From the NCBI GenBank assembly GCA_963682025.1, contig OY821521.1:172842165-172906164 (forward strand): a stretch of 64,000 nucleotides of DNA. Reading direction: 5' to 3'. The DNA comes from Cordilura impudica (taxonomy: Eukaryota; Arthropoda; Insecta; Diptera; Scathophagidae). The notes under the pieces are model-generated. The model worked only from the letters and a program-made list of their open reading frames with translations, searched no databases and had not been told where the DNA came from. This document shows positions 1 through 64,000 of this stretch, in pieces. Made by a program: the position numbers and the translations under genes. Positions within the stretch are counted from its first letter, which is position 1. Each line of letters begins with the position of its first letter.

Positions 1-1030
1 TGAAACATCCAACCAGATGAAAAGGTTGTCACACCCCTTTAATATATGTGAGATCCAAGTTGAACCGAAGGCATTGTTGGACCACATTACGAACGTGCCA
101 CTAGAGGCTTTCGAATCTGACGTGCAGAGGAGATCGCTGTGTGTGACTAGTAGGTGTGGTTGTGGAGTGAAAGAGCTGGTATATGCGTTGTATGGGAATG
201 CTGGTATATGCGTTGTTTGGGTGGCATGAGTGGAAGATGAGTCGCAAGATGAATCGGATGCAAGAATGTCGGATGTAGCATGAGTTGAAGTCTTTTGACG
301 ATACAAGAGTGCGTGAAAATGGTTCAGAAAACTGTGTTATGGTAAGCAAGGTCAATGCAGAGGTCTGTGAGGAATCTTTAATACGGTCTCATTGGGAACG
401 GCCCCTCGGGGAGTTTCGCAGTGGCTGTGGTGCCCATAACGCGGGCAGATCTCAGATCGATGTGCAGGTGCATTCACCCAGGTGTTGATACCTCTAAAGC
501 AAAAGGGTTTTAGATAGGCCCGACACAATAACAAAGTGTGGAGTGATGCTGTACACATTACTCCAGCTTGTAACCGTCTTATGGCGGGGCGAAGGCAAGA
601 CGCATAGTATCTCTCTAAGTGCTAAGACCACCATGTGGTTAAGTCGACAAGACAGGCACACACGTAAAAAACCCGTATGACTTCTGTTCTCTGTTGAGCT
701 TCCGTGAGGGGGCTATGTTTATTGTTGTTCGTTTTGTTTACTGCTGCTGAGGAAGCACATGATCAATCAGAGTGCGGCTGTTCATTGTTGTGTTCTTGTC
801 TGTTTTATGTCTATATGTTTGTTATCTAGGGCCACCAGTCCCGAACTGTTTGGAGTTCAACTGGTAGTAGCTTCGGCTACGAAGTCTGAGCGGAGGCCAG
901 GAGCCCCTGGAACCTAGTTCCAGCCTGGCAGTGGTGTGGCCCCCTAGAGGAGCATCGTGGTGGCTGTGGTTTAGACCCAAATCGCAGGGAGAGCGCAAGC
1001 ACGGTGTGGAGTTGCATTGAAACCGGGTGC
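1..1030. other. GC-richer unidentified block, no supported gene
   Basis: This first kilobase is clearly less AT-rich than the rest of the window. It has only short open frames (up to about 84 codons) on both strands, overlapping each other, with none resembling a known protein. The stretch at about 840-1020 is structured and G-rich, with short complementary words. It could be the untranslated end of a LINE or another retroelement, but I cannot name the family. It stops abruptly at about 1030, where AT-rich repeat DNA begins. Confidence 0.4.
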
Positions 1031-2059
1031 CAAAAATTGATTAGCATACGTTTGGGCTCTTATAAAATTATTTATTATAAATATTTAATTTTATTTAATT
1101 TAATATATCATTTATACATATTATACCTAAATTTTATCTTTATGCACTTCTCCTCGATATGAACTATAAATATGCCAAATTTCACACTCCACCGTGTGCG
1201 CATTTTGCTTAAAAGAGGATACAAAGATTTACCTTCACTTATTAATATATAGAAGAAGATACTTATAATATTCGGCTCCTCTAGTTCCTTTAACTTTTAA
1301 AGCAGTAGTCGGTAAAACCACTACGCGGCGTTTTTGCTCTCACACCTACATGCGCTCACATATTAAACAAAATTACATAATCAATCAGTCTCGCATGAGC
1401 ATTCGAACGAAGACGTTGATTCGACGCTTTTTGTTTGAGATGCACCGGAGAATAAATGTAAATTTTGAATGTGAATTCTTGTTTAATACAAAAATTAAAC
1501 TATTATTGAATTAGTTTTCGCATCTTAAGGAAAAAAATTTTATTCATTTAACAAGAACTTCTGAAGTTTTTAATATATTTCCATATAATTTGAGAAAATT
1601 AAATGAATATGTTAATATATTGAACACTTTACTAGTAAAGTACAGTGTGCGTTTTATTATTTTTGATCAAATAGAAAATATAATTGAATTACATAATAAT
1701 CCTTTGTTATGTAATATTGAAAAGCAAAGTGTTGATATCAAAGAAGAACTTTTAAATATGAGAAATGCTTGAATCTACCGCTTACAACTGGGCTTCATTT
1801 TCCTCGTTAAAATTTATTAAAAATAAAGCTAGAAATATCCTAACAGATTGTGGATCTTGTTCGCATAAAATGTTGTCCATATTGTATTGATATTGATTGC
1901 GTTATACAACATGAACCTTAAAATAGGTTACATAATATTTTTTTTTCATTTACGTACTTTTTCTTATTTTAACTATTAGATTCTCTAAGTACATTGAGTA
2001 AGAGAGAGATTGCATCTCACTCATACTAAGCAAAATATGATGGTATGTGTTTACACTAT
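1031..2059. other. AT-rich DNA with diverged repeat pieces
   Basis: The beginning (about 1034-1080) resembles the body of the diverged Helitron-like repeat at 25.2 kb (shared words around a GATTAGCATAC motif). A 60-codon frame at 1590-1772 (+) has ordinary-looking residues rich in Asn, Ile and Leu, but no recognisable domain and no neighbour that gives it a role. It may be a scrap of a transposon protein. No host gene is supported. Confidence 0.4.
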
Positions 2060-2125
2060 TAACAATCTCATTTCCATATCTTCTGTGTGTTCATCAAATG
2101 TTTATAATGAAATTTATGAATTTTT

Positions 2126-2856
2126 ATGAATTTTTGAAATATATGCTTTCTTCTTCTTTACCACGCACAATTTAAACAAAATTAAAAATTGCATATTAAT
2201 TACAGTAGTAATTGCAATATGTCTGAAAAAATGACGATAAATCTAACAAACAAAAAATTTCTTCGCTTCAAAGCGTCATCTCAAAATATATGTAAAGTGC
2301 ATATGTAGGTATGTACAAAAACCGTACATCACATATGACAACTCTTACGAAAACTGAGAATAGTGGAAATTAGAAGTATAAATGCAAAAAATATTCAAAA
2401 TGCAAAAATAACGATTGTTTGTTTGGACAGAGTTGTATCTTCTGAAATTAATACAAAGTAAAGCTGTATGGTACGAAAACTGAAAACTAACCACACTGCT
2501 CGTAGGCCTGACTTTAGGTGAGTGTGTTAAAGCGCTGACCAAAAAGTGCAAGTACGAGTGTATGTAAAGGTTCACGGTTCAAAACCTGACGGCCGCACTA
2601 AGTAGAAAAAATTTTCATATAGAAACAATCTATTCAATTAAAACATAACAATTATCACAATGTTCAATAAATCGCTGATGAAGGCTGAAATGCCAGAAAC
2701 CGGTCCGATTAAGAATACAGTGCAGTTATGAATTTTTGAAATATATGCTTTCTTCTTCTTTACCACGCACAATTTAAACAAAATTAAAAATTGCATATTA
2801 ATTACAGTAGTAATTGCAATATGTCTGAAAAAATGACGATAAATCTAACAAACAAG
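2126..2856 (+). mobile_element. Retrozyme-like element with hammerhead motif, copy 1
   Basis: The copy consists of one ~602-bp unit followed by about 129 bp of the next unit: the sequence starting at 2126 recurs from 2728 with near identity. It is flanked by a near-identical 15-16 bp direct repeat (2110-2125 and 2857-2872), read here as a target-site duplication with a one-base indel. No reverse transcriptase or other protein is encoded, so it must be non-autonomous. A tRNA B-box-like word (GGTTCAAAACC at 2576-2586) lies inside; whether it acts as a pol III promoter is unknown. The family resembles retrozymes or Penelope-like element repeats, which carry the same ribozyme type. A second copy is at 24261-24926. 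Confidence 0.65.
2670..2710 (+). ncRNA. Hammerhead ribozyme motif (type I)
   Basis: The order of elements fits a type I hammerhead. Stem I 5' strand AATCG (2670-2674) is followed by the core CTGATGA (2675-2681), a stem II hairpin GGC/GCC with loop TGAAAT, then GAAA (2696-2699). Next comes a self-complementary ACCGGT that makes a three-pair stem III with no loop, the cleavage-site C at 2705, and stem I 3' strand CGATT (2706-2710). Zero-loop stem III is known from Penelope-like elements and retrozymes, where cleavage is thought to work as a dimer in tandem RNA. One flaw is that the first pair of stem II is A-A, which may weaken activity. Confidence 0.65.
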
Positions 2857-2985
2857 AAATTTATTGAATTTTATATAAATATTCATACATTTTTATATAT
2901 ATATATTAAAAAAAATGGAACTAAAAAATTTGAGAGAATAAAATTTCCTAGAATTTGCCTTGTTATTTGCCCTAGTTATTAATAA

Positions 2986-3194
2986 ATTATGTAGAGCAAC
3001 AACATTAACGGAAAACCTTTGTGTAAATACCGTCCGGTATGTGTTCCATGATGCTACGTTTAATAGTGCTATATCCCGAAACAAAGTGGATAAGATGAGC
3101 ATATGTTAAAGTAGCTCAAAATGAGTCGGAAGAGTTGTAGAATCAGAAGATGCCGAGTGTGAAGAAAAGGTGACGAAGAGTTTAAAGAAAGAAA
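2986..3194. other. AT-rich spacer, nothing identified
   Basis: No gene or complete repeat is seen. The last part may belong to the degraded Tc1-like copy that becomes recognisable at about 3195. Confidence 0.3.
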
Positions 3195-3495
3195 TACAAC
3201 TTTTAAATACGGTGTTGGATAAGTCCTGAGTGTTGCTAGTATCGTAAACTTAAATATCATTATTGGAATATTAGACCGGAAAAAACATGATAATATTATG
3301 AAAACTAATTTCCAGTCCAGCGTGCAAAAAATCGGATTACCAAGCAATTACATTTTCACTCTGGACAACGATCCGAAGCTCACGGCAGCAAACACTAAAT
3401 TGTGTTTCATTACAATACCCCTCAATGTTCCCAGTCCCCGGGCATTAATCCAAAATAAAATCTTTGGAATCATTTGGATACAAGAGTTAGGAGAG
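3195..3495 (+). pseudogene. Tc1-like transposase fragment (broken)
   Basis: Translated pieces match the catalytic part of Tc1-family transposases. A GILDRKKHDNIMKTNF-like stretch comes first, followed by the second catalytic Asp in LDNDPKLTA (about 3360-3390). After a frameshift the typical SPGINP...NLWNHLDTRVRR block is present, interrupted by a stop. The N-terminal DNA-binding region and the inverted repeats are not seen. The copy runs directly into the GA microsatellite. It is a dead remnant. Confidence 0.7.
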
Positions 3496-3822
3496 AAGGA
3501 GAGAGAGAGAAGGAAAGAGAGAGAAGGAGAGAGAGAAGGAGAGAGAGAGAAGGAGAGAGAGAAGGAGAGAGAGAAAGAAAGAGAGAGAGAGAAGGAGATA
3601 GAAGGATAGAGGGGAGGATAGAGAGAATGAGAGAAATAGAAGGAGAGAGAGTAGGAGAGAGAGAAAGAGAGAGAGAGAGGAAGATAGAGAAAGAGAGATA
3701 AAAAGAGAGAAAGAGAGAGAAAGAAAGAGAAGGAGCGAGAAAGAGAGAGAAAGTGAGGGAAAGAGAGAGAAAGAGAGAGAAAGAGAGAGATAAATAGAGA
3801 GAGAGAGAGAGAAATAAGAACA
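3482..3822 (+). repeat. GA-rich microsatellite
   Basis: About 340 bp of imperfect (GA)n with interspersed AAGG and AAAG, almost pure purine on the + strand. It produces long artefactual open frames on both strands (rich in Glu/Arg on one, Ser/Leu on the other). It sits between the Tc1 remnant and the hAT element, and tracts of this type can adopt triplex structures. Confidence 0.95.
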
Positions 3823-4224
3823 AAAATTGTTTACTTAAAGCAGTGTTGCCAACTCATGTGTAACTACACATATCCTGTGTAATTTTTTTTTCATGTGTAG
3901 CCCATGTGTAATTGGCTGCATGTGCAATTCAGTGTAATTTAAAGTTTTTACGTTTTTGAGCACTACTTTTTTATTATTTTTTAACTGTTTCCAACACTTG
4001 CATGAAAAAAGTGTGTACGTCTTTTTCTATCATATAAGAATGTTCATTGTGACTAAAAATTTGGCAAACTTGCATCACAAAGAAGAATAACGGACTTATA
4101 ATACTAATATTCTTGGAAAAACTTAAAAATTTAGGTAAAAGTGAGTTGGATTTTCAATAATTGGTAAGTTATATAAAAAAATCTTTACATTCATCGTACA
4201 AATATTTTTTTTTGTTTTGTAGAT

Positions 4225-6149
4225 ATGACTGAAAAGAACGTATTCAGATTCCAAAGTGAATGGCTACATTTGACTAATTTCAAAGGATGGCTCATCAAAA
4301 TAAATGACAATGGGAAAAATGCTGCATTCTGTAAGCTATGTAATAAAAAACTGAAGTGCCATAAGCCAGTTATTTCAAGACACATGCAAACAAATTCCCA
4401 CCAAGCTGCGGCTTCTGCTATTAAATCCACAATCAACATTACTAAAGCTTTACAAAATTCTACATCAAAGAATGGAAGCATTAAGAGAGCTGAACTAAAA
4501 ATGGTTGGAACATTAACTACTAACCATTTGGCATTTAGATTAGTAGACGATCTTATTCCGGTATTAAAGTCATGTTTGCCAGACTCCGATATACTTAAAT
4601 ATGTAAACCTTCATAGAACAAAGGCCACAGCTTTGGTGAAAAATGTTTTAGGCCCAAGTTTTTCTGAGGAGCTTTATAATAAATTGCAGAAAACCGTATT
4701 TTCCATAATAATAGATGAAACAACAGATGTTAGCATAACGAAGCAGATAGCTTTTACCACAATTTGTTATGACGACGAAACATCCCGGGTACATTACTCC
4801 TTTTTTGATTTCAAAGAGAGTGGATCATCAACTGAAAAAGAAATTTTTGAGCTTTTCAAAAGCACAATTATAGAAAAAGGATTCCTTTTGAAAATCTAGT
4901 TGGATTTGCATCAGATACACCTAATGTAATGTTTGGACAGTACAATTCAGGAAGTAAGTTGTTAAAAGATGAAAAGCCAGATATCGTGTTGATAAAATGT
5001 TCATGCCACCTTATACATTTGGTAGCGTCGAAGGCTTGTCTAAAACTTCCAACATATTTAGAAGATTTACTTCGCAATCTTGGATCTTACTTTAACAAAA
5101 GTTATGTTCGACAGAAAAAACTTAAGGAGTTTCAAGAATATTTTCAAACTGGTGTTCATAAAATATTATCCCCTGCCATTACAAGATGGCGCTCATTACA
5201 TTCATGTGTTAATCGTGTTTTAGAGCAATATGAAGCTTTAAGAAGTTTTTTAAGGCTAGAAGTTTTTGAAGATCCCTCCAAGACTACTGAATCAATGCTG
5301 CAGGCATTTGATGATAAAAAAAACTAGAATCTATTTCGAATTTTTATCGTACGTCTTAGATATTTTAACTTCATTTAATACTCTTTTTCAATCAGAAAAG
5401 CCAGTATTGTATAAAATGAAATCCGAAATAATGAAAATAATGCAAACCTTTTATTCAAATTACATAAAAGTGGATGTTTTAAAATCCCAATGTGTATGGG
5501 AAATCAACCATTCAGATAAAAATATATATATCAACGAATATGATATATACATTGGTGTTGCTGCTCATGAATCTTTGACGACAATCTCTAATTCTGAAAA
5601 AAAAAAATTATAATTCAAGATTGTCGGGAGTTTTATATCGAGATAATTCGTCAAATAAAAACAAGATTTGATTATAGTGATGATATTTATACAATTGGGG
5701 ATATTGTTGATCCAAAAATTGCCCAATCTTTTCAACCTAAGTCATTGTGTTTGTTCAAAAAAAGATTTCCATCATTAAATATTGATTTGCAACAACTTGA
5801 TAATGAGTGGCGACGACATGCACTCTTTGATTTTAAAAAATTTGAGCTTCATAGTAATTTGGAGCCAGAAGACTATTGGAAAAAGGTTTTTGAATAAAAA
5901 AATTCCTTGGGAGAAAGATTATTTCCAACTTTGAAAATAGTTATTAATTTCATTTTTATTTTACCCTTTTTAAACGCTGCTGCAGAAAGAATATTTAGCA
6001 ATTTAAACAATTGTAAGACAGATTTAAGAAATAAACTGTCATCTGATACCATATCATCGATTTTATTTACTAAAGAAGGAATACATAGAAATGGTGGACC
6101 AAATTTTGAACCTACTCAAAAAATGTTAAACAAAAAATGGAAGCTTTAA
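4225..6149 (+). pseudogene. hAT transposase, degraded by stops and frameshifts
   Basis: The start codon at 4225 is followed by a BED-type zinc finger: FCKLCNKKL (two Cys) and then the His pair in ISRHMQTNSH, about residues 34-58. An RNase H-like core with IIDETTDVS follows. The reading then needs a shift near 4890 into the block holding SCHLIHLVASKA and ITRWRS, and further breaks occur near 5327, 5612 and 5896. The last piece (about 5907-6149) carries the conserved hAT C-terminal dimerisation region, FLNAAAERIFSNLNNCKTDLRNKL. It therefore has all parts of a full transposase, but at least four disabling changes. Confidence 0.88.
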
Positions 6150-6167
6150 AAAAATGAAAAAAAATAA

Positions 6168-6285
6168 GGGCCGTATGCAAAAAAATTAAAGTATACTTCA
6201 AGTAGACTTTATTCTATGTTTTTCATATAAAATTTGTTTTTAAAGTCTACTTGAAGTATACTTTAATTTGTTTGCATACTGCCCT
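6168..6285. mobile_element. 118-bp palindromic MITE inside the hAT element
   Basis: Two near-perfect arms of about 45 bp beginning GGGCCGTATGCA and ending TGCATACTGCCCT enclose a spacer of about 30 bp. The arms share the word TTAAAGT(A/G)TACTTCAA with a 103-bp element in an otk intron at 27056-27158, so the two are one family. PIF/Harbinger relatives often start with GGG and make 3-bp duplications, but the duplication here is unclear. Confidence 0.75.
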
Positions 6286-6842
6286 AAAGCTTTAAAAATT
6301 TAAAAAAAATGGAAGCTTTAAAAAAAATTAAAAAAAAAAAATTTAAAAAAAAATTGATCTCAATGTTAACGTGCTTTGTTTATTGTTATTGCTTATGTTA
6401 GTTATAAATTACTTTATATATGAATTTTTTGTTTTGTGTTTAACCATTTTTTTTATAAAATAAAAAACGATGAATCGTTATTTAAAAAAAAAAAAACACT
6501 AAATCGTTATTTATTTTAGAAAAATTAAAAAAAAGCTTAAATTATTAAATTCAAAACAAAAACCGTTGTTTTTCAAAAAAAAAAAAAAGCATGATCTATG
6601 TGTAATTTACCATTTCGTTGGCGGCAACACTGACTTAAAGTCCCCCAGGAAGAATGGTCCCCTATTCCACCACACGTGAAACATAATTCGGAAGATTCTA
6701 TTCCAAGAAGACTAACTGAAAGTAAAGGATTATATAATAAGTTTCAAAATAGTTAAAGTAAGATGTTCGAATTATTTTCTTTAAGCAATATTAATTATAA
6801 GCACTTAGTTTTTGAAGTGTAACTAAAGAATATTTTCTGTTT
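6285..6842. other. hAT 3' tail and AT-rich spacer
   Basis: Up to 6632 this is the A/T-rich, poly-A-interrupted 3' end of the hAT element. From 6641 to 6842 I see no gene or recognisable repeat. Confidence 0.5.
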
Positions 6843-7606
6843 TTATACCCTATACCACTATGTGCTGATGTTTGTAACTAGCAAAAATATTTGACCTATA
6901 CCCATCTTTTATTATACCGATCGACTCAGAATAACTTTCTAAGTCGATTTAGCGATGTCCGTCCGTCCGTCTGTGTGTCTATGTAAACCTTGTAATCAAA
7001 CTACAGGTCGTAAATATAAATATATAATGATGAAATTTCATACATTACCTTCTATTTGCCATAGAATGAACGCTATTGAAATTGGTGAAAATCGGATCAT
7101 GTTCAGACCTAGTACCCATACAAATGACCCATATGAGTTCGACTTAAATTGCCATAATATCCAAGTTATCATATAGATCTCGGTAGAATTGGGTTTGTTT
7201 ATATTTATTAAATCCATATATCGGTAGTCCAAAAATAAACCCTATAGGATATTTCTTAGTCATAGCCCCCATATGAGGCTGATTCCCGATATTCACTTAA
7301 ATCTATCAAAAAATAAAGATATTGCACAGATTTTTCTCAAATTTAGTTTGTATATTTTTTTGCAAAAAATAAGTGACTTTACAAAAAATATACTCAGGAT
7401 TGGTTCATATTTTGACCCCATATAAATATATCATCCGATAATAAGTTTTTTATATCCGAAAGCAAAAAAATTTATAACAATGCCACTCAAAGTTTGGTTT
7501 ACGCTTATTTTCTATATCTATTAGTTGGACCTACGAGATGAGGTCTCTTAACGCATGGTATAGGGTATCGTATAGTCGGTCTAGACCGATTATAATTTTC
7601 TTACTT
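6843..7606 (+). mobile_element. mini-me-like element, copy 1
   Basis: It starts TTATACCCTATACCACT and contains TTATACCGATCGACTCAG followed by the core TCGATTTAGCGATGTCCGTC. It ends with a GGTCTAGACC-centred near-palindrome and ATAATTTTCTTACTT. A short conserved core joined to a GTCY proto-microsatellite is the hallmark of mini-me elements in Diptera. Other copies are at 16262 (-), 28229 (-), 43288 (-), 48510 (+) and 55328 (+). No protein is encoded; short frames inside are artefacts shared between copies. Confidence 0.75.
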
Positions 7607-8690
7607 GTTATTATAGTGTTTATAATAAATAATAAACTAAATTGAAAAAATTTTAAATATAATGTGTAAAAAGTTATTTGAAATGTGAGATAATTTTTAT
7701 TAAAACTTATCCCGCTAAATTTATTAAAAATAATTGCGTAAAATATATAAAATAAACATTCAATAACTTTATAGTTATTACATAAATTTATTTTACTTAG
7801 CAACCGAAGTATATTATGAGCAACACCTGCTCATGTCAAGGGGGATTCACACTACCACCTTACTGTTATTTCGCTAAAGAAAACAATTAAAACAATTTCT
7901 TTAAAAATAAAACTTAACTTCCTAAGGTATTTTTACATATCAAACCAAGTAAATTTTACAGTTTTACTCCTTTTACATAATTTAAAATGAAACCAAACTT
8001 ATTTAATATAAACTAAACATATTATACCACAATTATGTCTCTCATACTCCAACAGAAATAAGCTCGTATAAATATTCAAATACTCGTACTACTCACATTT
8101 GGAGCATACTCAAATTCCACATGTCATTTACTCTTTATGCAAAGTGTGAGTAAGTCTATCAGTTCTAGAATCCCTGATGTGTTTTGTTAGTTTTAGGATT
8201 CGTTATTTTCTTATGTGCATTGCACTTTTTTTTTGCTGTTGTTTTTGCAAATAAGAACTTTTGCTGGTTAGTTCTTCTTCAAAAATAAATGAATTGCTGT
8301 AGCCTGCAGTAAATTGTAAAATTCATGACAACATTTACGATTGTTATGGAAATGCATTAAGTGCAATTTACTGTTCGCTCAAGAAAAGTTTATAAAAAGT
8401 GGGGAATGCAGCGAGTAGTTATATTGTGTGGTATAAAGTATGTTTAGAAGTTCAGACTCAAGAAGAAGTTTGTTGTTGTTGTTGTTGTAAACAAAAACAA
8501 AACATAATACTTGTTCTCTTCAGTTGTGTGTATAGGAAGTGTAACCATTTTTAGTCGTATATTCATGTTTATATATAACACAATTATACAGTGTAATCCT
8601 AAAGAAAATTAACAACATTTTTTAAAAGTAAATATATACGATTTTCTATAGAAATTTTAAATATTAGAAAAAAGTTTTGTAAGAATCATA
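7607..8690. other. AT-rich DNA, no gene; short TTG microsatellite
   Basis: There is no coding signal or complete mobile element. A short (TTG)n run at about 8469-8488 is the only repeat that stands out. Content is typical non-coding fly DNA. Confidence 0.5.
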
Positions 8691-8724
8691 GAAACGTAAA
8701 AGGCGATCGCACCTTCTACGTCAA

Positions 8725-9943
8725 TGAAAACTTGACCACCACTAATCATAAAATACTTCGATCTGCAATTGAATATAAAACGAAAGGGCCCTATAACATT
8801 ACTTTTTAATGCATGCTTAAAAAATGACAAATTTCCAGATCAGTGGAAATATTGTTGCATGACTCCTATATTCAAATCTGGTGATAAATCCAATGTTTTG
8901 AATTATAGGCCCATTGTTAAACAGTGTGTTCTGGACAAAGTATTTGATAAGATTCTGTACAATAAACTATTCAATCATGTTTTATCAAAAATTTCCATTT
9001 TTCAACATGGGTTTTCACCCGGTCGATCCACGTGTATAAATTTAGTAGTATTCACTAATCAGATTATAGTTTCTATGGAGAATAGAAAATAAGTTGATGT
9101 GGTATATACTGATTTTTCGAAGGCTTTTGATTCAGTTAATCATGCTATTTTGTTAGGAAAACTTCAACAATTTGGTATTAATGGAAATATGTTGCAGTTT
9201 CTTAAAAGTTTTCTTACGAATAGGAAATTAATAGTTAAAATTAGTTGATGCTTTTCGGAAAATGTAATTAATTCATATTCTGGTATTCCTCAAGGAACGC
9301 ATTTAGGTCCATTATTATTTTTAATTTTCATAAATGACCTACCTGACTGTTTGCAATTTTGTAAACCATTATTATTTGCCGATGATTCGAAATTATTTGC
9401 TGATATTACAAGTATATCACATTCAGTTATGCTTCAAAAAGATTTGATATCACTAAAAGAGTGGTGTGATTTAAACAGACTTGTTTTAAATCTATAATAT
9501 TAATAGGCTAGGCGATTTCTTGTGATCGATGTTTTGTTCTACCGTTTTATCCCGATTTTGACCAAACGTATATTATTTGAAAGGTATTTCTTTTTAGCCG
9601 TTTTGCAGATTTACAGATTTTTACATTTTTTCCTTTATTTTGAGTAAATTGCATTTAAAGTTGCTACTACCACATACATAAAATTATACATATGCTATGT
9701 GTGTTTTACTAAATTTGTTAATGTGTTTGTTAACGAGTTTGTTATCTTCGTTCACAATAATAATAAACCATAAAAGTTTTGGTTTGTGAAATGGCTATGT
9801 TGAAAAATAAAGCTGCCTAGAAATTGCACTCGAATTTTGAGCGCTGGAATCTGCTAGTATTAATTATTGTACAAACATTATTATATTCTTATAGTCTGTA
9901 AGATGTAAATCAGTAGACTAAATAAATAAATAAATAAAAACAG
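8725..9943 (+). pseudogene. LINE copy A, reverse transcriptase remnant (CR1/Jockey-type)
   Basis: The translation (about 8769-9490) gives a continuous reverse transcriptase palm: an FPDQWK region, SGDKSNVLNYRPI, QHGFSPGRST, then VVYTDFSKAFDSVNH. SGIPQGTHLGPLLF and the catalytic LLFADDSKLF (near 9375-9400) follow. In-frame stops occur after ENRK (about 9090) and near 9247. The open frame is cut at 9490 by a Helitron, and the LINE resumes at 9858, ending in (TAAA)n at about 9943. The 5' end is truncated, as is usual for LINEs. Confidence 0.88.
9491..9857 (+). mobile_element. Non-autonomous Helitron copy (inside LINE A)
   Basis: The 367-bp element starts TCTATAATATTAATAGG and ends CTAG, inserted between A (9490) and T (9858), the standard Helitron rule. 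Just before the 3' end is a short hairpin of the CTCGAATTTCGAG type (here slightly degraded) followed about 12 bases later by CTAG. It encodes nothing. It is a reference copy for the family, which occurs more than a dozen times in this window. Confidence 0.88.
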
Positions 9944-10483
9944 CATACACTACTCGAGGCTTCATTTATTAATTCTTGGTTCAATCAACAGCTTAAGAAT
10001 AAAATCTGTGAAAGGGATAAAGCATTTAAAAATTGGAAACTGCTTAAAACAGAAAATTTATATGACGAATATTCCAAAGCTAGAAAATCAGTAAATAAAA
10101 TGATAAAAACTGCTAAATCTGCATACCACTCTAGCCTATTTATTTCTGCTACACACTCTAAAAAGACATGGAAAATCTAAGGAAATTGTCAATTCTGAAA
10201 TAAATATTGATTCGCTTAACGAATCTTTTACAAATATCCCTGACATCCCCATAAACGATGGATATTATACCCGCAATACTGATATTAGTTGAACTTTATC
10301 GGGAAATGCTTTTTGTTTTCAATGCGTTAACCACCTGGAAGTACTCTTTACATGTCAAGCTGTGAAATCTAATGCTGTTGGTTCTGATAATATACATCCC
10401 AGATAAAAATAATTTTTTAAATTTTTTTAATTTTTTTTTTTTTGCTTGTATTTTCTTAAGACTATTATAAAAAAGTTTAAAAA

Positions 10484-12481
10484 TTATTGTTGTTGAGCGT
10501 GTACTTCTTGTCCCCCGCCCTGTGCGCAAGTGTTGCAGCGACGTAAAAGTGTGCTATGTTCTCCGCAAACAGCGTTGCCGCAGCCGAAGCAGTATGCCCG
10601 CGTTTTTCGCTGCCGCCCGTACTCAGAACGGCAAAGGCGACATGACGGTCTACTTGACCTAGCTGCAAACGACGGTGCATTGCCTTCCATCGGTCTTGGT
10701 AATAACTGAAATGAAAGGAAAAATAAAAAAGAAATAAATATATATTCTATTCTTGAATTTGAAGATGTTTTTCTTACCCTGACATCGAATGCTTCCATCG
10801 CATTGCGTATCCTTGGATATGAGGTTATATGGTTGTTCAGGGCACGTTCTTCAATATTTGGTATGGCCAATTGTTTCGTTAGCAGTAACAAGAACGACCG
10901 CCGTCTGTCACTCCTTTTTATAGGCTTCATTTCGTTGTAAATCGTAAAAGCAGTCAATGCAGCGACATCCAGCATATTATAGAACATAGCCAACGGCCAT
11001 CGTTGTGTTGCTCTTTTGCAGCTGTAAGTGCCTAGCATTTGATCCATGGTATCAACGCCGCATTTGGTGGCGTTGTAATCTAATATGGCATAGGGCTTCC
11101 GCTTCTCGGTTTGCTCGTCAACGAGGCAGGTGTAGTGCATTGTGGAGACCACGTTCACCACTTTATTTTTTTTCGGCACGTATGAGCATAACGCTATATC
11201 CCCTTCGTTGAACTTAAATAATGTACTATTGATGGTGCGCTTCGGGTTCTTCTTGAACTCCTGTGGAATGAATGTTTTGTTGTAGCGCACTGTACCAACA
11301 TATGCGGTCTTCCTCCTCAACAAAATACGCGCCAAGTCAAGAGTGGTAAAGAAATTATCCACGTATATAGTACGGCCAGCATCTAAATATTTTTCCACAA
11401 GATCCAGCACTACGTTCTGCCCTTGGTTTATCTCCCGTTGTTGGTTTGGCAGTTTTCCAGAATATATCATTCCCTTCACAGGATAATAACTCTGTGAGTC
11501 GCATAACCACCATACTTTCAAACCATACTTAGCTGGATTTTACGGAATGTATTGTGTGAAGCGGGTCCGGCCTCTGTAAGGGAACAACTGCTCATCAACT
11601 GTTAGTGCTTCATGAGGAGTGTAAGCTGCTGCCAAGTTATGTTGCAACATTTGCCAAATATCGTCAATAGCCGCAGTTTTGCTGTTGATGAGTCGCTGTT
11701 GTCGAGTATTTCCATTGTCGAATCGAATAAATTGCTTTATACACATGAAGCGATCGTACGACAACGCAGCTTTGTATATTGGGCAACGCGTCGCGCCCCA
11801 TAATTTCATAGCTGGTTCATGGTTTGATCCTGTGAGTCCAGCATACAAAAGAATAGCTACAAAGGCGTCAAATTCTTTCACTGTCACTGGCTTCCACTCC
11901 TTTTTCTTCGTGGGATTCCCCAAATTCCATGCAGCTGTAACCTCCCTGCCTTTACGATTTGTTTCACGTAGCACTAACTGTATTATTTCCTCTGTCATGA
12001 TTGAACGCATTATTGTATAGGGGTCGTGTATATTTCCTGTTGGTCCTGGTTTCTTTCTTGTGAAGTCGACCACGTTATGATTACGAGTGCGTGATGTTGG
12101 TGGTGCTTTTTTACTCCATTGGGTGCCATCTTTACCCATATAGTAACTTTCATTCGTCTCCTGTCCATCATTTTCTTCCTCTTCATCATCGTCGTCATCA
12201 GTATCTTCATTTAGCTCGACGTATCCTTCAGTTTCGGCATCTGACTCTTCAGCAGGTTCGTATGTGCGATCTTCAGCATCCTCAACTTCATAATTATCAA
12301 TTGCAGCAATATCAATTTCTTCATCCATGTCTTCGTCCATAAAATCAGCAAATCTACTATCAGCTGCACGCCTTTCATCCGCAGTCATTTGCTGGTAACG
12401 TGTACTACGGCGTACAACAATTTCAGCAACGTCCAAATTACTTGCATCTGCCATATTTATATTTTTGTTTCTATCACACAC
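10484..12481 (-). pseudogene. piggyBac transposase, one premature stop, probable small intron
   Basis: The frame runs from ATG at 12481 to a stop at 10484 with a single in-frame TAA near 11540 (YIP-stop-NPAKYGLK). The N-terminus is acidic (EDTDDDDDEEEEND). The three catalytic aspartates of the family are all present: TVDEQLFPYRGR, IYVDNFFTT and CGVDTMDQM. The C-terminus has the Cys-rich domain (CRLCRSEYGRQ... CFGCGNAVCGEH). A 72-nt stretch at 10706-10777 has GTAAG and TTTCAG borders and encodes an odd hydrophobic insert, so it is probably an in-frame intron. Apart from the nonsense codon this is a recent copy. Confidence 0.88.
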
Positions 12482-12560
12482 GATTTTACTCTTCGCTGTC
12501 TAAACTTTGACTGATTTGGTGTACGAAACTACAACTTATTTTATACTCTTTCGTACGTCT

Positions 12561-12861
12561 ACCTAAACTCAAAGACATTAGGGATGATGATAAAAACAAA
12601 AAATTCTAAGAAAAAATTCTAAGAACAAAAATACTAAGAACAAAAAATACTAAGAACAAAAAATTCCAAGAACAAAATACTAAGAACAAAAATTTCTAAG
12701 AACAAAATACTAAGAACAAAAAATTCTAAGAACTGGTTTATTGCTAGTAGTATAAAATTAGAATATTGTGCCTTTCCTTGAAAGCAATAAAGTTCATGTC
12801 TTCGAATTTTTCTTAGAATTTTTTGTTTTTATCATCATCCCTAATGTCTTTGAGTTTAGGT
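12561..12861. mobile_element. 301-bp MITE with >50-bp terminal inverted repeats
   Basis: The arms are practically perfect inverted copies of more than 50 bp, beginning ACCTAAACTCAAAGACATTA at 12561 and ending with its complement at 12861. Next to the left arm is a run of direct repeats of a CTAAGAACAAAAA-like unit (about 12600-12735). There is no coding capacity. It inserted about 80 bp upstream of the piggyBac start codon, so it could have separated the promoter from the gene. The target-site duplication is not clear. Confidence 0.85.
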
Positions 12862-13412
12862 CTTTGTGTTCACAACAAGTAAATTATGTGTTGAAATAAT
12901 AAAAAAATTATAATGATGCCCAAAAACATGCATTTATTAGTGAAATTCAGTACAAGGTCCATACGGACCTATTCACACGTCCGCGTACTATTCTCACTAA
13001 AACCTCAATAACTCCTAAAGTAATGATCCGATCGGCTTGATTTTTTTGCGGGGGGGGGGAGGGGGTTATTGTGGCCGAAGTAGGAGTAATTTCAGCTTGA
13101 AAAGGCAAAGGGACCTTCTCACTCATCGGAGGGTTAACACTATTATCACAAAAACTGTATTTCCTCAAAGTTGAAAAAATGCTAAAATTTTACCTATTCC
13201 TAAATCAAATATAGAATATCGTCCCATTGCTAACCTACCATACTTGTCTAAAGTGCTTGAAAGATTATTGCATCAGCAAATTGGAAAACATGTCAAGAAC
13301 AAGGGCCTACTCTCAGACAGACCATCAGGCTTTCGTCCTATACATAGCTGCATAACTGCACTCATTGATGTGTCTGAAGATTTTCGTGGGTATATTGATA
13401 ATGGTAACATTG

Positions 13413-13872
13413 TAACGGGTGATTTTTTAAGAGCTTGATAACTTTTTTTAAAAAAAAAACGCATAAAATTTGCAAAATCTCATCGGTTCTTTATTTGAAA
13501 CGTTAGATTGGTCCATGACATTTACTTTTTGAAGATAATTTCATTTAAATGTTGACCGCGGCTGCGTCTTACGTGGTCCATTCGGAAAGTCCAATTTTGG
13601 GCAACTTTTTCGAGCATTTCGGCCGGAATAGCCCGAATTTCTTCGGAAATGTTGTCTTCCAAAGCTGGAATAGTTGCTGGCTTATTTCTGTAGACTTTAG
13701 ACTTGACGTAGCCCCACAAAAAATAGTCTAAAGGTGTCAAATCGCATGATCTTGGTGGCCAACTTACCGGTCCATTTCTTGAGATGAATTGTTCTCCGAA
13801 GTTTTCCCTCAAAATGGCCATAGAATCGCGAGCTGTGTGGCATGTAGCGCCATCCACAAATCTGTACCTTTA
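13413..13872 (-). pseudogene. Mariner-like transposase C-terminal remnant
   Basis: The minus-strand frame (about 13870 to 13522) begins at the second catalytic Asp, VDGATCHTA. It continues with NGPVSWPPRSCDLTPLDYFLWG, carrying the third catalytic Asp, and reads to its natural stop. The flank at 13413-13520, with GGGTGATTTTTTAAGAGC, is the 3' terminal region, preceded by a TA in the LINE. The 5' two-thirds of the transposase is absent, cut at 13872. Confidence 0.87.
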
Positions 13873-13894
13873 AAAACAACAAAATACAATTACA

Positions 13895-16260
13895 AAAATA
13901 AACCCTGGTTCAATCAACAGATTAAGGATAAAATCTGTGAAAGGGATAAAGCTTTTAAAAGTTGGAAACTGTATAAAACAGATAATTTATATGACGAATA
14001 TTCCAAAGCTAGAAAACAAGTAAATAAAATGATAAAAACTGCTAAATCTGCATACTACTCTAGCCTATTTATTTCTGCTGCACACTCTAAAAAAACGTGG
14101 AAACTCATACGAGAAATTGGTGTCGGCAAATGTAAGGAAATTGTCAATTCTGACATAAATGTTGATTCGCTTAACGAATCTTTTACAAATATCCCTGACA
14201 TCCCCATAAACGATGGATATTATACCCGCAATACTGATATTAGTTCAACTTTATCGGAAAATGCTTTTTGTTTTCAATGCGTAAACCAACTGGAAGTACT
14301 TTCCACATGCCAAGCTGTGAAATCTAATGCTGTTGGTTCTGATAACATACATCCCAGATTCTTAAAGGAAATTATCCCTCAACTGCTACCTCAAATTACC
14401 CATATTTTTAACACTATTATCACAAAAAGTGTATTTCCTCAAAGTTGGAAAAATGCTAAAATTTTACCTATTCCTAAATCAAATAAAGAATATCGTCCCA
14501 TTGCTATCCTACCATACTTGTCTAAAGTGCTTGAAAGGTTATTGCATCAGCAAATTGGAAAACATGTCAAGAATATGGGCCTACTCTCAGACAGACAATC
14601 AGGCTTTCGTCCTAAACATAGCTGCATAACTGCACTCATTGATGTGTCTGAAGATATTCGTGGGTATATTGATAGTGGTAACATTGCATTTCTAGTGCTC
14701 TTAGATCATTCGAAGGAATTTGATACTGTGTATCATGAAATACTCTGCATGAAGCTTAGAACTTTTTTTGGTTTCTCTCCTTCCGCAACTCGTCTTATAT
14801 CGTCTTATTTAGAAAATCGACAACAATATGTTAACGCCAATAATATAATATCAAATGTGCTTCCAGTAAAAAGGGCGTTCTGCAAGGTTCGATTCTAGGA
14901 CCACTTCTTTTCACTATATAAGTATATAAATGATTTGCCTATGTAACTTTCGTATTGTAAAGTTCATATGTATGCTGATGATCTCCAACTTTATGTTTGT
15001 AGTCGTTTCGATGAACTAAATAACTGTGTTGCAAACCTAAATGTGGATCTTAATCGAATTCACTTATGGGCTCTGGCAAATGGGCTATGTCTCAATCCTT
15101 CAAAGTCTAAATGCATCATTATTACTCGAAAATCAGTGCCTTCCCTTGCTATACCAGCTATTATGCTTAACCGTCAAATTATTGAAATTACACAAGAAAC
15201 CAAAAATCTTGGAATTATTTTCAATAAAACTCTCACCTGGTCTGATCATATAAATGTCGCTTCGGGAAAAACGTTTTCAATGCTTCGATCACTGTGGTAA
15301 GCTCAACATCTTACACCAGTCCATGTACGAGTTCTACTTGCAAAAACCTATCTAATTCCAAATTTGTTGTACGGATGCGAACTATTTGCTAGCTGTGATT
15401 CTATTAGCTGTAGGAAATTAACAACTACGTTCAATTCTATATTAAGGATACGTATACAATTTGAAAAGATCATCCCACATAACACCGTATGCACGAAAAC
15501 TTTACGATGTGAATTTTTGCGATCTCTTGAAGATACGATCATTGTTACTGATGCATAAGATTATATTTACACGTGAGCCTACATATCTGTTTAATCGGAT
15601 ATCCTTAACTAATTCAAGAAGAAATAATTCTATAATTCAAATAAGGCATAAAAGTTCTACATACTATGTATACGTCTTTGGAACTTGCTACCACCAACAT
15701 TACAATATTTAAACAACGCAGGACATTTTAGGAAACAAGTTTTCCAATTTGAATATATGTAAAATAATTTTTGTTATCTTATCTATAATATTAATAGGCT
15801 AGCCGATTTCTTGTGACCGATGTTTTGTTCTACCATTTTATCCCGATTTTGACCAAACGTATATTATTTGAAAGGTATTTCTTTTTAGCCGTTTTGCAGA
15901 TTTACAGATTTTTAAATTTTTTCCTTTATTTTGAGTAAATTGCATTTAAAGTTGCTACTAACACATACATAAAATTATACATATGCTATGTGTGTTTTAT
16001 TAAATTTGTTAATGTGTTCGTTATCTTCATTCACAATAATAATAAGCCATAAAAGTGTTGGTTTGTGAATTGGCTAAGTTGAAAAATAAAGCTGCCTAGA
16101 AATTGCACTCGAATTTAGAGCGCTGGAATCTGCTAGTTTTTATAAAAATTAAAACTATGTTATATTTTCATTAAATACTATATCACATTATACCGATCCT
16201 GTACTTTAATTATAAGACTCTTAGTCTTGTTGTACAGGAAACAAAATAAATAAATAAAAT
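13895..16260 (+). pseudogene. LINE copy C, most complete (Jockey-type), broken
   Basis: The region 13905-14898 encodes the linker and first half of the reverse transcriptase (IPIPKSNKEYRPIA, RQSGFRPKHSC, LLDHSKEFDTVYHEIL). A frameshift near 14880 precedes the QGSILGPLLF block, and stops lie near 14925-14950. YADD, the catalytic motif, is at 14971-14982, followed by thumb and C-terminal pieces to about 15720. The 3' end is split by a Helitron (15782-16136) and finishes in (TAAA)n at about 16260. The endonuclease and ORF1 are missing. It is the same family as copy B. Confidence 0.88.
15782..16136 (+). mobile_element. Non-autonomous Helitron copy (inside LINE C)
   Basis: It has the same TCTATAATATTAATAGG start and CTAG end as the 9491 copy, inserted between A and T in the 3' untranslated part of LINE C. 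The two copies are closely similar over their whole length. Confidence 0.87.
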
Positions 16261-16261
16261 A

Positions 16262-17020
16262 GACAAGAAAATGATAGTCGGCCTAGACTGCCTATACGAT
16301 ACCCTATACTATGTATTTAGAGAAGGTACCTTAGGTCTAATTAATTGCATGTAAATAGAAAATAAGCATAAACGAAATTTTGAGTGACATTGTTTTTAAT
16401 TTTTTTCTACAAATAAAAACTTCTTCTTTATTTATAAGGGGACTAGGTAAAAAATGCGCGGATACTGACCATATTTGTTAGACATTTCTTTTTTTTGGAA
16501 AAACCGAATACAAACCAAATTTGAGAATAATCTGTGCAACATTTTTTGTACTTTGATAGATTTAAGTGAAGATCGAGAAGCAGCTTTATATAGGGGGCTA
16601 TGGCTAAGAACTGTCCTACAGAGTTTATTTTTGGACTACTAATTAATGGGTGGAATGAACACAAACAAACAAAATTTGATCGGGTCCATATGATTATTTG
16701 GATCTTATGGCCATTCAAGTCGATCTCATAAGGGACGTTTATATGGGGAATAGGGCTGAACTTGCACCGATGTTCCCCAATTTATAAAGCGGTCATCCTA
16801 TAGCCGATGAAAGCTTAATTTATATTCATTGACACCTGTACTTTTATTACGACGCTTACAGGGACACACAGACACGCGGACAGACGGACGGACGGACGGA
16901 CATCGTTAAATCGTCTCACAAAGTGACTCTGTGTCGATCGGTATAATAAAATATGAGTCTGGTCAAATATTTTTTGGTAGTTACAAATATCAGCACAAAA
17001 TCATTATAGGCTATAAATAG
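16262..17020 (-). mobile_element. mini-me-like element, copy 2
   Basis: This is a minus-strand copy: it opens with the CCTATACGATACCCTATAC end and closes with the GGACGGACGGACGGACAT proto-microsatellite (about 16879-16902) and the TTATACCGATCG-complement region. It follows LINE C directly. It carries no gene. Confidence 0.72.
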
Positions 17021-17189
17021 GATATTTGTACAGGCTATAGTCAATGGCACAAATATATCCGCCTTAATTTGCTGAAGAAATAATTATATTCACTTAAAAG
17101 AGAAATTATGGCTTTCCCATCGGGATTGAATCCCGACCAAAAGCCTGACAGCTAAATTAGCTTTAAACTATATCATTTTTATTTTGTTA
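17021..17189. other. Spacer; possible decayed tRNA-type B-box
   Basis: No gene is seen. On the minus strand a GGGATTCAATCCCG word (about 17112-17125) resembles a pol III B box, perhaps a trace of an old tRNA-derived SINE. Confidence 0.25.
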
Positions 17190-18010
17190 ATTTCATTAAA
17201 ATATATAACATCCGCATTTATTTAGTAAGCTATTTACATCTCGCTATACTTAAAAAAAAATATATTTGAGTTAATCAAAATTATTATGAGGGTATTCTCA
17301 TTAATTGCTTTAGTAAAAAGCATTGACATCCGCATGAATTTAGAATGAAATCAGTGACTTTGGCATAAATTTTAAAGGAACACACTGAGATCTTCATTTA
17401 TTTTATAAAAAAACATTTTCATTCACAGATATTTCATTAAAACTATTGTCATCGGCACGAAGAACAATAAATAGTGAAGAGGATTTTCGCTACATTTTAA
17501 ATAAAAAAAAAATTTAAATTAAATTAAACCCAGTATATTCGCTTTTATTTTGAAAAATTTGTAAATATTGACATCCGCGTAAATTTTGATAAGAATCACA
17601 AAATCAAACTGTTATTATTATATTCAAACGAAATAATATACATCCGCAATACTTTTTTAAAACAAAATATAGGCATCCGCATAAATTCTAAGAGGTAAAA
17701 ATGAATACTAGTTTTCTTAAGCTTGGAAACGCTGATAGTGTTACAAAAACACTAATATCCGCATTATTTAAAATAAAAAACTTTGACATCCGCATAAATT
17801 CTAGGAAATGGATATGAGTTTCAGTTTATTTTAAGCTTGCAAATCCTAAAAGGTTTACAAAAAACACTAATATTCGCATTATTTTAAATAAAAAACTAAG
17901 ACATCCGCATAACATTTCAAAGCAAATGTAAACATCCGCATTAATTTCTACAAAAATCATTTACATCTGCTATATTTTTTACAAAAACATTTGACATCCG
18001 CATGATTTTC
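17190..18010 (+). repeat. ACATCCGCAT-motif array, 5' part (upstream of first visible otk exon)
   Basis: The motif (G/A)ACATCCGCATAAATT and close variants (ATATCCGC, ACATCTGC) recurs about a dozen times in 800 bp, for example near 17209, 17331, 17676, 17787, 17901, 17931 and 17993. Intervals of 30-110 bp are filled by A/T-rich DNA. It stops about 120 bp before the splice acceptor at 18136. The same motif continues through the next intron. Confidence 0.8.
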
Positions 18011-18136
18011 CAAACAAACATCAATGAACTGATTATATCTAGAAATAGAGATCATAAAAACCTATTTTTTGTAGAAATTTTTCACAGAGCAGTTTAAAAC
18101 ATTCACTAACAAACTTTTTTGTTGCATTATTTGCAG

Positions 18137-19041
18137 GGATTCAAACCGCTTCAGTGGAACTAGTAAGCAATCAGCAACATGAAATTATATTGAAATGTCA
18201 TGTAGAAGCTTCATCAGGCGATGGTCTCCTCGAAATTGAATGGTTCCGAAATAGCGAAAAACTAAGCACATTGAAAAATATTGAATTACAAGAAAATCGC
18301 CTGCTAATACACAATCCCAACAGACAAGATGGTGGACTATATCGTTGCATAGCCTCAAACGCAGCTGGTCGTGTCATCAGTCGTAAAGGCTATATACTTA
18401 AGTGGTCTCCTGCAAAATCTAATAATATAGAGGGCAACCGTAATTGTATACCACGTTTAAAGAAGAACTACATAATGCCAGAGGATATGAAAAATATGTT
18501 TTTGTGTCGCGGCAAACGAGGTGACTACGCTAATGCTGAGCTAAGTGAAGATAAATTACCACCAATGACTGATGTGACAATAACAAAAGGTCCCATGAAA
18601 CAAGTAATTGTCAAGGAAAGTGATACGGCCGAAATGACATGCGCCTATACAAGCACCCAACAACAAACAGGCGGTATACTGAAATGGCGAAAAGATGGCA
18701 AAATATTTAGACAAATTGATATTGATGAACTTTCGTCGATACAACGTACGGTTGAATCCAATAAGGATCCTATGTTGCGTGAAGATGCTCGTGTCTCAAT
18801 AGCCAAAGAAAATGGCTCATTAATATTTGCCAGCGTTATTGCCAGCGATGCCGGCCAATATGTTTGCCAAATTGTTGTAGAGGGTTATCGTCCCACAACA
18901 TCAGAGCCAGGTGAATTGCAAGTCATTGAACAATTGAAATTCATGCCACAACCTACTTCGAAGAATTTGGAATTAGGTTCGATAGGAAAAGTACATTGTA
19001 AAGCACAGGGCACACCAGCACCACAAGTGAAATGGCTTAAG
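18137..19041 (+). CDS. otk: otk exon: two Ig domains and start of a third
   Basis: The acceptor TTTGCAG at 18136 follows a T-rich tract. The first two bases complete a codon split with an exon not seen here. The first Ig domain has its Cys pair in LKCHVEA and YRCIASN with the intervening WFR. The second has MTCAYTS and YVCQIVV with LKWRKDG. The third begins at VHCKAQGTPAPQVKWLK and is split by the intron. The exon ends in phase 0 at a consensus donor GTAAGT (19042). There is no ATG start: the frame is open to the acceptor. Confidence 0.92.
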
Positions 19042-22000
19042 GTAAGTAAAAGTTTTAGTTTGCATATTTTTTATTTATTTATTTATTTTTTTTTTTGAAG
19101 TTAAGTAATGCTACTTATAAATTTTTCTATGGTTTTGCTAATATAAATAACAGTGGTTTGATAGCAAATGTTGGTTATTAAAAATGATAAATTATTTATT
19201 ATATTTTATTAGTTAGTATAAAAATGTTGGTTATTAAAAATGCTAAATTATTTAACTCAAAATATCCTCATTATATTAGTTAGTATAAAAATGATATCTG
19301 CAAAGATTTTATCGCATAACATGGGTCAGCTTCCATAAATTCTATGAGGTAGAAAAGAAATTCAGTTTAATATCTCTTTTAAGCTTTAAAATCCTTATTG
19401 TTTTGTAAATATAAACACTAATATCCGCATTATTTTATATACAAAACTTAGACATCCGCAATAAATTCGTTATGAAATGAAAATTCCTGCATAAATTACA
19501 ACCACCAAACAATACCACTCGCTTTATTTTGATACAGAAATATAGTAATCTATACAAACATAAGTTGGAACCATTGATATCTGCAGTAATTTTAAGATAA
19601 ATGCAGGTCCAAATCTATGAGAACTGCATTGATTTCACTACTGAACTTTAAAGATTGAATAAATTGAATAAAAAAAAAATTGTGATCACAGGGGAAATGT
19701 GTAAACATCTGGTAATTTAAGATTTTTAATGGCACCTTTTTAAAATCAAATAGAAAACGTCATCTATGTATCACTTATATCAATCAACTGCTAATATAAA
19801 AATATTTAATATTATTTATTATTTCAACCGGTCAATTTTTAATTTTTCTTTTTTTTCATTTTTCATTTTAAATTTTTTATTTTTCACTTTCCATTTTCCA
19901 TTTTTCGTTGTGCGTTTTTAATTTTTCCTTTTTTTTCATTTTTTATTTTTAATTTTTAGTTTTTCATTTCTTTTTTCCATTTTTTATTTCTCATTTTTTA
20001 TATTTCATTTTTAATTTTTCGTTTTTCATTTTTCATTTTTGTTTTTATTTTTCATTTTCCATTTTTCGTTGTTCGTTTTTCATTTTTCATTTTTTATTTT
20101 CCATTTTTTATATTTAGTTTTTAGTTTTTCATTTTTATTTTCCATTTTTTATTTTTCATTTTTCATTTTTCATTTTTTGTATTTCATTTTTCATTTTTCG
20201 TTTTCGTTTTTCATATTTTATTTTTCATTTTTTATTTTTCATTTTTAATTTTTAATTTTTAATTTTTAATTTTTAATTTTTTAATTTACATTTTTCATTT
20301 TTTATTTTTCATTTTTTATTTTTCATTTTTTTTTAATTTTTTTAATTTTTAATTTTTTGTTTTTCAATTTTCATTTTTTATTTTTCGTTTTTCATTTTTT
20401 ATTTTTCATTTTTTATTTTTTATTTTCCATTTTTCATTTTTAATTTTGATTTTTAATTTTTTTTAATTTTAAATTTTTTGTTTTTCATTTTTTATTTTCC
20501 ATTTCTTATTTCTAATTTTTAATTTTTCATTTTTATTTTCCATTTTTTATTTTTCATTTTTCATTTCTCATTTTTTTGTTTTTCTTTTTTCGTTTTTCAT
20601 TTTTTATTTTGCACTTTTCATTTTTCATTTTTAATTTTTTAATTTACATTTTTCATTTTATATTTTTTTAATTTTTTATTTATTATTTTTCATTTCTTAT
20701 TTTTTATTTTTCATTTTTTATTTTTCATTTTTTATTTTTAATTTTTTATTTTTAATATATTATTTTTAATTTTTTATTTTTAATTTTTTTATTTTTAATT
20801 TATTATTTGTCATTTTTAATTTTTCATTATTAATTTTTCGTTTTTCATTTTTTTTTTATTTTTCATTTTCCATATTTCGTTCTTCGTTTTTCATTTTTCA
20901 TTTTTTATTTTCCATTTTTTATTTTTAATTATTAATTTTTAATTTTTTATTTTTCATTTTTCATTTCTCATTTTTTGTTTTTGTTTTATCTTTTTTCTTT
21001 TTTCTTTTTCCGTTTTTCATTTTTTATTTTACACTTTTCATTTTTCATTTTTAATTTTTTAATTTACATTTTTAATGAAAATGACTTTTTGAGTTCTAAA
21101 TGTAAGATACGATTCAATCCACAAAATAATAGATTCATGTATGCCAGTGAGTCTTGGTTTGAGTTGTAAAATATTATGATCCACCCTATCAAAAGCTTTT
21201 CTAAAGTCAGTATATATCACATCCGTCTGCTCATCACGGTCGAAACCTTTGAAAACAAGACATATGCTTGCTTGAACACAATAATAAACATTGAATTAAG
21301 CTATAATTATAATTAACATATTGTTTATTTAAATATAAATAATGATATCCGCACTAATTTTCGGGAAAACCATTGACATCCGCATTGTTTGTTAATGAGT
21401 TTGTTATCTTCATTCACAATAATAATAAACCAACAAAATTTTGGTTTGTGAATTGGCTAAGTTGAGAAATAAAGTTGCCTAGAAATTGCTCTCGAATTTC
21501 GAGCGCTGGAATCTGCTAGTTTCATATTGAATCAATATAATGATTTTCGCACTAATTTGAGAACAAGTCATTGGCATCCGCATTGGTTTTTAATTAAGAG
21601 AGTTACATTCAAAACATTACGAAAAAGAAACATTTATATCTGCATAAGTTTTAACAAATAACAGTAACATCCGCATTAATAAAATAATAAAATTAAAATT
21701 AAATTATGTTATAATTAAATAAAAATAATAAATTATATAAAAATAAGTATGTCCGAACTAATCTCGGACAAAAACCATTGACATCCGCTTTGATGGTAAA
21801 CTAAAAAAAATACATCTAGAATGATATCAAAAAGAAATACTGATATCTGCATTAGTTTTAGAAAAACACAGTAAGATCCGCTTCAACTAAAATAGTAAAT
21901 ATTTAGTTACTCTATAATTGCAATAAAAATAATTTTAAATTAAATAACAATGAATACATCCGCACTCATTTTAGTAAAAACCATTGACAACCTCATTGAT

Positions 22001-25000
22001 TCTATCCTCAAAAAATATTTATATCAGTAACATCCGATTTAACATCATAAAAACTATTGATATCTGCTTGAACCCATATAGTTAACATTGAATTAAGCTA
22101 TATTTGCAATATAAATAATCTATAATATTAATAGGCTAGGCGATTTCTTGTTACCGATATTTTGTTCTACCGTTTTATCCAGATTTTGACTAAACGTATA
22201 TTATTTGAAAGGTATTTCTTTTTAGCTGTTCACCAGATTTACAGATTTTTAAATTTTTTCCTTTATTTTGATTAAATTGCATTTAAAGTTGCTACTAACA
22301 CACACATAACATTACGCATATGCTATGTGTGTGTTTATTAAATTTGTTAATGTGTTTGTTAATGAGTTTGTTATCTTCATTCACAATAATAATTAACCAA
22401 AAAATGTTGGTTTGTGAATTGGCTAAGTTTAGAAATAAAGTTGCATAGAAATTGCACTCGATTTTCGAGCACTGCTAGTTTCATATTAAATCAAAATAAT
22501 GATTCCCGCACTAATTTTAGAACAAATCGTTGGCATCCGCATTGGTTTGTAACTAACGAAGTTACATTCAAAGCAATTGGAAAAAGAAACATTTATATAA
22601 GTTTTAACAAATAACAGTAACATCCGCATTAATTACATAACATAATTAAATTAAATTATGCTATAATTAAATAAAAATAATAAATTATATAAAAATAAAT
22701 ATGTCCGAACTAATCTCGGAAAAACCATTGACATCGGCTTTGATGGTAAACTAAAAAAAAATACATCTAGAATGATATCAAAAAGAAATACTGATATCTG
22801 CCGTTTTTTAGTAAATATCAGAACATTCGGGTTAATATTATAAAAACTATTGATACTTGTGTGGGCTGAAATAGTTAACAGTGAACGTTGCTATAATTAC
22901 ATTAAATATAATGAAAAAAAAAAAAAAAAAATAAGCGCCCCGGTAGGTGAGTAGGTAGCGTGCTCGCCTATCATGCGGGTACGTGGGTTCGATTCCCACC
23001 AGAAGCTTTGGTCTGTCACTGCAAAAAACCAGCCAAATGGTCTTTGTCAACCGGCTTATCCCTGCACCCAAATTAGTATACAAATTTACTTTGTATTGTA
23101 ATTAATATAAAATAAAATAAAAAATAAAAAAAATAATGCAAAAATAAGTATATCCGCACTAAGTTGAATAAAAACCATAGACATCCGTATTGACTCGTAA
23201 CTAAAAAAATATATCTGAAATAATATATATAAAAAAACATTGATATCTGCATTAGGTTTAATAAATATCAGTAACGTCCGCATTAACCCCTGGCCTTATG
23301 ATTTAATTTAAAAGAAACATGAGCGTGGAGACTATTTAATTTTAATGCAACCCTGTGCGGGCATTATCAGTGTTAATATATTTATAAAAATAATGGTTGT
23401 TTGTTAAGTATAATACATTTTCTCCTTCCAGTTTGAAGCATTCAAATCTGTGGCGGGCATAGCCCGTCAATGTCGAATTTGGCACAGAAAATGTTTGCGG
23501 GCGACATTCGACATTTCCACTTAAGAGGTTAATATTATAAAAACCTTTGACATTTGCTTGAACTAAAATAGTAAACATTGAAATACGCTTTAATAACAGT
23601 ACAAATAATTTGAAATAAAATATACAATATTAATAGGCCAGACGATTTCTTGTGACTGATATAAATATTTAGTTACAAACCGATTTTGACCAAACATACT
23701 TTATTTGAAAGTATTTCTTTTTAGCTGTCCACCATATTTACAGATTTTTTGTTTTTTAAAACACATACTGTGTTTGTATTTATTATAAATATCAAAAGCC
23801 CTGTGTTTAATTGTGAATTGGATAAAATTGATTAGCATTCATTTAGGCTCCTTTAGAATTATTTATTAACAAACCCATTTATATATCTTCGGTGTGTTCA
23901 ACAAATATTTATAACGAGATTTAAAGAATTTTATTTAAAAAGTGTTGAATTGTGAGTTAGCTAGGTTCTTATAAAATTATTTAATAAATGAAAAAATAAA
24001 ATTTCCTAGAATTTGCACTTGAATTTCGATGGCTGGGCTTTACTCGTAAAAATAAATATCTCCGCACTGATTTCCATATATTTAAGGACATCCGCTTTAG
24101 TTTAACAAGAAAGTTAAACTTTGACTACGCTTTAATTTAAACCAGCACTCAAAGTTCGAGTGCAAATTTTAGGAAATTTTATTTTATCATTTAATAAAGA
24201 CCCTAAAGGTATGCTAATCAATTATAACCAATTCACAAATCAACACAAAAACCAAACTCAGAAACCGGTCCGATTAAGAGTACAGTGCAATTATGAATTT
24301 TTGAAATATATGCTTTCTTCTTCTTTACCACGCACCATTTAAACAAAATTATAATTTGCAGTAATTGCAATATGTCTGAAAAATGACTAAGTCTAACAAA
24401 CAAAAAATTTCTTCGCTTCAAAAAGCGTCATCTCAAATATATGTAAAAAGTGCATATGTAGGTATATACAAAACCGTACATCACATATGACAACTCTTTC
24501 GAAAACTGAGAATAGTGGAAATTAGAAGTATAAATGCAAAAAATATTCAAAATTCAAAAATAACGATTGTTTGTTTGGACAGAATTGTATCTTCTGAAAT
24601 TAATACAAAGTAAAGCTGTATGGTACGAAAACTGAATCTAACCACACTGCTCGTAGGCCTGACTTTAGGTGAGTGTATTAAAGCGCTGACCAAAAAGTGC
24701 AAGTACGAGTGTATGTGAAGGTTCATGGTTCAAAACCTCACGGCCGCCCTAAGTAGAAAAAATTTTCATATAGAAACAATCTATTCAATTAAAACATAAC
24801 AATTATCACAATGTTCAATAAATCGCTGATGAAGGCTGAAATGCCAGAAACCGGTCCGATTAAGAATACAGTGCAGTTATGAATTTTTTAAATATATGCT
24901 TTCTTCTTCTTTAACACGCACCATTTAAACTCATTTTTATTACAAACACATTAACAAATTTAATAAACACACACATAGCATTGTATAACTTTATGTATGT

Positions 25001-28000
25001 GTTAGTAGAAACTTTAAATGCAATTTACTCAAAATAAAGGAAAAAAAATTAAAAATCTGTAAATCTGCAAATTGGCTAAAAAGAAATACCTTTCAAATAA
25101 TATACGTTTGGTCAAAATCGAGATTAAACGGTAGAACATAACATCAGTCACAAGAAATCGGCTAGCCTATTAATATTATATATATCAAAAGCCCTGTGTT
25201 GTATTATGAGTAGGCTAAAATTGATTAGCATACCTTTAGGCTCCTTTAAAATTATTTATTAACGAGCCCATTTATATATCTTCTGTGTGTTCAACAAATA
25301 TTTATAACGAGATTTAAAGAATTTTATTTAAAAAGTGTTGAATTGTGAATTAGCTAGGTGCTTATAAAATTATTTATTAAATGAAAAAATAAAATTTCCT
25401 AGAATTTGCACTCGAATTTCCAGGGCTGGGCTCTGCTCGTAAAAATAAATATTTCCGCACTGATTACCACATAAATAACATCCGCTTTAGTTTCAACAAA
25501 AAAATTATTAAGGCATCTTTTAAATTTAAAAAAATATTTGTATTTAACAAGAAAGTTAAACTTTGACTACGCTTTAATTTAAACTAGCAGATTCCAGAAC
25601 TCGAAGTTCGAGGGCAAATTCTAGGAAATTTTATTTTTTCATTTTATAAATAGCCTAAAGGTATGCTTCACAATTCAACTCATTTTAAATGAAGAAAACC
25701 AACTCAACAAATTAACACAAACACATTAACAATTTTAATAAACACACACATAGCATCACATAATTTTATGTATGCGTTAGTAGCAACTTTACACAATCAT
25801 AACTCCAAAAAGATATTCTAGATGATGAAAATCTGTATATCTGGGTAACAGCTAAAAAGAAATACCTTTCAAATGATAAATTTTTTGTGAAAATCGGGGT
25901 AAAACTGTGAAACTTACATCGGTCACAAGAAATCGCCTAGCCTATTACAATTATAGATATCCAGAAATTTTTATATCCGCATTTCTGTTATCCCATAATT
26001 TTCTTGTTAGAAAACTTCTAAAAACCTTTTTGTAACTCAATACCACTGTCCCATAAAAAGAACTACTTAAGGGTAGTTTTAAACCAAAAAATACAAATCA
26101 AACAAATTTACTTTCATTTGAGCAATGTACTTAAAGATAAATTGCTAAAAAGGGCTTAGTGGAGAGCTTACTACTTATGTAAATGTATATACGAGTGCGA
26201 GTAATATAGTTGAAGAATGACTATGGAATTTGTTGTTAAACAAATAAAGTCAATGGCCAAATGCTAAGAGCGTGGCAAATAATTTTTTTTGACGAAAGTA
26301 AAAGCAATTAAAACACTCGAATAAAATTATTAAGAAGATTTAAAAAGAAAGAATTGATTTTTATTAAATCCTAGAAAATTTTTTTAGTTTAAGTTTTATA
26401 CTTTTCAACCCCTCTTTTAATCTACGTCCCTCTAATTCTATAATGGCCAAAGAAGATTTGCTATCAACTTTAACTTGTTCTTTTTTTTATTATCGTTGCT
26501 AAAACTTTCTGGTACTGTTCTTTTTATGGGCTTTTATTCATTTCTTTTATTCTTTTTGTTTTATTTACAGGATTTCAATGATGACATACCAGATTCATTG
26601 GACGATATTAATGGTACTTTAACATTCAGAAATGTTTCAGCAGAACATCGTGGCAACTACACTTGTGTGGCTTCGAATGCTCAGGGACAAATAAATGCCA
26701 CCGTTAGCATAAATGTTGTAGTGGCTCCCCGTTTTTTGGTTGCACCCGAAGGTCCCATTGAAAGTGCCGAATCTGGTGTGGCTATTATGCATTGCCAGGC
26801 TACTGGTGATCCTAAACCCACCATACAATGGGATAAAGATTTAGAGTATTTGAGTGAAAATAATACAGATCGTCAACGTTTCTTCTTCTTGGAAAATGGT
26901 ACTTTGGAAATACGTAATGTGCAGGCTGAAGATGAGGGCAGATATGGCTGTACAATTGGCAATAGTGCTGGCTTAAAGAGAGAAGAAGTACGGTTTATTG
27001 TGAAAAGTAAGTATTGAAATAAATTAACAAAAATATCTAAGAATTTAAATTCTAACAGCCGTATTCATAAAAATTAAAGTGTACTTCAACAAATTTTGTA
27101 TGAAAAACATACATTAAAGTCTACTTGAAGTACACTTTAATTTTTATGAATACGGCTGTAAGTATTTAAAATATTGTTTTTCTCATAATGCGTTTACATC
27201 TATGCAAAATCTAGTATATACGAGATTTCGAGCAAAATCTAGCTCATTTTTACTAGATTTCCCATACAAAACAAAATCTAGTTCGTTACTAGATTTTAGC
27301 AAAATCTCACAAAATCTTGTCAAACTTGGGCACTACCAAATGATACTACTGTGTTTTTTTTAATATTGTAGTACAAAATTACAACGCAGTGACTGAAAAA
27401 TTTACATTAAAAAAAAACAAAAGCAAAAAAGTTGAATAAAAAGGAAATAAAATATTAATTATTAATAAAAATGACGAATCTATAGTAAAAAAAATATTTA
27501 GTAATTGAAAGTTATTATTTTGTATACTTATATGTATGTGCACATTCCGATCTGCTTTTTAATAATTGTGTAAAATGCATTTTTTTTTTGTTGTTCAAAC
27601 AATACATTTAACAAATGCTAAAGTTTTTTTTTTTCGCAAAACTTCTAGTTCAGCTTGTGCTTTTTTCATTCTTGATGCATAATATAATAATAAATTCTGT
27701 TCCTTTTTAGAATTTTCCATATTTCCATTTTCCTATTGTTTTTTTATTTTTGGTATTTCTAGTTTATATGTTTTAGTTTAATCAACTGTTTATTGTTGTG
27801 GAAACAAAATCTCACAAAATGTCAAAAAAAAGTTAGATGTAAACGGTAGAGATTTTGAAATGGATTTCAAATAAAATCTACTAGATTTTCCTTAGATGTA
27901 AACGCAATATTAAAAATAGTACTTAAAATTAAAAATATGTAGTACCAATTCTTAAATACAGGATTAGGATTTTTTTTAGAATGAGTTCTACTTTAAAATA

Positions 28001-31000
28001 AGTACGGAGAAATATACTCAAAATTAAAGTAAAAAAGAAGCAATTGGAAAAATAGTACAATTTTGAAAAAGAAAGATTAAAAAAGTACCATTTTGTGAAA
28101 CAGTAACATTTTGAGAAATAGTGGCAGTTTGAATAATAGTACAATTTTCACAAATGGGACATTAAAAAAAAACTAATTCGAAAACTAGCATAAAGTTGAC
28201 AAAAATTAACATTTCGAAAAAGAGTATTATCTTATAGACCGGCTATACGATACCCTATCTCTTAGGTCCAACTAATTAGATATAGAAAATAAGCACAAAC
28301 CAAATTTGAGTGGCATTGTTATTAATTTTATTGCCTTCGAATAAAAAAAAGTTTATATCGGTTGCTGTATTTATATGGGGATTAGGTCGGAAAATGGACC
28401 GATCCTGACTATATACAAACCGAACTTGAGAAAAATTTTTGAAACTTTTTTGTTTTTTGATAGGGAATCAGCTTTGACTATGTGGGGGCTATGAATAATA
28501 ATTGTCCTATATGATTTATTTTAATGATTAATGGGTACTAGCAGATTCCAGCGCTCGAAATTCGAGTGCAATTTCTAGGCAGCTTTATCTTTCAACTTAG
28601 CCAATTCACAAACCAACACTTTTATGGTTTATAATTATTGCGAATGAAGGTAACAAACTCATTAACAAACACATTAAAAAATTTAATAAAACACACATAG
28701 CATACATATGTGTTAGTAGCAACTTTAAATGCAATTTACTCTAAATAAAGGAAAAAATTTAAAAATCTGTAAATCTGCAAAACGGCTAAAAAGAAATACC
28801 TTTAAAATAATACACGTTTGGTCAAAATCGGGATAAAACGGTAGAACAAAACATCGGTCACAAGTAATCGCCTAGCGTATTGTTATTATAGATAATAAAC
28901 ATACCATACAAACCCATTTTTACAAAGATCTATATGATAATTTTGATATTATGGCAATTTAAATCGATCTCATATGGGTCATTTGTATGGGCATTAAGTC
29001 TGAACATAAACCGATTTTTACCAATATCAATAGCGTTGTTCATATGGCCGACAGAAGCTTATATACTTAATTTGCTTCAAATATTTATATTCATATATGC
29101 GAACTGTAGTTTGGTTACAAGATTTTCATGCACACACAGACGTACGGTCGGACATCGCGAAATCGACTCAGGATTCGATGGTTATAATGAAAGATGGGTC
29201 TAGGTCAAATATTTTTGATAGTTACAAACATCAGCATAAGGTCATTATAGGTATTGGTATAAATACGAAAATTAGTACTAGTTTAAAAATACTATTTCGA
29301 AAAATAGTAAAAATAACTAGCAGAGCTCAGCCCTCGAAATTCGAGTGCAGATTCTAGTGCAAGTTTTCGAATGCAAGTTTTTTTCTATATAAATAAAAAA
29401 AAATTATGAATATTTAAATAAAATTCATTAAATTGTGAATTTTTAAATAAAAAGCATTAAATTTCAATATAAATATTGGTTGAGCATATAGGAGATATAT
29501 CTGTGGTCACAAGTGATAACCGCTTAAGTCGACTTAAGAACGATTTGAATTGTGTATGCTATCATATTCTACTAAAAATGCTTTACATTTATATGAAATC
29601 CTCATTTCTCTAACCCTGTTTTTTAAAAATCATTAATGAAAACATATTGACATAAGTCGTAATGAAGCCCAATTACATTTATATTAAAAGTTATTTTTCT
29701 CGAAAGCATGATTTTCGACTTAGGCGGTTAATGCTTGTGACCACAGATATAACTGGATTTGTTAACAAATAATTTTATAAGAGCCTAATCAATTTTAGCC
29801 AATTCACAATTCAACGCAAATTTAATAAACACACACATAGCGTTGTATAGTTTTTTATTTGAAGCTTAAATATGTGTTTTATGTATGCGTTAGTAGCAAC
29901 TTTAAATGAATTTTACTCCAAAAAAATGTTCCAGATGGTGCAAATCTGTAAATATGATGGACAGCTGCAAAGAAATACCTTTAAAATAGTATAATTTTTG
30001 TCAAAATTGGTTGATATCTAAAACCGTAAAATCGGTCACAGGAAATCGCCTTAGCTATTGATATTATAGATACCGCTTTGACAAATACTTAGTATTATTT
30101 CGAAAAATAGTACTATTTCCAAAAATAGTACTATTTCCAAAAATCGTACTATTTTAAAAAATAATACAATTTTGCAAAATAGCACCAAAAATAGTACTAT
30201 TTCCAAAAATAGTACTACTATAGTACTATTTCCAAAAATAGTACTACTATAGTACTATTTCCAAAAATAGTACTATTTTAAAAAATAATACAATTTTGCA
30301 AAATAGCACCATTTCGAAAAAGCATTTTAAAAAGTAGTATCTTTTTCCAAAATAATACCATTATGAAAAATAGTAATTTTTTGAAATATGAAATCAAATT
30401 TTCTTGTTCTTCCATTTCCAACGATTTTAAATGATGTAAGATTGATTGTTGAGACACTCCTGATGTAAATGCAAGTTGTTCTCTCATTTGGCAAAAATCT
30501 TGAGCCAATATTGCCTCCAATTCCGCGTCTTCGTACTTTTTTGCCTTTCGCTATGGTCTTTGTCTTCCTCAATCACTCGCGCTAGAATCTCTGACCTAAA
30601 GCAGCCTCTCACATATCTCTACAAGCAATCGATTCACCTAAGCTGGAAATTGCTTTAAATTGAGAAAGTAATTCGAAAGTTCCCTTAAATTATGCTTATT
30701 CGGCGCACGTTTTAATATAAGTTACTGGCGGCTTTATCTTTTATCTCAAGGAGGAAACTTATTTTTACACCTAATGTGCTTTAAAAATTACTATTTTGAA
30801 AACTATTAATATTATGAAATAGCACCTTTTCGAAAAATAATACCCCTTTTGAAAAACTACTTTTTTGGAAAAGTACCATTTTGTCACAGAAAACTGGAAA
30901 GTGCACAGTAGAATTAACACATTTCCATTAAACTAAAAATTTTCCAAATATATTTTTTTAGGTACTTTAAAAAGTAGAATTTCTTATTCAAAAGTTAACA

Positions 31001-34000
31001 TGGAGACAACAAAAAATTTTCGAATAGAATTTCAGTAATCAAATTCCTTTTTTTAGTATTTTATCTTTAAAAGCAGAGTTCAGAAAAAAACACACACTGA
31101 ATAAAAAAAACTCGTACATTTGTGTAAACACACATAGCTCAGACCAACATATTTTTATTTTGATATCAATTATGTGTGTTTCTAAATTTTGTACGGTGCC
31201 GAACACAATCATGACTGTGTTTCGTTTTAATATTTCTTTATGTACACGAACATGTTTGTATCACGTATTTTTTGTTTCGAACACACATAAGCCACACAGG
31301 ATCGAGTGCAGCTTTGTTTTAAGTTCATGTTCTTGCATGTGTACTGCTAAAAAACAGAACATGTTCTTGAACGCGTACATCAAAAAATCTGATATACCCC
31401 TATAAAACGACAACAATTGTTTCAACCAAATTTATAAAATAAATCTAAAATAATTCATTAGCAGTTATAAAAAATAAAAATAATAATAATAAAGACAATA
31501 AAAAAAAAAAATAAAAATTAAAAAAAATAAAAAAAAAAACGAAATTAAGGCACAAATAACATGTAAAATTTCTCTGTTTTCTATCCTTTATTTTTTATTT
31601 TTATTATCTTTTTAATTTTATTTTATTTTGTAACTGCTAATGAATTATTTCAGATTTTTCCGATCGCGAGTGGATAATGTTTCGAAATTTAGATGTATGC
31701 GTTCAGGAAAATGTTCTGTTTTTTAACAGTACACGTGCAAGAACACGAACTTAAAATAAAGCTACACTCGAACCTGTGTGGTTTATGTGTGTGTTCGAAA
31801 CAAAAAATACTTGCTAGAAACATGGTCGTGTACATAACGAAATATTAAAACGAAACACAGTCATGATTGTGTTCGGCACCGTACAAAATTTAGAAACACA
31901 CATAATTGATATGAAAATTAAAATATGTGTTGGCTGCTTTAGAACAGAACATTGTGTGTTTGATGTGTGTATTTTCTGAACCTTGTTTAAAAGTATTAAA
32001 ATTACTTAAGCCAGACAGTTTTTCTCATCTATTTTCTCTCGAACAGGAATTACAAAAAATTCTTTAAATATTATTTCTCTAATGAATTTTCTTTATCTTC
32101 ATTCGTTTCCCTTTAGTTGCTGATGGGTTTCCAGCCGGTGAAGGTGAACCCCAGGAAGGTTTCCTAATAACTCGAGCCGTATTGATAACCATGTCTGTGG
32201 CATTTGCCTACATCATACTGGTAGTAGGTCTTATGATATGGTGTCGCTATAGACGACAGGCCCGTAAGGCTCGCCTTAACGAAGCGAATCCTGAGGCCGG
32301 AGAAGCCGAGAAGTTAGCCGAAAATGAGCCATGTCTATCGGAGAATAAAAGTTCCAAAGCACGTAAAGTAAATGGCATTGGAAATCCGAAGGCCACGACT
32401 GGTCATGATCCTCAGAAATCTGATGATACGGCCTGTAGCAATCATTCGAAAACCTCGAAAAAATCCTATGCTTACGATCAATTAAGTTTTCCGCGATCTG
32501 GCATAACGGAACTACTACAAATTGGCCGTGGTGAATTTGGTGATGTTTTTGTGGGTAAAATCAAAACCTCGCTGATAAAGCAGGCTGATGACAAAGATAC
32601 TGATACCGAAAAACACAGCAATAGTGATAATGGTAATGGTTCGGCCACCACTACATCGACCACAGTCGAAAAGAGACGATCCAAAACGTCCATGGATGAT
32701 ATAGAAGAAATTAAGGAAGAACACGAGACCTGTAGCAGTGAGGGCGATGCTGTTATAAGTGGTGTCACCGATGAATATAAATTGGTTATGGTGAAGGCTT
32801 TAAATAAAGTCAAGGATGAACATGCCTGCCAGGAATTTCGTCGACAAATTGAAATGTTCCGTACATTGACGCATAAGGGTGTAGTTAGGCTGTTCGGCCT
32901 ATGCCGGGAGAAGGATCCTCACTATATGATTTTGGAATATACAGATTGGGTAAGTTGAATAGGCGAGTTATTGGATTTTCAGACTACTGAGACTTTCTCT
33001 TATGAAGACCATCGATCGAGTACCGTCTTCTGGTTACTTTGTTAATGGCTTATTCAGATTTATGTGGAACCAAATTCAATATTCATTTAACAGATCGACA
33101 TCAGCCCAGTTTGTGGATCTTAAAAATAATTAATAGTTGATATTTCTTTAAGTTTTGAAAAAAAAGTCTCTTAGAGGCACATGTTCAATATATTGTTGTC
33201 TTTAATATATCTCATTGATAATCAAAATATTTGTTCATCAAAAATGTTTAATTTTTACCTGAGAAGACCAAATTAGAAGAATTTCAAGGAGCCAGTTTAA
33301 AAAGCATTAATTGATACTAGCAGATTACAGCGCTCGAAATTAGAGTGCAATTTCTAGGCAACTTTATTTCTCAACTTAGCCAATTCACAAACCAACACTA
33401 TTTTGGTTTATTATTATTGTGAATGAAGAAAACAAACTCATTAACAAATTTAATTAACACATACATAGCCTATGTATAATTTTATGTATGTGTTAGTAGC
33501 AACTTTAAATGCAACTTTAAATGAAAAAAAAAATATAAAAATCTGTAAATCTGGTGAACAGCTAAAAAGAACTACCTTTCAAATAATATACGTTTGGTCA
33601 AAATCGGGATAAAACGGTAGAACAAAACATCGGTAACAAGAAATCGCCTAGCCTATTTATATTATAGATGTTTGTTTGTTTTTGATCTTCAAGAGCCTCA
33701 ATCTGTTTAAGTCGACATTGTAGAACCTTAATTTAGCTTAACTCTTATACTTAAGTTCTGGTATAAAAGACTACACTTGCTAAAGAAAGTATCCGTACAC
33801 CTAAAATTAAAATCGTCATAAGAAAATATTAACTAAAACGAAACTGAATGGATGGTCTTATGGACATCAAATTATGGGTGTAAGACTTATTAAGTTAAAA
33901 GTTGAAAAAAAGAGGCGGTTGATAAAGTTATAGAGCCTCAAATATAGCTCCTGCGCCAATATTATTCTCCGAGCACTAAAGTCACGTGATTATAATTCAG

Positions 34001-34835
34001 TAATAAAAGTGTTATTATTTTGTAACATCAAACCTAAAATCAATTATTTATTTAAATTAAAACATTTGTAATCCAATTTTTAGGGTGATCTCAAGCAATT
34101 TTTATTGGCCACTGCGGGTAAAGTAAATACTTCAACAAATTCCTCCTCACCACCACCATTGCAAACGGGACAAGTTTTAGCGGTAGCCTATCAAATAGCC
34201 AGAGGAATGGATGCCATATATCGCTCACGATTTATACACAAGTAAGTAAAAAAACCTTACTAGAGAAATTATCAAAAAAAAATATGATAAATATTCGAAA
34301 ATATATTTAATGAAATGTCATGTTTTTGTTAACTTTCCAGGGATTTGGCCACCCGTAATTGTATAATATCCAGTGATTTTATCGTTAAGGTTTCATATCC
34401 CGCCTTAAGCAAAGACAAATATAATCGTGAATATTTTAAACATCGTAACACTCTCTTGCCCATTAGATGGTTGGCGCCCGAGTGTATACAAGAGGATGAG
34501 TACACTACTAAAAGTGACATTTATTCGTTCGGTGTGGTGGTTTGGGAATTGTTTACACAAGCCATCAAAATACCATTCGAAGAAGTGAGCAACGAAGAAG
34601 TGATACAACGCAGCCAAAATGGTAAATTAGATTGGCAGTGTGCCGAGGCAACACCCGATAGTCTAAAGGAAATATTGGTGAGTTTCAAAGAAAAAAATAT
34701 TTTTAAAAATTCTGTAATAATATTTATATTTTTCTCTTTCAGACCACTTGTTGGAATACAAATCCCAAGGAGAGACCATCATTCAGTCAATTGGGTTCCG
34801 CTTTAAGTAAAGCCATTCAAAGTCTTGACAAGTAA
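18137..34835 (+). CDS. otk: off-track (otk), PTK7-like receptor pseudokinase; six 3' exons
   Basis: Joined exons are 18137-19041, 26571-27006, 32117-32949, 34084-34241, 34341-34677 and 34743-34835. All have GT/AG introns and compatible phases, giving about 919 residues to the TAA stop. Order: four Ig domains, a transmembrane helix, a basic juxtamembrane region and a tyrosine-kinase homology domain. Otk/PTK7 proteins are single-pass Wnt/planar-polarity and semaphorin-plexin co-receptors at the plasma membrane. The kinase domain keeps the Gly loop (IGRGEFGDV) and Lys (VMVK) but has HKD for HRD and no DFG, so it should be catalytically dead. About 115 N-terminal residues (signal peptide and first Ig) are expected from the usual ~1030-residue length, and they are not found here. 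The kinase half rules out the shorter paralogue otk2. Confidence 0.93.
19042..19832 (+). other. otk intron, 5' part, with duplicated repeat flank
   Basis: AT-rich intron DNA with a few ATATCCGCAT-type motifs (near 19423 and 19451). The stretch at about 19685-19790 is the reverse complement of the DNA bordering the heptamer array at 45006-45110 (shared words such as GTGTAAACATCT and CTATGTATCACTTA), and here it also borders a heptamer-like array. Confidence 0.6.
19833..21077 (+). repeat. Degenerate T-rich heptamer array in otk intron
   Basis: About 1.25 kb of TTTTTCA, TTTTTAA and TTTTTAT words, close to the reverse complement of the (TTAAAAA)n array at 42.6-45 kb but much more diverged. It makes spurious Phe-rich open frames. 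Together with the shared flank (19685-19790) this suggests that both arrays derive from one ancestral repeat-bearing element in opposite orientation. Confidence 0.9.
21078..21300 (-). pseudogene. LINE reverse transcriptase fragment
   Basis: On the minus strand the sequence reads VIYTDFRKAFDRVDHNIL followed by an ESIILWIESYLTFRTQK stretch. This is the LINE palm motif A region (Asp of YTDF) and the next helix. Only about 70 codons remain. It lies immediately beside the T-rich array. Confidence 0.75.
21386..21519 (+). mobile_element. Helitron 3' end fragment
   Basis: Only the last 134 bp of the family is present: from the TTGTTAATGAGTTTG word to the perfect CTCGAATTTCGAG hairpin, then CTAG followed by T. 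Confidence 0.82.
22119..22478 (+). mobile_element. Non-autonomous Helitron copy in otk intron
   Basis: It starts TCTATAATATTAATAGG after an A and ends CTAG before a T. The hairpin region is shortened by about 10 bp compared with the reference copy (CTCGATTTTCGAG, then ACTGCTAG). Confidence 0.86.
22933..23110 (+). mobile_element. tRNA-derived SINE
   Basis: The head reads like a tRNA: an A-box-like GGTAGGTGAGTAGG, an anticodon-arm-like CTCGC...GCGGG and a perfect B box GGTTCGATTCC within GTGGGTTCGATTCCCAC. No acceptor stem can pair, so it is not a working tRNA gene. A non-tRNA body with TTTGTCAACCGGCTTATCCC and an A/T-rich tail follow. A poly-A run just before the head may be the insertion target or an older tail. 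Confidence 0.8.
23627..24140 (+). mobile_element. Diverged Helitron-like repeat (first copy of a local duplication)
   Basis: A degraded Helitron 5' region (about 23627-23750) runs into the diverged family body (TCAAAAGCCCTGTG at about 23797). It ends near 24050 in a GGGCTTTACTCGT that corresponds to the CTAGT end. The segment 23797-24140 is repeated at 25187-25584, about 1390 bp away. Confidence 0.65.
24261..24926 (+). mobile_element. Retrozyme-like element with hammerhead motif, copy 2
   Basis: One 586-bp unit plus about 80 bp of the next: GAAACCGGTC at 24261 recurs at 24847. It is flanked by a perfect 7-bp duplication AAACTCA (24254-24260 and 24927-24933), while the uninterrupted Helitron at 48.2 kb has the site once. 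This copy starts inside the ribozyme; copy 1 starts about 30 bp after it, so the ends are permuted. It is non-coding. Apart from scattered substitutions and small indels it matches copy 1 along the whole unit. Confidence 0.75.
24821..24861 (+). ncRNA. Hammerhead ribozyme motif (type I), second copy
   Basis: Identical to 2670-2710: stem I AATCG/CGATT, core CTGATGA (24826-24832), stem II hairpin, GAAA (24847-24850), zero-loop ACCGGT stem III and predicted cleavage after C 24856. A partial 3' half also stands at 24261-24275, so a transcript of this copy holds 1.4 ribozymes in tandem. Complete conservation in two otherwise diverged copies argues for function or recent spread. Confidence 0.65.
25187..25583 (+). 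mobile_element. Diverged Helitron-like repeat (second copy of a local duplication)
   Basis: It matches 23797-24140 in order, including the unique stretch that leads into an AAGAAAGTTAAACTTTGACTA word. The family end is CTCGAATTTCCAGGG...GCTCTGCTCGT near 25440. This shows that about 0.4 kb flanking two minus-strand Helitrons was duplicated inside the intron. Confidence 0.65.
25584..25957 (-). mobile_element. Non-autonomous Helitron copy, minus strand
   Basis: CTAG complement at 25584-25587, hairpin CTCGAAGTTCGAG, 5' GA complement at 25956-25957 followed by T. It is more diverged in the middle (ATCATAACTCCAAAAAG) than other copies. Confidence 0.83.
25958..26570. other. otk intron end, AT-rich
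   Basis: No repeat is recognised beyond one ATATCCGCATT motif near 25972. The region from 26480 is the T-rich tract and TTATTTACAG acceptor of the next exon. Confidence 0.5.
26571..27006 (+). CDS. otk: otk exon: end of third visible Ig domain and whole fourth
   Basis: Phase 0 start (DFNDDIPD) joins WLK of the previous exon in the middle of an Ig fold. YTCVASN closes that fold. The next domain has MHCQATGDPKPTIQW and YGCTIGN as its Cys pair. Several N-glycosylation sequons are visible (NGT, NVS, NYT, NAT, NNT), as expected of an extracellular region. The donor is GTAAGT at 27007 and the exon ends after the first base of a codon. Confidence 0.93.
27056..27158. mobile_element. 103-bp palindromic MITE in otk intron
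   Basis: Inverted arms of about 35 bp, CAGCCGTATTCATAAAAAT...ATTTTTATGAATACGGCTG, with a 30-bp spacer. TAA on both sides may be the duplication. It is related to the MITE inside the hAT element at 6168. Confidence 0.8.
27190..27905. mobile_element. 716-bp non-autonomous DNA transposon
   Basis: Ends are GCGTTTACATCTATGCAAAA at 27190 and its inverted counterpart at 27905, extending through AAATCTAGT (about 26 bp, two mismatches). The word AAAATCTAGT/ACTAGATTTT recurs several times next to the left end as subterminal repeats. No protein frame is present. The superfamily is not assigned because the target-site duplication is unclear. Confidence 0.7.
27906..28228 (+). repeat. GTAC-motif minisatellite in otk intron, first block
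   Basis: Imperfect repeats of about 18 bp with the pattern TTTTGAAAAATAGTACCA, much like the large arrays at 36 and 58 kb. The array continues at 29263-29316, 30071-30350 and 30780-30900 and is interrupted by a mini-me-like element and Helitrons. Confidence 0.7.
28229..29262 (-). mobile_element. mini-me-like element, copy 3, split by a Helitron
   Basis: A minus-strand copy with TATACGATACCCTATCT at its left end. The TACGGTCGGACATCGCGAAA region (proto-microsatellite reduced) lies near 29141-29160. The Helitron 28538-28892 sits inside. Confidence 0.7.
28538..28892 (-). mobile_element. Non-autonomous Helitron copy, minus strand
   Basis: CTAG complement at 28538, perfect CTCGAAATTCGAG hairpin, and GA complement at 28891-28892 followed by T. 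Complete and similar to the reference copy. Confidence 0.86.
29317..30070 (-). mobile_element. Helitron copy, minus strand, enlarged by a MITE
   Basis: It starts with CTAG complement at 29317 and the CTCGAAATTCGAG hairpin, and ends with GA complement at 30069-30070. The extra length is due to the inserted MITE (29497-29750) and additional A/T-rich DNA. Confidence 0.78.
29497..29750. mobile_element. 254-bp MITE with 35-bp inverted repeats
   Basis: The ends are ATATCTGTGGTCACAAG...AACCGCTTAAGTCG and the inverted CGACTTAGGCGGTTA...CTTGTGACCACAGATAT, with about four mismatches in 35. TA-rich flanks could hide a TA duplication, as in Tc1/mariner-derived MITEs. No coding capacity. Confidence 0.8.
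30071..30350 (+). repeat. ATAGTACTATTT minisatellite
   Basis: Tandem copies of AAAAATAGTACTATTTCC (about 18-20 bp) containing the self-complementary AATAGTACTATT. The internal order repeats itself (30110-30180 resembles 30240-30310), so it expanded recently in larger blocks. Confidence 0.85.
30351..31068. other. otk intron, no gene, residual repeats
   Basis: Contains further degraded GTACC repeats near 30780-30900. Between 30380 and 30720 there is a less AT-rich stretch with a minus-strand frame (about 30572-30327). Its residues, such as LKSLEMEEQENLIS, could be a scrap of a mobile-element transposase or helix-turn-helix protein, but I cannot confirm a family. Confidence 0.35.
31076..31983. 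mobile_element. ~0.9-kb foldback element (near-complete palindrome) in otk intron
   Basis: The left arm (31076 to about 31460) is inverted in the right arm (about 31640 to 31983). Matching words are GTTCAGAAAA/TTTTCTGAAC at the tips, then TTGTACGGTGCCGAACACAA, GTTCGAACACACATAA-like words, and finally AATTCATTAGCAGTTA close to the centre. Only the A/T-rich middle (about 31470-31640) is unpaired. The right tip is about 130 bp before the acceptor of the transmembrane exon. No protein is encoded. Confidence 0.83.
32117..32949 (+). CDS. otk: otk exon: transmembrane helix and N-lobe of the pseudokinase
   Basis: The acceptor CTTTAG precedes TTGCTGATGGG; the split codon reads Ile. A short Gly/Glu-rich stalk leads to the membrane helix VLITMSVAFAYIILVVGLMI (about 32179-32240), stopped by CRYRRQARKAR. 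The N-lobe starts near LSFPRSGITELLQ. The Gly loop IGRGEFGDVFVGK is at about 32521-32560. An insert of some 75 residues rich in Ser, Thr, Glu and Lys precedes VMVK (Lys codon 32794-32796). The exon ends phase 0 in LEYTDW, the hinge region. Confidence 0.94.
32950..34083. other. otk intron holding one Helitron
   Basis: A 1.1-kb intron with consensus borders (GTAAGT and TTTTTAG). Apart from the Helitron at 33317-33668 nothing is recognised. Confidence 0.8.
33317..33668 (-). mobile_element. Non-autonomous Helitron copy, minus strand
   Basis: CTAG complement at 33317, hairpin CTCGAAATTAGAG, GA complement at 33667-33668 followed by T. A short internal duplication (GCAACTTTAAAT) distinguishes it. 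Confidence 0.86.
34084..34241 (+). CDS. otk: otk exon: pseudokinase helix D-E region
   Basis: It starts phase 0 with GDLKQFLLATAG, the usual helix D sequence, then a Ser/Pro loop, then VLAVAYQIARGMDAIYRSRFIHK. The His-Lys of the catalytic loop is split by the next intron: two bases of the Lys codon lie here and one in the next exon. Confidence 0.93.
34341..34677 (+). CDS. otk: otk exon: degenerate catalytic and activation loops, C-lobe
   Basis: The catalytic loop reads HKDLATRNC, so the Asp and Asn are kept but the Arg of HRD is Lys. Where a kinase has DFG, this protein has VKVSYPALSKD, so the metal-binding Asp is missing, as known for Otk/PTK7. The C-lobe is otherwise well formed: WLAPECI, SDIYSFGVVVWELFT and the final helix. 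The donor GTGAGT is at 34678. Confidence 0.94.
34743..34835 (+). CDS. otk: otk last exon with stop codon
   Basis: After a 65-bp intron the frame continues TTCWNTNPKERPSFSQLGSA, with the conserved Arg of the kinase C-lobe (ERPSF), and ends LSKAIQSLDK with TAA at 34833-34835. There is hardly any tail after the kinase domain, as in other Otk proteins. Confidence 0.93.
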   Translation, partial: TTCWNTNPKERPSFSQLGSALSKAIQSLDK

Positions 34836-34950
34836 ATAGTAAAATTTATTTTAAAAGATAAATCTGCATTTATTATATAACGAAAGAGAAAAAAAACAAC
34901 GTGAAAAGCCAAAAATTTATTTAAGTTTTACTGCCTCATAAATATAAACG

Positions 34951-34956
34951 AATAAA
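34951..34956 (+). terminator. Possible otk polyadenylation signal
   Basis: AATAAA about 115 bp after the stop codon, the first canonical hexamer in the 3' flank. Other A/T-rich hexamers follow, so the exact cleavage site is uncertain. Confidence 0.45.
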
Positions 34957-36109
34957 TTTATTTAAATAATATATAGATATAAATATATAATAATTTATTA
35001 TAATTAATATTATAAACATACAAACACCCTCTGCGAAATAATTATGAAGGAGGTTTAATACATAAGATATGGACATTGTAATAGGAAGGCTGAGGTTCGA
35101 AGGCGGCTCGGGTGCCAAAAATTGTTTTTTTTAAAATATAAATACATAATAATCTTGCATCCTGGAATAATAATTCATAAATCAAACAAAATTTAATTAC
35201 ATATTTTTGATTAACTATTGCTTTTCCTTTGTAGCTGAAGTTCACGATTTTTATGGTTGAGTTTTTATTTTATTCCATAAAAAATTAACAAATCAACAAG
35301 GAATATTAAATAATATCCACGTTAAATTTGTAATAATTTTGATTTCGAGTATGTTCCATTAAAAAATTACTATTGATTTTAAATAATTTTAATTTCGAAA
35401 TTTTTCCTTTAAAAATTAAAGTCTGAAATTAAACGAAACAAAAAATTCAATTTTTTTTCTTCAAATGGATGCCTCACTTGCCAAATCGATTAACTGCACT
35501 TTCTGTAATGATAGAGAGGTGTTAATGATGTTATTCTTTGTTATTAGAAAATTTTGTTTTTAATATAAACAGTAAGTCGTCAATCAAGCATATTGACATT
35601 CAAATGTTTATAAATCAGAAATTGGAGTTTGGAGGCATCCAAATAATCCACGTTTGGATTTAAGTATTTTAAATCTCAATTCCGCTTTCTTAAAAGCCAA
35701 ATTTTAATTTAAAAATTTTCAATTTGGATTTCTTTTACTTAAAAAATCAACGGTGGCTTTTTAATTTATTGTTAATTCCATTTAAATTGAAATATATTAA
35801 AATTTGATTGCTTTTCTAGGAATCTTAAGTATTAAGTATTAAGAGTTTCGAAAGTATTTTGTATTCCTTTAAAGAAATATGTTTGAAATTTTTGAATTTG
35901 GATTTTGAATTTTTTTATTTTCGAAGAACAATTTAAATTTTTATAAAAATTAATTATTTTTGTTGAATTAAATATTCAAAATAAAACAATAAAACATTTC
36001 CTGTCAGAATTTAAAATAATTTAAATATTAAACATATTTCTATTCATCGAATTTCACTTGTAAGGTGCGTTAAGACAAAATTTATTTAAAAAAAAAACCT
36101 TATTTTAAT
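34957..36109. other. AT-rich DNA downstream of otk, no gene
   Basis: No coding signal. A short GC-richer patch at 35040-35130, with GAGGTTCGAAGGCGGCTCGG followed by GTGCCAAAAATTG, shares its last word with the block ending near 1040. It is probably a small retroelement scrap. Confidence 0.45.
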
Positions 36110-39100
36110 ATAATGTACATTAAAAAAAGTTGTTCTTTTAAGAAAAAGTACTTTTTAAAGAAAGTACCTTTTCTTGAAAGGTACATTTTCTTAAACAAGT
36201 ACTTTGTTAAGAAAATGTTCTTTTAGAAGAAAAGGTATTATTAAAAAAAGTTAAATTTTTAAGGAAAATGTTATTTTTAATACTGCTTGAAGAAAAGGTA
36301 TTTTGTTTAAGAAAAGGTACCTGTTTAAGAAAGGCACTTTTTAAGGAGTGTATTGTTAAGAAAAGGTACGTTTTTAAAGAATGTGGTTTTTTAAGAAAAT
36401 TTACTTTTTTAAGAGAAGGCAGCTTTTTTAATAAATTTACCATTTTTAAGAAAAGGTACTTAAAAAAATTTCTTCCAAAATGCGTTTTAAAGAAACCATA
36501 CTTTTTTAAAAAAGCTTCTTTGTAAAAAAGGTACTTTGAACGGTACCACTTTAAAAAGTGTACTATTTATTTAAGAAAATGTACTTTTTCTTAGGAAAAT
36601 TTGCTCTTTTTAGAAAAGTATTTTTTTTTGAAGAAAAATTAGTCTGTTAAGAAAAGGTACTATTTTAACTAAAGGTTCCTTTTTAAGAAAATGTATTTTC
36701 TTCAGATAACATACTTTTTTAGAAAATGTACTTTTTTGTAAAGACAAGGTACATTTTTTAAAATTATATATTTCTAAGAAAATGTGCTTTCTTAGAAAAG
36801 ATACTTTATTTTTTAAAACAGGTACGTTTTTGAAAAATTGTATTTTTGTAAGAAAAGATACTTTTTTAAGGAAAGGTATTTTTAAGAAAACATAATTTTT
36901 GAGGAAAGGTACTATTTTAAGAAAAATTATTTTTTTTAAGAAAGGACAATTTATTTTTTGAAGACTAACCTTTTTATGAGAAGTTACTTTTTTAAGAAAA
37001 TTTACTTTTTTTAAGAAAAGGTATTTCAAAAAAATAATCTAAAAAATTTGCTTTTTAAGATGTTTTAAAGAAAAAATACTTTTTTAAAAAAAGGTACTTT
37101 TAAGAACGCGTTCTTTGTAATAAAAGGTACTTTCTTAAGAAAGGGTTCTTTGTAAGAAAAGGCACTTTCTTTAAAAAAAAAATACTTTTTTAAAAAGGAT
37201 ACATATCTAAGAAAAGATAATTTTTCTTAGGAAAATTAACTCTTTCATGAAAAAGTACTTTTTTAAGAAAAACTATTCTCTTTAGAAAAGAAACTATTTA
37301 AAAAAAGGTCCCTTTTTGAGAAAATGTTTTTTTTTGAGTTTAGGTACTTTACATAGGAAATGTACTCTTTTAAGAATTGATTATATTTTAAGAATTGCCA
37401 CATTTTTTAAAAAATGTACTTTTTTAAGGAAAGGACATTTCAAGAAAAGTCAGTTTTTAGGAAATGGTACTATTTTAGGAAATGGTACTGTATATTTTTA
37501 AGAAAAGTTATTATTTAGGGAGATGCACTATTTTTTAAGAGTGTAATTTTATAAGAAAATGTACTTTTTGAAAAGAATTTATTTTTAGAAAAGTAAATTT
37601 TTTAAAAATGCTGCTTAAAAAACGTTCTTTTTACTTGTTTAAGTAATGATACCTTTTTAAAAAAATTTGCTTGTTTAAGAAAAGTTACTTTTTAAGAAAA
37701 GGTATTATTTTAAGAAAAGGAAATTTTTAAGAATAGGTACTTTTTAAAGAAAAAGCGTTGTTTTAGGAAAAGGAAGTTTTAATTAAAAGGTAATTTTTCA
37801 AGTAATGGTACTTTTTTTTAGGGAAAATGTACTTTTTTAGAAAGAGGTACGTTTTTAAGTAAAGGTAGTCTTTTAAATAAAGGTAATTCTTTAGTTAAGA
37901 AAAGGTAAGAAGTGGTACTATTTGGAGAAAATTTGTTTTATTTAAAAAAAAACTTTTTAAAAAAATATACTTATTTAAGAAAAAGTACTTTTTAAGTTAA
38001 GGTACTTTTTAAAGAAAAAGTGTTTTTAAGAAAAGGTAGTTTTTATGAAAACCTAATTTTTCAAGTAATGGTACTTTTTTTTAGGGTAAATGTACTTTTT
38101 AAAAAAAGGTACTTTTTTAAGAAAATATGCTTTTTTAGGAAGAGGTACTTTTTTAAGTAAAGGTACTCTAAATAAAGGTAATTGGTTAGGTAAGAAAAGG
38201 TAAACTTTTAAAGAAAATTTACTTTTTTCAGAATTGGTACTTGTTTAAGAAAACGTACTTTTTAAGAAACGGTACTTTTTAAGAAAAGGTACTTTTAAGA
38301 AAAGGTTCTTTGTAATAAAAGGTACTTTCTTAAGAAAAGGTTCTTTGTAATAAAAGGTACTTTTTTAAGAAAAGATAATTTTTTAGAAAAGACACTTTTT
38401 CTTAGGAAAATTAACTAATTAATTTTCATGAAAGAAAAAGTACTTTTTTAAGAAAAGTTACTTTCTTCATAAAAGATGCTATTTAAAAAAAGGTCCCTTT
38501 TTGAGAAAATGTTTTTTTTTGAGTTTAGGTACTTTTTTTAGGAAATGTACTCTTTTAAGAAATGATAATATTTTAAGAAATGGCACATTTCCTTTTTTAA
38601 GGAAAGGTACATTTCAAGAAAAGGCAGTTGTTTAGAAAAGGTATTATTTTAGGAAATGGTACTATATATTTTTAAGAAAAGTTATTATTTAAGGAGATGC
38701 ACTATTTTATGAAAGTGTAATTTTATAGGAAAAGGTACTTTTTGAAAAGAAATTATTTTTTAAGAAAAGTAAATTTTTTAAATATGGTACTTAAAAAAAC
38801 CCATTGTTACTTGTTTAAGTAAAGGTACCTTTTTAAAAAAAATTTGCTTGTTTAAGAAAGGTTACTTTTTTAAGAAAAGGAATTATTTTAAGAAAATGAA
38901 ATTTTTAAGATAAGGTACTTTTTAAAGGAAAAGCGTTTTTTTAGGAAAAGGAAGTTTTTATGAAAAGGTAATTTTTCAAGTAATTGTACTTTTTTTTTAG
39001 GAAAACGTACTTTTTTAGGAATAAAGGTAATTCTTTGGTTAAGAAAACGTAAGAAGTGGTACTATTTGGAGAAAATTTGTTTTATTTAAAAAATAAACTT

Positions 39101-39720
39101 TTTAAAAAAATTTACTTATTTAAGAAAAAGTACATTTTAATAAAAGGTACTTTTTAAAGAAATTGTTTTTTTTAAGAAAAAGTAGTTTTTATGAAAAGTT
39201 AACTTTTTTAAGTAAATGTACTCTTTTAAATAAAGATAAATCTTTAGGTAAGAAAAGGTAAGAAGTGGTACTATTATAAGGAAATTTGTTTTATTTAAAA
39301 AATAAACTTTTAAAAAAATGCATTTATTTAAGAAAAAGTACATTTTAATAAAAGGTACTTTTTAAAGAAAAAGTGTTTTTTTTAAAGAAAAGGTAGTTAT
39401 TATGAAAAGGTAATTTTTCAAGTAAATGTACTTTTTTTAGGGAAAATGTACTTTTTAGAAAAAGTTACATTTTTAGGGAAGGGTACTTTTTTTAGGAAAA
39501 AATACTTTTTAGGAAGAGGTACTTTTTTAAGTAAAGGTACTCTTTTAAATAAAGGTAATTGGATAGGTGACAAAAGGTACTTTTTAAGAAAACGTACCTT
39601 TTCTTAGAAAAATAAGAATTTAGGAAAAGGTACTTTTTAAGAAAAGATACTTTTTTTAAAAAAGGTAAAAAAGTATACTTTTTATTTTTTTTTTTAGAAA
39701 AGGTACTTTTTAATTCATAT
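36110..39720 (+). repeat. GGTAC minisatellite array 1 (~3.6 kb)
   Basis: Degenerate tandem repeat with a unit of about 17-20 bp of the type TTTAAGAAAAGGTACTTTT. Units differ by many substitutions and indels. Longer blocks recur: the segment near 37140-37900 resembles 38330-39060, and an AAGTGTTTTTTTTAAGAAAAG-like phrase occurs repeatedly. The unit contains the self-complementary AAAGTACTTT core. All open frames here are repeat artefacts. Confidence 0.93.
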
Positions 39721-42646
39721 TTTCATTTTCCTGGCTTGAAGAAATTAATACTTAGAAATTAAATAATAATCATACCGCTTTACAAATAATTTAGTCAATC
39801 AATAATGATCGTAACTATATATGCAAGATATTGTATTTGAAGTGAAATATTTTTGAAAACGAACTTATTTTGAATTAAGATTGTATTGAAATATTTTTAA
39901 TTTTGAAATTACTTTGTATTATTAATATGCTGATTATTTTTTTTTTATTTAATTAAAATTGTATTAATTTCCAAAAAGATTGGTGTTTTTCTAAAAAGTT
40001 TTGTTTTTTTTATTTATTTTGAATTTTTAAATTGACTTGAAATATTTTCAATTTCAAAATGATTTAATTCCAAAATTATGTTTATTGATTTGAAATAAGT
40101 TCTCTTATGGAAACTATTTTAATTTTTTTAATGTAATTGTAATTTTTTTAATATCGAAAATGTTTTGAATTTACATTTTGAGAGAGTATATAGTTTCTGA
40201 AATTTAAATTTCTTAATTGAACAAAAATTTATTATTTAATATTAAAATTTATTTGATAAATTTAATTGAATTGAAATGTTTTTCGTCTTCGAATTTAGTG
40301 TTTGTGCTGCCTCCATAAATATTTCGCTAAGTGTAACAAATGATTGGTGTTTAAAGATGTATTTCTAAATACACCCTTTTTTATGTCTTAAGGATTTTAA
40401 AATGTATTTCATTTGATGTAAAAAAAGAGAAATAAAAAAAATTTATATTATTAAAAAATAATCTAAAAACAATAATAATAAGAAAAGTGTTCAACACTTT
40501 ACATCTTCAAAAAATAAATTAATTTTTAAGTATTTAAAGTTAATTTTTAAATTAATGTACTCATTAATGTAATTTTAAGTCATACATTTATTTAGAGATA
40601 AAGAGCCGTATTTAAAAATTTGTAAATAGTGATGATTAATTGAAGGATAAGAACATAAAAACGAAAAGAAAGCGGCCATACAATTCATACCAGTAAGCAT
40701 TTATAGCATTTAATAGCATTTAAAACAAAAACAAAAACATACACATTTTCTTTTTGTAATAAAAAATAAAATTAAATTATTTTTATAAAATATATATATA
40801 GTAATTATTATTTAATAAATAAATAAAAAAAATAAAGACTAAGGGTGCGTTTTATGGTTTATTTAAAAAAATAATTTTTAAACATAAAATTGGCTGCATA
40901 AAATCAGCTTAAAATGATTAACAAAGTTGTTGCACTTAAGTGTTAATCAGCTCTTAAGTGGGGTACAGTATAAAATTCACCTTAAATGAAAGAGTCAAAA
41001 TATAAAGTTAATTAAGTGAAAGTAAAAAAAAACGGTTTTTATTATAAGAAATTTGACTTTGAACATAATTGTTTGTAAGTGCAAAAATATATAGTTATGT
41101 ACTCGTATTGATTGAATTTGGTGTAAGTCATTTGTCTTCTTGAATAAATATTTTTAATAAAAAAAAATAATAATAAATAAAAAACAATTAAACTTGAATA
41201 AATCTGCCATAGTTTTTAAGATTTTCATGTTTAAAAAACAAATTAAAACGAAAAATTTTAATGCCAGTATTTAGTATGCTACTATGATATAAATATTTAA
41301 ATGTACAGTGGAGTAAAATTTATTGAAAAAAATAAAATAAAATAAAAACTAATGAAAATATAAGAAAATAAAGAACTTTTTAATAAAAATTTTAAAGAAT
41401 TTTCTTTTGGCAACATTATTCTTTTTCTAGCTCAATATGTTTTGTTTAACGTCAGAGTTGTATGCCTTTCAAATATTATGTTTTCTCAAGGTCCTCAAAA
41501 TATTAATCTGTTTAATCAATCTGTTTCATCGTTGGAGCAAAACCATTGTCCGCTCAGGCAGTTCTTTAGTTTTGAAAATATAAAATAGTTAGAGGGTTAT
41601 AAATCTGCAGAATATGGCGAAAGATGTAGAAATTTTTAGCCCAGTTCATGGAATGAACTTAAAATTAAAATTTTTTTTAACATTGTGTATTTGTCTTTGG
41701 ATCCAAGGATAGGTATCATTCAAGATAAGATATGACAAGCCTTTGTTAAAATCATTGAAAATTTATAGAACTTCTGGGTGACATGGTCTGGATTCGAATG
41801 ACTTTTTTGGATGCTGTTTTTTTTGCTGGGTATTTATTACTTGTTGACATGTATGTTTTCATAACCAATTTTCCTGCGAGGTTCGTATTGTACAATTAAA
41901 AAATTTTATTTGATTTATTTTATATTTTTGATGTGTATACATCTATACCCGCAGGGGGTAAAAATCTATTTAACAATACAATCACAAAAACCGCTTAAGA
42001 TGTAAGACGTAAGACAAAATCGCTGTGACTTATGATTGTATTGGTGAATAAATTATGATATGTATTATATTTCTTCACTTTTTATAAACATTTATAATTA
42101 ATTTCCTTAATCATTTAAGAATAACGTTATAATTTATTCCATATAAACAACACAATTATTATTGCATAAATTTAATATTAATACTAAACAAACATAAATA
42201 AAAAAATAAACGAACGACAGTAAAAAGGAAGTGTTTAGAGATAAAATGAAGGCACGATTTCATTCGGAAGTGTTTAGAAATAAAATGAGGGACCTAATTT
42301 CCATATACAATTTATATACATTACAATTTATTCCATATATATTAAACAATTACCACTGCATTTAATATTATTTTTAAAAAATAAATGAGCTAATAAACAA
42401 TGTAACCGGTACTAGAGTTTAAAAAGATTTTGAGCAAAATCACGAGATTTTAAACCAATTTCACACTATAAATATGTGCACATTTTTGATGTGTAAACAT
42501 TTATGCGCTCAGGGGCGTAAAAATATATTTCACAATACAATCACAAAAGCAGGGTAAGGCAAAAACGGTGAGAGGTACGGTGAAGGCACAATTTTATTAG
42601 GAAGTGTTTGGATATAAAATGAGTGAATAGCGTTATAAAAACGTTT
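39721..42646. other. AT-rich intergenic DNA with a duplicated block
   Basis: No gene is seen. A block at 41930-42010 is repeated at 42480-42560 (shared ACAATACAATCACAAAA and GATGTGTA(T/A)ACAT). The GGAAGTGTTTAGA(G/A)ATAAAATGA phrase occurs three times (about 42228, 42269 and 42600). This suggests a partly decayed ~550-bp tandem repeat just before the heptamer array. Confidence 0.5.
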
Positions 42647-43287
42647 TGAAAAATTAAAAATTAAAAATTAAAAATTAAAAATTAAAAATTAAAAATTAAA
42701 AATTAAAAATTAAAAATTGAAAATTAAAAATTAAAAATTAAAAATTAAACATTAAAAATTAAAAATTAAAAATTAAAAATTAAAAATTAAAAATTAAAAA
42801 TTAAAAATTAAAAATTAAAAATTAAAAATTAAAAATTAAAAATTAAAAATTAAAAATTAAAAATTAAAAATTAAAAATTAAAAATTAAAAATTAAAAATT
42901 AAAAATTAAAAATTAAAAATTAAAAATTAAAAATTAAAAATTAAAAATTAAAAATTAAAAATTAAAAATTAAAAATTAAAAATTAAAAATTAAAAATTAA
43001 AAATTAAAAATTAAAAATTAAAAATTAAAAATTAAAAATTAAAAATTAAAAATTAAAAATTAAAAATTAAAAATTAAAAATTAAAAATTAAAAATTAAAA
43101 ATTAAAAATTAAAAATTAAAAAATAAAAATTAAAAATTAAAAATTAAAAATTAAAAATTAAAAATTAACAATTAAAAATTAAAAATTAAAAATTAAAAAT
43201 TAAAAATTAAAAATTAAAAATTAAAAATTAAAAATTAAAAATTAAAAATTAAAAATTAAAAATTAAAAATTAAAAATTAAAAATTAA
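42647..43287 (+). repeat. (TTAAAAA)n heptamer array, left half
   Basis: About 640 bp of almost perfect 7-bp repeats with only a handful of single changes (for example GAAAATT, AACATTA). The uniformity indicates recent expansion or ongoing homogenisation. Confidence 0.97.
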
Positions 43288-44056
43288 CAAGTAAGAAAAT
43301 TATAGTCGGTCTAGACCGACTATACGATACCCTATACCATGCGTTTAGAGACCCTATCTCTCAGGCCCAACTAACTGGATATAGTAAATATGCATAAACC
43401 AAATTTGAGTGGGATTTTTATTAATTTTTTGGCTGCAGATATGAAAAAGTACATATCGGATGCTATATCTATATGGGGACTAGGTCCAAAAATGGACCGA
43501 TTCTTATCATGTTTGGTAAAGTCTCTTGTATTTTGCAAAAAAATATACAAACAAAATTTGGGAAGAATCAGTGCAATATTTTTGTTTTTTTTTAATTGAT
43601 TTAAGTGAAGATCGGGAAGCAGCTCTATATGCGGCCAAAGGGATCATTTTTGGACTCCTCATTAGTGGATGTAATGAACGCATATAAACCCAATTTGAGT
43701 AAGATCTATGTGACAATTTGGATCTTATGACAATTTATGTCAATTTCATAGGGGTAATTTGTATGGGGGCTAGGTCTGAACATGGACCGATTCTCATCAG
43801 TTTCAATAGCGTTCATCCAATGGCCGATAAAAGCTTATATACCAAATTTCTTCAAAATAGATTCATATTTGCGACCTGCAGTTTGATTACAAGGTTTACA
43901 TGGACACACAGACGGACGGACATTGTTAAATCAACTCAGAAAGTGATTCTGATTCGATCGGTATAATTAAAGATGGGTCTAGGTCAAATATTTTTGGTTG
44001 TTACAAACAGCAGCACAAAGTCATTATACCCAAACCACATAGTGGTATAGGGTATA
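43288..44056 (-). mobile_element. mini-me-like element, copy 4, inside the heptamer array
   Basis: A complete minus-strand copy. It begins with the complement of the ATAATTTTCTTACTT end and a perfect 22-bp palindrome around GGTCTAGACC (about 43303-43324). It ends TGGTATAGGGTATA. The GACGGACGGACAT tract is reduced. Being bordered on both sides by the same heptamer repeat, it must have inserted into the array. Confidence 0.82.
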
Positions 44057-45005
44057 AAAATTAAAAATTAAAAATTAAAAATTAGAAATTAAAAATTAAA
44101 AATTAAAAATTAAAAATTAAAAATTAAAAATTAAAAATTAAAAATTAAAAATTAAAAATTAAAAATTAAAAATTAAAAATTAAAAATTAAAAATTAAAAA
44201 TTAAAAATTAAAAATTAAAAATTAAAAATTAAAAATTAAAAATTAAAAATTAAAAATTAAAAATTAAAAATTAAAAATTAAAAATTAAAAATTAAAAATT
44301 AAAAATTAAAAATTAAAAATTAAAAATTAAAAATTAAAAATTAAAAATTAAAAATTAAAAATTAAAAATTAAAAATTAAAAATTAAAAATTAAAAATTAA
44401 AAATTAAAAATTAAAAATTAAAAATTAAAAATTAAAAATTAAAAATTAAAAATTAAAAATTAAAAATTAAAAATTAAAAATTAAAAATTAAAAATTAAAA
44501 ATTAAAAATTAAAAATTAAAAATTAAAAATTAAAAATTAAAAATTAAAAATTAAAAATTAAAAATTAAAAATTAAAAATTAAAAATTAAATATTAAAAAT
44601 TAAAAATTAAAAATTAAAAATTAAAAATTAAAAATTAAAAATTAAAAAATAAAAAATAAAAATTAAAAATTAAAAATTAAAATTAAAAATTAAAAATTAA
44701 AAATTAAAATTTAAAAATTAAAAATTAAAAATTAAAAATTAAAAATTAAAAATTAAAAATTGAAAATTAAAAATTAAAAATTAAAAATTAAAAATTAGAA
44801 ATTAAAAATTAAAAATTAAAAATTAAAAATTAAAAATTAAAAATTAAAAATTAAAAAATAAAAATTAAAAAATAAAAATTAAAAATTAAAAATTAAAATT
44901 TAAAATTTAAAAATTAAAAATTAAAAATTAAAAATTAAAAATTAAAAATTAAAAATTAAAAATTGAAAATTAAAAATTAAAAATTAAAAATTAAAAATTA
45001 AAAAT
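44057..45005 (+). repeat. (TTAAAAA)n heptamer array, right half
   Basis: About 950 bp, same unit and orientation as 42647-43287. Towards 44640-44990 it becomes less regular (8-bp and 6-bp units), as expected at the edge of an array. Confidence 0.97.
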
Positions 45006-45550
45006 AAGTGATACATAGATAACGTCTTCTGATTGATTTTAAAAAAGTGCCTTAAAAAATCTTTAATTACTAGATGTTTACACATCTTCCCTGTTGCCGG
45101 ACTCACATGTTTTCTTCATTTCAATGGATGATGTTGATAATTTGTTAATCCCTGCGACTGAGGGTAAAAGAAAAAATATATCTGCTGCACTTCATAATGT
45201 AGAGTCTGAGGATAATGATGACAGTGATGATGGTGAAAATGCTTTTAAATCTCCCAATTAATTTATTAATTTATTTTCATTCTAATTCTTGCCTTAATTT
45301 ATATAAATTTTACTTTTGTTTTCAAAATACTTTCAAAATCTAAATACATTCAAGTCTATTGTTAAAAAAATAATTCGAATTTGTTAAATATTTTGTCTAT
45401 TGACATAAGAAGTGTTTCTTCTATTAATAAATTCAATAAAATCCACTATGCACTAAGTCACTTTGTAACACTACCGGATATAAAGCCATCCAAGAAACCT
45501 GTTTCAATAAGAAATTTCTAAATCTATACACTATTCCCGGTTATGGTGTT
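45006..45550 (+). pseudogene. LINE 5' piece: array flank, short acidic frame, endonuclease start
   Basis: The DNA 45006-45110 is shared (inverted) with 19685-19790. A 45-codon frame from ATG 45124 (acidic, with a DNDDSDDGEN stretch) might be the end of an ORF1. From about 45386 the frame reads NILSIDIRSVSSINKFN, then after a frameshift AIQETCFNKKFLNLYTIPGY, with the Glu of the apurinic endonuclease QET motif. The foldback element cuts it at 45550. Confidence 0.65.
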
Positions 45551-47497
45551 TGTATCAAAAAGTTATAATTTTTCTACTTTTAAATGTTATATTTTATATT
45601 ATTAGCCTAAGTTTTCTGAAAAAAAGTAATATTACCCAATTAACACGTTTGGACTTGGGGTCGCTAATGAAAGACAATTTATTCAAAAAAATCAAATATT
45701 TTGTAATTGCTGTTCAATTTTTTGATGTGATACTTAAAATATAATAACCAAATGTTCTAGTCTTCCATGCTAACAATTCCCTGCCGAGGCCAAACTTTGA
45801 ATTTTTGCATACTAAAAAAAATTAATTGTTCTAGTAAACTAGGTGAAACCCATAGTGAGGTTGAGAAATAAAATTGTGCTATATTTTTCCGATTTTTATG
45901 ATTTGATGATTATGATGATTTTATAATTTGACCCATTTGGACTTGGCGCCACAAATGACCCCAAGCTAGTTTAAGACGATTAAGTAAAAAAATTCAAATA
46001 CTTTGCAAATACTGCTGAATGTTGAATCATTTTAACCCTAGGAGCACATAGGTGTAAGTTTTCGTAAAATATAGCACGATTATTTCCCAACCCATAGTGA
46101 GGGTTTCACTTATGCCGTTTTCTTTTTTGACAAAAAATGTCGCCCTTTTTTTGCCCTTTTTTGGAAAAGTGTATTTTTTTATATATTCTGAATTAAGACC
46201 AACTTTGTATTATATATCAATCGAAAGGTTTCAAAGTGCTGTGTTCATAAATACAAAAAAATTTGATTATTATCCTCTTGGAAGTCATAGGGTGAAAATA
46301 TTCAAAAAAGGGGAACAATGGGGAAATATTCTCCCACTAGAAAGAAGTTAATGGCTCGAATTTTTTGTGATTTATGAGGGCTCGACTTTGAGATCTTTCG
46401 ATTGATATATAAGATAAGGTTGCTCTTAATTCAGAATATATAAAAAAATACACTTTTCGAAAAAAGGGCAAAAAGGGCGACATTTTTTGTCAGAAAAGAA
46501 AACGGCATTAGTTTACTAGAACAATTAATTTTTTTTAATATGAAAAAATTCAAAGTTTGACATCGGCAGGGAATGGGTTAACGTTGTTCGATTTATTCAA
46601 AATTTTTAGCATGGAAGACTTGAGGATTTAGTTATTATATTTTAAACGTCACATCAAAAAATTGAATAGCAATTACAAAATATTTGATTTTTTTTAATAA
46701 ATTGTCTTTCATTAGCTTGGGGTCATATGCGACCCCAAGTCCAAACGGGTTAATTAGGTAATATTACTTTTTTCAGAAACCCTAGGATACTAAAATAACA
46801 TATAACATTTAAAAGTTGAAAAATTATAACTTTTTGATACAAAGTATTTAGAAAGAGAACATTTACTGATTATTTCACAAAAAAATCATTTTTCTCGAAA
46901 TCCGCAAAAAAAATCCTTTGTAAAAAAAATTCTGCCGGAGGAATTTACTTAAAAATGCACACAATTAATCTCTAATATATATTTAATAAAACTTTAAAGT
47001 GCGAGAACCATTTTTTAAAATTTCCCATCTTTGGTCTCATTTCGCAATAGGTTAACAACATAGTAATAAAACAATACTTAATATCTGAGTACTTATAGGT
47101 ATAAAGACCAAAAAGAAAATTATGGCTTTAATCAATTTGTTAAACTTGAAAAAATGTTCATCACATTTCATGACCTAAAGTTTCTTGGCACAAAAGTGGT
47201 TTGGGGGATTTGTTATTTCTTGGCGAGTTTTTATTAGATTTTGAAGTTATATAGCTTTATAATTTAGTACTGATATCGATTCACTTACCAACTTGCAGAA
47301 AAACTTAAACTATAGAACGAAATTTTCGTAAAATCTGAAAAAAGTCATATTTTCCTCTTATAAAAACACTTTAAATTTTCAGTCGCGTTGAGGCACCTCC
47401 AAATTTATTTTGATTGACCCAAAACTTTGTATTTCTCAACTTTTTTTCTATTCGCATATTTTTAGGGGGTTTTATTAAGGGCCACCCTAATATACAT
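45551..47497. mobile_element. Foldback transposon copy 1 (left arm truncated)
   Basis: Left arm 45551 to about 46240 is inverted in about 46375-46842. Examples: GTATCAAAAAGTTATAATTT versus its complement near 46830, and GAAAACGGCATTAG versus ATGCCGTTTTC. The right arm continues to the terminal AAGGGCCACCCTAAT at 47497, while the matching left tip is missing. It belongs to the family of the complete copy at 51503-53931. Confidence 0.8.
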
Positions 47498-48132
47498 ATA
47501 TATTTAAATACTTATACATGTCCTGAATATCAGGAAAAAATTACATCAGTAATGTCCTTTCAAAAGTTTACCCTTCCCATAAAATTCATTGAAATTTCCC
47601 ATAAATTCATTGTAAAAAATAATTATGTTTAGAACTAAAATATGTAGTAACACACATACTAAAGTTTTATCTTTTTATATGTATAAGTTAAGTGTTAATA
47701 TACATTTTTGCAATGTTGTTCCACAAACAAAATTTTATTACCCATAAAAAGAAACAACTTTTTTCATTAGACATGAAAAAAGTTAATCAAATATTATCTA
47801 AGCATATTGCCGACAAACCATATGAAATAAGTCTAAAATTAGAGACCTCATAAAGTCAAAATGCGTTAATTTTGTATCCTTTTGAGTGGACTCCAAACAT
47901 TTAAAGTATTAAATTTGCCTAAAAATTTAATTTAATTACTCGTGCTCGTTCAATGATGTCGATATTAGTGCCCGCTGATAAAAGGGAATGCTGGCAAGTT
48001 TTTATGTTTTTCTATTTTATCATATAACGAAATAATATTATCAATAATGTATTTTGAAAATTTTATCCTTCAATATCTTTTGAAAATTATAGTAAATTCT
48101 ACGACACAAAAATTATGTTGTGTTAATAAAAA
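47498..48132. other. AT-rich spacer, nothing identified
   Basis: No repeat or coding signal beyond short artefactual frames. Confidence 0.4.
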
Positions 48133-48501
48133 CTAGCAGATTCCGAAATTCTAGCGTAAATTCTAGGAAATTTTATTTTTTCATTAAATAAAGACCCTAA
48201 AAGTATGCTAATCAATTATAGCCAATTCACAAATCAACACAAAAAACAAGCTCATTTTTATTACAAACACATTAACAAATTTAATAAAACAGACATAGCA
48301 TATATATATGTTTATGTATGTTTAGTAGCAATTTTAAATGCAATTTACTCAAAATAAAGAAAAAAAATTTAAAAATCTGTAAATCTGCAAAACGGCTAAA
48401 AAGAAATACCTTTCAAATAATCCACGCTTGGTCAAATCGGCATAAAACGGTAGAACAAAACATCAGTCACAAAAAATCGCCTAGCCCATTAATATTATAG
48501 A
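48133..48501 (-). mobile_element. Non-autonomous Helitron copy, minus strand
   Basis: CTAG complement at 48133, end GA complement at 48500-48501 followed by T. The hairpin region is shortened (ATTCCGAAATTCTAG). It holds the undisturbed site corresponding to the ribozyme-element insertion in the 24-25 kb Helitron. Confidence 0.82.
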
Positions 48502-48509
48502 TGTTGTAT

Positions 48510-49315
48510 TTATACCCTATACCACTATGTGGTTTGGGTATAATGACTTTGTGCTGCTGTTTGTAACAAGCAAAAATATTTGACCTAGACCCATCTTTAA
48601 TTATACCGATCGAATCAGAATCACCATCTGATTCGATTTAACGATGTCCGTCCGTCCGTCCGTCCGTCCGTCCGTCTGTGCGTCCATGTAAAGCTTTTAA
48701 TCAAACTGCAGGTCGCAAATATGAATATATTTTGATGAAATTTGGCATTTGATCTTATATCGGCCATTGGATGAACGCTATTGAAATTGGTGAGAATCGG
48801 TCCATGGTCAGACCTAGCCCCCATACAAATGACCCCTATGAAATCAACATATATTGCCATAAGATCCAAATTATCATACAAATCTTAGTCAAATTGGGTT
48901 TGTATGTATATATTACATCCATTAATCAGTAGTCCAAAAATGATCCCTCTTGGACAACTCTTAGTCATAGGCCCCATATAGAGCTGCTTCCCGATCTTCA
49001 CTTAAATCTATCAAAAAACAAAAATATTGCACTGATTCTTCTGAAATTTTGCTTGTATATATTTTTGCAAAATACAAGAGACTTTACCAAACATGGTCAG
49101 GATCGGTCCATTTTTAGGCCTAGTCCCCATATAGATATAGCATCCGATATGAACTTTTTCATATCTGCAGCCGAAAAAATTAATAAAAATCCCACTCGAA
49201 TTTGGTTTATGCTTATTTACTATATCCAGTTAGTTGGGCCTGAGAGATAGGGTCTCTAAACGCATGGTATAGAGTATCATATAGTCGGTCTAGACCGACT
49301 ATAATTTTCTTACTT
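48510..49315 (+). mobile_element. mini-me-like element, copy 5
   Basis: TTATACCCTATACCACTATG at the start, then ACGATGTCCG followed by a long GTCC run (about 48645-48677), and the GTCGGTCTAGACCGAC palindrome near 49286-49302. It lies 8 bp from a Helitron. It has the longest GTCC proto-microsatellite of the copies here. Confidence 0.82.
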
Positions 49316-49807
49316 CTTTTTTATTTGTTTAGAAATACTAATTTTCAGAAATTTTATGAGCATTTATCATTGAAATTATTCTCCAACTGCAGTTTGTGGT
49401 TTTGTTACAAGCCTTATAAGAATATTCTGACAAGCGGATCGATCATTAATGAATTAAAAAGGTATTATCTTTAATTTTTCTTAAATAGGAAAAACCCAAT
49501 TTTTTTATCCCAAATGAAAGTTTAAGCCGCCAAGATTAATGAATCCGTTGGTTGGATGCTCTGAAAAACCACTCGGAAAAATGTCCTTGTTGGGCCGGTA
49601 ATAAAGTGTAATTTAATTTTTGTCCAAAACATAAATGGAACGGATCAGGAACCAGCAAAAAACAAAGAAATTTTAAAGGAATTACATTTTAAGATCTTCC
49701 TAACGAAGAACTTCTTTTGATCTAATTTTAAATAACTCCCAAAGCTATTAGAATAAAGCTGCTATGAAAAAATTATACTTTTAAATCTATATAATATATA
49801 TAATATA
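49316..49807. other. Spacer, nothing identified
   Basis: A/T-rich with a few GC-richer words but no recognisable gene or repeat. Confidence 0.4.
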
Positions 49808-50115
49808 CTAGCAGATTCCAGCGCTCGAAATTCGAGTGCAATTTCTAGGCAACTTTATTTTTCAACTTAACCAATTCACAAACCAACACTCTTTGGTTTA
49901 TTATTATTGTGAGTGAAGAAAACAAACTCAAACAAACACATTAACAAATTTAATAAACCGTACGTAGCATATCTATAATTTTATGTATGTGTTAGTAGCA
50001 ACTTTAAATGAAATTTACTCAAAATAAAGAAAAAATTTTAAAAATCTGTAATATAATCGGGTAAAATCGGGATAAAACGGTAGAACTAAACATCGGTCAC
50101 AAGAAATATTATAGA
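49808..50115 (-). mobile_element. Helitron copy, minus strand, internally deleted
   Basis: CTAG complement at 49808, perfect hairpin CTCGAAATTCGAG, GA complement at 50114-50115. About 60 bp near the 5' end are missing (between AATCTGTAA and AATCGGGATAAAAC). Confidence 0.82.
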
Positions 50116-51170
50116 TATAAAATATACAGTATCCAAACAAATGTCGGGAATTACAAATTTATATTTAGAAATCTTTAAAATGAACAAAATAAAATGAAAT
50201 AATAGGTAGATAATAGTAGAAAAAAAGATTATTCCAATATATGTATGTAGTGGAAGTGCCTTAAGTTTGGACATAACGGTATATCGCGAAAAGTCGAGCT
50301 GATAGAAAAAAACGATTCCGCGTCGCAAATAACCTTAAACACAACATTCAGTTCTTAATCAACAAAAACCCTGTTCTCTTAAATTAAAATTAAAAAAAAA
50401 TCTTAAAATTTTATGGAAATCGGGATTTTTATAAATTGAGTTTTCTCGGTAAATTGTGAACAAAATCAAAAGTTGAGCACCGATTACAATGAAATAAAGC
50501 TCATTTCATTCAAAATATATCTAGCTAAATCCTTTTAGACCAAATTTGGGATCTATGTCGCATTTTTATTTTTTATGAATTTTTAATGAACAAAAACAAA
50601 TTTTTTTTTGAAAATTGTTCTTTTTTCAAAACTTCCACGATATCTCTGAAACTGATAGGCAAATTTAAAAGAAATGTAAACACGGCTTAAAGATGATATT
50701 GCTGATGAGTTTTCGATTTTTTTTAACTGAATATGATGAATCGTTTTCAAGTTATTCCAATATATGTAGTGGAAGTGCCTTAATTTTGGACACAACGGTA
50801 TGTCGCGAAAAGTCGAGCTGGTAGAAAAAAAAACCAAGTGCAGATTTGAAATCAGTGACCTCAAATTAGTAAAAAAATTGCAATATAGTTCCAGTCAACA
50901 TGAAAAAAGTTAAATTTTTTTCCCTTGTGTTATTTACTGCATTTTTTTTTTGAAAAAATATAGGAAAAATGTATTTTTTTTTTACTTTTTTCAGCATAAC
51001 TTACAGGGACTCCGAAATTTTCAATAAGAATATTTTACAAAATTGTAGCCACGGTAAAGCTCAACAACTTTTGTGGACATATCAGTACAATCTGAAGGGG
51101 TTTATTTGACCTAATATATATTTTTGCGCACTAGAAATTTTCTGCCATTACCCGGAGACCCCTTGCAATT
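50116..51170. repeat. Unclassified repeat with a 531-bp direct duplication
   Basis: About 85 bp at 50221-50310 (with GTGGAAGTGCCTTAA and CGCGAAAAGTCGAGCTG) recur at about 50752-50833 in the same orientation with small differences. The DNA between has no open frame of interest. It may be a transposon with direct terminal repeats or a decayed tandem repeat. Confidence 0.5.
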
Positions 51171-51489
51171 GCTTGGCAATTTTATTTCTCTACTTAGCCA
51201 AGTCACAAGCCGACATTTTTTTGGTTTATTATTATTGTGAATGAAGGTAACAAACTCATTAACAAATTTAATAAAACACACATAGCATATGTATAATTTT
51301 ATGTATGTGTTAGTAGCAACTTAAAATGCAATTTACTCAAAATTAAGGAAAAAATTAAAAAATCTGTAAATCTGCAGAACGGATAAAAAGAAATACCTTT
51401 CAAATAATATACGTTTGGTCAAAATCGGGATAAAACGGTAGAACAAAACATCGGTCACAAGAAATCGCCTAGCCTATTAATATTATAGA
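51171..51489 (-). mobile_element. Helitron copy, minus strand, 3' hairpin missing
   Basis: The family is recognisable from TTGGCAATTTTATTTCTC to the GA complement at 51488-51489. The CTAG end and hairpin have been replaced by unrelated DNA. Confidence 0.8.
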
Positions 51490-51502
51490 TATACTATATA
51501 CA

Positions 51503-53931
51503 TTAGGGTGGCCCTTAATAAAAAAAGTGTTCAAACTCTCCGTCGCACCCCCTAGAAATATGCGAATAGCAAAAAAACTGAGAAATACAAAGTTTTGGGC
51601 CAATCAAAAAACATTTAGAGGTGGCTAAAGCGATTGAAAATTTCAACTGTGTTTATATGGGAATATGTGACTTTTTTTTCAGATTTTATGAAAATTTCGT
51701 TCTATACAATAACTTTTCTGACAAATTGTTACACGGTTCGGGATCAGTATTAAATTATCTTTTCAAAAAGTAAAATCGAATACAAACTCGCCAGGAAATA
51801 GCAAATGCCCCAGACCACTTTAGTGCCAAAAAAAAAAAAAAAATAGGCCATGAAATTTGATGGCATTTTTTTCAGCTTTAAGAAATTAATTAAAGCCAAT
51901 ATTTTTGTTTAGTCTCTATATCTGTAAGAACTCAGATTTGAAATATTGTTTTATTACCACTTTGTTAACCTATTAAGCATTGAGACCGAAAATGGAAATT
52001 TTTTTGGATAAAATTTTAAAAACTCCTTTTTCAAGTTTTGAAAAATTTTCTTAAACGTAATTTAAAAAAAAATAATATTCAAAAGAATATGAAAGATAAA
52101 ATTAATTCTATTTATTTTGTTGTATTTATGGATGTTTTAGTGTGCGATTCAAATTGTTTTCTGTAATCACTTACGACTTGCAATAAGTATTGCTTTTCTT
52201 TAATCTATATTAATAGGCTAGGCGATTTCTTGTGACCGATGTTTGGTTCTGCCGTTTTATCCCGATTGTGACCAAACCTATATTATTTGAAAGGTATTTC
52301 TCTTTAGCCGTTTTGCAGATTTACAGATTTTTAAATTTTTCCTTTATTTTGAGTTAATTGTATTTAATGTTGCTACTAACACATACATAAAGTTAAACAT
52401 TTGCTATATATGTATTTATTAAATTTGTTAATGTGTTTGTTAATGAGTTTGTTATCTTCATTCACAATAATAATAAACCAAAAATGTGTTGATTTGTGAA
52501 TTGGCTAATTTGAAAAATAAAGTTGCCTAGAAATTGCACTCGAATTTCGAGCGCTGGAATCTACTAGTTTTACATTATTATATTAACTTTATATTTCATA
52601 TTCTTTTGAATAAATTGTCTTTTATAAGCTTTGGGTCATTTGTGGGTCTTCCTATTTTATCTCGAAAAATATAGATAGATTTTATACATAAAATAATTTT
52701 ATAACAAAATTGGCTAAAAGTTGTTTTAATTTATATTCGCGAGCAATGATCAGATAATTGCACCAAAGACATATCACATTAAATAAATAAAAATGAATCA
52801 GAATTATTTTTCTTAAATTCTAAATAGTGGTTTCATCGAGTTTAATAGAAAAACTCGTTTTCGGTAATTTTTATTTAAAAATATCTTAAAATCCAAAGCT
52901 GGCTTTAGCAAATAATGGGTTGACGTTCTTAGATTTATCCCAAATTTTAGGAACGGAATTTCTACACATTTGGTTATTATATTTTAAGCGTCGCATCTAA
53001 AAATTCAATAGCACTTACAAAACATTTGCCTTTTTTGAATAAATTGTCTTTTATTAGCTAGGGCTCACATGTGACCCCAATTTCAAAAGGGTTAATGCGG
53101 TTATATAATTTTTTTTCCAAAACCCTAGGCTATTTAGATAAAATATAACATTTAAAAGTAGAAAAGTTATGTATTTTTGATACAAAGTTTTTAGAAAGAG
53201 TACATTTACAAAATATTTTAGAAAAATCCTTTTTTCTCCAAATCCGCAAAAATAAAATCCTTGTGAAAAAAATTTTGGCATACTTAAAAATTCACTCAGT
53301 TAATTTCTAACATACATTTAACAAGAATTCAAAGAGCCAGATCAATTTTTTTAAATTTTGTTTAAGAAAATTTTTTTAAATTGGAAAATGAAGATTTAAA
53401 AATTTTATCAAAAAAAATTCCCATCTTTGGTCTCAATACGCAATAGGTTAACAACGTGATAAAAAAAAAATACTTCATATCTGAGTATTTATAAGTATAG
53501 AGACCAAAAAAAAAAAAAATTATGGTTTTAGTCAATTTCTCAAAGTTGCAAAAAATGCTATCAAATATCACGACTTAGTTTTTTTTGGCACAAAAGTGGG
53601 CTGAAGCATTTGCTAATTCTTGGCAGGTTTGTTTTCAATTTTGCTTTTAGAAAAGATAATTTAATACTGATCCCGAATCATTTAACAATTTGTCGGAAAA
53701 GTTAAACTATAGAACGAAATTTTAGTAAAATCTGAAAAAAAGTTATATTTTCCCCATATAAACACACTAGAAATTATCAATCGGGTTGAGCCACCTCTAA
53801 ATGTTTTTTGATTGGCCCAAAACTTTGTATTTCTCAGTTTTTTTGCTATTCGCATATTTCGAGGGGGTGCGACCGAGTGTTGAACACTTTTTTCCCCTCC
53901 ATATAATTAAGGGCCACCCTAATATACGAGT
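51503..53931. mobile_element. Foldback transposon copy 2, complete, with nested Helitron
   Basis: The tips are ATTAGGGTGGCCCTTAA at 51503 and the inverted TTAAGGGCCACCCTAAT at 53931. The inverted arms are at least 500 bp (51503-52040 against 53400-53931, with AAATATGCGAATAGCAAAAA and its complement, among others). The middle part matches copy 1 (46570-46990). The Helitron 52204-52567 is inside. No transposase is encoded and the superfamily is unknown. Confidence 0.85.
52204..52567 (+). mobile_element. Non-autonomous Helitron copy (inside the foldback element)
   Basis: It starts TCTATATTAATAGG and ends CTAG before T, with a perfect CTCGAATTTCGAG hairpin. Complete. Confidence 0.86.
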
Positions 53932-55327
53932 ATATATATTTTTTTTTTGGAATTTCAAAACGTGCGGGTCGGATTATTGGGACACTGGATCTAAAACTTT
54001 AGAGCACAAAATTTGAGCCAAATCGGACAAAGCTTTCTGGACGCGCATTGAGTTCAAATATCAAATATGCACATACATGTAAAAATTATCAAAAAAAAAA
54101 AACATTTTTCACAAATATTTTGATATAATAATTGCGTTTCAATTAAATTAATTAATAAACCATAATCTAGAGTAAATTATCATTCGAATAAAATAACAAA
54201 ATCTATTATCGGTTGAAAAACAGGCAATTTATATCAAGTTCCCCAGGCAATAAATGCGTCGCAGACCACTCGATTAAAAAAAAATCGAGCTCACATTTTT
54301 AAAAACATTGAAATAATTTACAACAACAACATTTTTGCATTCTCCTGATCCCAACGTGATCTTATGTAAAGTATTTTGCATCTCTTCTATTTTTATGCCG
54401 TTCTAAATTAATGTCAAAACGGTACATATTTTTATAGCACTACTTCAAAATCTTCAATTTGACTTTTTTAAAAATTTTGTTTAAGAAATTTTCCGAATTC
54501 AACGATTGGACTTTAAGATCTTATTAACAAGATATATGTGACTAAAAATGCCAAATATTGTAGGTAGCCTGTTTTTAATTGGCTAGGGCAGCGCTTTTAT
54601 TTCAGCGGATTTGAAGAAAAATGTGATTTTTCATACTTTTTCAACTTTTAGGCTGCATCTTTTTGGTGTTTCCATATTTCAAATATCTTTTATCAAAATA
54701 TTATACTACTTGATATAAGTTCTCAATCTTGTAAATTTAAGGTCAAATGTCAAATTTAAGGAGATTTACATTTTTTTAAAACAAAATATCGAAATAATAT
54801 ATATTTGTGGAAGGATTTCGATAAAACTTGTTAATAATATTTTAGTAATTCTAAAAAATAATATTCTGGACTTATTTTCTGAAATTAACCCGTGGCATAC
54901 TCTTGATGTCAAGATTACTATATAGAATATATGTTTGTGCAGCCATTGTGACAAAACTGTTCTGGATTTTTGTCCAATTTTTATCGATATTGTCCAAAAC
55001 TTAAATGTCGTCAATGATACTGCAGAAAGAGGCATAAAATTGATTCAAGAATACCATGGCGTTAAGTTTGCATAGCATAGTCCTACGACAAGCCCATGTT
55101 AAATTCAATGGTTGTGATAAAAATTTTTACAATATCTGGATCCAAAAATGACATTAATTTCCCTTCTTGGGAAGTTTTTTTTGTTTGCTGGAAACAAATC
55201 TTCAAAAATATTTTTGTATTTTAAGGTTCACATTTAAAAAAGCTTATTATTAAAATAATAGAAAAGCTCCTTTTTTTTAACATCCACCATGTGGAATGTA
55301 ATGATGTTAGTAAATTCCTAAACCATT
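53932..55327. other. AT-rich spacer, no gene
   Basis: A GC-richer phrase at about 53955-54060 (GGACACTGGATCTAAAAC, then GAGCCAAATCGGACAAAGC) looks like the edge of another dispersed repeat, not classified. The rest has no recognisable content. Confidence 0.4.
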
Positions 55328-56975
55328 GTTTACGCTATACCACTATGTAGTCAGTGTATGAGTTTGTGCTGATGTTTGTAACTACTGAAAATATTTGACC
55401 TATTATTTTATTATACCGATCGACTCAAAATTCTTTCTGAGGCGATTTAGTGATGGCCTTCGGTTCGCCCGTCTGTCTGTCCGTCCGTTTATCTGTGTGT
55501 GCTTGTGAATATATATTTTTATGAAATGTATTGAAGTTGGCGGAAATCAAAGCATGTTCATACCTAGCACCCATACAAATTACTATTATCAGACAGTCGA
55601 TATGAATTCCATAAGATCCAGATAAAATTTTGTGTCTTTACTATCACCCCTGTTCTTGAAACGTTGTTATTTGAATAAGAGTGACTTTAAAATCACATGA
55701 AATTGAAATTTTGGGTTTCTTGAAACCACTTTTTTATTTATTTAATGGAAACATATGTTTGAGTTAAGAACCATATGTTTGAGTTAAGAACCATATGTTT
55801 GAGTTAAGAACATATGTTATATAGAAACCGAGGTGCCATATGGTTCTTTATTCAGTTTCACAAAAAACTTTTAGGTATTTTGTGCATGTTTTTTCTTAAG
55901 TTTATAGAAAAAGTATAAAGAAAAATATTTTCTTTTAAAATAACAACTTATTTGTTCATTTAATTGTTTTGTTCTTCAATTTCATTCAATTAAAAATGAC
56001 TTTTCTATTTTGAAAAAGTTAGGCATCACCAAAAAAAATTTCGATATTCAAATAAATTGGATTTGACTGGCATCACTAATGTTTCGAACATATGCAAAAA
56101 AAATAAAAATATGTGATTTGATGAAAATTTTTTTTTAATTCCTTTATTTGCAATAATTAGTGCATAAAGAATTTATGTTATAATTGAAAAAATTATAATG
56201 GAAAATAGATTGTGTAAATTAAAAGTTTTTATTATAGTTATAGAACAGCATCATCGCAAAAAGTGTGTTTTATTAACATCGACCACTTATTACGAGTTTT
56301 TTTTTTAAATCAGTGAAAAATGTAGACGTTTTTTAAAATCGTTTTTTTTTTTTATAAAATTAATGTCTAATTTTTTAAAATAATGACAAGGTTCAATAAA
56401 AAACATGTTAGAGTTTGAATATCAATTAGTTTTTTTTTATCTCTTAAGACCTGCTTAGTAGAAAAAAGGGCATTTGTTTTGATTTCACAAAGCCTTCTCT
56501 ATGTGAATTAAAACGAGAAAAAATATTCTTATTGAAATTAGAGAACAGCAAAAAACTCGTAGATTTAAGAATTTTTTCATTTACGAGTTTTTTTTTGTGA
56601 TAGTGGTTTCAAGAACAGGGATGTATATACACTAACCAGTATTCAGGAAACAAACTATGTATAATTAGTTTTGGTCAAGTCCATATAGAAAGCCAAATTC
56701 CCCATTTTCACTTATATCTATCAAAATAACGAAAAATATTGCATAGGTTTTTTTTTTTTCAAATTTGGTTAAGGTATGTTTTTCAGAAAAGTTGGAGACT
56801 TTACTAACTATGATCATGATCGGTCTATTTTTTGACCAAGTCCCCAGATATTAACTTTATTATATCAGCCCGCTATAGCCAGTTATAGCCGTAGCAAAGT
56901 ACCAACCAAGACCCTCTGTCGAAACGCGTGGTATAGGGTATCATAAAGTCATTTTAAACCAAATATAATTTTCTC
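55328..56975 (+). mobile_element. mini-me-like element, copy 6, degraded and interrupted
   Basis: Start TATACCACTATGTAG, TTATACCGATCGACTC and GTCTGTCTGTCCGTCCG near 55471-55487, end GGTATAGGGTATCATAAAGTC near 56932-56951. It is interrupted by the 973-bp element below. It is the most diverged of the six copies. Confidence 0.65.
55648..56620. mobile_element. 973-bp element with CCCTGTTCTTGAAAC ends
   Basis: A 15-bp perfect inverted repeat CCCTGTTCTTGAAAC at 55648 and 56606-56620. It sits within the mini-me-like copy, so it is a later insertion. Near the left end is a three-fold 20-22 bp tandem repeat (CCATATGTTTGAGTTAAGAA, about 55750-55815). It is non-coding and the target-site duplication is not clear. 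Confidence 0.65.
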
Positions 56976-57689
56976 AGCTGTTTTCGTCAATTATTATTAC
57001 CCGCCCTTAGCAGGACATGCGCTCATGATTTTAAAATGCAATTCAGAATCCAAAATTTATTTTGGATCCTGTTTTGTGGTAAGAACGTTTTTATTTAAAG
57101 CACATAAGGTGTTTGCTTACTGCAACATATTGACGGAGTTCTAGGTGCCTTTATATGCGTCCGAGTTGTTTGTTTAAGATAACATTTTTTCATTGACGGC
57201 ATTCTAGGCGCCTTTATTCACGTCTGGGTAATTTTTAGACTGACTAATATGAATTCAAATGAAATATATTGGTTGAATTAAGCAGCCATATTATTTAAGA
57301 CTGGTTTTTTAAACTTGGTGGGTGAAAAGTTAATATTTTTTGATTGTATTTTGTGAAATTTTGTATGACTCATTGACATTGAAAACTTGTTCTAGACAAA
57401 GAAAATATCTTTTCAAATGAGTTTGCATAGAACACAAACCTAGCTGAATATAAACTTTAAGGTAAGCCATTAGTTAAACTATAAAAACCCCTTTTTACGT
57501 GTTTTTTTTTTTTAAATTAGATTAAAAGGATAAAAAGTAATAGATCAAAAGTTAGTTCACTACTTATATGAAACCGAAAAACAAACCTACCTTTGCTGTA
57601 GAGTAAGAAAAAAAAAAAAAAATAGATAATCGAAAAACATTCAGACGGCAAACTTTTTTAACAAAATAAATTCATGAAAAGTTTAACTT
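56976..57689. other. Intergenic spacer with a short duplication
   Basis: A roughly 40-bp phrase (TTGACGGAGTTCTAGGTGCC and TTGACGGCATTCTAGGCGCC) occurs twice about 64 bp apart near 57131 and 57195. No gene. Confidence 0.5.
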
Positions 57690-60600
57690 TTTTGCGATAT
57701 GAAAAAACCTTTTCAAAAAAAAAACTTTTTTCTTAAAAAAGTATTTTTCTTGACAAAGTATTTTCTCTTAAAAAAGTACTTTTCTTAAAAATAGTAATAA
57801 AAAAATACCATTTCTTTAAATGTACTCCATTACTTAAAAAGTACATTTTCTAAAACAGAGTTATTTTTCTTAAAAAAGTAACCTTTCGTAAAAAGTACTT
57901 TTTCGTAAAAAGTACATTTGCTTAAAAAAGTCCAGTTTCGTAAAAAAGTACCTGTTCTTAAATAATACCTTTTCTTAAAAAGTATATTTTCTTAAAAAAG
58001 TATTTTCTCTTAAAAAAGTACTTTTTTAAAAAGAGTAATAAAAAAATGCCCTTTCTTAAAAAGTACTCCATTACTTAAAAAGTTCTTTTTCTAAAACAGA
58101 GTATTTTTCCTAAAAAAGTACCCTTTCGTAAAAAGTACTTTTTGTTAAAAAGTAAATTTTCTTAAAAAAGTAATTTTTCTTTTAAAAGGACTTTTTCCTC
58201 TAAAAGTAAATTTTCTTAGAAAAGTACATTCTTAAAAAATGGCATCTTCTTTAAAAGGTACGCTTTCTTAAAAAAGTAACTAGTCTTACCAAAGTAAATT
58301 TTGTTAAATATTGACCTTTTCTTCAAAAAGTACAAGTTTGTAAACGAGTACCTTTTCTGAAAAAATAAATTTTCTAAACAAGTACATTTTCTAAAAAAAA
58401 ATTATATTTTCTTGAAAATGTACTTTATCTTAAAAATTTTCTTTTCGTGAAAAATAACTTTTTTTAAAAAAAAGTTTTTTTTTAAAAGGTACATTTTCTA
58501 ACAAACTTATTTTTTCTAAAAAAAAAAAATAAATTTTCTTAAAAAATAAATTTTCTTAAAAAAGTACCGTTTCTTAAAAAAGTAATTTTTCTGATAAAGT
58601 GCCTTTTCTTAAATAAGTACTTTTTTATTAAAAATCACCTCTTATTAAAAGCAAAATTTCCTAAAAAACAAAATTTTCTTAAAGAAGTACATTTTCTTAA
58701 ATAATTACCTTTTGTTAAGAAAATTTTCTTAAATAATTACCTTTTGTTAAGAAAATTTTCTTAAAAGAGTACCCTTTCTAAAAAGGTACCTTTTCTTAAA
58801 AAGTACATTTTATTAAAAAAGTACCCTTTCGTAAAAAGTACCTATTCCTAAAAAGTACATTTTCTTAAAAATGTAATTTTTCTTCTAAAAGTACCTTTTC
58901 TTCTAAAGTAAATTTTCTTAAAAAAGTACATTCTTAAAACATGGCATCTTCTTAAAAAAGTAAGCTTTCTCTAAAAAGTAACTATTCTTACCAAAATACA
59001 TTTTCTTAAAAATTTGCCTTTAATTCAAAAAGTACAAGTCTCTAAACGAGTTACCTTTTCTGAAAAAAGTAAATTTTCTTAAACAAGTACATTTTCTTAA
59101 AAGAGTATATTTTCTTGAAAAGTATTTTTTTTGAAATAATTAAAAATTTTCTTTTGTAAAAAATAACTTTTTATTAAAAAAAAGTTTTTTCTTAAAAAGG
59201 TAAATTTTCTAACAAACTTATTTTTTCTAAAAAAAAGTAAATTTTCTTAATAAAATACGTTTTCTTAAAAAAGTACCTTATCTTAAAAAAAATACAAATT
59301 CTTAAAAAAGTACCTTTTTTTAAAAAAATACTTTTTATTAAAAACTACCTCTTAATAAAAGGCTACATTTTCCTAAGAAAACAACGTTTTCTTAAAAAAG
59401 TATATTTTGTTAAAAAAGTATCTTTTTTAAAAATGTAAATTTCTTTAAAAAAGTACCTTTTTTTAAAAAAGCACATTTTTTAAAAAGTACCTTTTCTTAA
59501 AGAGTACCTTTTTTAAAAAAGTACCTTTTCTTAAAGAGTACCTTTTCTAAAAAAAAGTACCTTTTCTTAAAAAAGTAAATTTTCTTAATTTCTAAATTTT
59601 CTTAAAAAAGTACAATTTCTTTTGTTAAAAAAAGTACATTAAAACAAATTCTTCTAAAGGCACCTTTTCTTAAAAGGTACCTTTTGTTAAAAATCATTTT
59701 ATCTTAAAAAAGTTCCTTTTTTTTGAAAAAAGTGCCTTTTCCTATAAAATACTTTTTTTTTTTTATTAAAAAGTTCCTTTTCTTAAAAAAATTTTTATTT
59801 AAAAAAAAACATTTTTTCTTAAAAAGAATAAATTATCTTAAAGAGTAACTTTTCTTAAAAAATGTATTTTCTTAAGAAAGCAAATTTAGTTAATTCATTT
59901 TGTATTAATATTAAAATTTTTATTGGCTAAGTTAATGAATTAAAAAAAGTTTTTTTCTTGAAAAATTACGTTTTCTAACAAACTTATTTTTTTCCAAAAA
60001 AGGTAAATTTAAAAAAAAAAAAATAATTTTCTTCAAAAAGTACCTTTTCTTAAAAAAGTACTTGATCTTAAAATCACCTTTTATTAAAAGGCTACATTTT
60101 CCTAAAAGTAATATTTTCTTTGAAAAAGTACATTTTCTTAAAAAGTACCTTTTGTTAAAAAAGTATTTTATCTTCAAAAAGTTCCTATTCTTAGCAAGTG
60201 TCTTTTCCTAAAAAATAATTTTTTTTTATTAAAAAGCTCCTTTGTGATAAAAAATATATAAAAAAAATGTATTTCTTTATGAAAGCAAATTTAGTTAATT
60301 CATTTTGTATTAATATTAAAATTTTTATTGGCTAAGTTAATGAATTAAAAAAAGTTTTTTCTTGAAAAATTACATTTTCTAACAAACTTATTTTTTCCAA
60401 AAAAAATTTAAATTTAAAAAAAAAATTATTTTCTTCAAAAAGTACCTTTTCTTAAAAAAGTACTTTTTCTGCTAAAAGTGCCTTTTCTTAAAACGCAGTT
60501 TTTATTAAAAATCACCTTTTATTGAAAGGCTACATTTTAATAAAAAAACAAAATTTTCTTAAAAAAGTACATTTCCTTAAATAGTATCTTTCGTTAAAAA

Positions 60601-63600
60601 AAGTAAATTTTTTTTAAAGAAAATTTTCGTTAAAAAGCACCTTTTTTTAAAAGTACCTTTTGTTAAAAAATTTTTTATCTTAAAAAATTCCTTTTTTTAA
60701 AAAAGTGCCTTTTCCTATAAAATACTATTTTGATTAAAAAGTTCCTTTTCTTAAAAAAAAAAATTTTATTTAAAAAAAAAAACATTTTTTCTTAAAAAGA
60801 ATAAATTATCTTAAAGGGTACCTTTTCTAAAAAAGTGTATTTTCTTAAGAAAGCAAATTTAGTTAATTCATTTTGTATTAATATTAGAATTTTTATTGGC
60901 TAAATAAATGAATTAAAAAAAGTTTTTTCTTGAAAAATTACATTTTCTAACAAACTTATTTTTTCAAAATGTATTTTTTAAAAAAATTTATTTTCTTCAA
61001 AAAGTACCTTTCCTTAAAAAGTTCTTTATCTTATAAAAGTGCCTTGTATTAAAAAGAACTTTTTATTTAAAATCACCTTTTATTAAAATTCTACATTTTC
61101 CTAAAAAGCAACATATTCTTAAAAAAGTACGTTTTTTAATAAAGTACATTTTGTTAAAAAAATTATTTTTTTTTAAAGAAAAGTTTCTTTAAAAAGAACA
61201 TTTTCTTAAAAAGTGCCTTTTGTTAAAAAAGTATTTTATCTTAAAAAAGTTCCTTTTCTTAGCAAGTGTCTTTTCCTAAAAAATACTTTTTTTATTAAAA
61301 AGCTCCTTTTCTTATAAAAAAATATATAAAAAATATTTTTTCTTAAAAGAATAAATTTTCTTAAAGAGAACCTTTTCTTAAAAACTGTATTTTCTCAAAA
61401 GTAAATTTCCTTAAAAAAATAAATTTTCTTAAATAAGTAAATTTTCTTCAAAAAGTTCAAAAAAGTACCTTTTCTTAACTAAGTGCATTTTCATAAAAAG
61501 TAAATTTCTTAAAAAAATACATTTTCTTAAAAAAGTACCTTATCGTAAAATAAATACATTTTCTTATTAAAAGGCTACATTTTCCTAAAAAACTAAATTT
61601 TCTTAAAAAAGTACATTTTCTTATAAAAGCACCTTTTTTAAAAAAGTACATTTCTTTAAAATAGTACCTTTTTTTAAAAAAATTCCTTTTATTTAAAAGT
61701 ACCTTTTTTAAAAAAAAGTACCTGAAAAAAGTAAATTTTTTTAAAAAGTACCTTTTCTTAAAAAGTACCTTTTCTTAAAAAAGTAAATTTTCTTAAAAAA
61801 GTACATTTTCTTAAAAAGTATCTTTTGTTAAAAAAAGTACATTCAAAAAAAATTCTTTAAAAAGCACATTTTCTTAAAAAGTACCTCTTGTTAAAAAAGT
61901 ATTTTATCTTAAGAAAGTTCCTTTTCATAACAAGTGTCTTTTCCTAAAATTATCTTTTTTTTATTAAAAAATAAAAAATATTAAAAAAACATTTTTTCTT
62001 AAAAATAATAAATTTTCTTAAAAAGAACCTTTTCTTAAAAAGTGTATTTTCTTAAAAATTAAATTTTCTAAAAAAAATAAATTTTCTTAAATAAGTAAAT
62101 TTTCTTCAAAAATTCCCTTATTTAAGAAAGTACCTTTCCTTAACTAAGTGCATTTTCATAAAAAAGTAAATTTCTTTAAAAAAATGCAGTTCTTAATAAA
62201 GCACATTTTCCTTAAAAAATACCCATTCTAAAAAAGTATGTTTTCTTAAACAAGGATTATTTCTTAAAAAAGAACATGTTCTCAAAAAAGTACCATTTCT
62301 TAAAAAATGCATTTTCTGAAAAGCTACTTTCTTTAAAAATTATACTTTTCTAAGAAAGTGACCCTTTTTATACCCGAAATAAATTCCGGAGACCCCATAA
62401 ACTAAATATATTTCCAATCCTTTATAAAAGGAGAAGTCGATCTGACTATGTTCGGTTGTCCCTCTGTCTGTCTGTCTATCTGTCAGTGCCTTTTCTTAAA
62501 GAAGTAATTTTTCCTAATGCCCATTTTCGTAAAAAAGTATATTTTCTTAAAAAAATGAATTGTCTTCTAAAATAACTTTTTCTTAAGAAAGTACCTTCCC
62601 TTAAAAAAGTATCTTTTCTTAAAAAGTTTGTTTTTTAAAACAGAGATTTTTCTTCAAAAAGTACATTTATTATTTATTTATAATTCATCATTTTTTTATT
62701 TTACTTTTATCACAAAAGTATTTTTTTTAAAAGGACATTTTCTAAAAAACTTAATTTTTTTTCCAAAAAAAGTAAATTTTCTTAAAAAAGTACCTTTTCT
62801 TAAAATAGTATATTCTCTAGAGAAGTACATTTTATTAAGAAAATGCATATTCTTGAAAAAGTAAATTTTCATAAAATAGCACCACTTTTTATTGAAATCC
62901 TACCTTTTCTTAAAACAACATGCATTTTCTTAGAAAAATACCCTTTCTAAAAAAATTTTCTATTCAAGAAAAGCCATTTTTTTTAAAGTAGTAGTAGTTT
63001 TTTTTAAAAACAAGAACTTAAAAAAAGTAATTAAAAAATATAAGTTTTCTTAAAAAGTAAATTTTCTTAAAAAAGTACCTTTTCTTAAAAAAGTACCTTT
63101 TCTTAAAAAAGTACCTTTTCTTAAAAAAAGTACCGCTTCTTATAAAGTACGTTTTTTAAAAAAGTGTGTATTCTTAAAAAAGTACATTATCTTCAAAAGT
63201 ACATTTTCTAAAAAATACCTTCTGTTAAGAAATACTTTTTCTTTAAAAAGAATCTCTTAAATTTGTAAATTTTCTTAAAAGAGCACATGTTCTAAAAAAC
63301 ATAGTTTTTCGAAAAGGAGTAAATATTCATAAAAAAGTAATTTTTCCTAAAATGCACATTTTCGTAAAAAACTACCATTTCTTAAAAAGTACCATTTCGT
63401 AAAAATGTACATTTTATTATAAGATACATTTTGTGGAAATGTACCCTTTTCATAAAAAGTAAATTTTCTTAAAAAAGTACCGTTTTAAAAAAAAGTAACA
63501 TTTCTTTAAAAAGTCCCTTGTAAAAGAAGTGCCTTGTGTTAAAAAAGTACCTTTTATTATAAAAGTACACTATCTTAAAAAGTACGTCTTCTTAAAAAAG

Positions 63601-63620
63601 TACATTTTCTTTTAAAATTC
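57690..63620 (-). repeat. GGTAC minisatellite array 2 (~5.9 kb), opposite orientation to array 1
   Basis: The unit AAAAGTACCTTTTCTTAAA is the reverse complement of the unit in array 1. The array is degenerate with larger blocks repeated. A palindromic insert (TTAATTCATT...AATGAATTAA, from a CAAATTTAG word) occurs three times, at 59881, 60286 and 60854, marking higher-order units of about 405 and 568 bp. All frames in it are artefacts. Confidence 0.93.
62370..62490 (+). mobile_element. Fragment of a TATACCC/GTCTGTC element in array 2
   Basis: About 120 bp starting TTTATACCCGAAATAAATTC and ending in CTGTCTGTCTGTCTATCTGTC. It resembles the start-to-microsatellite part of a second mini-me/DINE-like family that also begins at 63867. 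Confidence 0.6.
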
Positions 63621-63866
63621 CCTTTTTTAATTAGTAATTTATTGTTCGGTTTAAGATCATGTATATATTTTTCTAATGAAAGAAAGATAATAATTTTTGT
63701 AATGTAAGAGAAATATTGGAAAAAAATTGAAGGCAGCGCTAGATGGAGTAGCTACTTTCGAACAAAGCGACTTGTTCATTTTCAGCATCCTCTGCCTATT
63801 ACTTCAACTCATGCTTAATCAACTATTTAACTCAACATTTGAAAGAAAAGAACATGAGAAATGTTT
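63621..63866. other. Unique DNA at the right edge of array 2
   Basis: Less A/T-biased. A 65-codon frame at 63727-63924 is open but overlaps the next repeat and has no recognised domain. Confidence 0.35.
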
Positions 63867-64000
63867 TTATACCCTCCACTCCAGTGTGCAGAGGGTATAT
63901 ATAAGTTTGTCATTCCGTTTGTAATAATTAGAAAAAAAATTCTGGACCCCATAAAATATATATATTTGTGATCCTTATAACAAGCGAAGTTGATATAACG
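63867..64000 (+). mobile_element. Start of a TATACCCTCCACT element (runs off the window)
   Basis: It begins with TATACCCTCCACTCC paired with GCAGAGGGTATATA (a terminal hairpin), then AAGTTTGTCATTCCGTTTGT and GGACCCCATAAA. This order is typical of DINE-1/mini-me-type repeats of flies. The GTCY part would lie beyond 64000. Confidence 0.7.

Follow-up and report, generated by a model that had tools for sequence, protein, structure and literature searches.

Retrozyme-like repeats with type I hammerhead ribozymes occur in many invertebrates, insects included, according to the available part of PMC7229834 (Cervera and de la Pena 2020), in which flies are not named among the hosts. The animal non-LTR retrozymes described there encode no protein, have a low GC content and no LTR, and are built from a head-to-tail unit; their repeats measure 150–450 bp and are found as dimers to multimers, their circles are of about 170–400 nt, and their target duplications exceed 4 bp. 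In the same part of that paper the circles are proposed as templates, and Penelope-like elements are a strong, as yet unproved, candidate for the mover.

Autonomous Penelope-like elements have an ORF with a reverse transcriptase and a GIY-YIG domain. As described in the accessible sections of PMC11167929, PAc, the Penelope-like element of Anolis, has a type I hammerhead of the minimal form, located close to the junction of its repeats, and partial-tandem, permuted copies with a 3′ tail past the ribozyme cut, inserted at AT-rich targets. Its reverse transcription starts internally, 111–118 nt into the ORF, and its ribozyme cuts 26 nt into the ORF, which by subtraction places the start 85–92 nt past the cut. 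The start lies in an AC-rich stem-loop; the template is uncut tandem RNA, the insertion sites are nicks in AT-rich DNA, and this internal initiation accounts for the tails of the genomic copies. Minimal hammerheads with a palindromic helix III without a proper loop are reported in Penelope-like elements, and may cut as dimers (PMC7761336, PMC6155905, parts available).

Other hammerhead repeats can be likened to the present element by description, again from the available parts of the papers. The schistosome Smalpha/Sjalpha and W-elements (PMC8490949, PMC6155905) are also small, non-autonomous and SINE- or satellite-like, but they are flatworm families, and the Pol III features are incomplete in the element reported here. 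The pDo500 repeat of Dolichopoda cave crickets (PMC2837043) is an insect hammerhead repeat with single and double forms, but it is a satellite family and its helix III is paired, unlike that of the present element. The dipteran hammerheads of Rhagoletis, Musca and Hermetia (PMC7936874) are of type III with long helices I and II, whereas the motif described below is of type I. A fly family of about 600 bp and of this form was not found in the literature searched by title and start of abstract, a search to which subscription papers and repeat databases were mostly external.

The element analysed in this study is represented by two copies in the window, that is, the whole stretch of DNA analysed (64 kb). 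Like the animal retrozymes it is protein-less and low in GC, has no LTR, and combines a type I hammerhead motif with a head-to-tail unit. The target duplication of copy 1, of 16–19 bp, is longer than 4 bp, and that of copy 2 is of 2–6 bp. The unit is larger (586–602 bp), the two copies seen contain 1.1–1.2 units instead of forming dimers to multimers, and helix III is a bare palindrome, unlike that of the retrozymes in the available part of PMC7229834. Since unit size and copy form lie outside the described animal class, the element is a variant of the animal retrozymes, with a larger unit and dispersed 1.1–1.2-mers, rather than a plain member of them, and it is not a new kind of element. With PAc it has in common the minimal hammerhead near the repeat junction, the partial-tandem permuted copies, the tail past the ribozyme cut and the AT-rich targets, but it is devoid of an ORF and of both domains of the autonomous elements; the first two of these features and the tail are expected of a non-autonomous Penelope-like derivative. 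We consider it moderately probable that the element is a non-autonomous, protein-less, retrozyme-like retroelement with a type I hammerhead, derived from circular or oligomeric RNA and most likely inserted by a Penelope-like enzyme. A first-pass annotation had read copy 1 as a tandem, permuted, ribozyme-bearing retroelement, an interpretation that is partly supported by the data presented below, its overall observation (two copies, more than one unit, a hammerhead motif) being reproduced by BLAST, a motif descriptor and repeat comparison.

Copies of the Element

BLAST of the element against the 64-kb window (E up to 1e-3) showed two copies of the family, both on the + strand. Their limits, determined by BLAST, repeat comparison and the empty sites, were as follows:

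2126–2855, +: copy 1, 730 bp, corresponding to 1.2 turns of a 602-bp unit
2126–2253, +: first lap of the doubled part of copy 1, 128 bp, identical to 2728–2855
2728–2855, +: second lap of the doubled part of copy 1, identical to 2126–2253, period 602
24260 to 24926 or 24930, +: copy 2, corresponding to 1.1 turns of a 586-bp unit

No further copies and no array of this unit were detected in the window by the same search. An extra short match at 48225 corresponded to the flank of copy 2 and proved to be its empty site. The recurrence of 128 identical bp at a distance of 602 bp is in agreement with the earlier description of copy 1 as slightly longer than one 602-bp unit; the end assigned to it at 2856 lies one base inside the target duplication, and the element ends at 2855. 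Its start is ambiguous, 2124–2126 or 2128 being equally possible, because target and unit have letters in common there. Copy 2, previously delimited as 24261–24926, starts at 24260 and ends either at 24926, as proposed, or at 24930, since the letters AAAC could be unit or target. Both copies thus exceed one unit, with 1.2 and 1.1 turns, and have permuted ends, as had been claimed.

The protein-less character of the element was confirmed: no ORF of at least 110 aa overlaps either copy, and the + strand of the unit contains no stop-to-stop frame of at least 45 aa. On the − strand, stop-to-stop frames of up to 77 aa were found. The GC content was 32% for both the 602-bp and the 586-bp units.

Alignment of copies 1 and 2 revealed 17 substitutions in 634 columns. 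The two laps of copy 2 differ at 4 of 85 positions and, when compared with copy 1, each shows two private changes, none being common to both save one that separates the copies. These private changes tally with the 17/634 between copies on the assumption of a young copy 1 and of two laps that did not yet differ when inserted. Judged from these differences, the laps of copy 2 look identical at the time of insertion, as would be the case after two turns of one circle or with an oligomer of highly uniform units. The longest change-free run between the copies (140 of 660 columns, with 25 changes) spans the ribozyme motif, but with random placement of the changes its p value was 0.056, and for this reason no selection is claimed.

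Insertion Sites

The sequences flanking both copies were compared with the rest of the window, and the following features were identified:

2109–2125, +: left target duplication of copy 1, GAAATTTATGAATTTTT
2856–2872, +: right target duplication of copy 1, GAAATTTATTGAATTTT
23855–24030, +: host repeat, empty site of copy 1 (BLAST)
25248–25420, +: host repeat, empty site of copy 1 (BLAST)
29330–29520, −: host repeat, empty site of copy 1 (BLAST)
48120–48460, +: host repeat, empty site of copy 2 (joined flanks aligned with 48194–48321 through the join, 131 columns at 91%)

On either side of copy 1 the target reads GAAATTTAT(T)GAATTTT, which gives a duplication of 16–19 bp with two one-base indels. 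The 15–16 bp duplication proposed by the first-pass annotation therefore stands, in this slightly extended form, for copy 1 and fails for copy 2, in which the duplication is of 2–6 bp (AAACTC, of which AAAC is perhaps the unit's own). The targets of both copies are AT-rich. The left and right flanks of copy 1 are parts of one interspersed host repeat; the individual BLAST matches spanning the join are short, with 77 bp at 83% extending 7–8 bases beyond the join in 23855–24030 and 25248–25420, and about 70 bp at 79% in 29330–29520. Each copy is cleanly inserted in a host repeat of which uninterrupted versions are present. An interspersed repeat of about 240 bp adjoins copy 2 (24931–25180) and is found on both strands at about ten further places.

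These sites bear on the proposal that scattered pieces of a satellite array or of a DNA transposon were moved as DNA, for which a head-to-tail unit would be expected in the case of a satellite fragment, and satellite-like arrays are indeed abundant in the window. The 16–19 bp target duplication of copy 1, the clean empty sites, the lack of terminal inverted repeats (8 and 3 inverted pairs were found in the two copy regions, none joining the ends) and the lack of an array of this unit in the window render such an origin very improbable. Both the DNA transposon and the satellite readings were set aside on the basis of the duplications, the empty sites and the absence of inverted ends. In the two copies the ends differ and terminal inverted repeats are missing, the two points on which the earlier interpretation had been made to depend.

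Hammerhead Motif

The motif positions are listed below, the outer helix having been identified by eye:

2670–2710, +: type I hammerhead motif of copy 1, predicted cut after 2705
24821–24861, +: type I hammerhead motif of copy 2, predicted cut after 24856
24260–24275, +: 3′ portion of a hammerhead motif with which copy 2 opens, its start lying inside the ribozyme motif
2661–2665 (TGTTC) with 2713–2717 (GAATA), +: possible outer helix I, with one G-T and a 4/2-nt internal loop

Each copy contains one complete motif with the letters AATCG-CTGATGA-A-GGC-TGAAAT-GCC-A-GAA-ACCGGT-C/CGATT. In both, the letters could be fitted one by one to the type I core, with putative helices I–III present, so that the hammerhead noted in the first-pass annotation has its core letters in place. 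Helix I would be formed by AATCG/CGATT in both motifs, and helix III by the palindrome ACCGGT, without a loop (2699–2704 in copy 1). With a loopless palindrome of this kind, the easiest route to an active ribozyme would be the pairing of two units. In the letter rule of the type I core, positions 10.1 and 11.1 are usually G-C; here they are A and A. The motifs of copies 1 and 2 are identical and consequently provide no covariation. A 17-codon frame starting from the ATG inside the CTGATGA of the core was noticed by eye.

A descriptor written by hand for this form, allowing any 10.1/11.1 pair and a palindromic or looped helix III, gave two matches in the window, both in this family, and two in 150 first-order Markov windows. 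Rfam searches showed no hammerhead match in the whole window at the gathering score, and no hammerhead or tRNA match in 2000–3000 and 2470–2730 at E up to 10; the sole weak rows at the latter threshold, ArcZ and ES036, were taken as chance. The exact ribozyme pattern had no matches in the prokaryotic and viral contig collections, where absence is little informative. Shuffled sequences folded about as well as a single motif (z −0.45), neither one motif nor two together were predicted to adopt the active hammerhead form, and the outer helix I (2661–2665/2713–2717) was absent from the predicted fold. As complete circles, the 602-nt unit folded moderately better (z −2.6) and the 586-nt unit weakly better (z −1.4) than 60 shuffles each.

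Promoter-like Sequences

Sequences resembling the B box of tRNA-type Pol III promoters are present in both copies:

2576–2586, +: B-box-like GGTTCAAAACC of copy 1, perfect, with TTTT (2612–2615) between the box and the ribozyme
24727–24737, +: B-box-like GGTTCAAAACC of copy 2

Three B boxes were found in the window against 0.28 expected per simulated window; two are those of the copies, and the third, at 22986, is inside a tRNA-Asp call by ARAGORN (22937–23007, anticodon atc), which Rfam at the gathering score did not confirm. The tRNA-like stretch of the element did not fold clearly better than shuffles (z −1.17), and its exact pattern had no matches in prokaryotic genome contigs, in which absence is again little informative.

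The perfect B box in both copies would suit a SINE-like element whose Pol III promoter is of the tRNA type and whose hammerhead is incidental or secondary. Hammerhead elements resembling SINEs are known from schistosomes, the Sjalpha elements being called SINE-like retroposons with a hammerhead in the title of the corresponding paper. Yet all six matches to the A-box pattern in the window lie outside the element, no tRNA match was obtained with Rfam, TTTT at 2612–2615 and TTTTT at 2131–2135 would terminate Pol III transcription short of a complete turn, and the copies are permuted and longer than one unit, in contrast to the fixed 5′ end of a SINE. This explanation appears improbable, and a tRNA-derived SINE origin was set aside because of the TTTT, the missing A box and the lack of an Rfam match. 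With no match to the A-box pattern and with TTTT before the ribozyme, a Pol III transcript of the whole unit is unlikely, and the B box of the element may be a relic or due to chance.

Ends of the Copies and Proposed Mode of Insertion

Relative to the predicted cut, copy 1 starts at about +23 and copy 2 at −11; each then traverses a complete unit, and the 3′ end falls at +150 in copy 1 and at +70 or +74 in copy 2. The start points in the unit differ, as previously stated, and so do the 3′ ends. Each copy crosses an uncut predicted site, from which an oligomeric or circular template, uncut at that point, is inferred. Both 5′ ends (−11 and +23) are near the ribozyme, as if copying had halted there, although with two copies this is only suggestive. 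The last 20 nt of the two copies contain 70% and 80% A+C, the unit mean being 56%; the copy 2 end does not stand out in this respect, since 51% of the 20-mers of the unit reach 60%. The region after the cut folded no better than shuffles (z −0.04, 0.53 and 0.43), and no stem-loop was supported there. Neither 3′ end, CTAACAAACAA or CACCATTTAAAC, has a poly-A or simple-repeat tail.

A retrozyme-type circular RNA might instead have been copied by an ordinary LINE enzyme. Pieces of LINE-type reverse transcriptase are present in the window, the 16–19 bp duplication of copy 1 is of the LINE type, and LINEs or PLEs are named as possible movers of animal retrozymes in the available part of PMC7229834. 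Against a LINE enzyme stand the lack of any poly-A or simple-repeat tail, the different unit positions at which the copies end and the duplication of at most 6 bases in copy 2, and we regard its participation as unlikely. The tails of 70–74 and 150 nt, the A+C-rich ends and the AT-rich targets lead us to favour a Penelope-like enzyme acting in trans.

According to the mechanism that we propose, RNA with head-to-tail units would be produced in the form of an oligomeric transcript or of circles that close once the ribozyme has cut. A reverse transcriptase, most likely Penelope-like, would be supplied in trans from elsewhere in the genome, and copying would set in where an AT-rich target is nicked, the first template position lying downstream of the ribozyme. 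After passing one full unit it would halt near the next ribozyme, and the resulting insertions would comprise 1.1–1.2 units, have permuted ends and be flanked by target duplications that vary in length.

Some observations count against the Penelope-like enzyme: the copies are two only and their 3′ ends fall at different positions, whereas for PAc two preferred sites next to each other are given in the available part of its description. Among the ten ORFs scanned, none of them small, there was no gene for a Penelope-like reverse transcriptase or GIY-YIG protein, and the reverse transcriptase pieces among them matched RVT_1 and are LINE-like by eye. The folds of the single motif and of the region after the cut, no better than shuffles, the predicted fold of one or two motifs, which is not the active one, and the A-A at 10.1/11.1 are likewise unfavourable to a hammerhead retroelement of this origin.

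As a tentative and rather doubtful extension, the family could join the two groups of hammerhead elements, being an oversized retrozyme-type circular RNA inserted by a Penelope-like enzyme with an internal start past the ribozyme. If so, each copy of such a family would preserve a trace both of one passage round the circle and of where copying began, and the family would be a natural link between the retrozymes and their suspected mover. Ends permuted past and near the ribozyme would make the question of the mover testable from genome sequence alone, by asking whether the ends of the copies pile up where those of an autonomous Penelope-like element do in the same genome, and the probable setting is an insect order with good genetics.

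Host Gene and Other Features of the Window

The ORFs 18058–19098 and 26436–27017 matched successive parts (98–398 and 397–541) of chain 6s9f, their best solved-structure match, which we take to be the Drosophila off-track (otk) protein. This match is in keeping with a fly, probably but not certainly the source of the DNA. Kinase pieces follow at 32086 and 34333, and the gene was delimited from the solved otk chain and the kinase family matches as:

18058–34806, +: off-track (otk) exons

Copy 2 lies between the first two otk ORFs and is therefore in an intron, in sense orientation; its ribozyme, if active, would be part of the otk pre-mRNA.

Remains of several mobile elements were also observed. 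A piggyBac-type transposase (PF13843) is encoded at 10484–12499 (−) by two adjacent ORFs in one frame. RVT_1 pieces, LINE-like by eye, are located at 8736–9092 and 13783–15300 (+), the ORFs at 8736 and 14947 scoring below the curated cut-off. The ORF at 13522–13869 (−), which runs across the beginning of the LINE ORF of the opposite strand, resembles by eye the end of a mariner transposase, with no Pfam match, and ORFs in 4177–5613 (+) are hAT-like by eye, the two that were scanned (4177 and 4851) giving no Pfam match. Satellite arrays of seven-base units (ATTTTTC, AAAAATT, TAAAAAT) occupy 19835–21073, 42649–43287 and 44055–45005, and long arrays of 18-base units extend over 36570–39667 and 57728–63611, the latter two being, by eye, reverse complements of each other.
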